Shown: positions 1 through 64,000 of the stretch, piece by piece
How the letters are laid out: each line of letters starts with the position of its first letter
How positions within the stretch are numbered: the first letter of the stretch is position 1
Assembly: GCA_963924555.1 (NCBI GenBank)
Contig: OZ004583.1
Span: 6,710,582 to 6,774,581, forward strand
Reading direction: 5' to 3'
Origin: Crambe crambe
Lineage: Eukaryota; Porifera; Demospongiae; Poecilosclerida; Crambeidae
DNA length: 64,000 nucleotides
The notes under the pieces: model-generated
Told to the model about the DNA's origin: nothing
Seen by the model: only the letters and a program-made list of their open reading frames with translations
The model's database searches: none
Made by a program: the position numbers and the translations under genes

Positions 1-954
1 GCAATTCATGAAGCTCCACAGCCACGATGTGTAGCTGAACTAAAGTCCTATCTAGGGCTCCTGACTTACATTACTTGAAATTCCTACCAAATTTGTCATC
101 AGTGCTGGCCCTACTGTACAAGTTGTTGCGACACTGAGAGCTATGGCATTGGACTCAGAAGCAGAATAAGTCATTTGAGGAATTGACGAAGTTGTTGTTG
201 TCACCCTGTTGTATTGGGCCTAGCTGATGCAGGCCAGGAGGGCTGGAGGCAAGACACTGAAAGCCAGAGCCAGGGACACGTGGGGAACGCCCGTGCTACT
301 ACTGGCCCAGATGCGATGGGGGAGGAGCCAGGAAGAGCAAAACTGGAACCACACCCACTAAGTAAAGACAGTGCGCATATTTGATTCAGTCTGTATAGAG
401 AGCAACTTTCTATTGACTCACCTGCTGATACTAATTGTTCTAACTAGTAGTCAGTAGATTTCCAGGAAGAGCCTGAGCCTTGAGAGCACCCACAACAATC
501 CCAAGTGTTGGTTTATTTTGATCCCAGTCTGGCAATTTATTTATCCTGTGATGCTTCAGACTATGGTGTCGGTGCAGTACTATCGCACCGAATGTCAGAT
601 GCAGAGGCCAAATATTCTCGAATAGAAAAGGAAGCTCTGGCCTTTGTGGTAGGAGTTGCTCGCTTTCACTCATACTTGTGTGGACATCATTTTATATTAC
701 AAACTGATCATCAACTGTTGGAGCAGTAGCCACTGCTCCAGCATAATGACATCCCTGGACCTGGACATAATCACAACCTAATTTGATTTATATATCATTT
801 ATACCTCATTCAGTCATTGTGCAGTTGCCTAAAGAATAAGCATCTTTGTGTTGACTCTCGAGTGTGCCATGACAAACCCAACATCAACTTTTGCTGACAC
901 TTTTCAATGAAAACAAGGAAATATCCAGGCAAGCAGCAAATCGAATTCAGTGTT

Positions 955-1881
955 TAGTCTGGTATAGCGGCGACCCTTACGAACCCAAGGGAAGAAAAAA
1001 TGGTCTGGGGACATTAGCATCAACGGCTTGTCACTTTGTAATTCCAGGAACGTTAATTTACAACAAGATTATCACGTGTGCGGTATAATCATAATTTTGT
1101 GTGCATAATAGTCAAGAGCCTTGCTCAAATTCTGGTGGGTGACCTGTAGCTAGTAAAGTTGCTAAATACAACTAGATAGCTATGTTAAAACTTGGACTAG
1201 ATACCTCTAGTTCTTTCTTAACTTTGACATAGCTATTAAAGCATTTTCTACACATAAATCTATCATCTTCTTGGCCCTTGTCTCTTCCAATTTTCTTTAA
1301 TGCTTCCTCCCGCAAAGAAAGAATGTCTGTGGAGTCAGATATGATTCTTCTAGATCCCTTCTGCCTGAGCTCACCATAGCCGATACAATACTTATCTTCC
1401 ATGCCTCTGCAATCGATCTTGAGCATGTGTCATCAATAATAATTATGTGGGCTAAGTTAAGTTTGCGCATTCATTACTATACGTCACGTGTACATCACAA
1501 AAATGCAATATCCATCAAGCTATCTGATTGGTGGCGTCAAAATCTTGACGTGAGACACAAGTCATTGATGCTACAGGATTTTGCGAGCTTTTTGCAACAC
1601 TTACGGTGCATGCGCATTAAAGGCTGTGATGTACTTACGTAGGCTCACTCCACGACCCATCCGCGGCAGATATGGCATCCTGCAAGCTATAACTACATCA
1701 AAGCTTACAGTATTCTGAAACTGAATGCTGAGTTTTCAACAATTGGCCTTGGCAACCTGAAAACTACGCATGCTCAGACAGCACGTTAATAATTCATCGT
1801 TGCAAAAAGCTCGCAAAATCAATGTCCCCAGACCAATTTTCTTTCCCTTGGGTTGGTAAGGGTCACCGCTACGCCAGACTA
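955..1881. mobile_element. TIR DNA transposon, TAGTCTSG family, 9-bp TSD, nested in gypsy fossil
   Basis: Terminal inverted repeats of about 75 bp begin TAGTCTGG at 955 and end CCAGACTA at 1881. Flanks TTCAGTGTT (946-954) and TTCAGCGTT (1882-1890) are a 9-bp target duplication with one mismatch. The gypsy RNase H reading continues on either side, so this is the younger insertion. On the minus strand (1172-1426) lies an 84-codon open frame with a FMCRKC cysteine pair. A 9-bp duplication is typical of Mutator-like elements, although Merlin is also possible. No transposase was seen. Confidence 0.8.
1172..1426 (-). CDS. Cysteine-pair ORF fragment carried by TIR element
   Basis: An 84-codon open frame inside the 955-1881 element. 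It has YCIGYGELRQ near the middle and RFMCRKCFNSYVKVKKELEV after about 40 residues. This spacing (Cys cluster, 40 residues, aromatic-x-C-x2-C, then a charged helix) resembles a ZAD-type or similar zinc-binding module, but one expected Cys is absent (CIGY). Elements of the same TIR family at 34014 and 34866 carry fragments with a similar (F/Y)xC motif. It may be a remnant of the transposon's own protein or a captured host exon. Function unknown. Confidence 0.35.
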   Translation of the reverse strand: MLKIDCRGMEDKYCIGYGELRQKGSRRIISDSTDILSLREEALKKIGRDKGQEDDRFMCRKCFNSYVKVKKELEVSSPSFNIAI

Positions 1882-3140
1882 TTCAGCGTTGGGCATGGAA
1901 GTTGGCAACATACGTGTATACAATCACCTGGATGAGATCAGAGCAACACACAAATGCAGATGCTCTCAGCTGATTGCTACTACCAGGAATCCCAGCAAAG
2001 CCAGATGTTCCGGGAACTCGTGTTGATGATAGAAAACTTGCAGGAGGCTCCAAGGACAGATAGCAACATGGACACGAAGAGACCCATTGTTGGCTCAAGT
2101 TTATCAGTACATCCAAGAGGGATGGCCAACAGATAGGAAGGAGGTTACTGTGAACCTCAAACCGTACCAATCAAGGAACTGATGAACACATGATGGATGT
2201 GTGATATAGGGTGGTAAAGTAGTTATCCTACCAAGTGGCCGAGAAACTATACTGACAGAACTTCATAGTGGGCACCCGGGAATGTCACTTGCTTGTGGTC
2301 TATAGTATGGTGGCCATCGATGCCCATTCTAAATGGATTGAAGTTTATCCTATGAACATGGCCACAGCCTTGAGCAATTACGAGTATTGTTTGCACAGTT
2401 TGGCATTCTGGAATCAATAGTATCAGACAGTTCTCAGCAGCAGAATTTCAGGAGTTTGTAAGCTCAATGGCATTCGTCATACAAGAGTAGCACCATAATT
2501 ATCATCCTTTATCAAACAGCTTAGCCGAATGAGCTATTAAAGTGCTCAAACAAGGACCAAAAAAAAAAAAAAAAAAAATAGCCAGGAGGCACTCTAAGTG
2601 ACCGAATAGCTCGAATGTTATTTCAGTATAGAATCACCCCACATACCATTACTGGTGTTCCTCCAGCTGAGTTGCTGATGGGGAGAAAACTTCGCACAAG
2701 ACTGAAACCAAATACAGAAATGGCAGCATGACAAGCGAAGTAAAATCCGTTTTCTCACCATGGAGGAGGAGAAACATGGTTAGCGGGTGAAATTGTGGAA
2801 GTAACAGGACCTATTTCTTATAAATAAGGATATCGTCAACTGTCATCAAGATCAAATTCGGAAACAATATACAGAGGTAGACATAACATCCTCTGATAGT
2901 GAGGAAGTGGAGATGTCTATGTCTAGCAATGAGCCCCGAGAGGCTACAGGGATATGAACACCACCAGTGGATGTTTCCACAGATACGGCGGTGGCTGCAA
3001 CACCACCAGCAGTTGAAATCGAGAATCCTCCATCACAACCTAATGTACGTCGTTACCCTTTCTGAGCTCGAAAATCCCCAGACAGATACTGAACCTTAAA
3101 CATCTTAGGTTATTATTTGAGTTGTTTTTAAGGGGAGAGG

Positions 3141-3760
3141 AGATTTAATGCATTTTTGTGGTTAAAGTATAAGCGCTAATAACAGGATCATTATTGTGGA
3201 AAAAAACCACAAGAAGGTTAGGAATGCAAGTAGTACATGAACCATACAAGCAGGAAAAGTAATGATAGTAAATAATTCATTCGAGCTATAATAGCTAGCA
3301 CTCCTGAAGAAAAAAATATAGTGGGTGGGGCTGGGGTGAGGCTGTGTATCGGTATACTTGCAGATGCCTGTAAATCCAGAAGAGTCCGTATTTGGCATGT
3401 TGTTTCCTCATGGTCTGGGGTAGACAGCTACGGATGGGATTAGGAAATCTTCAAAAACTGAAGTGATCAGCACTTTCAGTAGTTCATTCTAAAGCTAGAA
3501 ATTCGTGTATCTAGGAAGCTAGGTTATAAAGAAGACAATTCGATCCGTAGTTGTCTTGTAAGTATGCAAAGGAAGGATGTGAAACTATTTTCAACATTGT
3601 AAGTTTAGCACAAAAAAAGAAGTATTAATTTTAGTCCTTTTAGCTTCAAGCTCTTGGTAATTGCCCCGTTTTTCCTAGTTCTTGGGAGATCAGCAACCGT
3701 AGATAAGTCCTCCACTGTGGTCTTTGTAGCGTATCTCTGCAAGTGTTGGTAGTCTTGATA
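3141..3760. other. Downstream flank of gene B, no gene seen
   Basis: Between the gypsy fossil and the proposed stop codon of gene B. It would hold the gene B 3' UTR. No clear AATAAA on the minus strand was found here, which leaves the gene B 3' end uncertain. No coding sequence supported. Confidence 0.4.
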
Positions 3761-3775
3761 TCAGTCCCTAGGAAC
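3761..3775 (-). CDS. Gene B exon B21 (proposed last coding exon)
   Basis: Acceptor CTTGTTTTGCAG is followed in phase 0 by GTTCCTAGGGACTGA (VPRD, stop). Chosen because it has the best pyrimidine tract near the end and the correct phase after B20. A longer alternative begins at 3736 behind a poorer acceptor. Confidence 0.45.
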   Translation of the reverse strand, partial: VPRD

Positions 3776-6700
3776 CTGCAAAACAAGCGCGTGGGTGGGA
3801 TGTCGGAGCCCTTTAACACTTGTCATTTTAGTATTCTAGTCAGTCAGTCAGTCGTTCAGTTGAATAACAATTTTGTTAGTGTAATTGTACACTTGAGTTA
3901 CTAGTTACTACATAATGTTATGCCTAGAAATGAAGTAGGCATGTAAAGTTACTGCGGTTGAGAGATTCTGCTAATATTTTCAGCTTCTATTTCAAGTAGC
4001 TCACCTCTTGGAGTTTCTCAGTGGTTCCATTTTGAGTTTCTGCCTCAGAATGAGAACCATCAGATACCATAAAATCTGTGTTAGTATCATCTTCCTGCAT
4101 AAAAAGGAATGTGTATAATTATCATGCTAGCTGTCATAATGCCCACTAAAGGGTCTATCAGGCAATATTAGTTCTCTATGATCCTGTATAGCTACCACTA
4201 ATGAAAATAGAGCTATTACTGCAAGAATATATGTACACAGACTATAGACACATGCAGTGTCTTTGATAACATAATGTATGATGTACTTCATCAATGTTTA
4301 AGGAACCACACTATATAGTTCAGGAACCATGCACACTACAGTTAAAAATTTTCATTGTTACCTCACTACGAAAAATATGTCTAAATCCTGCCTTTAGTAA
4401 ATCAAGTGGTCCTGTTTCTTCATCCTAAATGATACAATGGTGTGATAGTGTGTATAATAGGAAGACCAGGGTAAAAAATAAAACCTAGATGGTACATACT
4501 AGCTTATTAATCATATTTTCTTATACATAACTACTGAGATCATTATTTCAATACAATACTGATCTCTGGTTTAATTTCCTGCTTGGTGGGTGTATGCAAT
4601 CGGTGGACTGGATTACTGCTGGACTACTGGACTCACTATAGGATTGCTTATTATTGCATAACAAGGCTTGAATATATATTCAACACTGACTATCTTGACA
4701 GCTCTGCACATCTGCTAGCATGCTGCTGCTCAAACCATAGCCTGACAAAAAACTGCTGGTCAAAAATGCCTTTTGCTTTTGCAAGGCGCTATGGCTATGG
4801 GATATAGCTATAATGAGGGGAAAAAAATTTCCGTGAAAATGAGGGATGACCAAAGTAAGGAAACAAGGGTAGGGATGAAGGATGGAAACAGGATCAATCG
4901 TTGTTCTGTATATCCAGCCAACGATCCCTACATATACGTCAGGGTAGCTCAGATTATAGTGTAGTAATGTATATATTATTACAAGTGAATGCAAAAAATT
5001 TCTTCGAAATAAAAATGTGAAGTAGGGATGCTATTATAACTGCAGCTTCATTATGAAAACCAAGTACTGCAGCATCGAAGCAGTATGGCCCAAAAATCTA
5101 GCTGGAATATGTATTATAACTGCATGCAAGAGAGTGAACTTAGTGAAGTGACCCTTACCCATCATCAAGTACGAGATACTATTCCTACTTCACTCCCTTG
5201 GCCCTTGATCATGGGAGTGAAGTAGGAATAGTATCTTGTACTTGATGATGGGTAAGGGTCACTTCACTAAGTTCACTCTCTTGCATGCAGTTATAATACA
5301 TATTCCAGCTAGATTTTTGGGCCATACTGCTTCGATGCTGCAGTACTTGGTTTTCATAATGAAGCTGCAGTTATAATAGCATCCCTACTTCACATTTTTA
5401 TTTCGAAGAAATTTTTTGCATTCACTTGTTTGCATTCTTTTTCTTTGTGATTATGAAAATTGATAGACACTAAAGGCTTCCTTGATTGAACTAAATTTAT
5501 TTAATGATCAGTATTTCATTCTGTTCAGGGAGGAGAGTTTGAAGGATGATCATCTGCAGTGTAATGGAGTACTGAAAGGAGTGAACATTTTAAAAAGTGA
5601 ACAGCATTAGCTAATTGTTACATATGTGATCACTGAAATAATTATTGAGATGGTACGTATGTCTTGCTTGAGGGAGGAGTATGGGGAGTTTATGCATTTG
5701 GTGTAGTGATCATAATAGTGGATGCCATCAAATGGCCACATCCTGTGCAGGTGTTATATGAGGGGAACTGCTATTAATTGCCCCACCCCTTTTATGAGGT
5801 AATATCGCGAAGATTTTTTTCATACGAGGCTGCAGCACATTATAGATAGCCCAGCTAGATTTTAGGCTATCCCTACTTAACCTTTTTATTTTTTACGCTC
5901 ACTTGTTTCTATCCTTTTTCTTAGTGCTTGAAGTTGAATGAGGGAGGCTACAGTACAGTACTATACAAAGCCAGCTCTACATAAACCTCTTTTGTAGGTA
6001 CATACAGTGTCTCTGGTTGAAGAATTTGTTTAGCTATTTAAGTTTTGTTGATATAAAACTTTACAGCAACAGCAATGTAAATGACATGTACACGGCATGG
6101 TGAAGTGAGCTGACTACACTACAGCAAAGTACTGGCTATAATGCTACTATAGGATGAGCATCTGTACTGTAATTCAGCAAGGAGTGACTGGAACATCATC
6201 AGATAATGAATGAAGACCTTGGCTATAGCTAAACTTAAGCTTACGTGGCTCCGCCCATAAGCCCCGCCCCCTTCAAAATGGCGTAGAAAGATTAGCAGCT
6301 GTGTTCCGAGTGCTATCGAATAGTGAAGTAGAGCCTTAGTCAAAACTAATAGCAAAAGATCAGCCTCTAGGTGCCGCTCTAACAGATGGCCAAAGCAGAA
6401 TTTTGATGACTATAGCCAGTAAGTCGGTACGTCGATCTTATTATTATTATTATCCTTATTATTATTATTATGAATGCAAAAAATTTCTTCGAAATAAAAA
6501 TGTGAAGTAGGGATGCTATTATAACTGCAGCTTCATTATGAAAACCAAGTACTGCAGCATCGAAGCAGTATGGCCCAAAAATCTAGCTGGAATATGTATT
6601 ATAACTGCATGCAAGAGAGTGAACTTAGTGAAGTGACCCTTACCCATCATCAAGTACGAGATACTATTCCTACTTCACTCCCTTGGCCCTTGATCATGGG

Positions 6701-9700
6701 AGTGAAGTAGGAATAGTATCTTGTACTTGATGATGGGTAAGGGTCACTTCACTAAGTTCACTCTCTTGCATGCAGTTATAATACATATTCCAGCTAGATT
6801 TTTGGGCCATACTGCTTCGATGCTGCAGTACTTGGTTTTCATAATGAAGCTGCAGTTATAATAGCATCCCTACTTCACATTTTTATTTCGAAGAAATTTT
6901 TTGCATTCACTTGTTTGCATTCTTTTTCTTTGTGATTATGAAAATTGATAGACACTAAAGGCTTCCTTGATTGAACTAAATTTATTTAATGATCAGTATT
7001 TCATTCTGTTCAGGGAGGAGAGTTTGAAGGATGATCATCTGCAGTGTAATGGAGTACTGAAAGGAGTGAACATTTAAAAAAGTGAACAGCATTAGCTAAT
7101 TGTTACATATGTGATCACTGAAATAATTATTGAGATGGTACGTACGTCTTGTTTGAGGGAGGAGTATGGGGAGTTTATGCATTTGGTGTAGTGATCATAA
7201 TAGTGGATGCCATCAAATGGCCACATCCTGTGCAGGTGTTATATGAGGAGAACTGCTATTAATTGCCCCACCCCTTTTATGAGGTAATATCGCGAAGATT
7301 TTTTTCATACGAGGCTGCAGCACATTATAGATAGCCCAGCTAGATTTTAGGCTATCCCGAATTAACCTTTTAATTTTTTACGCTCACTTGTTTCTATCCT
7401 TTTTCTTAGTGCTTGAAGTTGAATGAGGGAGGCTACAGTACAGTACTATACAAAGCCAGCTCTACATAAACCTCTTTTGTAGGTACATACAGTGTCTCTG
7501 GTTGAAGAATTTGTTTACCTATTTAAGTTTTGTTGATATAAAACTTTACAGCAACAGCAATGTAAATGACATGTACACGGCATGGTGAAGTGAGCTGACT
7601 ACACTACAGCCAAGTACTGGCTATAATGCTACTATAGGATGAGCATCTGTACTGTAATTCAGCAAGGAGTGACTGGAACATCATCAGATAATGAATGAAG
7701 ACCTTGGCTATAGCTAAACTTAAGCTTACGTGGCTCCGCCCATAAGCCCCGCCCCCTTCAAAATGGCGTAGAAAGATTAGCAGCTGTGTTCCGAGTGCTA
7801 TCGAATAGTGAAGTAGAGCCTTAGTCAAAACTAATAGCAAAAGATCAGCCTCTAGGTGCCGCTCTAACAGATGGCCAAAGCAGAATTTTGATGACTATAG
7901 CCAGTAAGTCGGTACGTCGATCTTATTATTATTATTATCCTTATTATTATTATTACAAGTGAATGCAAAAAATTTCTTCGAAATAAAAATGTGAAGTAGG
8001 GATGCTATTATAACTGCAGCTTCATTATGAAAACCAAGTACTGCAGCATCGAAGCAGTATGGCCCAAAAATCTAGCTGGAATATGTATTATAACTGCATG
8101 CAAGAGAGTGAACTTAGTGAAGTGACCCTTACCCATCATCAAGTACGAGATACTATTCCTACTTCACTCCCTTGGCCCTTGATCATGGGAGTGAAGTAGG
8201 AATAGTATCTTGTACTTGATGATGGGTAAGGGTAACTTCACTAAGTTCACTCTCTTGCATGCAGTTATAATACATATTCCAGCTAGATTTTTGGGCCATA
8301 CTGCTTCGATGCTGCAGTACTTGGTTTTCATAATGAAGCTGCAGTTATAATAGCATCCCTACTTCACATTTTTATTTCGAAGAAATTTTTTGCATTCACT
8401 TGTTTGCATTCTTTTTCTTTGTGATTATGAAAATTGATAGACACTAAAGGCTTCCTTGATTGAACTAAATTTATTTAACGATCAGTATTTCATTCTGTTC
8501 AGGGAGGAGAGTTTGAAGGATGATCATCTGCAGTGTAATGGAGTACTGAAAGGAGTGAACATTTTAAAAAGTGAACAGCATTAGCTAATTGTTACATATG
8601 TGATCACTGAAATAATTATTGAGATGGTACGTATGTCTTGCTTGAGGGAGGAGTATGGGGAGTTTATGCATTTGGTGTAGTGATCATAATAGTGGATGCC
8701 ATCAAATGGCCACATCCTGTGCAGGTGTTATATGAGGAGAACAGCTATTAATTGCCCCACCCCTTTTATGAGGTAATATCGCGAAGATTTTTTTCATACG
8801 AGGCTGCAGCACATTATAGATAGCCCAGCTAGATTTTAGGCTATCCCTACTTAACCTTTTTTATTTGAAGAAATTTTTTACGCTCACTTGTTTCTATCCT
8901 TTTTCTTAGTGCTTGAAGTTGAATGAGGGAGGCTACAGTACAGTACTATACAAAGCCAGCTCTACATAAACCTCTTTTGTAGGTACATACAGTGTCTCTG
9001 GTTGAAGAATTTGTTTAGCTATTTAAGTTTTGTTGATATAAAACTTTACAGCAACAGCAATGTAAATGACATGTACACGGCATGGTGAAGTGAGCTGACT
9101 ACACTACAGCCAAGTACTGGCTATAATGCTACTATAGGATGAGCATCTGTACTGTAATTCAGCAAGGAGTGACTAGAACATCATCAGATAATGAATGAAG
9201 ACCTTGGCTATAGCTAAACTTAAGCTTACGTGGCTCCGCCCATAAGCCCCGCCCCCTTCAAAATGGCGTAGAAATATTAGCAGCTGTGTTCCGAGTGCTA
9301 TCGAATAGTGAAGTAGAGCCTTAGTCAAAACTAATAGCAAAAGATCAGCCTCTAGGTGCCGCTCTAACAGATGGCCAAAGCAGAATTTTGATGACTATAG
9401 CCAGTAAGTCGGTACGTCGATCTTATACATTATTATTATTATTATTATAAAGAAAAAGAACGAAAAGTCAATTTTAGAACTCGTTTTTTTCTTATGTTGG
9501 CGAATGAATTTTTGGCTTTTGAACATTCTCCTCTCATCTTTGTAGATATAATAATTCACTGTAGCCTTCTGAGAACCTGTAGAGTAAGGGTAGAAGAGAA
9601 AGAAGAGTTTTTAGTTTATACTGTCCTATGGACTTTGACCTGCCATCCCTACTTAGAGAGTGCTACCGCACTCTCTGATAAAGAAAAAGAACGAAAAGTC

Positions 9701-12700
9701 AATTTTAGAACTCGTTTTTTTCTTATGTTGGCGAATGAATTTTTGGCTTTTGAACATTCTCCTCTCTTCTTTGTAGATATAATAATTCACTGTAGCCTTC
9801 TGAGAACCTGTAGAGTAAGGGTAGAAGAGAAAGAAGAGTTTTTAGTTTATACTGTCCTATGGACTTTGACCTGCCATCCCTACTTAGAGAGTGCTACCGC
9901 ACTCTCTGACAAGTGAGCACAAAAAATTTCTTCTAAATAAAAGGTTAAGTAGGGATAGCTTAAAATCTAGCTGGGTTATAATAATGTACTTGCAGCCTTG
10001 TATGAAAACAATCCCTACATTTACATCCACTACCTATAGCTAGCTAGCTATGGCAGTTGTAAAAGTAGGGATTGTTTTCATACAAGGCGTGCAAGTACAT
10101 TATTATAACCCAGCTAGATTTTAAGCTATCCCTACTTAACCTTTTATTTAGAAGAAATTTTTTGTGCTCACTTGTTTCCATCCTTTTTTCTTATTGCTTG
10201 AAGTTGAATGTAAGTTTGTGTATGTAAAGAATTGAATGGCAGTCTAGTGACTGTCACTTCAACTGAGAGTATGCATGCAGTGATTATTAATTTGACACAA
10301 GTCTACATTAACCTTACACAGTCTCTGGTTGAAGAATTTGTTTAGCTATTTAAGTTTTGTCTATTATTTAATATAAAACTTTACAGCAACAGCAATGTAT
10401 AGCTAAATGACATGTGCCTGGCATGGTGAAGTGAGCTGACTACACTACAGCCAAGTACTGGTTATAATACTGCTATAAGATGAGCATCTGTGCTGTAATT
10501 CAGCAAGGAGGACTGGAACATCATCAGATAAGAATAAAAATTAGCTAGCTAAACGAGCTTACGTGGCTCCGCCCATAAGCCCCGCCCCCTACCGACGTGC
10601 TTCAAAATGGCGTAGCTAGTGTTCCGAGTGCTCGAATAGTGAAGTAGAGCCTTAGTCAAAACTAATAGCAAAAGATCAGCCTCTAGGTGCCGCTCTAACA
10701 GATGGCCAAAGCAGAATTTTGATGACTATAGCCAGTAAGCCGGTACGTCGATCTTATTATTATCCTTATTATTACAAGTGAATGCAAAAAATTTCTTCGA
10801 AATAAAAATGTGAAGTAGGGATGCTATTATAACTGCAGCTTCATTATGAAAACCAAGTACTGCAGCATCGAAGCAGTATGGCCCAAAAATCTAGCTGGAA
10901 TATGTATTATAACTGCATGCAAGAGAGTGAACTTAGTGAAGTGACCCTTACCCATCATCAAGTACAAGATACTATTCCTACTTCACTCCCATGATCAAGG
11001 GCCAAGGGAGTGAAGTAGGAATAGTATCTCGTACTTGATGATGGGTAAGGGTCACTTCACTAAGTTCACTCTCTTGCATGCAGTTATAATACATATTCCA
11101 GCTAGATTTTTGGGCCATACTGCTTCGATGCTGCAGTACTTGGTTTTCATAATGAAGCTGCAGTTATAATAGCATCCCTACTTCACATTTTTATTTCGAA
11201 GAAATTTTTTGCATTCACTTGTTTGCATTCTTTTTCTTTGTGATTATGAAAATTGATAGACACTAAAGGTATAGCTAATGCTTCCTTAATTGAACTAAAT
11301 TAATTTAATGATCAAATTTTATAGTATTTCATTCCGTTCAGGGAGGAGAGTTTGAAGGATGATCATCTGCAGTGTAATGGAGTACTGAAAGGAGTGAACA
11401 TTTAGAAAGTGAACGGCATTAGCTAATTGTTATGTATGTGATCACTGAAATAATTATTGAGATGGTACGTATGTCTTGCTTGAGGGAGGAGTATGGGGAG
11501 TTTATGCAGTGGCTGTGCATATTTGGTGTAGTGATCATAATAGTGGATGCCATCAAATGGCCACATCCTGTGCAGGTGTTATATGAGGAGAACTGCTATT
11601 AATTGCCCCACCCCTTTTATGAGGTAATATCCCGAAGATTATTTTCATACGAGGCCCAGTTAGATTTTAGGCTATCCCTACTTAACCTTTAGAAATTTTT
11701 TATGCTCACTTGTTTCTATCTTAGTGCTTGAAGTTGAATGAGGGAGGCTGCAGTACAGTACTATACAAAGCCAGCTCTACATAAACCTTCTTTTGTAGGT
11801 ACATACAGTGTCTCTGGTTGAAGAATTTGTTTAGCTATTTAAGTTTGGTTGATATGAAACTTTACAGCAACAGCAATGTAAATGACATGTGCATGGCATG
11901 GTGAAGTGAGCTGACTACACTACAGCCAAGTACTGGCTATAATGCTATGCTACTATAGGATGCGAGCATCTGTACTGTAATTCAGCAAGGAGTGACTGGA
12001 ACATTATCAGATAATAAATGAAAACCTTGGCTAGCTAAACTTACTTAAGCCTACGTGGCTCCGCCTATAAGCCCCGCCCCCTTCAAAATGGCGTAGAAAG
12101 ATTACCAGTGTTCCGAGTGCTATAGAATAGTGAAGTAGAGCCTTAGTCAAAACTAATAGCAAAAGATCAGCCTCTAGGTGCCGCTCTAACAGATGGCCAA
12201 AGCAGAATTTTGATGACTATAGCCAGTAAGTCGGTACGTCGATCTGATTATTATTATCCTTATTATTATTATTATAAAGAAATAGAACAAAAGTCAATTT
12301 TAGAACTCGTTTTTTTCTTATGTTAGCGAATGAATTTTTGGCTTTTGAACATTCTCCTCTCTTCTTTGTAGATATAATAATTCACTGTAGCCTTCTGAGA
12401 ACCTATAGAGTAAGGGTAGAAGAGAAAGAAGAGTTTTTAGTTTATACAGTCCTATGACCTTTGACCCGCCATCCCTACTTAGAGAGTGCTAGCGCACTCT
12501 CTGATAAAGAAACAGAACAAAAGTCAATTTTAGAACTCGTTTTTTTCTTATGTTAGCGAATGAATTTTTGGTTTTTGAACATTCTCCTCTCTTCTTTGTA
12601 GATGTAATAATTCACTGTAGCCTTCTGAGAACCTGTAGAGTAAGGTTAGAAGAGAAAGAAGAGTTTTTAGCTTATACAGTCATATGACCTTTGACCCGCC

Positions 12701-15700
12701 ATCCCTACTTAGAGAGTGCTAGCGCACTCTCTGATAAAGAAAAAGAACGAAAAGTCAATTTTAGAACTCGTTTTTTTCTTATGTTGGCGAATGAATTTTT
12801 GGCTTTTGAACATTCTCCTCTCTTCTTTGTAGATATAATAATTCACTGTAGCCTTCTGAGAACCTGTAGAGTAAGGGTAGAAGAGAAAGAAGAGTTTTTA
12901 GTTTATACTGTCCTATGGACTTTGACCTGCCATCCCTACTTAGAGAGTGCTACCGCACTCTCTGATTATGTGACACGCTATATGAAAACCAGGAATGTTA
13001 CTTAATAATCAATTTCTGGTATGCGAGTATAAAGGGAAAAAAATTTTTTAAATCCACTTCTTCTTTTTTTACCTCCGCAGTATCTTCGGTCCTTTGACTA
13101 CCTCCATACCAAGTTTGAGGAGGAGGGAAGGCTTTGAAGTGGGTAAGCGCTCGAGTTGAAGTCACCCACTCAAACCGGCATAATTATTTTGACCTACGTG
13201 CCCAAATATTAATATTGAATTACGGAGGGCATGCATTCGTAGTGCGCGGAAAAAAGGGAAATTCCCCAGAATTTATATTGATGTTTTTTGTTGAATTTAG
13301 ACATAGCTACTGAATATCTAGCTAGCTACAGGTAGGTATAAGCTATGGTAGTAGCCATCCAACTTCTCAGGCCACATCTGGAGGTGTTGGAAGAGTATTG
13401 TTGTCTCCTTCAACCCCAGGTTCAGCTGACAATGAAATTCTCATTCAAACGGAGTCCTGATCCCAGCAGTGTATATATCCCATCCCAGACTGTTTCCTTT
13501 ATCACATGAATCAACTAAACAAGCTTTAAAACAGATATGATCACGAAATTCACTAGTATTTTTTAACTACTAGGAACACTAAGGCTTTTCATACATCTAT
13601 CTACCCAAAGCTTACCAGGTTATGATCCAGGATTGACCCCACGCCTTACACACCCTAGATAACCAAGGCGCTCAAAGATAACAACGCAGTGAAGCAAAAC
13701 TTACATGGTCTTCTTCCTCTCAAACAGCTGGTGCAAAGATTGAAATGATGTCATCGCGTTATCCGGGCGCACGTAACAATTTACGGAGTATTGTGTCATA
13801 ACAGGAAGTTCAATGTTTGGACGCGTTTTATTCTGAAACGCTTTGTCAATCTCTCTCACTTCAAGCGCTTATAGCTCAGGGATGGTTTAAGATATAGCCT
13901 CAAGCTTAGTATCAATCGATAGCTAACGCGGTGAGCTATTGTGTGATAGGAAAAACTCCGTTTTGAATTTTTGAGTAACATTCCTGGTTTTCCACATATG
14001 TAGGGATTGTTGGCTGGATATACAGAACAACGATTGATCCTGTTTCCATCCTTCATCCCTACCCTTGTTTCCTTACTTTGGTCATCCCTACATTTTTTTT
14101 CATTTCACGGAAATTTTTTTCCCTCACTCGCTCCTGGTCTTTTTATGGTTTCATGTATTATGAGTCAAGGCTTGAAGTGTTGAGCTGTACTTGGGGTCGA
14201 GGATGCAAATGAATCTACTGGTAGATGGATTGGTAAATCTAAAATCCCCAAGTTGATAGAGTAGTCTATGATCCAGCACGCACATATCAAGAGCTAGCCG
14301 AGTAATATAATAATTGGATATCAAATACATGCGGGTGCGTATTATCTAAAAATGGCTTCCGTTAGTTGAATACTGTGTTCCGTAGTGTCCCCTTTACATT
14401 GACTCTTTTTGAGGATTGATGAGTACAAAAGATTTTAGCTGGTAGAATTTGGTGTGGATTGATCCAGAAATCATAGCTGTAGCTTGAGTGGTTCGAGAGA
14501 TATGGTTGTCCAAGAAGAATTATAATAACCAGCAATTTATCTGCTTGCCGTATTTCTGAAATGGTAAACTCCCTGGTCCTGAAACTTGGTCTGCACTTTG
14601 TAGTAGTAGGCTCTAGTAGGCTGGATAATCATTCAGTAGCTTTTGTTAAGTCTAAGTGGGGGGACTAGAATTTCACTTTGTATGCAGTGCACGTAGCTGT
14701 CTGGGTCATCCCTACATAGAGAGAGCTACCGCTCTCTCTGATAGAAATTGGATACAGAGTTGCAAATGGATATTTTGATGAGAATTCACATTATTCACAC
14801 GTGCAATCATGATGATCCCTTACCAAAATTATTGACTAAATGAAACTCTGACAAAGTTTCAGAGCCTATCATAGACTCAAGTAAAAAGGCTTCAAATATA
14901 ACTGAAACTAGTCAGCCATGAAATTAAGCTTCTTGCATGGAGAATACAACAGCAGAGAGTCATGTGGAAATCACCAGATCATTTGCTTTATTTGCTGTGT
15001 TGCCCTTGGAAAAATTACATACCAAGTAGAAAATTGTAAAAAAAATAAAATAAAAAAAAGAAAGAAACACATAATGTAAATAAATAATCAAAGCACCTGA
15101 GTACCTCAGCGCTTCGCTGCCATCACGGATCTCTAAAGCAACTTTGTCCTTCTCCATGCTATTAACTTAGAGCGCCTAACTCTACTTCGTTTTGGACTGC
15201 GCATCAGGTCGGAAATTGTACCACTGTCTCCATGTTGACAATCTTTACCATACAATAATTGATGCAATCTAAGAACACATGCAAGCAGAGTTCTTCAGCT
15301 TTCTCCTGTAGCGGCAAGCCTTGATTGCAGACAGAGATGAGACTCTTGTACAGACATTATGTGGTTCAGGTGAGTATCTAGTCAGCTTTAACTATCATCT
15401 GTATTAACAGCTGACAAAAAGCAGTTAGGTCATAATCAACTGCTTGTATTATGGAAATGTTTCCTATCTTTTATCAGGTTGTGGCCTTCCAGCTTCAATA
15501 ATCTGACTTGGGACAGTAGTGAGAGAGTAGAGTTGTGCTTCCTGACCTTGCACCTGTTAACTTGCTACAGAATAATATTTTTTAATGATCAAAATAATTA
15601 TTGCCTTGACAGCTTCTCTCAGTGACACATCTGTAATGTAAAAAAATCATACATTGTAAATATGAATAAGACTTATTGCCTGTTTTTTCTACTTAGTATG

Positions 15701-18700
15701 TGATCAACTCTTGAAAAAAAAAAAGAAAAAAAAGAAAAAGAAGTACTTAATGTAATTGCAGCGAGCGAGCTGACTCTCAGGTCATGACTCATTGAAATTT
15801 TAAATATATATATAAGACTTATTACACGAGTCAGCGTGAGATATGGGGAGATATTTCAGGAGCCGAAGGCGAGTGAAATATCCCCACCATATCTCACAGC
15901 TGAGGAGTGTAATAAGTGATTTATTCTTACAGTGCACTACGTATGTCACAACTAACAAGTCTAAGGAGTGTTTATAGCCGTCATATAAACATACGTCTGT
16001 AGGAAGCTGTTATGAGAACCTGTAATATCACCACGAAGCACTTTAGATAAGCCTAACAGCCTACCAGGCCCTACAAATAACTAATACACTTTGATAAACC
16101 GCTGTAAGATTCAATTAAGCTTGCCTATCATCTTCAGAAATGTCGGCCAAAAAGGTTACTAGGCTAGTCTACACATGCGCAGTAGACCGTTGAATATAGC
16201 CGTTGAATATGGGGATTTATTCAACGGCTCGTCTATGGGGGAAATGTACTAGTGGGCGTGGTCTGTAAGAATAAATATATATATTTAGACTATAGCTAGT
16301 CACAATCAAGGAATCTCATTGGTCCATTTGGTGAATTCTATTCACTTAGAATTACGCCTTATGGCACTTAGAATCACGCCTTATAGCACTTAGAATTCAC
16401 TTGCCCTAGGTAAATCCGGTAAAGATGGTCATTCCAATTGGTCCAATTCTAGCAACGCATCGCGGTGGCCACGGTTATTGTTTCTAGGTGCGCTCTGATT
16501 CATGTTTGTTGCATTTAAAAACCATGGTTATTGTTTCCAAGTGCGTGTTGAGGTAAGTTAAACAACTCCAGTGATTGGCTATAGTCTAAATAAGTTAGAC
16601 ACCTCGACCAACGGGATCTACGGTCTGTTTAGAAACCTTCGGGCCCTTAGTAGCGCCCTCGCTGCGCTCGGGACGCTACAGCCCAGGGCTCTCAGGTTTC
16701 TAAATAGACCGTAGATACCTTGGTCTCGGTGTCTAACTATTATTTAGATCCCGTTGCTATGTGGTTGCTATGTGCATTAAATCAGCAAGTGTGCACTAAT
16801 TCTGTAGGAGTGCACTAATTTTGTAGGAGTGCACTAATTTTTTGCATCCCCAGGCTATGCTGAATGCTGTAAGACAGCTTGAAGAAGTTGTTAAAGTTCT
16901 GCCTTTTATGCTGGCTACTATACTCTCTGAAAAGCTTGTTGGGTTTAAAACGTTATGAATATCACGTCATTATAAACGTGCAACGTGGTCAATGAATAAT
17001 ATTAAAATTCCACGTTTCAAATCCAACAAGCTTTTCTGAGAGTAGCTAGTATAAAAGAAGGAACATTCTAGCTGGTCTACAGCAAGCTGGTGTTTCACAC
17101 GCCGCCTTCTTTGATCTTCGGACTGGGCAGGCACAAAATACTTGTATCCTTCGTGCTCGGGGGAGTATCAACGATTTATAGATAGCTAGCTATAACAGGA
17201 GCATCAGCAGGTACGTGGACTATTCTTGCTGCCATTTCACAACTCAAGAAAGAAGTGGAGACACAACAATTAGCTAGCTAATAGCAAATCAAACAGTACT
17301 GATGTTTGTAACTATGGACTACAGTAGCTAGCAATGGGATCTAAAATAGATAAAGCATGCGCACTCGGTTTCTGGTTGATTTAGTGCACCATCCCTCGGG
17401 CCTGCGGCCCTCGGGCTACGGTGCACTAAATTAACCAGAAACCTCGCGCACATGCTTTATCTATTACTTAGACTATAGCTAGTCACAATCAAGGAATCTG
17501 ATTGGTCCATTTGGTGAATTCTATTCACTTAGAATCACGCCTTATGGCACTTAGAATCACGCCTTATCAGAGAGCGCGGTAGCGCTCTCTATGTAGGGAT
17601 GACCTATGACCCTCCATAGGACTGATACAAAATGAAGTTGGATTTTCTCAGAAAACAGTAAGTTGTAGCTGCTATGACTGCTTATCCTGTCTTTTAGCTA
17701 TGCACATTCTTATCATGCAGGAGAATTTTGGAGGCTGAAAGACTCAACACGGAAGAATAGTAAAAGCGCACTTTTTCATGATTTCTTATTTTCTTGTTCT
17801 TAATCATAATGGCACGATCTGGAGAAAAATTGGGCCACGCTTGGGCCATGTTCTATATATGAATCTGCTCCATTTTACTCGGACCAGGTCCACGTCCCAT
17901 CGGTTTAGCCTCTAGTTCACTCAAAAAAAAGTCGCTATCTTAGTACAGTAGACTATACGAAGAAGCCATTAAACATAACGCGCATGCGTAAATAACGAAG
18001 TTGCCATGACTCTCGATCACTCAAAGTTCTCAAACAAAACTCAAAAGCCATTTCTTCTGAGGTCATAACAAAAAACTAATCAGTTCTAAGATAAGGCTAT
18101 CTGTACTAAGGACAGCGTTTAAATTTTAAATGGTAAGTAACGCTCGAGTTCCCGTGAGATGTGCATTATTTAGAAACGAAACCTGGCAGGCTGATAGAGC
18201 AGCTCAGCTGTATCTATTTAGAACTGAAGGCTTTAGTCTCACTAAATTGTTTACCAGGCTTGATTGTGATCCAACATTGCAACACAAGACTTAGTATAAC
18301 TGGTATGTAATGGAAAAAAAAAAAAAGCTATAGATGTACAGCACTGACCACCTCCTGAAAAAGAAATCACAAAGAATAATGGGCCTGCATAACAAGTAGC
18401 CAGCTAGCTATAATGAGATGGATATAATGACCTGCAAAAAATAAATAAATAAATAAAAAATGAAAGAAACAAGTAAAGAAAAAACATTTATTCAAATAAA
18501 TGAAGGTGATGTAGGGATGACTATAGTAACTGGTCAAAAAAGAGATGAAACAAGAACTGAATAGATGAGATTATGCAAGGATGAAGTCAAATCCGGGTGC
18601 AGTCACTAGGTGTGACGTGCCCACACTCGACTTCATCCTTGCATAATCTCATCTATTCAGTTCTTGTTTCATCTCTTTTTTGACCAGTTACTATAGTCAT

Positions 18701-21700
18701 CCCTACATCACCTTCATTTATTTGAATAAATGTTTTTTCTTTACTTGTAGCACTTAGAATTCACTTGCCCTAGGTAAACCCGGTAAAGATGGTCATTCCA
18801 ATTGGTCCAATTCTAGCAACGCATCGCGGTGGCCACAGTTATTGTTTCTAGGTGCGCTCTGATTCATGTTTGTTGCATTTAAAAACCATGGTTATTATTT
18901 CCAAGTGCGTGTTGAGGTAAGTTAAACAACTCCAGTGATTGGCTATAGTCTAAATAAGTTAGACACCTCGACCAACGGGATCTACGGTCTGTTTAGAAAC
19001 CTTCGGGCCCTTAGTAGCGCCCTCGCTGCGCTCGGGACGCTACAGCCCAGGGCTCTCAGGTTTCTAAATAGACCGTAGATCCCTTGGTCTCGTTGTCTAA
19101 CTATTATTGCAGCGAGCGAGCGAAGCGAGTGAGCTGACTCTCAGGTCATGACTCATTGAAATTTTAAATATATATATATATCTAGGTCTACACTCCAAAA
19201 TGCCCCAGGCATACGTGTCGTGCAATAGTAGCGCCCCTGCGCGTGCACTTATGCGCATGCTCCAGTTGCAATTGCTTGATTGATTTCTACATCGCTTTGT
19301 ATATAGCATGGTGGATAGTAGGGCTAGGCTTATCTAAGTGGATTGTAGGCACTAGACATATCCAAGTGCTTTGTGGTAAGTACTTAGCTTTCTATGCATG
19401 CAGCTGCCTGCCACTTAGCTACATAACACAACAGCAAAGCACAAATGAACTATCAGCTCAACATTTCTACAGCCTTTTGGGCAGCAGGCACAAGAGGCTT
19501 ATCTAAGCGGCTTGTAGGCACTAGGCTTATCTAAGTGCTTTGAGGTAAGTATGTATGCAGCTGCCTGCCACCACTTACATGACTCTTAGCAATATCAAGC
19601 ACTGAAGCCTATCAGCTACTTTAATTGCTCACTGTCAAATGCTGCACATTGCTACAGATACTCAACAGCAAATGAAAATCGTTGAAGAATACTTGTTTGC
19701 TCGCTCGCTGTCAACTGAATGTTGAACATTGCCCTAGTTGCAGCGAGCGAGCGCAGCGAGCGAGCTGACTCTCAGGTCATGACTCATTGAAATTTTAAAT
19801 ATATATATATATATATCTAGGTCTACACTCCAAAATGCCGCAGGCGTACGTACGTACGTGTCCCGAAATAGTAGCGCTGTGCGCGTGCATAATGCGCATG
19901 CTCCAATTAATCAAGCTAGATTGTTTTCTACAGCCTTTTATCGGTAGAGGCCTAGGCTTATCTAAGTGGATTGTAGGCGCTTGTTATCTAAGTGCTTGTG
20001 GTAAGTATTTACAGCTTTCTATGTATGGAGCTTCCTGGTTGGAACCACAACTTACATGACTCTTGTCTCTGACAGCAATATCAAGCTTGTAAGTACTGGA
20101 GCCTATCAGCTGCTCACTTGCTCACTGTCAAATGCTGCACATTACTGTAGTAGTAGTTGTAGAGGCTCTAGCCTGGCTTATTTAAGTACTTTGTTACATA
20201 TAAACTCAACAGCAAATCTAAAACAGTTGTAGCACTAACTTGCTTGCTCACTCTGTCAAAATTAGCTAATGTATCAAAGTGAATTGTAGGCGCTTGGCTT
20301 ATTGCAGCGAGCGAGCGAAGCGAGTGAGCTGACTCTCAGGTCATGACTCATTGAAATTTTAAATATATATATATATATATCTAGGTCTACACTCCAAAAT
20401 GCCCCAGGCGTACGTACGTACGTACGTACGTACGTGTCGTGCAATAGTAGCGCCCCTGCGCGTGAATTTATGCGCATGCTCCAGTTGCAATTGCTTGATT
20501 GATTTCTACATCGCTTTGTATAATAGCATGGTGGATAGTAGGGCTAGGCTTATCTAAGTGGATTGTAGGCACTAGACATATCCAAGTGCTTTGTGGTAAG
20601 TACTTAGCTTTCTATGCATGCAGCTGCCTGCCACTTAGCTACATAACACAACAGCAAAGCAAGCTCAACATTTCTAAAGCCTTTTGGGCAGCAGGCACAA
20701 GAGGCTTATCTAAGCGGCTTGTAGGCACTAGGCTTATCTAAGTGCTTTGAGGTAAGCATGTATGCAGCTGCCTGCCACCACTTACATGACTCTTAGTAAT
20801 ATCAAGCACTTAAGCCTATCAGCTCACTGTCAAATGCTGCACATTGCTATAGATACTCAACAGCAAATGAAAATCGTTGAAGAATACTTGCTTGCTCGCT
20901 CGCTATCAACTGAATGTTGAACATTGCCCTAGTATAAGTGCTTTGTGGTAAGTATTTACAGCTTTTGATGTGTGGAGTTTTCTGGTTGGAACCACCACTT
21001 ACATGAATCTTGTCTCTGACACAATATCAAGCACTGGAGCCTATCATGCTCACTTGCTCACTGTCTAAAGCTAAAGTAGTAGTTGTAGCTTATCTAATAC
21101 ATATGAACTAAACAGCAAAATCTTCTAAAGAGTTGTAGCACTAAAGAAAACTTGCTTGCTCGCTCGCTCGCTGTCAACTGAATGTTGAACATTGCCCTAG
21201 TCTAGGTCTACACTCCAAAATGCCTCAGGCGTACGTACGTACGTACGTGTCCCGAAATAGTAGCGCTGTGCGCGTGCATAATGCGCATGCTCCAATTAAT
21301 CAAGCTAGATTGTTTTCTACAGCCTTTTGTCATAGAGGCGCTAGACTTATCTAAATGGATTGTAGGCGCTTGTTATCTAAGTGCTTGTGGTAAGTATTTA
21401 CAGCTTTCTATGTATGGAGCTTCCTGGTTGGAACCACAACTTACATGACTCTTGTCTCTGACAGCAATATCAAGTTTGCAAGTACTGGAGCCTACATATA
21501 AACTCAACAGCAAATCTTCTAAAACAGTTGTAACACTAACTTGCTTGCTCGCTCACTGTCAAAATTAGCTAATGTATCAAAGTGAATTGTAGGTGCTTGG
21601 CTTATATAAGTGCTTGTGGTAAGTATTTACAGCTTTTGATGTGTGGAGTTTTCTGGTTGGAACCACCACTTATATGAATCTTGTCTCTGACACAATATAA

Positions 21701-24700
21701 AACACTGGAGCCTATCATGCTCACTTGCTCACTGTCTAAAGCTAAAGTAGTAGTTGCATGTACATATCCAATACATATGAACTAAACAGCAAAATCATCT
21801 AAAGAGTTGTAGCACTAAAGAATGCTTGCTCGCTCGCTGTCAGCCGAATGTTGAACATTGCCCTAGTAATCAAAGAGTACCTCAGTGCTTCACTGCCATC
21901 ATGGAACTCTGCTTCGTTTTGGACTGAACATCAGGTCAGAAATTGTACTATCTTCTCTATGTTGACGATCTTTACCATAAATCTAAGAACAAGTGCAAGC
22001 AGCTCTCTCACTTGTAGTGGCAAGCCTTGATTGCAGACAGAGATAAGACTCTGCTAACCAGTGTGTACGTGCAAGTCTTGTGGCCATCACAGTTGCTCAA
22101 TTGTAAGGTTTGTAAAAAATGACTCCCCTTCAGTAAGAAATCTGTAGAAGTAGTAAAGAATACAATGTAGGCTGTTCTGGAGGTAGCACTGGTGCCAGTG
22201 ATAGTTACTCTGTAGGCCATTCTGGAGGGGCACTGGTGCCAGTCTGCAGTTCTAGACATAGGCCCGAGGGCACTGATGCCAGTAAGGCTGTTCTGAAGGG
22301 CACTGGGATCTCTGAGGGTCATTACTGTGATAAACTAGTTTACCTCTTCTTGTAGGCCATCCATCTGAGCCAAATAAATTTTGTGCAAGTCAAACCATGC
22401 CATACCACTTGATTTCCCCCTGCCACCACTCCCTACTGCAACTCCACCACTGCCCCCTCCACTAGCACCACAAGATCAAAGATCCCGAGTACCTCAGCAC
22501 TTTGCTGCCATTATGGATCTCTAAAGTACCTTCGTCCTTCTCCATGCTAGAGCGCCTAACTCTACTTCATTTTGGACTGTGCAATAGGTCAGAAATTGTA
22601 CTACTTTTTCCATTATGACGATCTTCACCATACAATCTAAGAACACGTGCAGGCAGAGTTCAGTTTTCTCACTTGTAGTGGCAAGCCTTGATTGCTGACA
22701 GAAATGAGACTTGCTAACCAGTGTGTACATGCAAGTCTTGTAGACACTTTAATTGTAAGGTTTTTTTTTTAAAGTATCTCTCTCCTTGTAAGTAGCTAGT
22801 AAAGAATACAATGTAGGATGTTTCGGAGGTAGGCCCAAGGCACTGGTCAGTGATGGTTACTCTGTAGGCCATTCTTGAGGGGCACTGATGCCAGTAGGCA
22901 GTTCTGGACATAGGCCAGAGGGCACTGGTGCTAGTGAGGGTTATATTCCTTAGGCTGTTCTGGAGGGACTGGGATCTCTGAGATTTAATAAATCATTATT
23001 GTAGTTTACCTCTTCTGGCGGGCCATTCATCATATTCTGTGCAGGTCGATGCATGCCATATCACTTGACTTTCCCTGCCACCACTTCTCCACCACAAAAA
23101 ATTATACCAGCACCACAAGACCAAAGATATTTTCACACCCTACCCTTATGTAACTTATTATTGTAATGAATAATGTATAATAACTGTGCTTCATGCTGCT
23201 CTACTTGGTATGTCAGTTACACTTGGAAAAAAAAAAGAAAAAGTAAACCAGCTGCCGAAGGAAAAAATGGCTTGCTTATGTACTACCGTACAGCGGGTTT
23301 TTTTCGGAGATAAAATATTTTGTTAATTCATCAAAGGATAATACAGATGTGAAGAATTACGGTAGTCTTTTATTCAGTACGGTATGGTTATTTTAGCGCA
23401 TGTGCAACAATATCTACGGACTTCGCTTCACAGCTGGGCTTGCATACTATTTTTTGGCCTTCATTTCTTCAGGTATAGCCCTCTTTGCGATTGTGACGAC
23501 TTCTTAATTGATGGAATCAAGCTAGCTAAGAAGAAAGTGGACCAGAAGGTTAGGTAAGTTCGTATAGTGCCGTCGAACGTCTAAACGGTGGCTTTATTTG
23601 GAAAAAAATTCGATAGAAAAATTTTCGATAGATAGACTGATTACCGAAATTACCGAATTTTTATCTCCACCGAAAAAAACCCGCTGTACGGTACCAAATA
23701 CACTCTATATAGGACTCTCTGCCATCTAGATAACTGCTATATCTGGTTACAGTTATGATATTGAGTTTTTTCATGAGTTAATGGTGTGTGGGTATGAGAT
23801 GCTATAATTGAAAATTACTGACTAGCGATTCCTACTCTACAACTGAGGGAAAACCAGATGCTCTAAAATTATACCATTTCAGAGAAATTCAACTGCTAAG
23901 CAGCTATGACTTGATCAATATTTAGTTGTCTTTTATGCCAATAAGAATAAGTACAGCATACAGTCAGCACATGGCTGCTGCTTGAGAAATTTGATGACTG
24001 AAAATAGATCAAATCATGGCTACTTAGCAGTCAAGTTTCTCCAGCGTGTTTTAGAGTGTCTAGTTTGCCCTTAGTTATAGTGCTTAGTCAGTATGAAACT
24101 GTAGTTTTCAACTATAGCATCTCATAGTCGGTATTACTACTCACCTCATTTACTCATGAATTATTCATGAGCAAACATTATACCATAACTTAATTATGAG
24201 ATTAATAATTTTCAGCTTTAACTCACTTCTCGTTTAGGTTGTCCATCTTGATTGTCAGGTGTGCCATTTTCTGTGATGCCACCATTACCTGTTAGATTGG
24301 TGTGGTCATGGGGAGCTTCCTACATAAATAGAATGAATGATGCTATAATTATGCTATAGCTATTTTTAAAGCTAGATTTTTTACCACAGCTAGCTATACC
24401 TAGCTACAGTACACAAGTACTTAGTTCTTGAGATCGAATATTATTAGAATGTAAAGCTTATTTACACCTCATGAATGGTCGATATCAGTCTAGACTGAAT
24501 GACTATAAATTCTCCTCTCAGGTTATCAAGGCACTAAAGTAGCATGCCATAATTGCTGAAGCATAGAATGGAGTAGACTGCTTATTAGCATATTCATAAA
24601 ATGCACAAAAAACAACACAAAATGTATCACACCACTCACTATAACTAAGTACAGGGATAGTGGTAGTTACTTATGTAGAGAATACAAAAAATAGTCTAAG

Positions 24701-27700
24701 TATCTTCATCGTATGGTGACTACTGCACTAATTGTCGGTCATAAGTCGCCCATAAATGGAGAATTATATGTAGCTTTCTTGTTAGCACTATTTTCACCAT
24801 GACTGGTGAGATCATACACATGTTCAGTTTCCACCATGGAGTAGTTAAAAGTTATTAAATTGTCTAGCAGTTGATTTCTAATAAATTAGAGTTTATTATA
24901 AACATCACAGTTTTGTAACCTTTAATTGTACTTATGCTTAATTGAGTGCACATGGAATGATCCAGTGAAATGGGAATGGAACACAGGAATCTGTTCTATT
25001 AGTCTCTCACCCAATGCTGTGTTGCCATCAGTTTTGGTTGGTGAAGAGCTATATTATTATGAGGATCTATATAATAATCAAAAGGGACCACTTGAGCAGA
25101 AATTGAAATATCTTTCTTAGAGATGTATAAGCAGTACATAGCTACTTACAAACTTATACAAGCATTAGCTAAATGAAGTATAGCTACCTTCCAATCTTAT
25201 GTATGTAATGGAAGATTGAGCCAGTTGCAGTAATTATGTACCTGTTTAGTGAATTGAGGTGGTTTATCCCTTGATTCATCCATTTTTTGGTTCTGGCTGT
25301 TCTCCTTAAGAGATATATTTTCAAATTCTTCTGAATTATTTTCAGTCTACAATTAACACATGACTGTATAGTAGTTTTGCTTTTAAAGATTTATAGTGAA
25401 ATAAGAAGTACATACATACAAACTTATACTAGCCTTAGCTAAATGAAGTATAGCTACCTCCCAATCTTTACTTATGTATATAATGGAAGGTTAAGCCAGT
25501 TGCAGTAATTATGTACCTGAGGTGGTTTATCCCTTGATTCATCCATTTTTTGGTTCTCTCTGTTCTCCTCAAGAGATATTATTTCTGAAGTCTACAATTA
25601 ACACAGGCTGTATTAGTTTTGTTTTAAAAGGGTCAATGAATCAGGTGATAGCTGATCCCCAACAACTAATCTTGTCCACAGTAGTTGGTACATATATTAT
25701 AACTGCTATTCATCCCCTCTTACCCACCACATGCAAATCACTTCTATTTACCAGCATGATGAATAATTTATATGATGTCATTATACCCAACTGGCAACAT
25801 AATTATCCTCAAGTGAGCGCAAAAAAAAAAAGAAGTGAAGTAGGGATAGCCATAAAATTTAGCTGCATTCCTATCACTCCTAGCCCTCCTAATTTCAATA
25901 ACCACGCCCATATATACCACCCAACTTAAATCCCTATACTCTTCACTCCCCCTTCAGCAATAAGTGAGTCAAGTAACCCTTACCCATACCCTCAAGAATC
26001 ATGGCAATAATATTATTACAAAACTACTATTCCTACTTCACTCCTAAAATTGCTTGAAATAGTTGTCAAGCAATTATGGACTATAATTTCAATCCTTGGC
26101 CTGTATAGCTAGTTGTCTACAGCCATCATGCATCTAGATCTCAGTCATCAGTTTTCTTATAAAAGAGCAGCTTTCTCAAAGATGGGACTATGAGAGAAGT
26201 CTTCTGATGATCAGAGAGGTTGAGGTCAAAAATTGCCTACAGGGTAAGCAGCTACAGCAGCTGGAGAACTCCAAATTTATTGATAAAATATTTTGGCGCT
26301 ATTGTATACCTTCATTATGTACTAGTTAGCTAAGGTGAGATTAATATATTAGATAACGCCCTAAAGGAGACAATATAAGCCCCATAAAGAAATGATGATG
26401 CCATCAGCATTACTGCATGAATAATGAATACATTGTCACAGCGTATCCACCAATGACTAAGTTTAATGTTGGGTGAATGCATGCAGTAGGTTCAGACCTC
26501 AATTCAATTTGTTACTGGCCAATGCTGTATTAGTGTGTGGGCTTGATTTGCTCTCTGCTATATAGCTATTGATGGAATCAGTCAAGAATTACTACACTAT
26601 AATCTGAAGCTAAAGTCTATTCGCGTTCACCTTGCGCCCAGAAGTAGCTGTGGTATAGTAAGCTTACGTAAGAACACGTGTTAATCCAATTAGCCACATA
26701 GTTATGGCTAGAGGTATGCGCGGGTAGTTGGAGCCAAGCCATGTGTTATCAGTTTAGATCAAGTTCTTTTCTTGATTCTTTTCTCGTTTTTGTGTGACTT
26801 CCTCACATGTCTGCCATGACTCTCCCTGGACTTCTGCCCTGTTCTTCTACTGGACAAGATAGAAAGAGAGGTAGGGTGGTTCAGCTGACATCTCAAGTCC
26901 TTTCCTGATCCCAGCAACTCCTGGAGGGTTTAGCAATGATTATTCTGTATGTTCTGTATAAGCTAAACTGCCGGGAAGTTTAGCAGTGAGTTGTTAAACT
27001 TGAATATATCCCACCTAATACATTTACTCCCATAGAGAAAAGTGCTCTTACTGTCATAAATTCCCTCCCTTAGGGTAAAATGCATTATGACTCATAAATG
27101 CACTGTTCCCCAGGCTATGAATAACAACAGTTTTAGGTTTTCTGAAGCTGACTGTTGGAAGAAGATGATAATGAAGATAATCTATGAGATAATGATCAGA
27201 TAACATTGTCATTAACTAGCTATTACTAAAGAGTTATTTCTGTCTCTGTATTATGTTGGTAGTTTATAGCTGACTGTTGGAAGAAGATGACTATGAAGTT
27301 AATGATCAGTCTATAATATTGTCATTAAGAATCTATTTCTGTCTCTGGGTAGTTTATAGCTGATTGTTGGAAAAATAATGAAGAAGTCATCTGGTGCTGG
27401 GTCATCATAGCTTCTTTCTTTTTTTTTTGCAATTTTCCACAAGAAGAAATTATTTCTAAGGCCCATTGATATTTTTTGGCGCCATACCTTCCGCTAGCTT
27501 TGCTGCCACTAGCAAACACAAAACGTGGGTGGAGGAACTCGTTAATAGCTGGGTGTGGTGGGCATGGGAGGAGCCTCGTAGTTCGTAGTCTTGCTTGAGA
27601 GCAGGAGGCTCTGTACTGTAGAGTTGGCGTCTGAACAACGGCATATCACAGGACAGGGACAAGCCATGGCAGGAGTTTCGTTTTGTTTCGTAACTAAGGG

Positions 27701-30700
27701 GTAGCTACGCTCTAGCTACAGACCGACCAATGAAATCGTGCGCCCTGGGGATAGAACACGGTAGTCCTGGTGATTATGGCCAAATAAACAACCTTATCAT
27801 CGGGCTGCGCCCTCGGATTCGGTTGTTTATTGGCCATAATCCCCAGACTACCGTGTTCTAACTATTACATTATGTGACTTCTCATTGATTCTATCGATCT
27901 AGTTAGCTAAAAGATTCTGTGAATCAGTTTTCTAGTTAGCTGAACTATTCTATAATTCATATTTCTTAGTTTTAACCTGTAAGCTAGCTAACTTACTCGA
28001 GAATCAGTAGCACCTGGCAGCCATTGTTGTTGCTCTATCGCAATGCGCGCGCACTACATTCCTTGTGGTGAATGGCAGCTCCATACTTTGCTTATGGGAC
28101 ATACAGCTAACTTCTTACTGGTAAGGAATGAGTCCTTATAAAAAGTATCATCATAAATCTCGGATAATTAGCTAGCTGCTGGTGTTTGAAATTTTGATAT
28201 TGGTCAAGAATTGAGCAAGTTATCGCGGATATAAGGTGAACGCGAATAGACTTTACCCAACGTATATGTTGGGATTGTTGGCTGAATATACAGAACAAAG
28301 ATTGATCCCATTTCCATCCTTCTTGTTTCCTTATTTTTTCGAGTAGTGGTCATCCCTACATCTTTTTTCATTTCAAGAAATGTTTTTTCCCTTGTGTCAA
28401 TTTCAATATATTACTGAAATCCCAGGGGGGCGAACTGTTGCCAAGGGGGGTTGAGCCAGACATAGTGCGGAAGAAGGGCGAGGGGGAAGGAGAAAATACA
28501 TGGTGAAAGACGTAAGGTTTTCATGAACCTCTGCCAGAATGTCGATCAGATTGTCAATTTATAAATCGTCACGCGCTAGATAACAGGGCTCACAATAACA
28601 CTCTATTATTGTCCGGACATGATTATCTAATAGCAGTTTTAAATGTATAGCTAGTTGGTTGGACAAAGGTAGAAAATGACTGGACAAATGAAGAAATTGA
28701 CCGGAAAATGTCCTGTGACTGACTGTTATTGTGAGCCCTGAGATAATGCAATGGCTTTGGAATGTGAAAGTTGATGAAGCAAGCACTGTCTACAGCAAGT
28801 GCACAACTGGACTATGATCTGAGGCCAGACCAAAAACTAGCTATCAAGCATCATCCAAGAAAGAAAAGACAAAAAAAAGAAGGTAATCGCGAATGTGCAC
28901 GAACTTCAATTGCCACATGGTCTATTGCACCCACGTATTTGTTTGGAATTTGCAGTCGAAGTCACATGGAAAATGATGTAATATGATGTAGTCAGCATTC
29001 CATTTGGATGTGAAAATCTTGCGTCCTTCACCAGATATATTTTTTCCTTCCTTCCGCAATACATCTGACTCACGAGACTAGGGGGGACCCCCTGAAAGAA
29101 ACCCTGCTGCACATGCATATTGTGCAAAATTTGGAGCCTAGGAGTATTTCTATTTGTTCACTCCCTTGCTGTCAAATGGTGCACATTTACTTTATTCACT
29201 GAGTGAGTGCAGAGAGCAAGCGTACTCTCAGGTTATGATTCATTGAATTGTGACTCGTATTATAATATATCTAGGTCTATACTCCAAAATGTCCCATGCA
29301 GGGGTAAAGTAGCACCCCTGGCATTATGCATGCATGGTATGCTACGTATGTACACCTGGGGTATGACCTATAGATATACATGAACTGAGAGTCAGCTCGC
29401 TCGCTGGCTGAATTGCAATAATTATGGGAAATAAGTACTAGCTATATATATTTTCAACTTCTAGCTATTTCATGTAACTCACTTTTTGTTGGGATTGCTC
29501 AGTTGCTCCATCTCGATTGTCAGGTCCGACGGTACCCTTACTTGATAGATTGGCTTGGTCATCCTATGATATTAAATATAATGCATGATGCCCATGCTAT
29601 TGCATTATAGCTAGAGTTCACCAGCATAGCTACAACTAGCTAAATTTCAATGAAACTAGCTAGGTGATTGTTAGTTCTTCTTGAAATTGAATGCAAATTG
29701 TTAGTGTATACACATCTCATGCATGAATGCGTGCTGTCTATGCATGGAGTGGGGACTGTATTGTCATTAGCAATAAAAATGCACAAAATAGTGTATCACA
29801 CCACTAAAATTAGCAAGAAGAATTAAACAGAGGTAAAACTAGAGGAATAGAGATATAGCTAGCTAGTTACGTAAAAATAGAGGAAATTTTCATAGGTGAT
29901 AGCTAATCATCTATCTGTAGAAGGCCACAACTTGGAATGTTATTAATACAATTTTCTTAATGTTAAATTTCCAAAGATGAGTAGTCACCAACAAATACTT
30001 CCTCGTTCGCAATATTTCCACTGTGACTGGTATGAGCATACACATGTTCAGCTTCCACAATGGACTCGTAGTTAGGGTTATTAAGTTGCCTAGCAGTTGA
30101 TATCTAATAAATCAGAGTATAACCTTTCATTGTTAACAAAAGAGTGCTTGAGTGCACATGGAATGACCCAGTGAAATGGAACAAAAGAATCAGGATTTCA
30201 GTCTCTCAGTGTACTGCTGAAAAGATCAAAGTACATACATAGTATGTTGAGGAAAAGGGACCACCACTATTCAAATGAAAGCACTGAATTCTTGGCACTG
30301 TTATTATCAACATGTCACATTGTTATCACATTGATGAATTGGTTTGTACCCAACACAAGCTTTGAAATTGTGGTATAGTACGTTCATTTCTAACAGCAGC
30401 CTCAATCGTTGGGTACAATTACACAATTGCTATGAGTGTGTACTTGTGTATAAGAACGCCTATTCAAACTAGCGACATTTTATTATGAACCAAGAATTTC
30501 ACACAAAGAGCATGTAATTCATATCATGTTGGTACTTCAGTTTCGATCTCTAGACAAATGCCTTTAGACAAACAGACACTGTAATCCTCGTTTGCGCATG
30601 CATGCTGAGGATTAATTAATCTAAAGATTTAGAATGATGGTGGCTTAACAGATTTGCTTAATGAAAGTTCTTCCTTTCCAACTATGCACATAATTATTAT

Positions 30701-33700
30701 AACAATGGACACACCTATGTCCTTATGGGGCAGCTTATTCATATAGCTCTCGCATTATATATAACCTACATACCATATCAATGCAGAAGCTACATCCCAC
30801 CTATGTAATACATACAGTTTGTGAACTTGCAGTGGAGCCATTCTTTGCACTTGTAACAGTTTGAGCTTGTTGAGTAGAAGTAAGAGGAGAAGCTGGTTGA
30901 TAAAATTTGTATGGCTGTCGAACACCAGGACCATGCACTGGTATCTCTGTGGGAAGGGAGGGATGGAGAAAGAGATTTTACTAAGGCTATTAACATCATC
31001 ACACAAAAATCACACAAAATCTTTCTGACCGGCATTCACTCTATAACTGCTATAACTTTCTCGATTATTGACCAAATTTCAAATATCAAACACCAGCAGA
31101 GAGTGTAGATAATTAGCTCTCTCTGTTGATGCATTTTGGTTGGAATGATCAAGGTGCCAGGTGAATGCAACTTTAGTTATGACTCAGTGAGCATTAAGGT
31201 GATGACAGTTAACTGCAGTGTATTGAGAACCTGCATGTTAAATGAATAGTCCTTCAACCTGGTGTTCCTGATATGATGATCTACAAGCTTAGAATTTTAA
31301 AATCTAGACCTCTAGCAAATGGCATCAAAACATCCAAATACAGATACTCCCCAAGTGTCATTCCAAGATGTACAATATTATGCATCATGTAGCTATACAC
31401 AGTTAAAGATTTTAAGCTTATTTTGATTTAAGGAACCCATGTAGTGATCACTTACTTTTCTTAATACATTTTTTATAACAAGAATCACACACTCTTCTTT
31501 TTTTGCCTCCGAATAAGAAGGAAGTATTCGAATAAGAAGGGAGTTCAGCTTTATTGACAGAACACAACGTACAGTAACTCTGTAAAAATTAGTGTAATCA
31601 TGAACAGAGGAAGGTGAAGTAGGGATAACTTACTACAGATCTATGGTGAAAAGAAAGAGTACATAAGAACAAGGGATATGGTTTAGAATAATATTATACA
31701 AGGATAAAATCAAGTGAAATTGTAGAGTGATGCATTTGCCCAGGCTCTTATAGTCTCTATAACTCTGATCAGTTGAAGCAGTTAAGTATACAGCTATCAA
31801 GCTCAAGATCTAACTCTGAAGTCAAACATGAAAAAGTTTACAAACAAGAAGGGATGAGAGCAGCTGAAACTTATACTCAGCTAGATCTTGTGGCTAAGTC
31901 AATATAATGATCTCAACTAAATATCAATATGCCATTGGTGCAATTGACTAATCTGAAGCAATTTACTGACCATCTTATTTATTGAATTGCATATGAAATA
32001 ATCCTTCATAAGATATTGATGTTTCAGTTGAGATACATTATCATTGGGTAAGTTTCAACTGCACTCATTCTTTCTTGTTTGTAAACTTCACTTTTTATCC
32101 TACATAAATTTTTATAAAAAAGAAAAAAAGAGAGAAAGAAGTTGCTTTGCTAGGAACAGTTCTTGGGTTGATGTTCCAGCAGTTTTCAATTAAAGATCTT
32201 GTGGCTAAATGAGATAACTAACATGAAGTATAAAGTTAAAGGTAAACATGGCAGCATTATAATTATGTCAGGAAGTAGCTTGTTCTAAGATAATTATGAG
32301 GTTTAGTGTATGTATAAAGCTACAGAATAAGCAGCTACAGCAGCTGGAAAACTCCAAATTTAGTATTTTGGTGACACTATACTTTGCTGATACCCTTGAG
32401 TCTTCATGATTCTTCATTCAATAATTATAGTAGCTTTACTTCTCCATTGGTTTAAATTTGACTGTTAGAATTAGTGTGATTACTATTGTAATTTACCTTG
32501 CCACATGCATCACAGCAGTAAAGTATATTTGTAGGAAAAGAATCTTCTGATCCACACTGCTGACATTTGGATGCTTTCTCCTGGCTTGGTTTGACAGATC
32601 CAAAGTCATCATCAATTGGCTGCAAAAGAACAAACATGCTTATTTCATTCAGAGGATCCACCATGCATGACAAAGCTGTGGGTTTATAGTCTAATGATTC
32701 TTATTCCAATCTTTTAGTAGAAAATGCATGTCTATGGGAGCATTGCAGATTACATGAGAAGGCCCAAGAGAAACTTAAGTAGAAGCATAGATATAAGATG
32801 TTTACGGGATTGGAAACGGATCACGTGCTCTCGTTAGCAACTAACAACCGAGGCGCGTTGACAGCTGAATGACATAGCACTTTTGTCAAAGTTGCTGTTC
32901 TGACAAGATCCGTGAGGTAAGACTTATGCCAATGATACTATAATACACTAGGGCATAGATTTACTGTATGAAATAAATTTTAGCTCAGATTTTCAAGTTT
33001 ATTCCTACAAATACTACTGTGGTGGTTAATGGGACTGTAATCCCTCTCACGCTTGATGGAATCAATTGCTGTTGCCCATTTTCTGATCAAAAGGCATGTA
33101 AACTTTAGCTACATGGAATAGTAATGTTAGTTTTTGTATTAGCTGATGTATATTGTCTCTAGCATTTGCAAGTGGTGTTAAAACTGTAATCCCTCTCCCA
33201 AGAAATAGATTAACAATATTGCAACTGTATTAGTAATTTCTGGGAAAGGATAGAACAGTAAATGGAATTGGTGCATTTATTTTCTATACAATAGTCATCC
33301 TATGGAGATGGCAAGCTTACTATATTTCCCCCCTAATATCCATAGGGTCCACAGGACAGCTGACTGAGCCGAATTCTTGAGATGGATGGTGTCAAAATCC
33401 AACAGCCAAAAGCTGGAAGTATTGCAATAATGCTGATGAGGACGAACTGAGCAGAAACTGGCGGATAACTTTGGGGCAAAATTATCTAGCTATAATAATA
33501 ATGAATTTATGTCTAATTTTAATACCAAAAGTCATTCTGGCCTTTCTTTCAAATCAATCACATAAAATTAATGTATAATGAGTAATGATAGGTACTCATA
33601 GTTATAATTACAAGGAAAAAAGTTATGAATAATTTATAACTTCCTTCCTCAGACTCTCCAACTTACACTCTCTGACTCTTCACTTCTTCAATACCTTCTC

Positions 33701-36700
33701 CTTAGCTTACTTGTACTATTCTGTGAGCTGTCGGGGCAGAACATCACTTTAACTGCCTTGAAAGGAGTGAATATTGATCTCCTTTCACGGCCATTAATAT
33801 AATTAATGCTGCATGCGCGTGCGCACCTGTCAACGCGCCTCGGTTGTGCAGTTCATTGGGCGTTTCCAATCCCGTAAAACCTCTTATATCTATGGTAGAA
33901 GTCATACTGAGGTGTAAGTATGTCTCTATTAAACACTCGAGGGTCATAGGCCGTCATGGCTATATATGACCTTTAACCCTTCTAGAAGATTCCTTTAGCA
34001 TGTAGCTCTACACTAGTCTCGCGTAGCCAGACCCAATTCTTTCTTTTTCTTGGGGGCGGGGGAAAGAAAGGGTCTGGTCAACTCCCGTAGAGCGTTTTGT
34101 TCTGAGTGCACCCAAATTCCGGTGCGCGCTAATTGACCACCACTTAGTTAGCGGTAAGGCGATAACCGCCATGGTTACTATGAATCTCATTAAAGTCCAC
34201 ACATGCATTTTATCATGGCTGCTGATCCTTCTGATGTTCCCTGACAGATAGGACTGCATGCATTGAAGCAAAAGCCATTGAAGCATTAGCTTGGGATGGC
34301 TGCTTTCTTTTGGCTTTACTACTCAGAGTGAGACATTGCATCTTTATAGTAATACTATTTGTTGTTGCTTCTAGTTTGTCCCTCAGATTGGCTCGCCTGC
34401 TGAGCTCTCCACTACAGACATGGCACAAATAAGCATCACAGTCTGCAGTTTCCATTAAGACCAACTTGATTCAGCTCAGCCTTGAACTGTGATGACATCA
34501 TTCATCATTTCTTACCTGGCTCTTGTTATTCCATGCAATTTCTTCCTTTTTTCCTCACTTTTGCACAAGCAACACTTCACTAAAGATGCCATGATAAAAT
34601 ACATGTGGACTTTAATAAGATTCATAGTAACCACGGCGGTTATCGCCTTACCGCTAACTAAGTGGTGGTCAATTGGCGCGCACCGGAAATTGGGTGCACT
34701 CAGAACAAAACGCTCTACGGGAGTTGACCAGACCCTTTCTTTCCCCCGCCCCCCAAGAAAAAGGAAAGAATTGGGTCTGGCTACGCGAGACTAGCTCTAC
34801 ACCTGTGTTCAAATCGAAGTAAAGCTCAAGTGCCTTCGTGGACGCTTGACAGCCATAACTCCTGATAGTCTCGCGTGGCCAGACCCTTTACCAACTGCAG
34901 CATGGATGTATTACATCATCCGCACGCAGAAGGAAGGGTCTGGTGTCAGCTTGTACTGGCTCTCGTTGCAGTGGAATGCAATTTACACCCACGTTCACAC
35001 CACAAAACCATAAGAGTAAACTGCGCACTATTATTATTGCATCTGGCTGCTTAGCTATGAGAGAATTGTTTTTGCTGTGGAAAGTCTGTGGCCAGTGCCA
35101 ATGAGAAGAAGAGAAGGAGACCCTTGTCAAGTCCTGGCATGTCAAGTGCACTGGAATGCCTTACTGCTCTGATCTCCAGGTTTCCTGAAGTGGACTGCAC
35201 CAAGTTGCACACTGGATACGTTTGCAGTGACCGCCTGCAAACGCTGACCAACAATTTGCAGAGTGCACTGGCGTTTCAGTCAGCACAAGTGGAACCAGGC
35301 ATTGTAGTCCAGCCGTGGAATTGCCCATGTGTCTACGGTTATCGGTGCGCGTGAATATTATTAATGAGATAAAAAAAAACCACACTCCCATAACCAATAC
35401 ACACAAAGTATTGAAGTTCACATTCCTGGGGAATGCAACGAAAGCCAGTACACGCTGACACCAGACCCTTCCTTCTGCGTGCGGATGATGTAATACATCC
35501 GTGCTGCGGGTCTGGCCACGCGAGACTAAACTCCTGACTGCTTTGTCCTATATCTATGATCTTGGTACCTTCTTGAAGCTCTACACCTGAGGTAAGGAAT
35601 GGTATTGTTCAAATTGAAGTAAAGCTCAAATCCTAACTGTCAATTGCCATTTGAGTGCCTTCGTGGACCACAAATTATCGAACGCTTCATAGACAGCACA
35701 GTTAGTTTAGCTATACACTTCGTAGACTACGTAGACAACATTAGAATGCTTCGTAAACACAGTTATTTTATTCACTGTATATCACAAGTCTTGCTGAGTT
35801 GCAATTGTGGTGGGCGTGGTAAGCTTATTTGGTAAAGGGTTTTCTTGACTTGAAAAAAAGTGTGCAAACAAGAAATGAAAGAGTGATGTAGGCTTGAGTA
35901 CATAACTATAAAAAGTACGGAAACAAGGGTGGGATAGCTTGCTAGCTATGTACTGTATTTGCTGTGCTAGAATTGACAAACCCTACATAGCTACATGAAC
36001 TGGACATTGACCTTGTGCACTGTTGATTGATACATGCAGCTGTCTTAGCTTACTGCATTGTCTGAGTGCTGTGCAGTCAGTGTGGTGCATTCATTAGTGA
36101 CTGGTTATGCTGTTAAGTAAACAAACTACCGTAGTCTGTAGCGCTAAAAAGAAGCTTCCGGGACAAACAATAGGCAGTTTACACTTCCGTGGCGGGACGG
36201 GACAGAGCTAAAAAATCCGGGACTGTCCCGGACGTTTCGGGACAGTTGGGAACTATGTAATTATTTAGAGTTATTTACCTGTTCTTCTGCTTTTAGTTCT
36301 TTAAGCTCAACCTGAAAGAGTATAATAATTACAGCTAACTACTGTTGAGTCAGGGCACATTAGAAACAACAACAATGAATATCTATAGAAGGATTAGGCA
36401 TTATTGTTATGAAAACTCTGGCAACTGTAAATTTATATACCTTAGATTCATGTAACTTCTTGAAACGACTTTTACAGATCACCACAAGAATAGCAGCAAT
36501 ATATAGTAGAAGGGAGATGATGGAGAGGACAAATGCTGCTATAATGAGATTGTCTCTGTTGGACTGCCATTTTGAATCACATGTGTCTATGAATAATAAG
36601 TTTGAACATTAGCATAGCAACCTCATTTCTATTATTATTGTGCATTATTTTTAGTTTTGTAATTTTTTTTGTTGTACTAATCAATATCATCCTTACTTCT

Positions 36701-39700
36701 CTGCAATCCCACTACAATACCAACTGCAATCCATAAACAAACAGATACCAACCACAAAAAAACAGCTACTAGCAGGAGGACAAGTGATGTAATCCACACA
36801 TGTTTTTCAGTGTCTGAATAATAAGAATAATGTCCAATAGTGAATGAGTTGAGCTCTGGAAAATCTGACTTACTTGCAGTGTTACATTTTATAAAAAGTG
36901 GTGTCCACACAATTATAATAATAATGCCTAATATCAGAAAAATCACGCCCATAATCAAAAGCCCAATGTTGGTATCGGTCAGAGGAACGTCAACTATAAA
37001 AAAATAATAATCATAAACAGGAACACAAACTACTAGCTAATAATTTACGTTCTCCAGTCATGAAACTTCTTCTTGACTGGTAGAAAGTGGAGTTTACCCT
37101 CACTTCAAAAAGAAAATAGTACTGAGTTGAAGCATCCATCAGTGGCAGGGGAGAGGGTGAGTTCAAGGACACATTCAGGTGGTTGTCAAAGTTCTCATAG
37201 GAGGAGTCCTGGCCATATTGGACAACACAAGGTCCTTCAGCCAGGACAGAGGAGCAGAGAAGAGTAGTAACACAATCTTCAAATGTCAGTAAAACTTCTG
37301 ATTGAAGTGAGTTTCCTATGATATAATAATGAGCTTATGTACTAAATGAACAATAGCTATACCAATTGAAGTTGATTCTGCAGTGTCAGATTGTCCAAAA
37401 GCATTGACAGCATAGATAGAGACAAGATAGCTTTGATTAGAAGAGGACGAGGTGTTGAAGGAAGTGGAACAAAGATTATTATTGCAGCTATCAGAGTTAA
37501 CCACCCTCTCTTCTAACCTCCCCCCTCTGCTATCATTCAGGAAAATTGAGTAGTTGAGAGAGTTATCGAAGGAACAAACATTAGATATGAACAAACGCTG
37601 AAGGAATTATGAAAATAGAGGTGATTGTATACAACATAGAAACTAACTTACCTTTACTTGCCAAGTCACTGTCAACTGACTTAATGAACTTTCATCATTA
37701 TATGTAGGAAATACTACAATCTCAGGAATCAGTGGAACTAAAAATAGCAGTCAAAGAGTGTAATCATATGGGGTAGCGATTTCCAACTTCTACATTGTGA
37801 GTAGCTAGATCTGGAAGAGCAGCTAGAAAAAATAACTAGCTAGGCCTTGCAACTTTCTTTTGGTTTGAGCTATTTTGGTCAAATTTAGATCAGCAGATTA
37901 CTAGATGTTGATGATATTTTTCGTCATAATTTTTAGTTGGAAGTCGCTAAATGTTTTCCCCTCATTAGTTCCTGATTATCCAGCCAGCAGAAACTCGATT
38001 TGTGCCTGCCTGTTCAGTGAGTGAGTGATACCAGAGACTAGCTACAAAGAAGGGTAAGAAAAAAATAGTTGTGTTATCATATCAGAGAGTGCAGTAGCAC
38101 TCTCTATGTAGGGTTAGTACGGAATGGGCGTGGCTTCTCTCATTACAACAATACAAACTAGACTCTCTGTATCTCTTCTATTCTTGCTACAGGCTCAACT
38201 AAACTTCTTACATCTGAAAAACAATGCAGAAGATGATAATATGACTGCTCAAACTCCTCCAGAACAGTGTCAACGATCGGCACCAGCCGCCGCCTAAATC
38301 TAATGATTTGTTCATCATTATCATCATCATCAGATTCATCTTCTTGCCAGGCTGTAACTCCATGATCCTTTCACATACGACAATAAAATTCATATCCACA
38401 CAATGTGCTTTTACCACCACAGTCAGGCATTTAAAAATGACATCATTTGTCATGTGTACGTACGTACGCATCTATCACTATCACGTGCACGTATGCGTGT
38501 GCCAACCAGCTATTTTTACTCGAAAACAATATTCAATCTTTAGGTCATACAAAAAGTAAACAAACTAGAGATGCTCGTATAGCATTAGTTGGGCGAGCAA
38601 GCAGCCAGTGGTCATTTCAATGTGCTCCTCCCTCACTTATGATTATATAGCCCCAACAGTGACTTTCGATATCTAGCTATTCAGGTTGTTAACTGACTTG
38701 GTGCATTCCCAGTTAGCATTAGAGTGTCTTCTCTGAACCCAGGCTACCACTCCTGTTCAGACTCAGTAGCTAGTCTCTCAAATAATGAGCCCTCATATGC
38801 TCTAATCTGGCAGCTCTGTGTTCTGCTGACTCTGCTCTCCTTCTGGCTTTCATTTGCTCTGCTCTTGCAGCATTATCTTCTGCTGACTCTGTACATTCCC
38901 TCCTCCTGGCTCTATCTGTCGCATTTCTTTGCTAGTCTTGTTTTTCTCTGTTCCTTTGACCTTCTAGCTCTGTCTCTTTCATTTCTTTCATGAGGTCTCG
39001 CTCTTCTTTGCTGGTCAGTTTCTAGAGGGTGTTCTGGGGCCCTCCTTCGCTTGTTTTCTGGTTCTCTGGGTTCCATAATACTCGCTACAATAGTGTTTCA
39101 ACTTCAAGCACGCTTAGTAGCTATTTCATGTAAGCGCATGCGCATTTTGAGTGACGTACGTTACATATAAATATCGCGAATTTCCATTTTGACCAATTAG
39201 TGTGGGGCTTCGCTCGCTTCGCTCGCTCGCCAATAAGTGAAAGGAAAAAAATTTATGCTAAATAAAGAGGCCATGTAGGGTTAGTCTGTACTTTAACAGT
39301 TTCTGTCAACAAAAATCAAAATTATGCTGCCTTCAATAATAATCCCTACATCACTGCCTAAACCAAGCAGAACATTTTTATACTGACATGAACAATTAAA
39401 GCAGCTTGGTGGGAGGCAGTGATGTAGGGATTACTAGAGATGCTCGTATAGCATTAGTTGGGCGAGCAAGCAGCCAGTGGTCATTTCAATGTGCTCCTCC
39501 CTCACTTATGATTATACAAGTAAGGGAAAAAGCATTTCGTGAAATGAAAAAAGATGTAGGGATGACCACTGCACAAAAAAGTAAGGAAACAAGAAGGATG
39601 GAATCTTTGTTCTGTATATCCAGCCAACAATCCCTACATATACGTCGGGTAACTTCAGATTATAGTGTAGTAATGTACGTACATGTAGGGATTGTTGGCT

Positions 39701-42700
39701 GGATATACAGAACAAAGATTCCATCCTTCTTGTTTCCTTACTTTTTTGTGCAGTGGTCATCCCTACATCTTTTTTCATTTCACGAAATGCTTTTTCCCTT
39801 ACTTGTTCCTGGTCTTTTTTTCCTCTCTTTTATGGTTTTAGCTATGTATAGAGTTCATTCTTCTATGTGTATGCAGGGACAGATGAAAGAAGAATAGTTC
39901 TCCAATAGCATACCAGCCCAATCACTATCAACGAGTCAAGGTGGAGGTAGAAGATGCTGAAATAGAGTCTACCTTGTTGAATCTAAATCCCCGAGTCGAT
40001 ACAGTAGTCTATCATCATCATCACTATTCTAGCTACATATACCTATACCTAGCTAGCTAGCTAGAGGCAGCTGAATAATATTATAATTTCGAATAATTGG
40101 ATATCAAATACATGCGCATGCGTATTATAGAAAAGATGGCTTCTTAATTGAATTAGTCGAGTGCTGTGCTCCTTAGTGTCTCCTTTTTCATCGACTCTTT
40201 CGAGGATCAACGAGTAGAAAAGATCGTAGTTCGTAGAATTTGGAGTGGATTTGTCCAGAAATCATAGCTGTAGCTTGAGTGGTTCGAGAGATATGGTTGT
40301 CTAAGAAGAATAATAAGAAGAAGAATAATAATAATAATAATAGAGAAGAAGAAGAATATAGCGATTTACCTGCTTGCCGTATTTCTGAAACGGTAAGCTC
40401 CCTGGTCCTGAAACTTGGTCTGCACATTGTAGTAGGCTCTAGTAGGCTGGATAATCATTCACAGTAGCTTTTGTTAGGTCTAAGTGGGGGAACTGGAATT
40501 TCACTTTTGTATTAGTCTATAGGCGGCGCGCGCGGCCGTCCGAGTCATCCCTACATAGAGAGTGCTACCGCACTCTCTGATAGCCCCAACAGTGACTTTC
40601 GATATCTAGCTATTCAGGTTGTTAACTGACTTGGTGCATTCCCAGTTAGTATTAGAGTGTCTTCTCTGAACCCAGGCTATCACTCCTGTTCAGACTCAGT
40701 AGCTAGTCTCTCAAATAATGAACCCTCATATGCTCTAATCTGGCAGCTCTGTGTTCTGCTGACTCTGCTCTCCTTCTGGCTCTCATTTGCTCTGCTCTTG
40801 CAGCATTATCTTCTGCTGACTCTGTACATTCCCTCCTCCTGGCTCTATCTGTCGCATTTCTTTGCTAGTCTTGTTTTTCTCTGTTCCTTTGACTGTGTTC
40901 TCCTTCTAGCTCTGTCTCTTTCATTTCTTTCATGAGGTCTTGCTCTTCTTTGCTGGTCAGTTTCTAGAGGGTGTTCTGGGGCCCTCCTTCGCTTGTTTTC
41001 TGGTTCTCTGGGTTCCATAATACTCGCTACAATAGTGCTTCAACTTCAAGCTTAACGAAAACGATTGCTTATTATGACGTTGCTTAGTAGCTATTTCGTG
41101 CGCATGCGTAAGCGCATGCGCATTTTGAGTGACGTACGTGTAACATATAAATATCACAATTTTCCATTTTGACCGATTAGTGTGGGGCTTCGCTCGCTTC
41201 GCTCGCTCGCCAACTAGCTATTCAGGTTGTTAACTGACTTGGTGCATTCCCAGTTAGCATTAGAGTGTCTTCTCTGAACCCAGGCTACCACTCCTGTTCA
41301 GACTCAGTAGCTAGTCTCTCAAATAATGAGCCCTCATATGCTCTAATCTGGCAGCTCTGTGTTCTGCTGACTCTGCTCTCCTTCTGGCTCTCATTTGCTC
41401 TGCTCTTGCAGCATTATCTTCTGCTGACTCTGTACATTCCCTCCTCCTGGCTCTATCTGTCGCATTTCTTTGCTAGTCTTGTTTTTCTCTGTTCCTTTGA
41501 CTCTGTTCTCCTTCTAGCTCTGTCTCTTTCATTTCTTTCATGAGGTCTCGCTCTTCTTTGCTGGTCAGTTTCTAGAGGGTGTTCTGGGGCCCTCCTTCGC
41601 TTGTTTTCTGGTTCTCTGGGTTCCATAATACTCGCTACAATAGTGCTTCAACTTCAAGCTTAACGAAAATGATTGCTTATTATGATGTTGCTTAGTAGCT
41701 ATTTCATGCGCATGCGTAAGCGCATGCGCATTTTGAGTGACGTACGTTACATATAAATATCGCGAATTTCCATTTTGACCAATTAGTGTGGGGCTTCGCT
41801 CGCCAATTATTGAAGGCAGCTTAATTTTGATTTTTGTTGACAGAAACTGTTAAAGTACAGACTAACCCTACATGGCTTTTTTATTTAGCATAAATTTTTT
41901 CCCTTTCATATAGTTACTTCTGTCAGATAATTCAGTTAGCCTTTCTTTGCCAAAAAGTGGTACTGTAGTATGCATGTGTTGGTTATGGTGGTAAAATTAA
42001 AGCTACTCTCATGCTGTCCAGGTATCTAGTCAGTTTCTTTAAGTACTTCCATGCTGTTGTGTATGAAACACACACACCAACACACATCAGCGTGGTTATA
42101 TAGTGTAATCATAATTTTTGGTTTGTATAGCCTGAGCAATGAGTATTATGGAAAGGAAAAGTTGTAGCCCAAGGATCTTCACTGAATGGCATTTGAGGAG
42201 GGTCGTGATGGATCTCAGTGTGGCAGCATATGAGTGCTCATCATCTTTGTCACCTTCATATCTGCTGCATTTTCCAAGTTTATATATTAATTCAACCACA
42301 TCTGGAGCATTAGCAGAGAACTCAGCACTGATTGAAACAAAGAGAAACTTTTGAGGTGCTCAGATCATGGTAACTCTGCAAATTTGGACAAAGTAATGTA
42401 TTTGGTCATCCAACTTGGGTGATTGTGCTCCAACTCCACTATCCTTTGCCGTAATTCATCATTTTTTCTCTGTAGTTCATTATTCCTCTTATTCTCCCAA
42501 GAAGATTTTTTTTTCTAGGCCATAAATGTAAATTTATCTTTTTATCTTCTACACTGAATCAGGGAATCCTTCTCTACATGAGAAAGAGATGGCAGAAGTT
42601 CAGTGGTAGCTTCATCCAAAGGTCAAATCGTGAGCATCCTTGTAATGTTGCTCAGCCACTCTTTATTTCGGTCTCCATAGAAATTTGAATTCTAGCTAGT

Positions 42701-44539
42701 ACATGTATTTTTTTTCAAATAGCTAGTTATTATGTATATTTTTATTATGAAAAACATAATCAACACTATAAACATGAAACAAAACTACTGCATGTTTCTA
42801 AACTAGTTGGTCAAGTAGCTGGCAACTCCAAGAGACCGAGATGTTGCATTCTTGCTAAGGTAGGCACTAAGCCCAGCTGGCTCAAGGTGATCATCTACCT
42901 TTATATTATTTGCTGTGATTAAAAAGCATAGGCAGAGTTATTACACTGCCCACGCCTAGATTGATTACAAACTCACATGTGGTTGCATACCAGGCCTTCC
43001 ACAAGCTATAGTATTATTGCGCCAGGGGAGGAGGGTACATCTGAGCATGTACAGACTATGGTAGGCAAGCTTGATTGATTTCTACAGCATTTTTTTTTCA
43101 TGGTGGTGCCAGGTGGATTGTTGGCCTGTAGGCCACACTAGGCTTAAGTGTTTTGTGGCAAGCATTACAGCTTCACATAAACAGCTTCCAACATGCAGCT
43201 GCCCAGCTGATACAAGTAATCTACCATAATTACATGCTTTTTGTGCAATTTGCATGTCTAAAATTGCACTTGGCTTCACTTCCGGCAATTACCTAGCCAG
43301 TTTCTCATGCAAATTGCACTCAAAAGCATGTGATTACCTATTATAGGCATCAATGTAATCATTACCTTGTGGGTGGACTATGATAGTACTCTCAGCTCCT
43401 TCTTGGTTCTCACAGTTTATGGCACTGACATTGAAAGAATAACGAGTCCCCAGGATCAGTCCTGAGCAACTGTAATCCTCACCAGGACCCAGTCGCTCAC
43501 TGGAACAGGAGGAGGGAGTGGGGCTTGCTACTACACGATAGTTTGTCACGTTATTCCCAGAGGAAAAGGAGTCAAAAGATACTATTACACCTCCAGGAGA
43601 GACGACAAGGGAACATTCCAGAAAAGGACGTGTGGGAGGGGCTGTATGACAAGGGAACATCCAATGCAAGGGGAGAAGCTATAAAGATAGACTCAACATA
43701 GTATGCATGCATGTATACATCCTTATCATCACCACACCCTTCACACACATGAAAAGGTTCCCACCAAGTAAATAATGGCTCCTGACGTATGCATAAATAC
43801 AGTAACTACTTTTTGTATGAAGGGTGTGTCATGAGTGTGGGAACATTAAAATTACCAATGATATCATGTGATAGACAGTGCTATGCACATTAGCTCCATC
43901 AGCACACTGGATTGTAGCTTCATTTAAAAGCATTGCAGCACTAGTCAATGTAGATGTAATATTTATACGAAATGGGTTGCTTATAGATACATTGATGACT
44001 AACACCTTGACACCAGGTAAGGGAGGGTTTAGGAGGATACTTCTTGGGAAAGTAGTATGTGACGGATTAAAGGCATACACTCCACGATGATCAGTGTCAT
44101 TCACTCTCCATATAAGTGTATTGGGTATATCAGTTCCCACACAAGTGAACTGGATTGGTCCCTGACAGTTCAATGAAGTGTTGGGCATCAAAGCAACCCC
44201 TGTATGAAGAAAAAGGCCTAGCTACATCGCAGTGAAGTCTTCCTGCAACCTAGCTAGCTACATCTTACTATATAGGTTATTTAGTACAGATTCTATAGCT
44301 TAAGCTATGTAACTAACTGAGTTCTTACCCTTCCATATAAGTATAGCTTATTGATATAGCTTAGCTATTGAGCTCTTACTCTTTGTATATAGGTATAGCT
44401 TATTACTACTGAGCTAGCTAGCTACTCTACCGAATCTTGACTATATTGACCAGCTCTAACTAGAAATCTAACCTCCTAAAGTGATCACTGGTGTCCATGA
44501 TATCCAACATCCTAATAGAAGAAAGAATGCGCAATCCAT
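3761..44539 (-). CDS. Gene B: Ig/FN3 ectodomain, three TM segments, FYVE-like finger (21 exons, complete)
   Basis: Proposed join of 21 exons, listed separately as B1-B21. All use GT-AG introns, all phases agree, and coding length is 2640 nt (879 residues plus stop). Residues 1-22 are a signal peptide (MDCAFFLLLGCWISW). About 23-137 is an Ig-like domain, 154-245 and 246-352 are FN3-like domains, 353-441 is a Cys-containing juxtamembrane region, three membrane segments lie in about 442-569, a FYVE-like finger at about 599-655, and a low-complexity acidic tail follows to 879. The predicted protein is a surface or endosomal membrane protein with a cytoplasmic zinc finger; FYVE domains usually bind PI3P on endosomes, but the basic RHHC motif is missing here (ILYCCDACGK). 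It is a tandem paralogue of gene A. Introns of 5.6 kb (37738-43365) and about 20 kb (4425-24226) are filled with repeats. The link across the 20-kb intron to the last three exons is the least certain part. Confidence 0.7.
4005..4094 (-). CDS. Gene B exon B20, acidic tail cassette
   Basis: 30 codons, phase 0 at both ends, with acceptor TATGCAG and donor GTGAGCT. The product starts EDDTNTDFMVSDG and ends NGTTEKLQE. Composition (acidic, Ser/Thr/Gln-rich) and the trailing TEK/LQE pattern match the other tail cassettes at 24227, 29483 and 52361. Confidence 0.6.
4362..4424 (-). CDS. Gene B exon B19
   Basis: 21 codons, phase 0/0, acceptor ATCATTTAG and donor GTAACA. The product is DEETGPLDLLKAGFRHIFRS plus E. 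It shows a short amphipathic helix (LDLLKAGFRHIF) between acidic ends. No family recognised. Confidence 0.55.
4812..4981 (+). repeat. Left arm of a CAAGTRA-type hairpin element
   Basis: GAGGGGAAAAAAATTTCCGTG at its start leads into the same sequence as the complete hairpin at 39517-39805 (GTAAGGAAACAAG, CTGTATATCCAGCCAAC, ATCCCTACATATACGTC). Only one arm is present before the 1.49-kb array begins. Confidence 0.6.
4982..5428. repeat. 447-bp near-perfect palindrome (unit 1)
   Basis: Arms of about 215 bp begin CAAGTGAATGCAAAAAATTT and end with its complement. The centre is CTCCC-TTGGCCCTTGATCAT-GGGAG. Repeated at about 6472, 7956 and 10775; in the last the centre is reversed. Subterminal GTAGGGATG links it to the other CAAGTRA hairpin families. 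Confidence 0.85.
4982..9447 (+). repeat. Tandem array, three near-identical 1.49-kb units
   Basis: Units start at about 4982, 6467 and 7956 (period about 1487 bp) and are nearly identical apart from scattered single changes. Each unit consists of a 447-bp palindrome (4982-5428 in unit 1), a body, an arm of a second hairpin element (about 5763-5906), a second body ending GTCGGTACGTCGATCTTATT, and a TTA microsatellite that forms the junction. Open frames at 6119-6355 and 7604-7840 are chance frames shared by copies. The array lies in the large gene B intron. High identity points to recent amplification, or possibly an assembly artefact. Confidence 0.85.
9448..9909 (+). repeat. Two 231-bp head-to-tail units ending in a short hairpin and CTCTGA
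   Basis: Units 9448-9678 and 9679-9909. Each begins TAAAGAAAAAGAACG and ends with the hairpin AGAGAGTGCTACCGCACTCT followed by CTGA. The CAAGTGAG hairpin element starts at exactly the next base, 9910. The 140-codon frame across both units is open because 231 is divisible by three. It is not supported as a gene. Confidence 0.85.
9910..10174. mobile_element. CAAGTGAG hairpin element (265 bp)
   Basis: Begins CAAGTGAGCACAAAAAATTT and ends in its complement. Arms of about 115 bp surround a loop with TAGCTAGCTAGCTATGG. The subterminal motif is GTAAGTAGGGATAG-like. The 1.49-kb units contain only its right arm. It is followed by its usual body (10175-10774). Confidence 0.75.
10175..12274 (+). repeat. 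Partial unit body plus fourth, more diverged 1.49-kb unit
   Basis: 10175-10774 matches the second half of the 1.49-kb unit (TTGAAGTTGAATG to GGTACGTCGATCTTATT). 10775 to about 12250 is a full fourth unit with more changes and small indels than units 1-3. In its palindrome the central spacer is inverted (CTCCC-ATGATCAAGGGCCAA-GGGAG). Confidence 0.8.
12275..12965 (+). repeat. Three 230/231-bp head-to-tail units ending in CTCTGA
   Basis: Units 12275-12504, 12505-12734 and 12735-12965 are the same unit as at 9448. Each ends with an AGAGAGTGC hairpin and CTCTGA and is followed by T. The open frame at 12691-13005 spans unit junctions and is not a gene. Confidence 0.85.
12984..13992. repeat. Short inverted repeats around ~1 kb
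   Basis: GAAAACCAGGAATGTTACT at 12984 recurs inverted ending at 13992. The enclosed sequence has no supported gene. It appears to sit in the loop region of a CAAGTRA hairpin element whose right arm follows. No clear target duplication seen. Confidence 0.4.
13993..14741 (+). mobile_element. Copy of the 39517-40580 element (right arm, body, 3' hairpin)
   Basis: Shares the right hairpin arm (TTGTTGGCTGGATATACAGA), the body (CTGGTCTTTTTATGG onward) and the 3' end (AGAGAGAGCTACCGCTCTCT then CTGA at 14741, followed by T) with the complete element at 39517-40580. The left arm is missing or displaced. Confidence 0.7.
14742..15086. other. Intronic sequence, nothing recognised
   Basis: AT-rich gene B intron DNA between repeat copies. 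No gene, hairpin or terminal repeat was recognised. Confidence 0.4.
15087..15760 (+). repeat. Dispersed repeat R2 with A-rich 3' tail
   Basis: Starts near GTACCTCAGCGCTTCGCTGC and ends in an A-rich tail with spaced G (near 15716-15740). A second copy is at about 52740-53640, partial copies at 21868-22090 and 22486-22750, and the tail type recurs at 23225. The A-rich end suggests a retroposed origin, such as a SINE or a LINE 3' end. No tRNA-like head recognised. The site near 15631 is the empty counterpart of the Harbinger-like insertion at 53213. Confidence 0.6.
15820..15925. repeat. Long hairpin with GC-rich loop (1 of 4)
   Basis: Stem CTTATTACAC...GAGATATGGGGA pairs with TCCCCACCATATCTC...GTGTAATAAG. 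The loop contains GGAGCCGAAGGCGAG. The stem sequence is unrelated to the other three hairpins. Confidence 0.6.
16287..16595 (+). repeat. Dispersed repeat carrying an empty insertion site
   Basis: TTAGACTATAGCTAGTCACA through GTGATTGGCTATAGTC. It recurs at 17462-17566 plus 18748-18960, where it is split by the 17567-18747 element. The uninterrupted junction here is CGCCTTA|TAGCACTT at 16383/16384. Confidence 0.75.
16600..16748. repeat. Long hairpin with GC-rich loop (2 of 4)
   Basis: Stem GTTAGACACC...GGTCTGTTTAGAAACC pairs with its complement. The loop has CGCCCTCGCTGCGCTCGGGA. A second copy is at 18955-19108. Confidence 0.7.
16749..17340. other. Intronic sequence with a second inverted repeat
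   Basis: Includes inverted copies of CTCTCTGAAAAGCTTGTTGG-like sequence (about 16922-16948 and 17020-17044) around GAATATCACGTCATTATAAACG. Otherwise no gene or known element seen. Confidence 0.4.
17341..17466. repeat. Long hairpin with GC-rich loop (3 of 4)
   Basis: Stem AATAGATAAAGCATG...TTTAGTGCACC pairs with its complement. The loop has CCCTCGGGCCTGCGGCCCTC. Confidence 0.7.
17567..18747 (-). mobile_element. Helitron-like non-autonomous element, 1181 bp, with proven empty site
   Basis: On the minus strand it starts CAAGTAAAGAAAAAACATTT (18747 downward) with a 275-bp hairpin (18473-18747), then has a body of about 870 bp without coding capacity, then ends with AGAGAGCGCTACCGCGCTCT and CTGA at 17567. 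The interrupted repeat (16287 family) has an intact copy at 16383/16384; comparison shows insertion exactly between A and T with no target duplication. That, plus the 3' hairpin and terminal CTRR (CTGA), fits Helitron-type rolling-circle elements. The large 5' hairpin is unusual for them. Confidence 0.75.
18955..19108. repeat. Second copy of the 16600 hairpin
   Basis: Near-identical to 16600-16748, including the CGCCCTCGCTGCGCTCGGGA loop, because the whole flanking repeat is duplicated. Confidence 0.7.
19106..21866 (+). repeat. Clustered repeat family starting GCAGCGAGCGAGC
   Basis: At least three copies begin GCAGCGAGCGAGCGAAGCGA, GAGCTGACTCTCAGGTCATG (19106, 19740, 20304; also a start at 15760), run through ATCTAGGTCTACACTCCAAA, ACGT microsatellites and GTAGCGCCCCTGCGCGTG, and end near GCTCGCTCGCTGTCAACTGA. 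Further truncated copies follow to 21866 and a decayed one is at 29150-29410. The ends are weakly inverted (GCGAGCGAGC versus GCTCGCTCGC). No coding capacity seen. Confidence 0.7.
21867..23140. repeat. Tandem duplication of a ~600-bp segment in gene B intron
   Basis: About 21868-22475 and 22476-23130 are diverged copies. Each has a partial R2 repeat, then several internal copies of a module with CACTGGTGCCAGT and GTAGGCCATTCTGGAGGG, then GTTTACCTCTTC. On the minus strand the last bases form a possible phase-0 microexon in each copy (see findings). Confidence 0.5.
23284..23693. mobile_element. MITE with TA target site and CCGTACAGCGGG ends
   Basis: About 410 bp, starting TACCGTACAGCGGGTTTTTT and ending AAACCCGCTGTACGGTA. 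TA at both ends fits a Tc1/mariner-type MITE. A second copy in opposite orientation is at 47651-48510. Confidence 0.75.
23694..24226. other. Intronic sequence, nothing recognised
   Basis: Contains a loose inverted repeat around 23930-24060 (CTTAGCAG/CTGCTAAG type, AGTCAAGTTTCTCC versus GAGAAATTTGATGACTG). No gene supported. Confidence 0.35.
24227..24319 (-). CDS. Gene B exon B18, PDNQDG tail cassette
   Basis: 31 codons, phase 0/0, donor GTGAGTT. The product begins EAPHDHTNLTGNGG and contains TPDNQDGQPKRE. It is clearly homologous to exons at 29483 and 52361, and flanking intron sequence is also shared with 29.45-30.25 kb, so this is an exon duplication. Confidence 0.75.
25242..25346 (-). CDS. 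Gene B exon B17, duplicated tail cassette
   Basis: 35 codons, phase 0/0, acceptor CAATTGTAG and donor GTACATAA. The product has SLKENSQNQKMDESRDKPPQ in its middle. It is charged and probably disordered. A shorter duplicate lies 170 bp upstream in the gene (25517-25591). Confidence 0.75.
25517..25591 (-). CDS. Gene B exon B16, duplicate of B17
   Basis: 25 codons, phase 0/0. Shares QNQKMDESRDKPPQ-type sequence (NQKMDESRDKPPQ) and flanking intron bases with B17, with a 30-nt shorter reading. The two could be used together or as alternatives, since both keep phase. Confidence 0.7.
25805..26050. repeat. Arm of a CAAGTGAG hairpin element
   Basis: Starts CTCAAGTGAGCGCAAAAAAA, then GTGAAGTAGGGATAGCC, TATCACTCCTAGCCCTCC and ATTCCTACTTCACTCC. 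A related copy is at 50245-50540. Confidence 0.55.
26100..26600. repeat. Segment duplicated between gene A and gene B introns
   Basis: CTTCTGATGATCAGAGAGGT (about 26197) recurs inverted at 51.1 kb, and ACCAATGACTA...GTGTGGGCTTGATTTGCTCT (26450-26560) recurs directly at 52.15-52.26 kb upstream of the homologous cassette exon A13. GCAGCTACAGCAGCTGG recurs at 32.34 kb. Confidence 0.6.
26611..28255. mobile_element. TIR element, ~1.64 kb
   Basis: TAAAGTCTATTCGCGTTCAC at 26611 and its complement ending at 28255. No transposase recognised inside. It contains hairpin 4 of 4 (27728-27868). Confidence 0.55.
27728..27868. repeat. Long hairpin with GC-rich loop (4 of 4)
   Basis: Stem TAGAACACGGTAGTC...ATTATGGCCAA pairs with TTGGCCATAAT...GACTACCGTGTTCTA. 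The loop has ATCGGGCTGCGCCCTCGG. Confidence 0.7.
28262..28395. repeat. Right arm of a CAAGTRA hairpin element
   Basis: TTGTTGGCTGAATATACAGA through TCATCCCTACATC and TTTCAAGAAATG, matching the right arm at 39690-39800. Confidence 0.55.
28396..29482. other. Intronic DNA with decayed repeats
   Basis: Contains a 180-bp inverted repeat around 28590-28740 (CAGGGCTCACAATAACA versus TGTTATTGTGAGCCCTG) and a decayed member of the GCAGCGAGC family at 29150-29410. No supported gene. Confidence 0.4.
28587..28742. mobile_element. Small TIR element
   Basis: CAGGGCTCACAATAACA at the left end and TGTTATTGTGAGCCCTG at the right end form perfect 17-bp inverted repeats about 155 bp apart. CTATTATTGTCCGGACA/TGACCGGAAAATGTCCTG lie just inside. 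Consistent with a MITE (CAGGGCTC termini resemble hAT-type ends). Target duplication not resolved. Confidence 0.6.
29483..29563 (-). CDS. Gene B exon B15, PDNRDG tail cassette
   Basis: 27 codons, phase 0/0, donor GTGAGTT. The product has GPDNRDGATEQSQQK at its end and matches the cassettes at 24227 and 52361. It follows the linker exon B14 in phase. Confidence 0.75.
29564..30815. other. Gene B intron, partly duplicated
   Basis: 30.0-30.25 kb matches 24.78-25.02 kb (GAGTGCACATGGAATGA, CCAGTGAAATGG), as expected if a cassette exon was duplicated with its intron. No gene otherwise. Confidence 0.5.
30816..30946 (-). CDS. Gene B exon B14, post-FYVE linker
   Basis: 131 nt, phase 1 start and phase 0 end, donor GTATGTAT. 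The product contains PVHGPGVRQPYKF and ends TVTSAKNGSTASSQT. It aligns with gene A exon A12 (TVMNAKNGSTTKSQT). Pro/Ser/Thr/Gln-rich, likely disordered. Confidence 0.8.
31456..31579 (-). CDS. Gene B exon B13, FYVE-like finger second half
   Basis: 124 nt, phase 0 to phase 1. SYCTLCSVNKAELP gives the third Cys pair and RRVCDSCYKKCIKK the fourth, the classic FYVE ending. Compared with gene A fingers it has about 6 extra residues (SNTSFLFGG) from a short direct repeat of a GAATAAGAAGG unit in the DNA. Confidence 0.85.
31600..32110. repeat. Diverged hairpin-type repeat in the FYVE intron
   Basis: GTGAAGTAGGGATAACTT near 31614 and ACTTCACTTTTTATCCTACAT near 32085 are inverted. Sequence between them has further inverted pieces (CTCAGCTAGATCTTG). 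It separates the two FYVE half-exons. Confidence 0.45.
32497..32619 (-). CDS. Gene B exon B12, FYVE-like finger first half
   Basis: 41 codons, phase 0/0, donor GTAAATT. SKCQQCGSE gives Cys pair 1 and LYCCDACGK gives Cys pair 2, ending at the CGK splice junction shared by all five fingers. The canonical basic RRHHCR that contacts PI3P is replaced by NILYCCDA, and the WxxD motif is absent, so lipid binding is doubtful. Confidence 0.85.
32786..33894. mobile_element. TIR DNA transposon, 1109 bp, 7-bp TSD
   Basis: Ends CATAGATATAAG and CTTATATCTATG, with TIRs of about 75 bp including ACGGGATTGGAAACG and AACCGAGGCGCGTTGACAG. Flanks GTAGAAG at 32779-32785 and 33895-33901. Possibly hAT-like (usually 8 bp). 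No transposase seen. Confidence 0.7.
34014..34793. mobile_element. TIR element, TAGTCTSG family, perfect 9-bp TSD
   Basis: Ends TAGTCTCGCGTAGCCAGACC and complement, TIR about 200 bp, flanked by GCTCTACAC at 34005-34013 and 34794-34802. Each TIR folds on itself through CCAGACCC/GGGTCTGG. It carries a cysteine-motif ORF on the minus strand (34213-34464). Mutator-like by duplication length. Confidence 0.85.
34213..34464 (-). CDS. Cysteine-motif ORF fragment in TIR element
   Basis: 83 codons. DCDAYLCHVCSGELSRRANL gives one C-x2-C pair followed by a charged helix, then a KAKRKQP basic patch. The motif resembles the (F/Y)xC part of the ORF at 1172. It could be a piece of a zinc-finger gene taken up by the transposon, or a remnant of transposon protein. 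Confidence 0.3.
   Translation of the reverse strand: MVLMETADCDAYLCHVCSGELSRRANLRDKLEATTNSITIKMQCLTLSSKAKRKQPSQANASMAFASMHAVLSVREHQKDQQP
34866..35528. mobile_element. TIR element, TAGTCTSG family, perfect 9-bp TSD
   Basis: Ends TAGTCTCGCGTGGCCAGACC and complement, flanked by AACTCCTGA at 34857-34865 and 35529-35537. TIR about 110 bp with internal CCAGACCC/GGGTCTGG folding. It lies 64 bp from the previous element. Plus-strand ORF 35088-35354 includes TGYVCSDRLQTLTNNLQS. Confidence 0.85.
35088..35354 (+). CDS. ORF fragment in TIR element
   Basis: 88 codons with EKKRRRPLSSPG, then LTALISRFPEVDCTKLHTGY, then VCSDRLQTLTNNLQ. The VC-led helix resembles the other two TIR-borne fragments, but the second Cys is lost. 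Low confidence as coding. Confidence 0.3.
   Translation: MASANEKKRRRPLSSPGMSSALECLTALISRFPEVDCTKLHTGYVCSDRLQTLTNNLQSALAFQSAQVEPGIVVQPWNCPCVYGYRCA
35538..36278. other. Gene B intron, nothing certain
   Basis: Short inverted pieces such as CCGGGACTGTCCCGG near 36212 and partial hairpin-element ends near 35845-35990. No gene recognised. Confidence 0.35.
36279..36311 (-). CDS. Gene B exon B11, 33-nt microexon
   Basis: Eleven codons, VELKELKAEEQ, phase 0/0, acceptor ACTCTTTCAG and donor GTAAATAA. A charged helix between the third membrane segment and the FYVE-like finger. Gene A lacks an obvious counterpart. Confidence 0.7.
36441..36586 (-). CDS. Gene B exon B10, third membrane segment
   Basis: 146 nt, phase 1 to 0. 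Starts NTCDSKWQSNRDN, then a hydrophobic run (LIIAAFVLSIISLLLYIAAI) and the basic stop-transfer CKSRFKKLHESK. Close match to gene A exon A9. Confidence 0.85.
36697..36813 (-). CDS. Gene B exon B9, second membrane segment
   Basis: 117 nt, phase 1/1. EKHVW then ITSLVLLLVAVFLWLVSVCL, a strong membrane helix, ending GIVVGLQR. The 60-nt intron to B8 has no stop and keeps frame, so retention would add 20 residues. Confidence 0.85.
36874..36993 (-). CDS. Gene B exon B8, first membrane segment
   Basis: 120 nt, phase 1/1. LTDTNIGLLIMGVIFLILG followed by a run of Ile, then FIKCNTAS. Same length as gene A exon A7. Confidence 0.85.
37049..37315 (-). CDS. Gene B exon B7, juxtamembrane ectodomain
   Basis: 267 nt, phase 1/1. 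Contains TFEDCVTTLLCSS, LAEGPCVVQY and FEVRVNSTFYQSRRSFMTGE. Extracellular, three Cys, paralogous to A6. No domain family recognised, although its length and strands could fit a third FN3-like fold. Confidence 0.85.
37363..37597 (-). CDS. Gene B exon B6, FN3-like domain 2, second part
   Basis: 235 nt, phase 0 to 1. FSISNVCS-like start (RLFISNVCSFDNSLNYSIFL), then SLVSVYAVN-type FN3 strand (YLVSIYAVNAFGQSD), the hallmark YxxxVxAxNxxG pattern. Same length as A5. Confidence 0.85.
37652..37737 (-). CDS. Gene B exon B5, FN3-like domain 2, first part
   Basis: 86 nt, phase 1 to 0. PLIPEIVVFPTYNDESSLSQ then LTVTWQVK, the tryptophan strand of an FN3 domain. Confidence 0.85.
38083..38125 (-). repeat. 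Isolated CTCTGA 3' hairpin end
   Basis: On the minus strand CTACATAGAGAGTGCTACTG leads to CACTCTCTGA then T. Same terminus as the Helitron-like elements; the rest of the element is not resolved. Confidence 0.5.
38651..39234 (-). repeat. Tandem repeat unit 1 with Helitron-type coil fragment
   Basis: Unit TAGCCCCAACAGTGACTTTC to CGCTTCGCTCGCTCGCCAA. The flank 38565-38650 contains the empty site ATTATA|TAGCCCC at 38650. On the minus strand a frame starts at ATG 39076 (MEPREPENKRRRAPEH) and, after one frame disruption, reads ARRRAESAEHRAARLEHMRA. Copies 2 and 3 follow at 40581 and 41213. Confidence 0.6.
39235..39346. repeat. Left arm of hairpin-type element (pairs with 41810-41909)
   Basis: AAGTGAAAGGAAAAAAATTT, then CATGTAGGGTTAGTCTGTAC and CAGTTTCTGTCAACAAAAAT. 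The exact complement lies at 41810-41909, 2.5 kb away, enclosing repeat units 2 and 3. Confidence 0.65.
39517..40580 (+). mobile_element. Helitron-like non-autonomous element, 1064 bp, with proven empty site
   Basis: Starts CAAGTAAGGGAAAAAGCATT with a hairpin of about 290 bp (39517-39805), has a non-coding body, and ends AGAGAGTGCTACCGCACTCT plus CTGA at 40580. Left flank GATTATA and right flank TAGCCCC are continuous in the empty copy at 38650 (GATTATA|TAGCCCC). Insertion is thus between A and T with no duplication. Same architecture as 17567-18747. Confidence 0.8.
40581..41212 (-). repeat. Tandem repeat unit 2 with Helitron-type coil fragment
   Basis: Second copy. Minus-strand frame from ATG at 41017 to about 40703 encodes KRRRAPEHPLETDQQRRAR, then repeats of the ARRRxESxExRxARL type. 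Plus-strand frames starting MSSLNPGYH in all three copies are shadows. Confidence 0.6.
41213..41809 (-). repeat. Tandem repeat unit 3 with Helitron-type coil fragment
   Basis: Third copy, lacking the first about 25 bp. It joins unit 2 directly after GCTCGCTCGCCAA. Minus-strand frame from ATG at 41626. Confidence 0.6.
41810..41909. repeat. Right arm of hairpin-type element
   Basis: TTGAAGGCAGCTTAATTTTG to AATTTTTTCCCTTTCAT, complement of 39235-39346. Confidence 0.65.
42105..42690 (-). pseudogene. Possible gene fragment with coiled coil, in gene B intron
   Basis: Minus-strand reading gives a heptad-like NNELQRKNDELRQRIVELE (about 42430-42490), then HPSWMTKYITLSKFAELP, and further on APDVVELIYKLGKC and DEHSYAATLRSITTLLKCH (42130-42320). 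The frame is interrupted, with no clear splice sites. It may be a decayed retrocopy or a captured fragment. No family recognised. Confidence 0.3.
42691..43365. other. Gene B intron, nothing certain
   Basis: Contains a short inverted repeat around 43195-43335 (GTGATTACCT/TAATTACATGC, CATGCAAATTGCACT-type pieces). No gene recognised. Confidence 0.35.
43366..43641 (-). CDS. Gene B exon B4, FN3-like domain 1
   Basis: 276 nt, phase 1/1 as usual for FN3 modules. APPTRPFLECSLVVSPGGVI opens the domain and GTRYSFNVSAINCENQEG is the FN3 F-G region. Near-identical to A3. Confidence 0.9.
43733..43781 (-). CDS. Gene B exon B3, short linker exon (proposed)
   Basis: 49 nt giving EPLFTWWEPFHVCEGC. Proposed because exon B2 ends in phase 0 and B4 starts in phase 1. 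This stretch is open and conserved in gene A (63849-63897, one residue different) and corrects the phase. Donor GTGATG is weak. Confidence 0.5.
43856..44199 (-). CDS. Gene B exon B2, Ig-like domain
   Basis: 344 nt, phase 1 to 0. IQFTCVGTDIPNTLIWRVND has the B-strand Cys and core Trp of an Ig fold, and NEATIQCADG has the F-strand Cys about 75 residues later. Several N-x-S/T sites fit an extracellular domain. Confidence 0.85.
44473..44539 (-). CDS. Gene B exon B1, start codon and signal peptide
   Basis: ATG at 44537-44539, product MDCAFFLLLGCWISWTPVIT, a typical signal peptide, ending in phase 1 and joining B2 in frame. Donor is GTTAGA. Confidence 0.8.
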
Positions 44540-44594
44540 CGATTTGTATGTGTCACACCCAAACAGAATATAAGGGCGTGGCGCGGGTATAATG

Positions 44595-44606
44595 TGCGCA
44601 TGCGCA
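44595..44606. promoter_or_regulatory. NRF-1-like palindrome in proposed gene B promoter
   Basis: TGCGCATGCGCA, the canonical NRF-1 palindrome, about 56 bp upstream of the gene B start codon in a CpG-richer stretch. NRF-1 sites are known in metazoan core promoters. The role here is inferred. Confidence 0.5.
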
Positions 44607-44756
44607 TAGAACATCAGGATCCTCTCTGCTCTGTCATCATCAGAACCTGACTTATCACTTGTTATAAATCATTTTTATGTTGAGTAGCCTCCCTCAGTCA
44701 CTTGACATTCTTTTTTCCCCGTTTATTTTGCATATGCCCTTTGGGCTTTACATTGC

Positions 44757-44812
44757 TTGATTGATTGATTGATTGATTGATGGTACCCGGCCGGCCGGGT
44801 ACAGATACAGAG
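44757..44812. repeat. TGAT microsatellite and GGTACCCGGCCGG palindrome
   Basis: Six TTGA repeats followed by GGTACCCGGCCGGCCGGGTA, a perfect GC palindrome, just before a TIR element. Confidence 0.8.
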
Positions 44813-45146
44813 TAGTCTGGCATAGCACCGCCCACCGACTTGAGTAGGTGGTCTGGTGACATACAATACAACGAGTTGTGCCGGTGATTCTACTGCGCAC
44901 GCGCGTTACTAACAGGAAGTGTCGTAGGAAACGGTATTATAATTAGCCAGTGACATCACAGTTGTCATAGTTATTCTTAATTTAATTGGCAGGTGCAATT
45001 TTAGCCGTGAACTTGCCAAGTGTTTGCGTAATTTTACGTCATTAAACGTCATTTAATGATATTCATTGATAGTTTCGGCACAACTCGTTGTATTGTATGT
45101 CACCAGACCACCTACTCAAGTCGGTGGGCGGTGCTATGCCAGACTA
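44813..45146. mobile_element. MITE, TAGTCTSG family
   Basis: Ends TAGTCTGGCATAGCACCGCC and complement; TIR at least 70 bp. Flanks GATACAGAG and GGACAGAGT are similar but imperfect. 334 bp, no coding sequence. Confidence 0.75.
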
Positions 45147-45151
45147 GGACA

Positions 45152-45731
45152 GAGTGATATGGGGATCCCCTAGTTTTATGAACCCCCACTAGGTATATAG
45201 GGCTGAGGGGTCCCAATATAACTAGGGCCCTGGGATATGGGGATGAGCATAGTGAATCTAGGGACCCTCAGATTATTTTCATTGTTTTTTTGTTGTAGTT
45301 GTTTTTTTTGTTTTTTTTTGTTAATAACAATTAGTCATTATGAACACTAATGGTTAAAGATGAAGCAAATATAAAATGCCAGATAGGAGTGAAGGAATTT
45401 TCGGGCAATAGTTGTGAAGCTACATTATGGTATGTCTATACTCTGAAATAATGCAATTCCCTTAATTAATTTCCTACACCACTAGCCTTGGTTTCTTCTT
45501 TATTTTTCTTCTGATAATAGCTAATTATAATGAAGATGACCAGCATCCAGTGATCATACCAGTAAAATATTTAGATCTTGTGTAAGTCACACTTTGTTTG
45601 GTTGCACCCTAAGTAGTAGTCCTTGATAACAGAGTACTGGAGTTTGAGTATGCATCACTAGGGAAGCCCCTAAACACTACTATTTCACTAGTGATGTGGG
45701 TCCCTAAAACTAGGGGGTCCCCATATCACTC
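45152..45731. mobile_element. TIR element, GAGTGATATGGGGA ends
   Basis: GAGTGATATGGGGATCCCCT at the left and complement AGGGGGTCCCCATATCACTC at the right, about 580 bp. Abuts the previous MITE. No coding sequence. Confidence 0.65.
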
Positions 45732-46555
45732 CTACACCGGGTGTGAAAGGAAGGTCCAAGATGGCTCTATGTAGGATTTGCTAATACAAACTTCGCCACA
45801 AGCTCTCGGTAGAATCCCTTGACCAATCAGATCCTCTGAAAAGTGTACATTAAGTCTCTTAGTGGAAGATCCACTAGGACTAACCTCAGTCCCTAGCACC
45901 TATGACTGAGAGGTAAACTAATTTCTTTTATAGACTTCAGTAGTCACATTGGGTTTCAAACAAGAAAACCTCAGGAATTTACCTCATCATTAAACTTTAT
46001 CAATAATTGCATTTTTTAAAAACCACTGAAACCAAATGTATGTCAAAGTATGGTGTGTCCAACTGGATCTGATTAGATCCAAGTCATGTGACCAGCAATA
46101 AAACACTTATGACAAGCCGAACTAAACTTGCATCTTTTAATGAGACACACTCGATCTGATGATGCGATAGTGCACTTGGTTACATAATGCACTATCACAT
46201 TATCTTCATGTGCACCTTAAAGTAGCTATAGGCATAATTATAACTATTACTTATTAACTGTTTATAAGTGGCCTGTAGCTATAGTTAGCTACAATGTGCA
46301 CTATGTATTATGTAGCTAGCTCAAGATTTAAAAGTGAGCAATACACACAGCCTAGCCAGCTATTGTGTAGCTATACTATTAGCTATGCTGTTACACTGTT
46401 GTTTCTTCAGTGGAATTCATAGGAGGAGGATGATCACCTATGGAAGATATTACAGTGTGATAGCAAAATTAATATGTCAATGTGAAACAACCCTCTGCTC
46501 TGAACATAAGGGCACCTTGCACGGAGTCCATACACACTTCCACTCACACTCAGTA

Positions 46556-46556
<1 letters not shown>
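45732..46556. other. Intergenic between genes A and B, nothing recognised
   Basis: AT-rich, with a short inverted repeat around 46155-46200 (TGATGCGATAGTGCAC/GCACTATCACATTATC). No gene seen. Confidence 0.4.

Positions 46557-46586
<30 letters not shown>
46557..46586. repeat. Poly-C tract, 30 bases
   Basis: Uninterrupted C run. Similar runs occur at 47830-47848 and 48150-48176. Confidence 0.95.
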
Positions 46587-46589
<3 letters not shown>

Positions 46590-46618
46590 CACAGTGTAAA
46601 AAAAAATAAGCTAATGCC

Positions 46619-46790
<172 letters not shown>

Positions 46791-47002
46791 GGAGGAGGGA
46801 GGAAGGGAGGGAGGGAGGGAGGGAGATTTCATACAGAGATCCTGTAGCAGAAAGAATATTCACTACACTGAACTTTTCCAAGTCAAGCAAGCTAACCTAC
46901 TGTAGTTAGCTATTCACTACTCATTCCCTTCAATCCATTCCTGGAAGAGTTCATACATTTACTGGCTGGAGAGTTTATGCTGTTAATTTAAATTATCAAA
47001 CT

Positions 47003-47008
47003 TTTATT
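47003..47008 (-). promoter_or_regulatory. Polyadenylation signal of gene A
   Basis: AATAAA on the minus strand 27 bases after the proposed gene A stop codon. Confidence 0.65.
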
Positions 47009-47034
47009 GCCCTGGCATTAGAAGTGCAATGTTT

Positions 47035-47093
47035 TCAACTGTGTATGCTCATAATTATTGGTCCATATAATGTATACGGATGATTATAACCAC
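47035..47093 (-). CDS. Gene A exon A22, last coding exon
   Basis: 59 nt, phase 1 start, giving GYNHPYTLYGPIIMSIHS then TGA. Acceptor ATATGTCAG. The AATAAA just downstream supports it. Confidence 0.65.
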
Positions 47094-50000
47094 CTGACAT
47101 ATCATATAGCAGTACTTGATTAGTGCATGTATGTGTGTGGGTTGGGCTTGCCCAATTACCTGCATGTTGTTTTTTATACTTCTCATAACAAGGATCACAG
47201 ACTTTCTCTTCCTTCTTCAAATACTCAAGATAAACTTTTTGCTTTGTTTTGCCACAGCAGTCTTCACATATGACCTGTATGAAAATAGAGACTCCTATGC
47301 AAGCTTATTATTAATAGCTACATAATAACATACCTTGCCACACGCCCTACAATGATGACGCCTAAAGGTTGCAGTGAATTCTTTACTACAGACTCGACAC
47401 ACTTTAGTGGCATCATCATCCTCCCACTCAGGCTTCACAGTTCCAAATGGAGTATCATCATCCTATACAATAAAAATTATTCTAATAGTGCTCACTTATG
47501 TAACACAATAATCTCAGGAAATATCCTCAAGTGTGTGGGAGATCTATTGAATGGCTTCTATTGGCAGTCATCTTTACTGGAGAGTGAATGATCTGAGTGG
47601 TGGTGGAAATTTTGAATGAGATCATACCCACTCACACAAGTTCATACATACCGTACAGTGGGATAATTTCGGTGGGGATAAAAATTCGGTAATTTCGGTA
47701 ATCAGTCTATCTATCAAAAATTTTTCTATCAAATTTTTTTTCCAAATAAAGCCACCGTTTAGCCACATGTACGTAGACCATAGGCGGAGGAACCAGGGGG
47801 GCCAGGGGATTTTTAGACTTATAGTTTGGCCCCCCCCCCCCCCCCCCCAGATTTCATTCGACTATTTGTCATTGTAGGAGACAATTATACATGACTGCAT
47901 GTGCAAAGTGAAACATTTTCAACTCTATTGATAATTAATATGCAAACATGAAAATCACTCATAAAGATATGACAGACAAAATTGAGGTTTACCAAGTAGC
48001 AAAAGAATTTGTTGAACTAAATGAACATAGAAAGAATTATTTATTAGAGTTACGTATACAACTTGCTTGTGTTGACTGAATTTTGACTCTTGTTTTTTAA
48101 TTAACAACTATTGTTGGGTATGCATGGTGCAATGGGGGTTTGGGGTTGGCCCCCCCCCCCCCCCCCCCCCCCCCCCAGGTAAATTTATGTTCCTCCGCCT
48201 ATGTAGACGTACTTCGCTTTTCACAGCTGCTGAATTTCCTTTTTCACTTGGCTTGCATACTATTTTTGGCCTTCATTTCTTCAGGTATAGCCCTCTTTGT
48301 GATCGTGGCGACTCCTAATTGATGGAATCTAGCTAGCTAAGAAGAAAGTGGACCGGAAGGTTTGGTAAGTTGCCTTAGTTGAATGTACGAATGTAGCACA
48401 TGCGCTAAAATAACCGTACCGTACCAAATAAAAGACTACTGTAATTCTTCATCTGTATAATTATATTGTCCATCGAAATATTTTATCTCCGAAAAAAACC
48501 CTCTGTACGGTAGTCAGTGGGACCATAATATATTCACACTGGGGTTTCATTAGCTGCACTCTCTGCAATGTCATTCCGCAAAGACATACAAGTTATGTAC
48601 AAGTCTGTACAGAGCTAAATCCTGCTCTAACTAATAAAGGACAAAATGTAGGGACCCTTCATTTATTAGTTTAGAAACCCTTAGAGCCCTGATGGCCGGT
48701 CATTTCACTGTTTGAAAAGAACTCATTATGGCTAAAACTTCAAAGTGATGCCATGGTCTTAAAAAATGTTATAATGCCTGTCCAAAGAGCACAGAAATTC
48801 ACTTATTGAAGCTATTATACATATACACCAAGATGGCCTACTGAAAAGGGTATATGATAATTTGATCATACTTTGTCACTTTTGGAATCCTTAGAAACTG
48901 GAGAATGTACTTTAATTCCTGCATATAGAATATTGTTTATCAATCATGACTCTGAAGGTAATTATTTAGCGAATAATAATTAGGCATGCATTTGATACGG
49001 CTTAATAAAAGTAGTAAATATAATATTACCTTGCTTTTTGCATTCCTCATAACAAATATCACACACCCTTTTCAATTCTTCCTTGTCGTACGGGAGATAA
49101 GCCTTATTCACAGAGCACAATGAACAGACACACTGTAAGATTGCAACAAAGTGGATAAATTAGCTGATTTTGGTGTAGTGCTTGTAGTTAGTTAGCTATT
49201 AAGTCATAGATACAGTCATGTTGATTAGCCATGCTTCATAGCTTAATCAAGTCAATGGGCTTGCTTTGCTTACTAGATATAGTCTAAACTCACCTTGCCA
49301 CATGCTTTACAGTAGCGGGGTCTGTTCCACTTAATGATGGAGTATTCTTTTTTACAAATTTCACATGCAGGAGTTTCTGGTGACTTTATAGGTTTAACTG
49401 TTTCAATTTTATCCTGCCACAAAATATTATTGGTGAAAAGTATTGCTAATGTCCACAGCAGACCATGCATGCATAACTTGACAAGTAGCTAGAATCATTA
49501 TAAGATCTAAATTTCATGCTTAAAATTCTAATGAATCATTATAAGCACATGCATGCAGAAAAGCACATACTTGTTATTATAGGTACAACAATGGGTTGCA
49601 TGAAGAGAAATGCGAAGTATCTTTTTACCATGAGTGTATCTGAGTTATGTAAGGCAGATAATGTTGTAGATACCACCTTTAGGCTTGCAGTGCTCATGAT
49701 AACCTATCTACAACTTTACCAAGTAGTATCAAAAACTTTTTTATTATCATAGGATTTTGACTCAATAGAATTCCACCAAATGCAGTGAGGCTATTTTATC
49801 ATTTGGATTGTACTTAAATAACTTCAGCAACTTGATCCTTATCAGCACTTACTCTATCAAGCTCACGCAGGATAACTGCATGAAAGATGATAAAGTAGGC
49901 AGAAGCTGCGGGACCAAGCTTCCATGAGGTATACGTATATAACATTGAGAATGGCTGAAGTTGTCGAATGTCTGTCTGACTGGTTGGGGTGGCTGGCTAA

Positions 50001-53000
50001 CTAGAAAGTAGTTGACAATTTTTCAGTGTTTTTGGATAAAAATACTGAGGAATCAGTATGGTTGGAGGCTCTGCCATGCATATGTCATTTAGCTACATTG
50101 CTGTTGCTGTAAAGTTTGATATTGAATATTTTGTTAATTATCTTCAATCACCATTGCTACATACCTATAGCTACAAAAGAGGAGATAAGTTATGTTTTGA
50201 ATTTCTATAGCTAGCTAATTAGCTACAAAGAAAAGAATGGAAACAAGTGAGCACAAAAAATTTCTTCTAAGTATAGCTATATAGGGATAGCCCAATCTAG
50301 CTGCATTACATAATACTATTCCTATCACTCCTAGCCCTCCTAATATTATAACACCCAACTTAAATCCCCCTCCAGCAACAAGTGAGCCCTTACCCGTACC
50401 CATCACCAAACTCAAAAACCACAGCAATAATTACTATTCCTACTTTACTCCTAGGCCTCCTAATTCAATAACCACACCTTATTGAAATTAAGAGGCCTAG
50501 GAGTGAAGTATAGGAATAGCAGTTATTGCTGTGGTTCTAGAGTTTGGATTATAAAACACTAGAGTAATGTGGGTGTAAATTAGAAGCTAAGGGGCACTAA
50601 ATCATGACTGTATAGCCGAGTAGTTAAATTATTGCAAGTAGCTAAATACTCTAGTTACATGCAATAATATGGAATACCATAATTATTGCAAAAGATCGAG
50701 CATTGATATCAAACTAACATACTTCTTCAGTCCCAGACTCTTCAGTTACAGTGTCAGCAACTATTTTGATACCTGCATGGAATGGTAGCTACTCAGTTCT
50801 TAATTGTTACACAGAGCAGTTAGCCAGCTACTACCTTTCTTGCAAATATCATAACAGAGATGACAGACCCTCTGTGCTGCATTCAAGTTATATGGAAGGT
50901 AGGCCTTATTTTGAGAGCATGATGAGCAAACACACTATGTGAATAATTATGTAAGCACATAATAATATTATTATGGTTAGCAATAATAATGGACTATAGT
51001 TCCAATCTTTATATATCTGAATGACCAATAGCATCCAAAGATAATATTGCCTATAACTGAAATTTGAGCTTCTTTGGACATGCAATTTTGACCTCAATCT
51101 CTCTGATCATCAGAAGACTTCTCTCATTGTCCCATCTTTGAGAAGTCGCTCTTTCATTACAAAACTGATGACTGAGATCCAGATGCATAATGGCTGCTGA
51201 CAATAGCTAGGAAACTACATGAGATCCAGACTAATGGCAAGGCCAAGCATAACATGACAGTACAACTAGCAAGTAAAATTGCCATTAGAAAAATCTCATG
51301 AATAAGGGTGCCAATACACCCTACCCATGGTTGCTATGGAAACTAACTTTAGAGACAGATATTCATACTAAAAAATAGTATTACACATGCCTGCCTCATC
51401 ACCAACTTTCATAGAGAGATTAAAAACAGGACTGTTACCTTGCCACATGCCCGGCAGTGATGACGTTTGAACTTTCTAGTTGGATTTTTCTGACAGACCT
51501 CACACACTTCAGTATCTGGATTCCATGTAGGTTTCTCAGTTGCGAATTTTTTTACAATAATCTACAATGAAAATTAATGCAATCTATAGGGAATATAATA
51601 TAGGCACATGTATTACTGTGGTGTGCCAAATTACAACAATTTCATTCTAGGTGGGCATTATACAAACATGGAGGAATAGATGAACCAACACTTATTATTA
51701 AGTAGAGTGTTATAGTCAATGATAGGAACAGCCATTCCTATCTTGCTGATTATGAACGGTATAGATTACCAAGTTTAACACCTTCCTCATGAATCTCCCC
51801 TTACATGGAAATAGTAAAAACTCCACAAGAGACATTATAGTCTGGTTTGTGCAGTAGCTATAGCTATTGACGGTTGATTCGTAGATTCTTTATCGATATA
51901 GTTGGGACCAGCAGAGCTTGCTCTTATCCTTCTTTTGACAGTTTTGTTAGTATGAACTCAGTCTCAGATGTAATCATGTGAATAAGGCTATGCTTGTCTA
52001 GACCTCGGTTGCAGCTCCATTTTATGTATTAAAATCAGACACTGTTGATGACAACAGGCAGAGTCACTTAGTTAGCTAGCTAAGGTGAGATTTTTATAGT
52101 ATATGTAACACCCTAAAGATTAGCCCGTAGACAATGTCCTCCCCCCACCAATGACTATATAGTTGATGTTGGGTGTGTGCAGTAGGTTTGGATCTGCATG
52201 TTATTATGCTCAATTCAATGCATGGCCATTAGTGCGTGGGCTTGATTTACTCTCTCAATCAGCTGCTAGCTATTGATACTGCATGCCTTTACAGGCTCAA
52301 GAATAGAAACTGTATATCAGTGCATGCCATACTGAATGAAAGATTCTGCCTATAACTCACTTCTTGATGGGGTTGCTCAGTCTCCCCATCTTGATTGTCA
52401 GGTGTGATGATGGTACCAGTACTGCTATCTATTAGATGGGAATGGTCTTCCTGCATAATCAAATAGAGCCAACACAATATGCCAGCTATTTTCTTTGTAT
52501 TTATAGATTAAGGATAAAGTGAATGGAATTTGCTTGCAGCAGCTATATAAGCTGGAGTAAGAATTTATCCCGTCACATGCATGCATGCAGTTTAGAATGA
52601 ATGACTAATAAATGCTCCTAAAGTTTTTAGATTGTGTGAAGCTCTGATAGATGATAATCTATTAAACACACCTAATTACATACCAACTAGAAAAAAAAAA
52701 AACGTAGCTAATGTAATCTAAAATAATAATCAAAGCGCGTTTCTTCCCTGAGTACCTCAGCGCTTCGCTGCCATCACGGATCTGTAAAGCAACTTCGTCC
52801 TTCTTCATGCCATTAACTTAGAGCGCCTAACTCTACTTTGTTTTGGACTGTCAGAAATTGTACTACGGTCTCCATGTTGACGATCTTTACCATACAATTT
52901 ACATGAGCAAGCAGAGTTCTTTCTGCTGTAGCGGCATACTTCAACCTTAATTGCAGACAGAGACGAGATTCTGCTAAGCACTGCACTAGCAGTATGTATT

Positions 53001-56000
53001 AGCAGGCATTATGTGGTTCAGGTGAGTATCTAGTCAGCTTTACTATCATCTGTAATTGTACCACTGTCTCCATGTTGACGTACTCCTGTAGCAGCAAGCC
53101 TTGATTGCAGACAGAGATGTTAGCTCTAACTATCACCCATATTAATAGCTGACAAAAAGCAGCTAGGTCATAATCAGCTGTTTATTGCCTTGACAGCTTG
53201 ACACATCTGTAAGGCCACACCAAGTCAATTATTAGTTTCTGGTCTTTCCCCTTTTAAATTAACATGCGGGCGGGCGGTAATTGCGACTATCATGGCTGCT
53301 GCAAGTTTGCAATCTTCCACGGTAGAAGGGTAGAATGTTCAGATATAACAGTTACGTTGATCAAAGGCATGGCTGGTGGAGCTAACTAGTACAACATTTC
53401 ACAATAATTATTTCACACAACACGCATGAGGTCCTCTGTTCTTCTACTTCTTTTGCTACATATCATTATAGTCCTCAAATTCCCGCAGCGCGATTAGCAG
53501 GCGGGCGGGGGACCAGAAACTAATAATTGACTTGGTGTGGCCTAATGTAAAAAAAAGCATACGTGAAGTAAACTCTTATTGCCTGTCTTTTCTACTTGGT
53601 ATGTGGTCAACTCTTGAAAAAAAAAAGAAAAAAAAGAAAAAAGAACGAATAAATTAGCTAGGACACATCAACTTAATTACTATGGTGGCTGTTTCGGGCC
53701 ATTTCCTTCTGCCGTTTTTCCATTCTAATATGGTATTTCCACTTCAATTCCAACCTACTTCCACCTCTATTCCACTCTAATGTGATATTTCCACTTCAAT
53801 TCCAATCTACTTCTACCCCTATTCCACTCAAATACAATATTTCCACTTCAATTCCAACCTGATTCCGAGCCACTTCCACTTCAATTTCATGCAACATGTA
53901 GCACATTATGTGCATGCATGCATCTTATTGATATCATGTGACATTACACATGCGACACATATCATCACACATGAAATTGCAACATGGATTCTGATTTGAA
54001 GATCAGGCTTGTCAAGCTATAGCTACTTTGAAGCTGGGTATTCTTATGAACTGATTTTAAGATTTTTAGCTTGTCTCCATAGAATATTTTTGTCACTGAG
54101 AACCTTGAAACTACTATACTACGTTGAGAAGAAGAGGCTGTGGTAGTGATATCAGACTAGTGATTGATTCTGTTGAGGTTTGTTAGCTGTAATCTGTAAT
54201 CATAATTAACCTTTTTTCCCCATGTAGTCTGAACTTTCTCAATCTAGTTCTCTCCTTGGTTACCATGTTATGCATCTCAGATTGCTACAAAGATATGGGC
54301 TTTGAGTATCAAGGATTTATATTGATGTAGCTTTAGAATTGTTTCCTTTGGTGCAAAAATAATAGGGAGAAAGTTACTGTCATTCATGGATCCCAAAGGT
54401 GTGGCATTGGGGAAACAATAGGAGATTGTATTCATCCAAGGGAAATAGCCTCCTATAACAGAATATAGTGCATAATATCATACTCCTCTTGTATATAATA
54501 AAGGGCCCGAATGCCCAAACTATTGCTGGCATATCGATGGCAATGATAAATTGGATTTGGAATCCATGGTGGCATCGATGGGCGAGTATCGAATCATAAA
54601 ATATAATGTTCCAACTTTATCTAACAGCTATTCATGAACGATTTGTGGCTAGAAATTTCTCCTACCATTGCAGGATAGCTACTATATTTAAAAGCTGTAC
54701 AAAGATATGGTAAATTGCTCTAATCAATGTCACCTATTTTTCATAGGATGTCCTAAAATACTACACTAATGTTATCCACAGGTGCGTACTTATTGCATAG
54801 CTGTGATTAGCTGTGCACTATTAATTCGGATTGTTTGAAGTATGCGAGTATGCATTTATGAATGTTATCCAAGCTGATCTAGACAGGACAAAAAGGATGT
54901 GGAATGGACCAACGTAGTTCATAAAATGGAATTCCTGACGAGTTGTAGCTATTACTTACATGAAGAGAGAGGTAAAGCTATACATGAAATTTCCTCCTTT
55001 TTTTGCTATTAGCTAACCTCCTTCATTCAGCTAGGTTATGAAGATTCACAATTGTGTAATAACGCTGATCTGCAGTTATGTAAGTTAGTGAAATGCCACA
55101 GTCCAATCATCAAAATTTATAAAGTTTTGGTAGAGGAGGAAAACCTTATAATACCTATCCATCAACCTTAGAAGAAGCATTATCACTGTATATTTAATTC
55201 ACCACATTAGCATGATATGAGAAGTACAGAACTGTTGAAATGTTTAATGAATGATAGGGAAAAAAATTAGTTACCAAATTAGAACAATAGAGCCTTTAAA
55301 AGGGATGGTGCTGTAGCCCTTCTTTTGGCAGGAACAAAACACATGCTCGTGATCTTATTGGGGAGATGGGAAAACTTCCCCCTGCTACCTTCAAAATGAT
55401 GGTGCTTTACACAAAGATGCGCACAGGCATGACTGTTGGAGATTAGAAGTAGGTTGGAAATGAAGTGGAAATACCTTGAATAGAGTGGAAGTGGGTTGGA
55501 ATTGAAGTGGAAATACCACATTAGAGTAGAATAGAGGTGGAAGTTGGTCGGAATTGAAGTGGAAATACCGCATTAGAGTGGAATAGAGGTGGAAGTAGGT
55601 TGGAATTGAAGTGGAAATACCATATTAGAATGGAAAAACGGTGGAAGGAAATGGCCCGAAACAGCCACCATAATATACTTATTTATCATCCCCTCCTTCT
55701 CCTAATTTTTGCTCTTCTGGATTTTTAATTTTATTTCTACTGAGCATGCACATGGTGTGCTCTATTTGAAAATCAGATGTGATTTTCAGTGTGATATCTG
55801 ATATTAGTTTTAGAATAGTAGCTGCACACCTTATTCTTTGAATAAGGTGTGCAACTACTATTTTGAACTTCAGCATTTTAGTTTTCATGACTTTTTGGTT
55901 AAACTTCAGCGTATTTTTACTTGTTTGCTTTTTTGTAGGCTCGTGAGCCAGCCCACTTATTTTTTTCATGGGTTTATGGGATAAGATCATGTATAAATGT

Positions 56001-59000
56001 TACCATGGAAACCAATAAAAAATAAACTCTCCTATTTTTGGAAAAATTGGGATGATAAACAAGTAATTAATTCGATGTGGCAGCATTTTAATAGCTAAAA
56101 AAAAAAATACAATATTGTTGCACATAATAATTGTATTGACCACAGCACTCAATGAATTGCCACTAGAAAAAGATGAATAAAAACCCTGATTACCGTGGAT
56201 TGGGAAAATTATTATCGTTAAAAATATATTTCTTCATAATTATTAATTTTTGGATTAATGAAAATTATTACAGACTACTCTATCAGATTGGTACCTAGCA
56301 ACCTCTTAAACTTATAAACTAGCTGATTTTTTTTGTTATTGTTGTTGTACAGGTTTAATCCATGCTAGCCAGGTGCAGCTGCTCGAATTTTTCAAGAAGC
56401 TCGAACAGAAAATGAGCAAGTCAATATTCACTCTATCAAAAGGAAGGACTAAATAAGCAGCTGAGGATGAAGGATATGCTCCAGGTGCACAGGGGCGGAT
56501 GATAAGAAATTAATGACTGCTGCTTTTTTAATGGGGGACTTTCTTCTAGTGCAGCTCAGGTAATTTACCCCATGTTATCATCCTCAGTTTGTTTTCCTAT
56601 CAGGATGGCATGTGACATATTCTCCCAAGCACCCCTCCTCTCTTCAAAAAAGCAAGAGATATTTCCTTCTGTTTTTCACTGTAGAGTTACTTTCACATAA
56701 TTATTTCCAACAGCTGAAATTAATTTCACAATAACTCCAAACACAGTTCTCTCTCCATTGTCTCTATTTGTTTTTAATTGTCTCTCTTTTGTTAAATTAA
56801 TTATAAACATTAAAGTAGTACCCTAGCAGTCAAATCGCCAGCGTATTCCATTTGTAGCGTGCTAATTATGTGTCTTGAAACTTTCATTTGTCTGATCCAG
56901 ATACGACATGTACCTACTGGTTTTTTCTTTGTTTTGTGGATCTAAAAGATGTTCATAGCTACTGTATGTGGAAAAACTGAATCTATCTAGCATTTACCTA
57001 GCAACTTGATGATTAAGTGTTACCTTTAAGTTTTTTTTTGCGTCATAATAATTATGTTAGTGATACGATTATATTGAGGATAGTTTTCCTAGATTGGCAT
57101 TGGTAGAATGGTTCTGCTGAGTTTCAGGCACTAAACTTTTCTTTACAGTGAATGGCCCAGTAGTTTATCATGTTTATTATGGTAGAATGATTTTACAAGA
57201 TGCTGTACAAGATATTGGACAGTCAGTTTGAATGATCATTTTTGCTTCTTCACCATCATCATCATCACTAAGTACGTATGTCATAATGCATAATGCCTTC
57301 AACGTCTCTTTCATACAGATTGTGGTCACTCCGAAACAGATCAGTGTTATCATCCTCATCCTCGCCAACTACAACAGTATGCGAGTTGGAGACCAGATCC
57401 AGGAGCCATGGCAACAGATGTCTTTACCTTAGATTGGACACAGTTCCAGGGGTATACCAACCCACCTTGGAACCTGATACACAGGTCAGACACCAGAAAG
57501 CCCAATTTTTTCCAGATGTAAGAAGTTTAGTTAAGCCTGTACTACATAGAGAGTGCTACCGCACTCTCTGACTAGTGAATGGAATAAGTTTTGCCTCACT
57601 AAATGTTCAATTTGCTCTCGGGAAGCAATACTTGCATTTCTGTAAACGTTTCCATCACACCTTTCTATGCTACAGATAACTTTATTGGGCTGTTTCGGCT
57701 TCCAGCATGGATGGAAAGTGCATTTCTGGAAGTTTGCTTGTAGCATGCATGGCATATGCACACTTATATATCTGTTCCATGTCATAAATGCTTTACCACT
57801 GCAGGATCCATTTCCAGTGTGTATACCCTTTTTACATACAAATAGCAAGGGCTGCATTTACCTTCATGAGCATGTGATTTAGCTGCCATCTCTGTAACAA
57901 AGGTACCATTCTAAAGAGTGGAAGAGGAAGGAGGAGAAGTATAATTATTTTCATTCTATTTAAACAGGGCTTGTTTATAATGAATGTGAACATGTGACAC
58001 ACGAGATTTTTGTATGTTTATAAACTACGTATAGTGTGAAGCGATAACTTCTTTACAGGAAATGGCCCACTGAACAAGAAAAGAATCTTGCAACCACACA
58101 CACAGTGATAACTTCACTTTGGTTAATGCCACATTTATCAAACTTACACCACCATACGTTCTTTGCAATGAATATTGCATGTACAATTTTACTTTGTAGA
58201 GATAATGAGTATTTAAAAAAACGGAAGTATGCGGAAACTAGTATACCCAGCGGTGTTGCGTGCAGATGGATTTGTATTACACGTATAGACATCCGGTTAT
58301 ATTGGCAATTTGACTGCTAGATCAGTGAACTCTCAATAATTATGTACATATTAAAATGTGGTGTCTGGGCTGCACTGGTAGAGGCTGTGTGTACTTAGTC
58401 TCGTGTGGGCCAGACTCTCACACACATAAGAGAGAGTCTGGTCAAATTCCTATACCAACTTTGTTTCTAGAAATCCATGAAAATCGTGGATAGCATGCGC
58501 AGAACATGTAGGTACGTCATCAAATTTGAGTAACTATACTAGAACAGTCACTAGCTAGCTCTTCAAGCTTACTTCTCTAAAGTTCTTTCCAAATCTGACT
58601 GTAATTTCAAATTTTAAGCAGTGCGCATGTGTAGTAGTCGGTTTACGGATGACGCCTGATGATTAATTTTTGCAAGATTCCATAAAACCGCAGTACATAC
58701 ATACTGCAAATTTCACTTCCGTTTGAACATTGAATTTTTGCGTATGACCTTTGACCCTCATTACCACTGTATAAAATTGCAATACCAACCATGCGCAGTA
58801 GCCCACGCAATGTTCAAACGCAAGTGAAATCTGCAGTACATATCTCAATCTTCCATTTTCACCAATTAGTGTGGAGCTTCGCTCGCTCGCCAATAAATAT
58901 TTTCCAGATCTTACTCAAGTTACTGACTGCAGAAGACTTACTGACTGCAGGAGATTCCAAACTTAGTCAATGATTAAAAATGGAACTGAAACAAAAATCT

Positions 59001-62000
59001 AATTTTTTAGAGATCAGCCAATCTAAAAAAGATTAGAACAATAGCACTATGCATGATCTAAGTGTGAATCATAAATGCATGAGATAATAATTAACATAAT
59101 TATGTCCCTGTCCCACAGTCTTCTCTGATTCGGGTGCTGTCAGGAGGTTTTCTGACACAAGCAGATAATTGCTGCCTCATTTATCTAGCTGCATGCAATC
59201 GATAGCGATTTTCATGAAGGAGCTTACTGCTTCTACTTGTTTGACTTTAGAATTGAATAGCCAAGCCTACCCCCACCTTCTTGAATAGCTTCAAGAAATC
59301 TTGAGGCATCTCACTATTTTGACTGAGTTATGACGTATCTGTGACACTATTTTTTATGTGTGGCGAATGCTGAATTACTCAGCAGAACAAAGTCAGTATG
59401 GGAATTTGACCAGACTCTCTTTTCTGCGTGTGAGAGTCTGGCCCAAGCGAGACTAGTGTGAACCATGAGCCTAGTTTAATTGTATATAAGGTTAGGACAT
59501 CCTTTCAATAATGTGCAAGGCCTCAAATGCCGTGCAACAGACACATGGTAAGAATTCTCAGATTTACAAGAGAGATTTGGAATTGTCACATGCACTCACT
59601 TATCAACATGTAAAGAGGGCTTTAATAATCTTCTAAATACCCCATGCAGGTGTACACACTAGGTGTCCTGATTATAAGGACCTTGGTGTATTAACCGAGC
59701 CATTAATTACCATTGGCTTGTACAATTAATTTGGTGGCATTTTGCATATGTAGCTGCATGGCTGGAACTGCCACTTACATAAAATCTTATTGAACCATAA
59801 ATGAGCTGGAGTTCTAATAACATCATGTACACCCATTGCTTCCTCACTCGCTGACAAATGTTGACATTCACCTAGTTATCCTGAACTGTTTCTCCATCTC
59901 TATGCTCTTGCAGATGGCTTGGAAAGTGGAAAATAGAAAGCTAATTCCTAGTTTCAGCTGGTCTTCAAAATTTAGATGTCTGTTTTAGTTAGTTGGGTTT
60001 TAGTTTTTCGATATATACCTATTTTCCAATATTTAGGTCCACTCAAAGTGTACCATGTTTGAGAAACCGCACAAAAAAAAATGGATGGCTGTGTGTAATG
60101 TTCATGAACAAGAAAGCCTACCCCTCCTATAATTTCAATAACTAGTTCACTCCCCACGAGAGAGCACTTTGAACAATACACATAACCATCCCTACACTGT
60201 GTACTTGCCTATTTTATTTAGAATAAATATTTTTAACCTTTACTTGAGCACTTGGTCAATAATAATAATTAAAGCTTGTTTTTCACATACAGTTTGAGAC
60301 TTTGTAGTGGAACCATTCTTAGCATTCATAACAGTCTGAGCCTGTCGAGATGGAGCAGAAGTAACTGGAGCTGGTTTGGGAAAACTAGTTCGTAGTGAAG
60401 GATGATGTACTTTTATACCTGTGTAGGAAAATATGATATCTCAACCTACTACCCCATAGTATTAATAGCCACTAATAGTTGAGCTAATATGGTAGCTACT
60501 CAATTAAGTCTTCCTTTATATTTTATTATTAACAATGAGCCTGAAGGACAAGTGTAGCTAGTGATCACTTACCTTCTTTGATGCATTTTTTGTAACAAGT
60601 ATCACACACTTTTTGCTCCATCTTTGAATCATATGGAAGGTTTGCTTTATTGGCAGTGCAGGTTGAACAGAAACACTGTTTAAATAGTAATAAGATTGAT
60701 GACAGTCTTGTTTCCTTAAGGTTACAGTGATGTACTTCATTGAATTTCTTAATAATGATGATTGTGCCATGCAAAATAAAATCATGAAGTTAAGATATAG
60801 CTCTTCGATCTGGTCCACAAGGGGTCTGGGGATAGCCACCTTAACTTCAATTTCTGGACATTTTATATTCGAATTGGAGATGGCTAAATCACTTATTTTT
60901 TCAGTTCTAAGAACAGCTACCACTCGACTCTTTTTGCTCCAATTGTAATTTTGTAATTTTTGAGCTACGTAAGTAGACTTGTACGTAGGTGTAGGCTTAT
61001 CCACATACGTAAGTGCTTATAGTTTAAAGTATGTAGCTGCCTGTCTGGAACCACCAGGTACATAACAAAAGGAGTTAAAGCACAAACTGAGTTCAGGAGC
61101 CTATCAGGACTGCTTGCTCGCTGGCAAATGTTGGAAACCAACCATGTACACTGCTGACTTGACATTACCATATAAGGATATTCATGATTCATGCTGACCA
61201 ATCATATTCATTTATAGACTTGATAAAAAAAAATCTAATCTGTCATGTAGTTTTCAGTTCCTACCTGAATCAGTCTAGATCATAGCTGCTAGCTACCACC
61301 CGCGTTCGTGAGTACAACACAAAATTAACAAGGAAACACTATTCTTAATAATAGCTAAGCATGCATCAAGTAACTATTCTATTGATTTGGCCTAACGAAT
61401 GAATTAGTGTAGTGTATACATAGTTCACCTTGCCACATGCACCACAGTAGTAAGGTTGATTCCAGTTGATTTTAGAGAATTCTGATCCACAATGCTGACA
61501 TTTAGATGCTTCTTCCTGCCTAGGTTTGACATGTCCAAATTTTGGCTATAAAAGAAAGTGTGATTAATGTATGTTCTTTTTTTAGAAGAAATTTTTTTCC
61601 GCTCACTTGTGCTTATATGTTTATCACTGCATGGAAAATCATGGTTGTATGGTGAAGTATCCACCAGATTTGTGCATATAGCTAGGGCAGACTGAATTTT
61701 GGCTCATGATGATGATGGTGGCCTTGTCACACACACAACTTCAAGATTATAGCTAGCTACCAAAAAATTCTATAAACCTATCCTGGCATGTGAACAAATA
61801 CAGATGTTGGAATCTGTAACATTAGCAGCTCAAAATCTTGGCTATTGATAACACTGTATAAATCCATTGGCAAAAAACTGTAAGTTTGGTTTAGAAAAAA
61901 GTAAGTGCTAAGTGTGAAGGTATGCCTTATATAAAGCTTTGATGCAGTAATATTTTTTCTACTATGTCAATAGAACAAACATGATAGTTAATTTCATTCA

Positions 62001-64000
62001 GTGGTTTCAATATTGATAATATTATTCTTCCATTTCGCCTCTTTCTCCCCCAAGTTCAACCAGAAAAATATCTACTGAAGGATTAACTCTGCATGCTGGC
62101 AATTGCAAAATAATAATAATTATCATTATCATACATACTTCACATGCAGATTTATGTAACTTCTCCTTTTTACAGATTGCCACAAGAATAGCAGCAATAG
62201 CAATGATAAATAGTAGAAGAGAGATGAAGGAGGGGATAAATGATGCTATGATGAGGTTATCTCTGTTGGACTGCCATTTTGAATCACATGTGTCTGTGAA
62301 TAAAAAGTTTGAACATTCACAGCATGCATAGCATAATTATTTCATTTCAATTTTTGCTATTATCCTTACTTATCTGTGGTCCCACTACAACACCAACTGC
62401 AATCCATAAAGAAACAGATACCAACCACAAGAAAACAGCTACTAGCAAGAGGACAAGTGATGCAATCCACACACGTTTAATGCCTGAATAATAATAATAC
62501 CAAAAAAATGATTAGCTTATAGGTCTGGAAATCGTGACTTACTTGCAGTGTTACATTTTATAAAAAGTGGTATCAACACAATTACAATGATAATGCCTAA
62601 TATCAGAAAAATCACGCCCACAATCAAAAGTCCAATGTTAGTATCAGTCAGATGAACGGCAACTATAAGGAAGAAATCATTAAATAGGAATACAAGTCAA
62701 CTATTATGAACTTTACCTTCTCCAGTCATGAAACTTCTTCTCGACTGGTAGAAAGTGGAGTTCACCCTCACTTCAAAAAGAAAATAGTACTGAGTGAAAG
62801 CCTCCATCAGTGGCAGGGGAGAGGGTGAGTTCAAGACCACATTAAGGTGGTTATCTAAGTTGGAGGAATCCTGGCTGTATTGGACAACACAAGGTCCTTC
62901 AGCCAGGATAGAGGAGCAGAGAAGAGTAGTGATACAGTCTTCAAATGTTAGTCTAGGACTTAAAACTGCTGATTGAAGTGAGCTTTCTGTGATAAAATAA
63001 TGAGCTTGACTCAATATCATTATGCAGCTTAGTGTTGTACCTATAGCAGCTGATTCTGCCACATTAGATCGTCCAAAAGTATTAACAGCATAGACAGAGA
63101 CAAGAGAGCTTTGAGTTGAGGAGGAAAAGTTAGTAAAGGAGGTGGCACAGAGATTATTATTGCAGCTATCAGAGCTAACCACCCTCTCTTCCAATCTCCC
63201 CCCTCTGCTATCATTCAGGAATATTGAGTAATTGAGAGAGTTGCCAAAGGAACAAACATCAGATATGGACAAACGCTGAAGGAATTATGAAAATAGAAGT
63301 GATTGTATGTAGCTACATAGAATGATTGTAATAGCTACTTACCTTTACTTGCCGCCAAGTCAATGTCAACTGACTTAATGAATTTTCATCGTTATATGTA
63401 GGAAATATTATAATCTCAGGAATCAATGGAACTAAAAAAAACAACAACAAAAAACAGTGAAACAGTACAATGAATCAATAATTACCTTGTGGGTGGACTA
63501 TGATAGTACTCCTTGGTCCTTCTTGGTTCCCACAGTTTATGGCACTGATATTGAAAGAGTAACGTGTCCCCAGGACCAGTCCAGAGCAGCTATAATCCTC
63601 ACTGGGACTCACCAGTTGCTCACTGGGACAGGAGGAGGGGGTGGGGCTCAGTACTACACAATAGTTTGTCACGTTATTCCCAGAGGAAAAGGAGTCAAAA
63701 GATACTATTACACCTCCAGGAGAGACAACAAGGGAACACTCCAGAAAAGGATATGTGGGAGGGGCTGTACAACAAGGGAACATGCAATGTAAGGGGGAGA
63801 AGCTATAAAGATAATTATTAATATGCATGCATACATCTTTATCATCACCACACCCTTCACACACACGAAAAGGTTCCCACCAAGTAAATAATGGTTCCTG
63901 ACCTATGCATAAATACAGTAACCCTTATTCCACTTTTTGCATGAAGGGTGTGTCATATGTGAGTGTGGGAACATTAAAATTAAGTTTAGTACCAATGATA
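47035..64000 (-). CDS. Gene A: FN3 ectodomain, three TM segments, four FYVE fingers (5' partial)
   Basis: Proposed join of 22 exons, A1 (cut by the window edge) to A22, about 2600 nt, all GT-AG and phase-consistent. The order of parts is the end of the Ig exon, two FN3-like domains, a juxtamembrane domain, three membrane segments, FYVE1 (NQPYYCGACG, atypical), linker, PDNQDG cassette, FYVE2 (KRHHCRACG with WNPD), FYVE3 (RPRYCKACG, atypical), FYVE4 (RRHHCRACG with WEDD), short C-terminus. FYVE domains bind PI3P on endosomes, and two fingers here keep the WxxD and RHHC residues needed. The protein is inferred to be a receptor whose tail engages endosomal membranes. A tandem paralogue, gene B, lies 2.5 kb downstream. 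Coding across the 7.8-kb intron 52451-60290 is inferred from phase. Confidence 0.75.
47160..47274 (-). CDS. Gene A exon A21, FYVE4 second half
   Basis: 115 nt, phase 0 to 1. VICEDCCGKTKQKVYLEY gives Cys pair 3 and EEKVCDPCYEKYKK gives Cys pair 4, as in canonical FYVE domains. Confidence 0.9.
47334..47462 (-). CDS. Gene A exon A20, FYVE4 first half (canonical)
   Basis: 43 codons, phase 0/0, donor GTATGTTA. KPEWEDDDATKVCRVCSKEF carries the WxxD motif and Cys pair 1; FRRHHCRACGK carries the PI3P-binding basic motif and Cys pair 2. Confidence 0.92.
47651..48510. mobile_element. TA-site MITE, second copy, with nested insertion
   Basis: Starts CCGTACAGTGGG after TA and ends CCTCTGTACGG before TA. 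It matches the reverse of 23284-23693 outside a nested element at 47779-48203. Confidence 0.75.
47779..48203. mobile_element. Nested TIR element with 5-bp TSD
   Basis: CATAGGCGGAGGAAC and GTTCCTCCGCCTATG ends, TAGAC on both sides (47774-47778, 48204-48208). It contains two poly-C/G stretches that are themselves roughly inverted. Inserted into the MITE above after that MITE landed in the gene A intron. Confidence 0.75.
48872..48918 (-). CDS. Gene A exon A19, short linker
   Basis: 47 nt, phase 1 to 0, giving GIKVHSPVSKDSKSDK. Homologous to the start of linker A12 (GIKVHHPS) and to A16 (GIKIVADT). Confidence 0.75.
49030..49132 (-). CDS. Gene A exon A18, FYVE3 second half
   Basis: 103 nt, phase 0 to 1. 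CVCSLCSVNKAYLPYD and KRVCDICYEECKKQ give Cys pairs 3 and 4. Confidence 0.9.
49294..49413 (-). CDS. Gene A exon A17, FYVE3 first half (atypical)
   Basis: 40 codons, phase 0/0. PACEICKKEYS is Cys pair 1 and NRPRYCKACGK is Cys pair 2. The RRHHCR motif is reduced to RPRYCK and WxxD is missing. Confidence 0.9.
50245..50540. repeat. CAAGTGAG hairpin element (degenerate)
   Basis: CAAGTGAGCACAAAAAATTT, then TATAGGGATAGCCC and paired CCTAGGCCTCCTAATT/AATTAAGAGGCCTAGG near the centre. Relative of 25805-26050. Confidence 0.6.
50723..50772 (-). CDS. Gene A exon A16, short linker
   Basis: 50 nt, phase 1 to 0, giving GIKIVADTVTEESGTEE between FYVE2 and FYVE3. Confidence 0.75.
50835..50934 (-). CDS. Gene A exon A15, FYVE2 second half
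   Basis: 100 nt, phase 0 to 1. CVCSSCSQNKAYLPYN and QRVCHLCYDICKK give Cys pairs 3 and 4. Confidence 0.9.
51439..51561 (-). CDS. Gene A exon A14, FYVE2 first half (canonical)
   Basis: 41 codons, phase 0/0. PTWNPDTEVCEVCQ has WxxD and Cys pair 1; FKRHHCRACGK has the PI3P-binding motif and Cys pair 2. Confidence 0.92.
51562..52360. other. Gene A intron, partly shared with gene B intron
   Basis: 52.08-52.28 kb matches 26.33-26.58 kb in gene B (TTAGCTAAGGTGAGATT-like start, GTGGGCTTGATTT). No gene. Confidence 0.5.
52361..52450 (-). CDS. Gene A exon A13, PDNQDG tail cassette
   Basis: 30 codons, phase 0/0, acceptor TTATGCAG and donor GTGAGTT. Product has LIDSSTGTIITPDNQDGETE. Homologous to B15 and B18. 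Confidence 0.8.
52740..53640 (+). repeat. Dispersed repeat R2, second copy, interrupted
   Basis: Matches 15087-15760 from GAGTACCTCAGCGCTTCGCT to the A-rich tail, but contains an internal duplication near 53040-53110 and the Harbinger-like insertion at 53213-53542. Confidence 0.65.
53213..53542. mobile_element. MITE with TAA target duplication (PIF/Harbinger-like)
   Basis: Ends GGCCACACCAAGTCAATTAT and complement, flanked by TAA at 53210-53212 and 53543-53545. The R2 copy at about 15631 shows the uninterrupted site CATCTGTAATGTAAA, confirming the 3-bp duplication. 330 bp, non-coding. Confidence 0.85.
53681..55672. mobile_element. Long-TIR element, 1992 bp, with TIR subrepeats
   Basis: TATGGTGGCTGTTTCGGGCC at the left and complement at the right. 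Inverted regions of about 200 bp each hold several about 50-bp subrepeats (ATTTCCACTTCAATTCCAA). No transposase frame seen in the middle. Sits in the large gene A intron. Confidence 0.75.
55673..57329. other. Gene A intron, nothing recognised
   Basis: AT-rich. A short inverted pair GTAGCTGCACACCTTATTC/GAATAAGGTGTGCAACTAC lies at 55818-55858. Minus-strand frame 55679-55990 is low-complexity and not supported. Confidence 0.4.
57330..57572 (+). mobile_element. Fragment of a DIRS-type retroelement fossil, ending at a CTCTGA hairpin
   Basis: A short broken remnant. SWRPDPGA and TQFQGYTNPPWNLIHR resemble the conserved block downstream of reverse transcriptase in DIRS/Ngaro-type retroelements. It is followed at 57543-57571 by the AGAGAGTGCTACCGCACTCT CTGA terminus seen in the Helitron-like elements. 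Age old; extent uncertain. Confidence 0.4.
57573..58395. other. Gene A intron, uncertain ORF
   Basis: Minus-strand frame 57531-57857 is Cys-rich (CTFHPCWKPKQPNKVICSIE) and could be a remnant of a coding exon, but no splice sites or family were recognised. Confidence 0.25.
58396..59455. mobile_element. TIR element, TAGTCTSG family
   Basis: Ends TAGTCTCGTGTGGGCCAGAC and GTCTGGCCCAAGCGAGACTA, with inner GAGAGTCTGG fold. Flanks GTGTGTACT and GTGTGAACC agree at 7 of 9 positions. About 1060 bp; contains a decayed piece of the CTTCGCTCGCTCGCCAA repeat. Confidence 0.65.
59456..60290. other. Gene A intron with a hairpin-element end
   Basis: Near 60185-60245 ATCCCTACACTGTG leads to AATATTTTTAACCTTTACTTG, a right end of the CAAGTRA type. 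No gene. Confidence 0.4.
60291..60418 (-). CDS. Gene A exon A12, post-FYVE linker
   Basis: 128 nt, phase 1 to 0. Starts GIKVHHPSLRTSFPK and ends TVMNAKNGSTTKSQT. Pro/Ser/Thr-rich. Aligns with B14. Confidence 0.85.
60573..60675 (-). CDS. Gene A exon A11, FYVE1 second half
   Basis: 103 nt, phase 0 to 1, donor GTAAGT. CFCSTCTANKANLPYD and EQKVCDTCYKKCIKE give Cys pairs 3 and 4. Confidence 0.9.
60676..61428. other. Gene A intron between FYVE1 halves
   Basis: A 753-bp intron containing remnants resembling the GCAGCGAGC family (TTGCTCGCTGGCAAATGTTG near 61111). No separate gene. Confidence 0.4.
61429..61545 (-). CDS. Gene A exon A10, FYVE1 first half (atypical)
   Basis: 39 codons, phase 0/0. EASKCQHCGSEFSKINW gives Cys pair 1 and NQPYYCGACGK Cys pair 2. 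The basic RHHC motif is absent. It joins directly to the third membrane exon, so the finger sits close to the membrane. Confidence 0.9.
61546..62138. other. Gene A intron with hairpin-element right end
   Basis: TTTTTTTAGAAGAAATTTTT, CCGCTCACTTG near 61580-61609 is a CAAGTGAG-type end. Nothing else recognised. Confidence 0.4.
62139..62293 (-). CDS. Gene A exon A9, third membrane segment
   Basis: 155 nt, phase 1 to 0. NTCDSKWQSNRDN then FIPSFISLLLFIIAIAAILV then CKKEKLHKSACE. Basic residues after the helix indicate the cytoplasmic side. Confidence 0.88.
62370..62483 (-). CDS. Gene A exon A8, second membrane segment
   Basis: 114 nt, phase 1/1. SIKRVW then IASLVLLLVAVFLWLVSVSL then GVVVGPQI. 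Confidence 0.88.
62543..62662 (-). CDS. Gene A exon A7, first membrane segment
   Basis: 120 nt, phase 1/1. HLTDTNIGLLIVGVIFLILG continuing hydrophobic to FIKCNTAS. Confidence 0.88.
62717..62986 (-). CDS. Gene A exon A6, juxtamembrane ectodomain
   Basis: 270 nt, phase 1/1. LTFEDCITTLLCSSILAEG and VVQYSQDSSNLDNHLN, then FEVRVNSTFYQSRR. The 54-nt intron to A5 has no stop and is in frame. Confidence 0.87.
63041..63275 (-). CDS. Gene A exon A5, FN3-like domain 2, second part
   Basis: 235 nt, phase 0 to 1. RLSISDVCSFGNSLNYSIFL and SSLVSVYAVNTFGRSN show the FN3 pattern. Confidence 0.88.
63343..63431 (-). CDS. Gene A exon A4, FN3-like domain 2, first part
   Basis: 89 nt, phase 1 to 0. PLIPEIIIFPTYNDENSLSQ then LTLTWRQVK. 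Confidence 0.87.
63486..63764 (-). CDS. Gene A exon A3, FN3-like domain 1
   Basis: 279 nt, phase 1/1. APPTYPFLECSLVVSPGGVI and LGTRYSFNISAINCGNQEGP. One codon longer than B4. Confidence 0.9.
63849..63897 (-). CDS. Gene A exon A2, short linker exon (proposed)
   Basis: 49 nt giving EPLFTWWEPFRVCEGC. Needed to match phases and conserved with gene B (43733-43781). Donor GTGATG is weak. Confidence 0.5.
63993..64000 (-). CDS. Gene A exon A1, 3' end of Ig-like exon (cut by window)
   Basis: Only the last 8 coding bases (TATCATTG) before donor GTACTAAA are in the window. They are identical to the end of gene B exon B2, so the Ig-like domain of gene A lies just outside. Confidence 0.6.

Follow-up and report, generated by a model that had tools for sequence, protein, structure and literature searches.

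A sponge gene predicted to join a receptor-like ectodomain and three membrane helices to a tail of four FYVE fingers

Whether one gene can encode a receptor-like ectodomain, three membrane helices, and a tail of four FYVE zinc fingers, and what such a tail would do, is the question raised by a locus in the window analyzed here, a stretch of 64,000 nucleotides that forms part of contig C5 of a sponge genome (143.14 Mb in 119 contigs). The window was joined with its neighborhood into C5:6680001-6870000, the stretch on which the array searches were run. U5 denotes the array unit that holds the FYVE-tailed receptor gene, and U1 to U9 and U0 denote the neighboring tandem units; positions without a contig name are those of the window. 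The locus is best described as a real, unusual gene: a receptor of the Ig/FN3 kind with a FYVE tail, situated in a large sponge receptor complex.

Gene model, ectodomain, and membrane helices

The U5 receptor gene runs on the minus strand from an ATG at 64493 to a TAA at 46391. Its exons were located by homology between neighboring units, followed by splice-site inspection. The model comprises 21 exons encoding 1001 residues, with GT-AG at all introns, no internal stop, and every junction in phase (an agreement that is partly by construction, as the splice sites were chosen by hand from consensus and homology). A preliminary description had proposed a splice-consistent model extending from 64000 to 47035. 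The single open frame bears out the model, and the extent has to be corrected: the ATG, read from the parent contig, lies 493 bases outside the window, as do exon 1 and most of exon 2, and the gene ends 644 bases further than had been given. The ectodomain and membrane exons are mostly of phase 1, and the finger module repeats its own phases (first half 0-0, second half 0-1, linker 1-0). In order, the protein consists of a signal-peptide-like start, an Ig-like and FN3-type ectodomain, three helices, four FYVE fingers, and a C-terminal ETTV.

The signal-peptide-like exon (64493-64424, minus strand like all exons below) lies beyond the window end and was judged by eye; no Kyte-Doolittle window above 1.6 falls on it. 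It is followed by the Ig-like exon (64340-63993, of which 63993..64000 is in the window), which is conserved in U3, U6, U7, and U8. Next comes an FN3 exon of phase 1-1 (FN3a, 63486..63764), then the first exon of a second FN3-type domain (63343..63431) and an exon with the remainder of that domain and a membrane-proximal domain (62717..63275), the last two assigned from the splice model and paralogs.

Of the Ig/FN3 ectodomain proposed in the preliminary description, the FN3 part is borderline in U5 and clear in two relatives. FN3a of U5 matches Pfam fn3 (PF00041) at 3.9e-5 with 24.2 bits, just below the cut-off of 25; four array paralogs score 21.0 to 24.9 bits against the same cut-off, and the corresponding exons of two relatives, L027 and L028, exceed it at 30.9 and 32 bits. 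For the ectodomain exons after FN3a, an IFNGR1_D2 match was obtained in three of six members (best 6.3e-4) and none for U5 itself, so the membrane-proximal part is, at best, weakly FN3- or cytokine-receptor-like. The Ig part was not recovered at the Pfam or PDB level: no member reached the Pfam thresholds for an Ig domain (one of the 10 matched Ig_3, at 0.051), the best match in a PDB profile search with the Ig-like exon was only 0.084, and alignment-free AlphaFold models of two ectodomain exons were of low confidence, with mean pLDDT values of 38.1 and 48.3, and gave no support for an Ig fold. The distal-domain exon has a C...W...C pattern that is invariant in 10 of 10 members, and it is on this Cys/Trp/Cys pattern only that the domain is called Ig-like here.

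The three helices are encoded by separate exons, assigned from the splice model and paralogs: helix 1 at 62543..62662, helix 2 at 62370..62483, and helix 3 at 62139..62293, with a phase-0 end at GTATGT. The three hydrophobic segments noticed earlier were recovered in 19-residue Kyte-Doolittle windows above 1.6, at residues 449-491, 487-527, and 538-572; one extra single window, from residue 79, falls inside the Ig-like domain. Positively charged residues lie in the loop between helices 1 and 2 and again behind helix 3, consistent with a topology in which the N terminus would be outside and the C terminus cytosolic. Pfam matches of the membrane region to MARVEL, Strabismus, and similar families (0.027-0.26) were taken as mere hydrophobicity and set aside.

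FYVE fingers and the PI3P signature

The tail begins with FYVE-type finger A, whose first half (61429..61545) is without the basic patch; its second half (60573..60675) and a linker exon (60291..60418, from the splice model and paralogs) follow. Another linker exon, of phase 0-0 (52361..52450, from the splice model, with a partial match in U6), precedes finger C, which has WNPD and KRHHCRACG in its first half (51439..51561) and RVC in its second (50835..50934) and is followed by a linker at 50723..50772. FYVE-type finger D has a first half without the basic patch (49294..49413), a second half (49030..49132) with 84-89% identical copies at C5:7868078, 7643322, 6685701, and 6673037, and a linker at 48872..48918; the linkers after C and D derive from the splice model. 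Finger E has WEDD and RRHHCRACG in its first half (47334..47462), and its second half (47160..47274) is identical in protein to that of U6 over 37 codons. The terminal exon (46391..46437, splice model) ends ...DHPPPMNSTEETTV (ETTV), and its U6 counterpart ends GTTV; we take these C termini to be possible class I PDZ ligands.

A paired-Cys scan of C5:6680001-6870000 picked out 16 first halves resembling FYVE; every one is on the minus strand, and four belong to the U5 gene. Profiles built from finger halves returned 19 first and 21 second halves in the array, weak matches set aside. These profiles and Pfam identify the finger halves of U5. Pfam FYVE (PF01363) matches the full U5 protein at 6.3e-47 in four stretches, and each joined finger passes the cut-off of 27.8 bits: A at 4e-11 (43.3 bits), C at 3.2e-13 (50 bits), D at 2e-11 (44.3 bits), and E at 2e-19 (69.9 bits). 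The four FYVE fingers of the preliminary description are thereby confirmed. That description had also named a lack of FYVE hits among the exon products as a possible refutation; when single exons were searched, seven of the eight halves matched FYVE at E < 0.02, the first halves of C and E exceeded the cut-off, and the first half of A gave no FYVE match. The nearest PDB structure to finger E is endofin (3t7l, 1.3e-16). Across the array, an intact GT directly follows the C-x-K end in 18 of 19 first halves (the exception is C5:6702186), AG stands immediately before 20 of the 21 second halves listed, and all six B-type second halves listed run into a stop without a donor.

The four fingers differ at the positions WxxD, R/K-R-HHCRxCG, and RVC, which we take to be the PI3P signature. 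Finger C has all three elements, and finger E has WxxD and R/K-R-HHCRxCG, with KVC in place of RVC. In fingers A and D the zinc ligands are conserved, and neither WxxD nor the basic patch is present. An audit of 18 fingers or halves (17 of the 19 array first halves plus L027, leaving out U3 A'' and the remnant at C5:6702186) found both WxxD and the basic patch in 4, namely, U5 C, U5 E, U4 C, and U6 E; the other 14 are without the signature. Fingers C and E are thus probable PI3P binders, and A and D are FYVE-like fingers, so that the idea of a receptor carrying its own PI3P-binding fingers would apply to C and E at most and fails for A and D.

These differences bear on an alternative in which the fingers serve as zinc scaffolds for protein partners instead of lipid readers, the canonical few being leftovers. 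Only U4 C and U6 E are canonical among the others audited, which makes PI3P binding unlikely as the general job of these tails; fingers of the A, D, B, and L027 types have neither WxxD nor the basic patch, and no canonical finger was found in U1, U2, U3, U7, or L027. Against a role as leftovers, finger C keeps every signature position and finger E all save the K for R in RVC; the first half of C shares 85% identity with that of U4 C, and the first half of E shares 84% with that of U6 E. We regard a purely scaffolding role of the fingers as somewhat unlikely.

Continuity of the gene and its place in a 1.5-Mb complex

If receptor and fingers form one gene, splicing would have to lead from helix 3 into the tail. 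Helix 3 was located in seven array units (U1 to U7), and in every one its reading frame leads to an in-frame, phase-0 GTAT; a GT in frame says little when taken by itself, and the seven units are mutual duplicates, not independent cases. Each of the seven also has a downstream finger exon on that strand, preceded by a phase-0 AG, the distance from the helix-3 start to the finger being 498-1018 bp in six units and 3,983 bp in U6. L027, which is more distantly related and located 0.2 Mb away, has an intron of ~190 bp from helix 3 to its finger, phase 0 to 0, and L028 has the same order of open frames, as a compact one-finger gene. The succession of fingers behind helix 3 is repeated as well: U1 and U3 both have A', A'', and a B second half, and U7 has A, D, and a B second half. 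Apart from repeats, the units resemble one another at the DNA level mostly within the exons of the tail; over the ectodomain, the resemblance extends through the short introns too. The same order recurring in tandem units, with tail similarity clinging to exons, is more than chance would provide, and the stop right after B-type fingers and the separate terminal exon after E in U5 and U6 indicate that the fingers form gene ends.

The one-gene model is weakest across the 7.8 kb that separate the linker behind finger A (60291) from the one ahead of finger C (52450), an interval that contains repeats. An alternative with two genes would divide the locus here, into a three-pass receptor with finger A at most and a soluble protein with C, D, and E, with a promoter between 60.3 and 52.5 kb. 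The gap with its repeats favors this division; yet an AG and a GT flank the linker before C, and both of its ends are in phase 0, like those of an inner exon, and a scan of finger-like and paralog-conserved frames in the gap revealed no terminal or start exon. A stop codon stands directly after the helix-3 donor in three of the seven units (U2, U4, and U7), so that an unspliced form would have a short tail, and FYVE proteins are usually soluble; set against this are the fingers after helix 3 in U1, U3, and U7 and the compact one-finger genes of L027 and L028. We therefore consider two genes unlikely. Exon anatomy, phases, and paralogs give good support to reading the locus as one receptor gene: receptor and finger A very probably belong to one gene, receptor and all four fingers probably do, and U5 is likely expressed as one transcript.

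U5 is one unit of a tandem array, which itself lies within a complex of 1.5 Mb on C5. Its Ig-like exon has 103 matches in the genome: 100 are crowded, on both strands, into C5 from 6.64 to 8.15 Mb, and 3 are on C9. The membrane-proximal exon gives a similar picture at 150 places or more (150 of 188 candidates scored); these are counts of exon matches, not of genes, as one gene can yield two matches. The complex may comprise perhaps a hundred genes, with ectodomain and membrane part in common and differing tails, which would make the FYVE tail one of several swappable outputs. A helix-2-like match was also seen at C14:1064765. Within the window, genome search placed the Ig-like exon of paralog U6 at 43865..44197 (minus strand), and the finger profiles placed its finger A' at 31454..32601 (minus strand; first half 32601-32497, second half 31579-31454). 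Near-identical tandem units of ~1.5 kb, with minus-strand frames, occupy approximately 4800-11400, in the gap between U6 fingers A' and E.

Relatives outside the array were read as open frames without splice models (L023 to L026, L028, and L029), and U0, U8, U9, and additional units were assessed mostly by the locations of search matches, with parts of the U0 and U8 sequence read. By eye, L023 (8.10 Mb) and L024 (7.65 Mb) have three helices and then short tails with NxxY motifs, which speaks against a FYVE tail in all relatives. In L026 (C9:2722001-2728000), also by eye, frames of the FN3 type and of the membrane part come first, then an I-set-like Ig frame and a tyrosine phosphatase, the last also a Pfam match at C9:2726565-2726795; it is apparently a relative with a phosphatase tail. 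Phosphatase matches cluster on C9, C12, and C13. Phosphatase tails within the C5 complex were considered and set aside, no C5 place being among the matches listed (of 183, the weakest being outside the list).

Finger halves also occur on C5 outside the array, at 6.96, 6.98, 7.64, 7.85, 7.87, and 8.02 Mb; no receptor was seen adjoining the one at 8.02 Mb. The copies of the finger D second half at 7.64 Mb (0.9 Mb away) and 7.87 Mb (1.1 Mb away) match it at 86% and 87% identity, and the one at 6.67 Mb matches it at 84%. At C5:6700300-6702400 (L010), type A and B finger halves are present with no ectodomain seen nearby and a first half without a donor, probably a remnant. Further observations from the same reading include a long transposase-like frame between receptor genes in L023 (by eye; minus-strand frame 6563-7633 in reverse-complement numbering) and, on C15 at 0.87-0.88 Mb, three silicatein-like genes (L032, L033, and L034) with identical motif peptides, in which Ser replaces the catalytic Cys of the cathepsin motif (QCGASYAF), a silicatein-like replacement; these genes point to a siliceous sponge.

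Parts appear to have moved between genes of the complex. U1 and U3 (C5:6846611-6856252 and C5:6819501-6828942) are recent duplicates that, from FN3a onward, share 97% DNA identity over 2.0 kb and 96% over 7.6 kb, whereas their Ig-like exons share 38% protein identity, the similarity stopping at the FN3a exon border. For the Ig-like exon of U5, identity amounts to 83% with a copy at 7.02 Mb, 86% over 73 residues with a stop-bearing copy at 7.06 Mb, and only 36-42% with those of U1, U2, and U4, although the stems are closely alike. This discordance implies that the outermost domain was exchanged between genes or captured at duplication, and the outermost Ig-like domain is the likely binding face.

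Selection was gauged by dN/dS, either pooled against paralogs (matches of >60% identity, without stops, outside U5; unit bounds here and in the DNA-similarity comparison were drawn by hand) or over all pairs. Pooled values were 0.41-0.52 for the FN3-type and helix exons and 0.18-0.55 for the second halves of A, C, and D. For first halves, in small samples, they were 1.37 (A), 1.85 (D), 1.11 (E), and 0.47 (C); the values above 1 could reflect relaxed constraint. Over all pairs, FN3a (0.41) and the membrane-proximal exon (0.56), with bootstraps above 1 in 0.2% and 0.6%, show purifying selection. The corresponding value for helix 1 (0.74, 16% of bootstraps above 1) is unreliable, with 39-codon exons stretched to 60 columns. 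Positive selection on the distal Ig-like exon was considered and found not significant (all pairs within the Ig group of U5 0.79, 18% of bootstraps above 1; pooled against U5 alone 1.03; 0.36 for all pairs of the other Ig group).

Damage among neighbors (the first half at C5:6702186 without its donor, a finger A second half not found in U2, a stop in one U7 exon match), together with the high dN/dS of first-half finger exons in small samples, raises the possibility that U5 is a pseudogene or was misassembled from repetitive sequence. With U5 intact across 1001 codons and its FN3a and membrane-proximal exons under purifying selection, we consider this very improbable.

Proposed function and relation to known systems

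The explanation that we favor, with moderate confidence, is one gene for a three-pass surface receptor whose four-FYVE tail would engage PI3P. Upon ligand binding, the receptor would be taken up by endocytosis or phagocytosis. As PI3P arises on the receptor's own compartment, fingers C and E, placed in one tail, would bind it with avidity; single FYVE domains have low affinity, a setting that two canonical fingers in one tail would suit. Such binding could hold and cluster the receptor on its own PI3P membrane or tie its compartment to neighboring PI3P endosomes. Fingers A and D, with zinc ligands and no basic patch, would more likely hold partners or dimerise, and the degenerate fingers could act as scaffolds. 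Surface location, PI3P binding, and a sorting role are thus inferred from sequence, and it is a reasonable inference that the receptor would sense or drive its own endosomal sorting.

The preliminary description knew of no established animal receptor family with this order, and a search of one open library, at the level of listings and abstracts, agrees with it: among entries on FYVE together with sponge, choanoflagellate, FN3, or Ig receptors, no receptor with this order appeared. The nearest soluble counterparts are SARA/endofin (ZFYVE9/ZFYVE16), EEA1, and HRS, endosomal proteins that usually have one FYVE domain and no membrane helix. All four U5 fingers share their zinc ligands, C and E share the PI3P signature, and endofin is the best PDB match of finger E; these proteins differ from U5 in being soluble and without a membrane helix. 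Receptors normally meet soluble FYVE proteins upon reaching endosomes. In U5 the reader domain is seemingly built into the receptor, and the link between uptake and signaling would be a property of one molecule.

Protrudin (ZFYVE27) is not known to have an Ig/FN3 ectodomain. In a survey of human proteins that combine membrane helices with lipid-reading domains, FYVE occurs in one such protein only, protrudin, which is an ER protein. It resembles the U5 protein in having membrane helices and a FYVE domain in one chain and differs from it in residing in the ER, whereas U5 has a receptor-like ectodomain and four fingers. U5 places about 425 residues with FN3-type domains ahead of helix 1, unlike protrudin, which has no extracellular domain and has its FYVE domain after N-terminal helices.

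Receptor tyrosine kinases and phosphatases, the Ig/FN3 cell-surface receptors of animals, are single-pass proteins. Their ectodomain has a probable counterpart in the Ig-like, FN3-type ectodomain of U5, which L026 on C9 pairs with a phosphatase frame; U5 differs in its three helices and in having a FYVE tail in place of an enzyme. A Pfam search of the full U5 protein, with matches up to an E value of 1, returned FYVE, fn3, and two weak membrane-region families and no kinase or phosphatase domain.

Sponges distinguish self from non-self and host dense microbial communities, and the receptors involved are poorly known. The 1.5-Mb complex may tentatively be read as a sponge self/non-self or microbe-recognition locus in which a three-pass stem is common, the Ig-like exon and tails are swapped, and the FYVE tail would report uptake. 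On this reading, which we consider rather unlikely, the tail would engage only once the receptor's own compartment makes PI3P, recognition would be coupled to the fate of the phagosome or endosome and not to surface signaling alone, and the receptor class would be new to description. A review describes the candidate allorecognition proteins of sponges, cnidarians, and ascidians as not conserved between these groups and notes ITIM and ITAM-type motifs on the Botryllus and Hydractinia candidates, and a preprint on Podocoryna reports 22 putative allorecognition genes in one complex. The Hydractinia/Podocoryna Alr complex and Botryllus fuhc resemble the U5 complex as clusters of much-duplicated, receptor-like genes. 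They differ in that their receptors bear ITIM/ITAM-type motifs where the U5 receptor bears FYVE fingers, and the U5 complex is known here from the genes of a single assembly. With its exchangeable ectodomain and tail modules, the complex would add to these systems a concrete candidate set for recognition in sponges.
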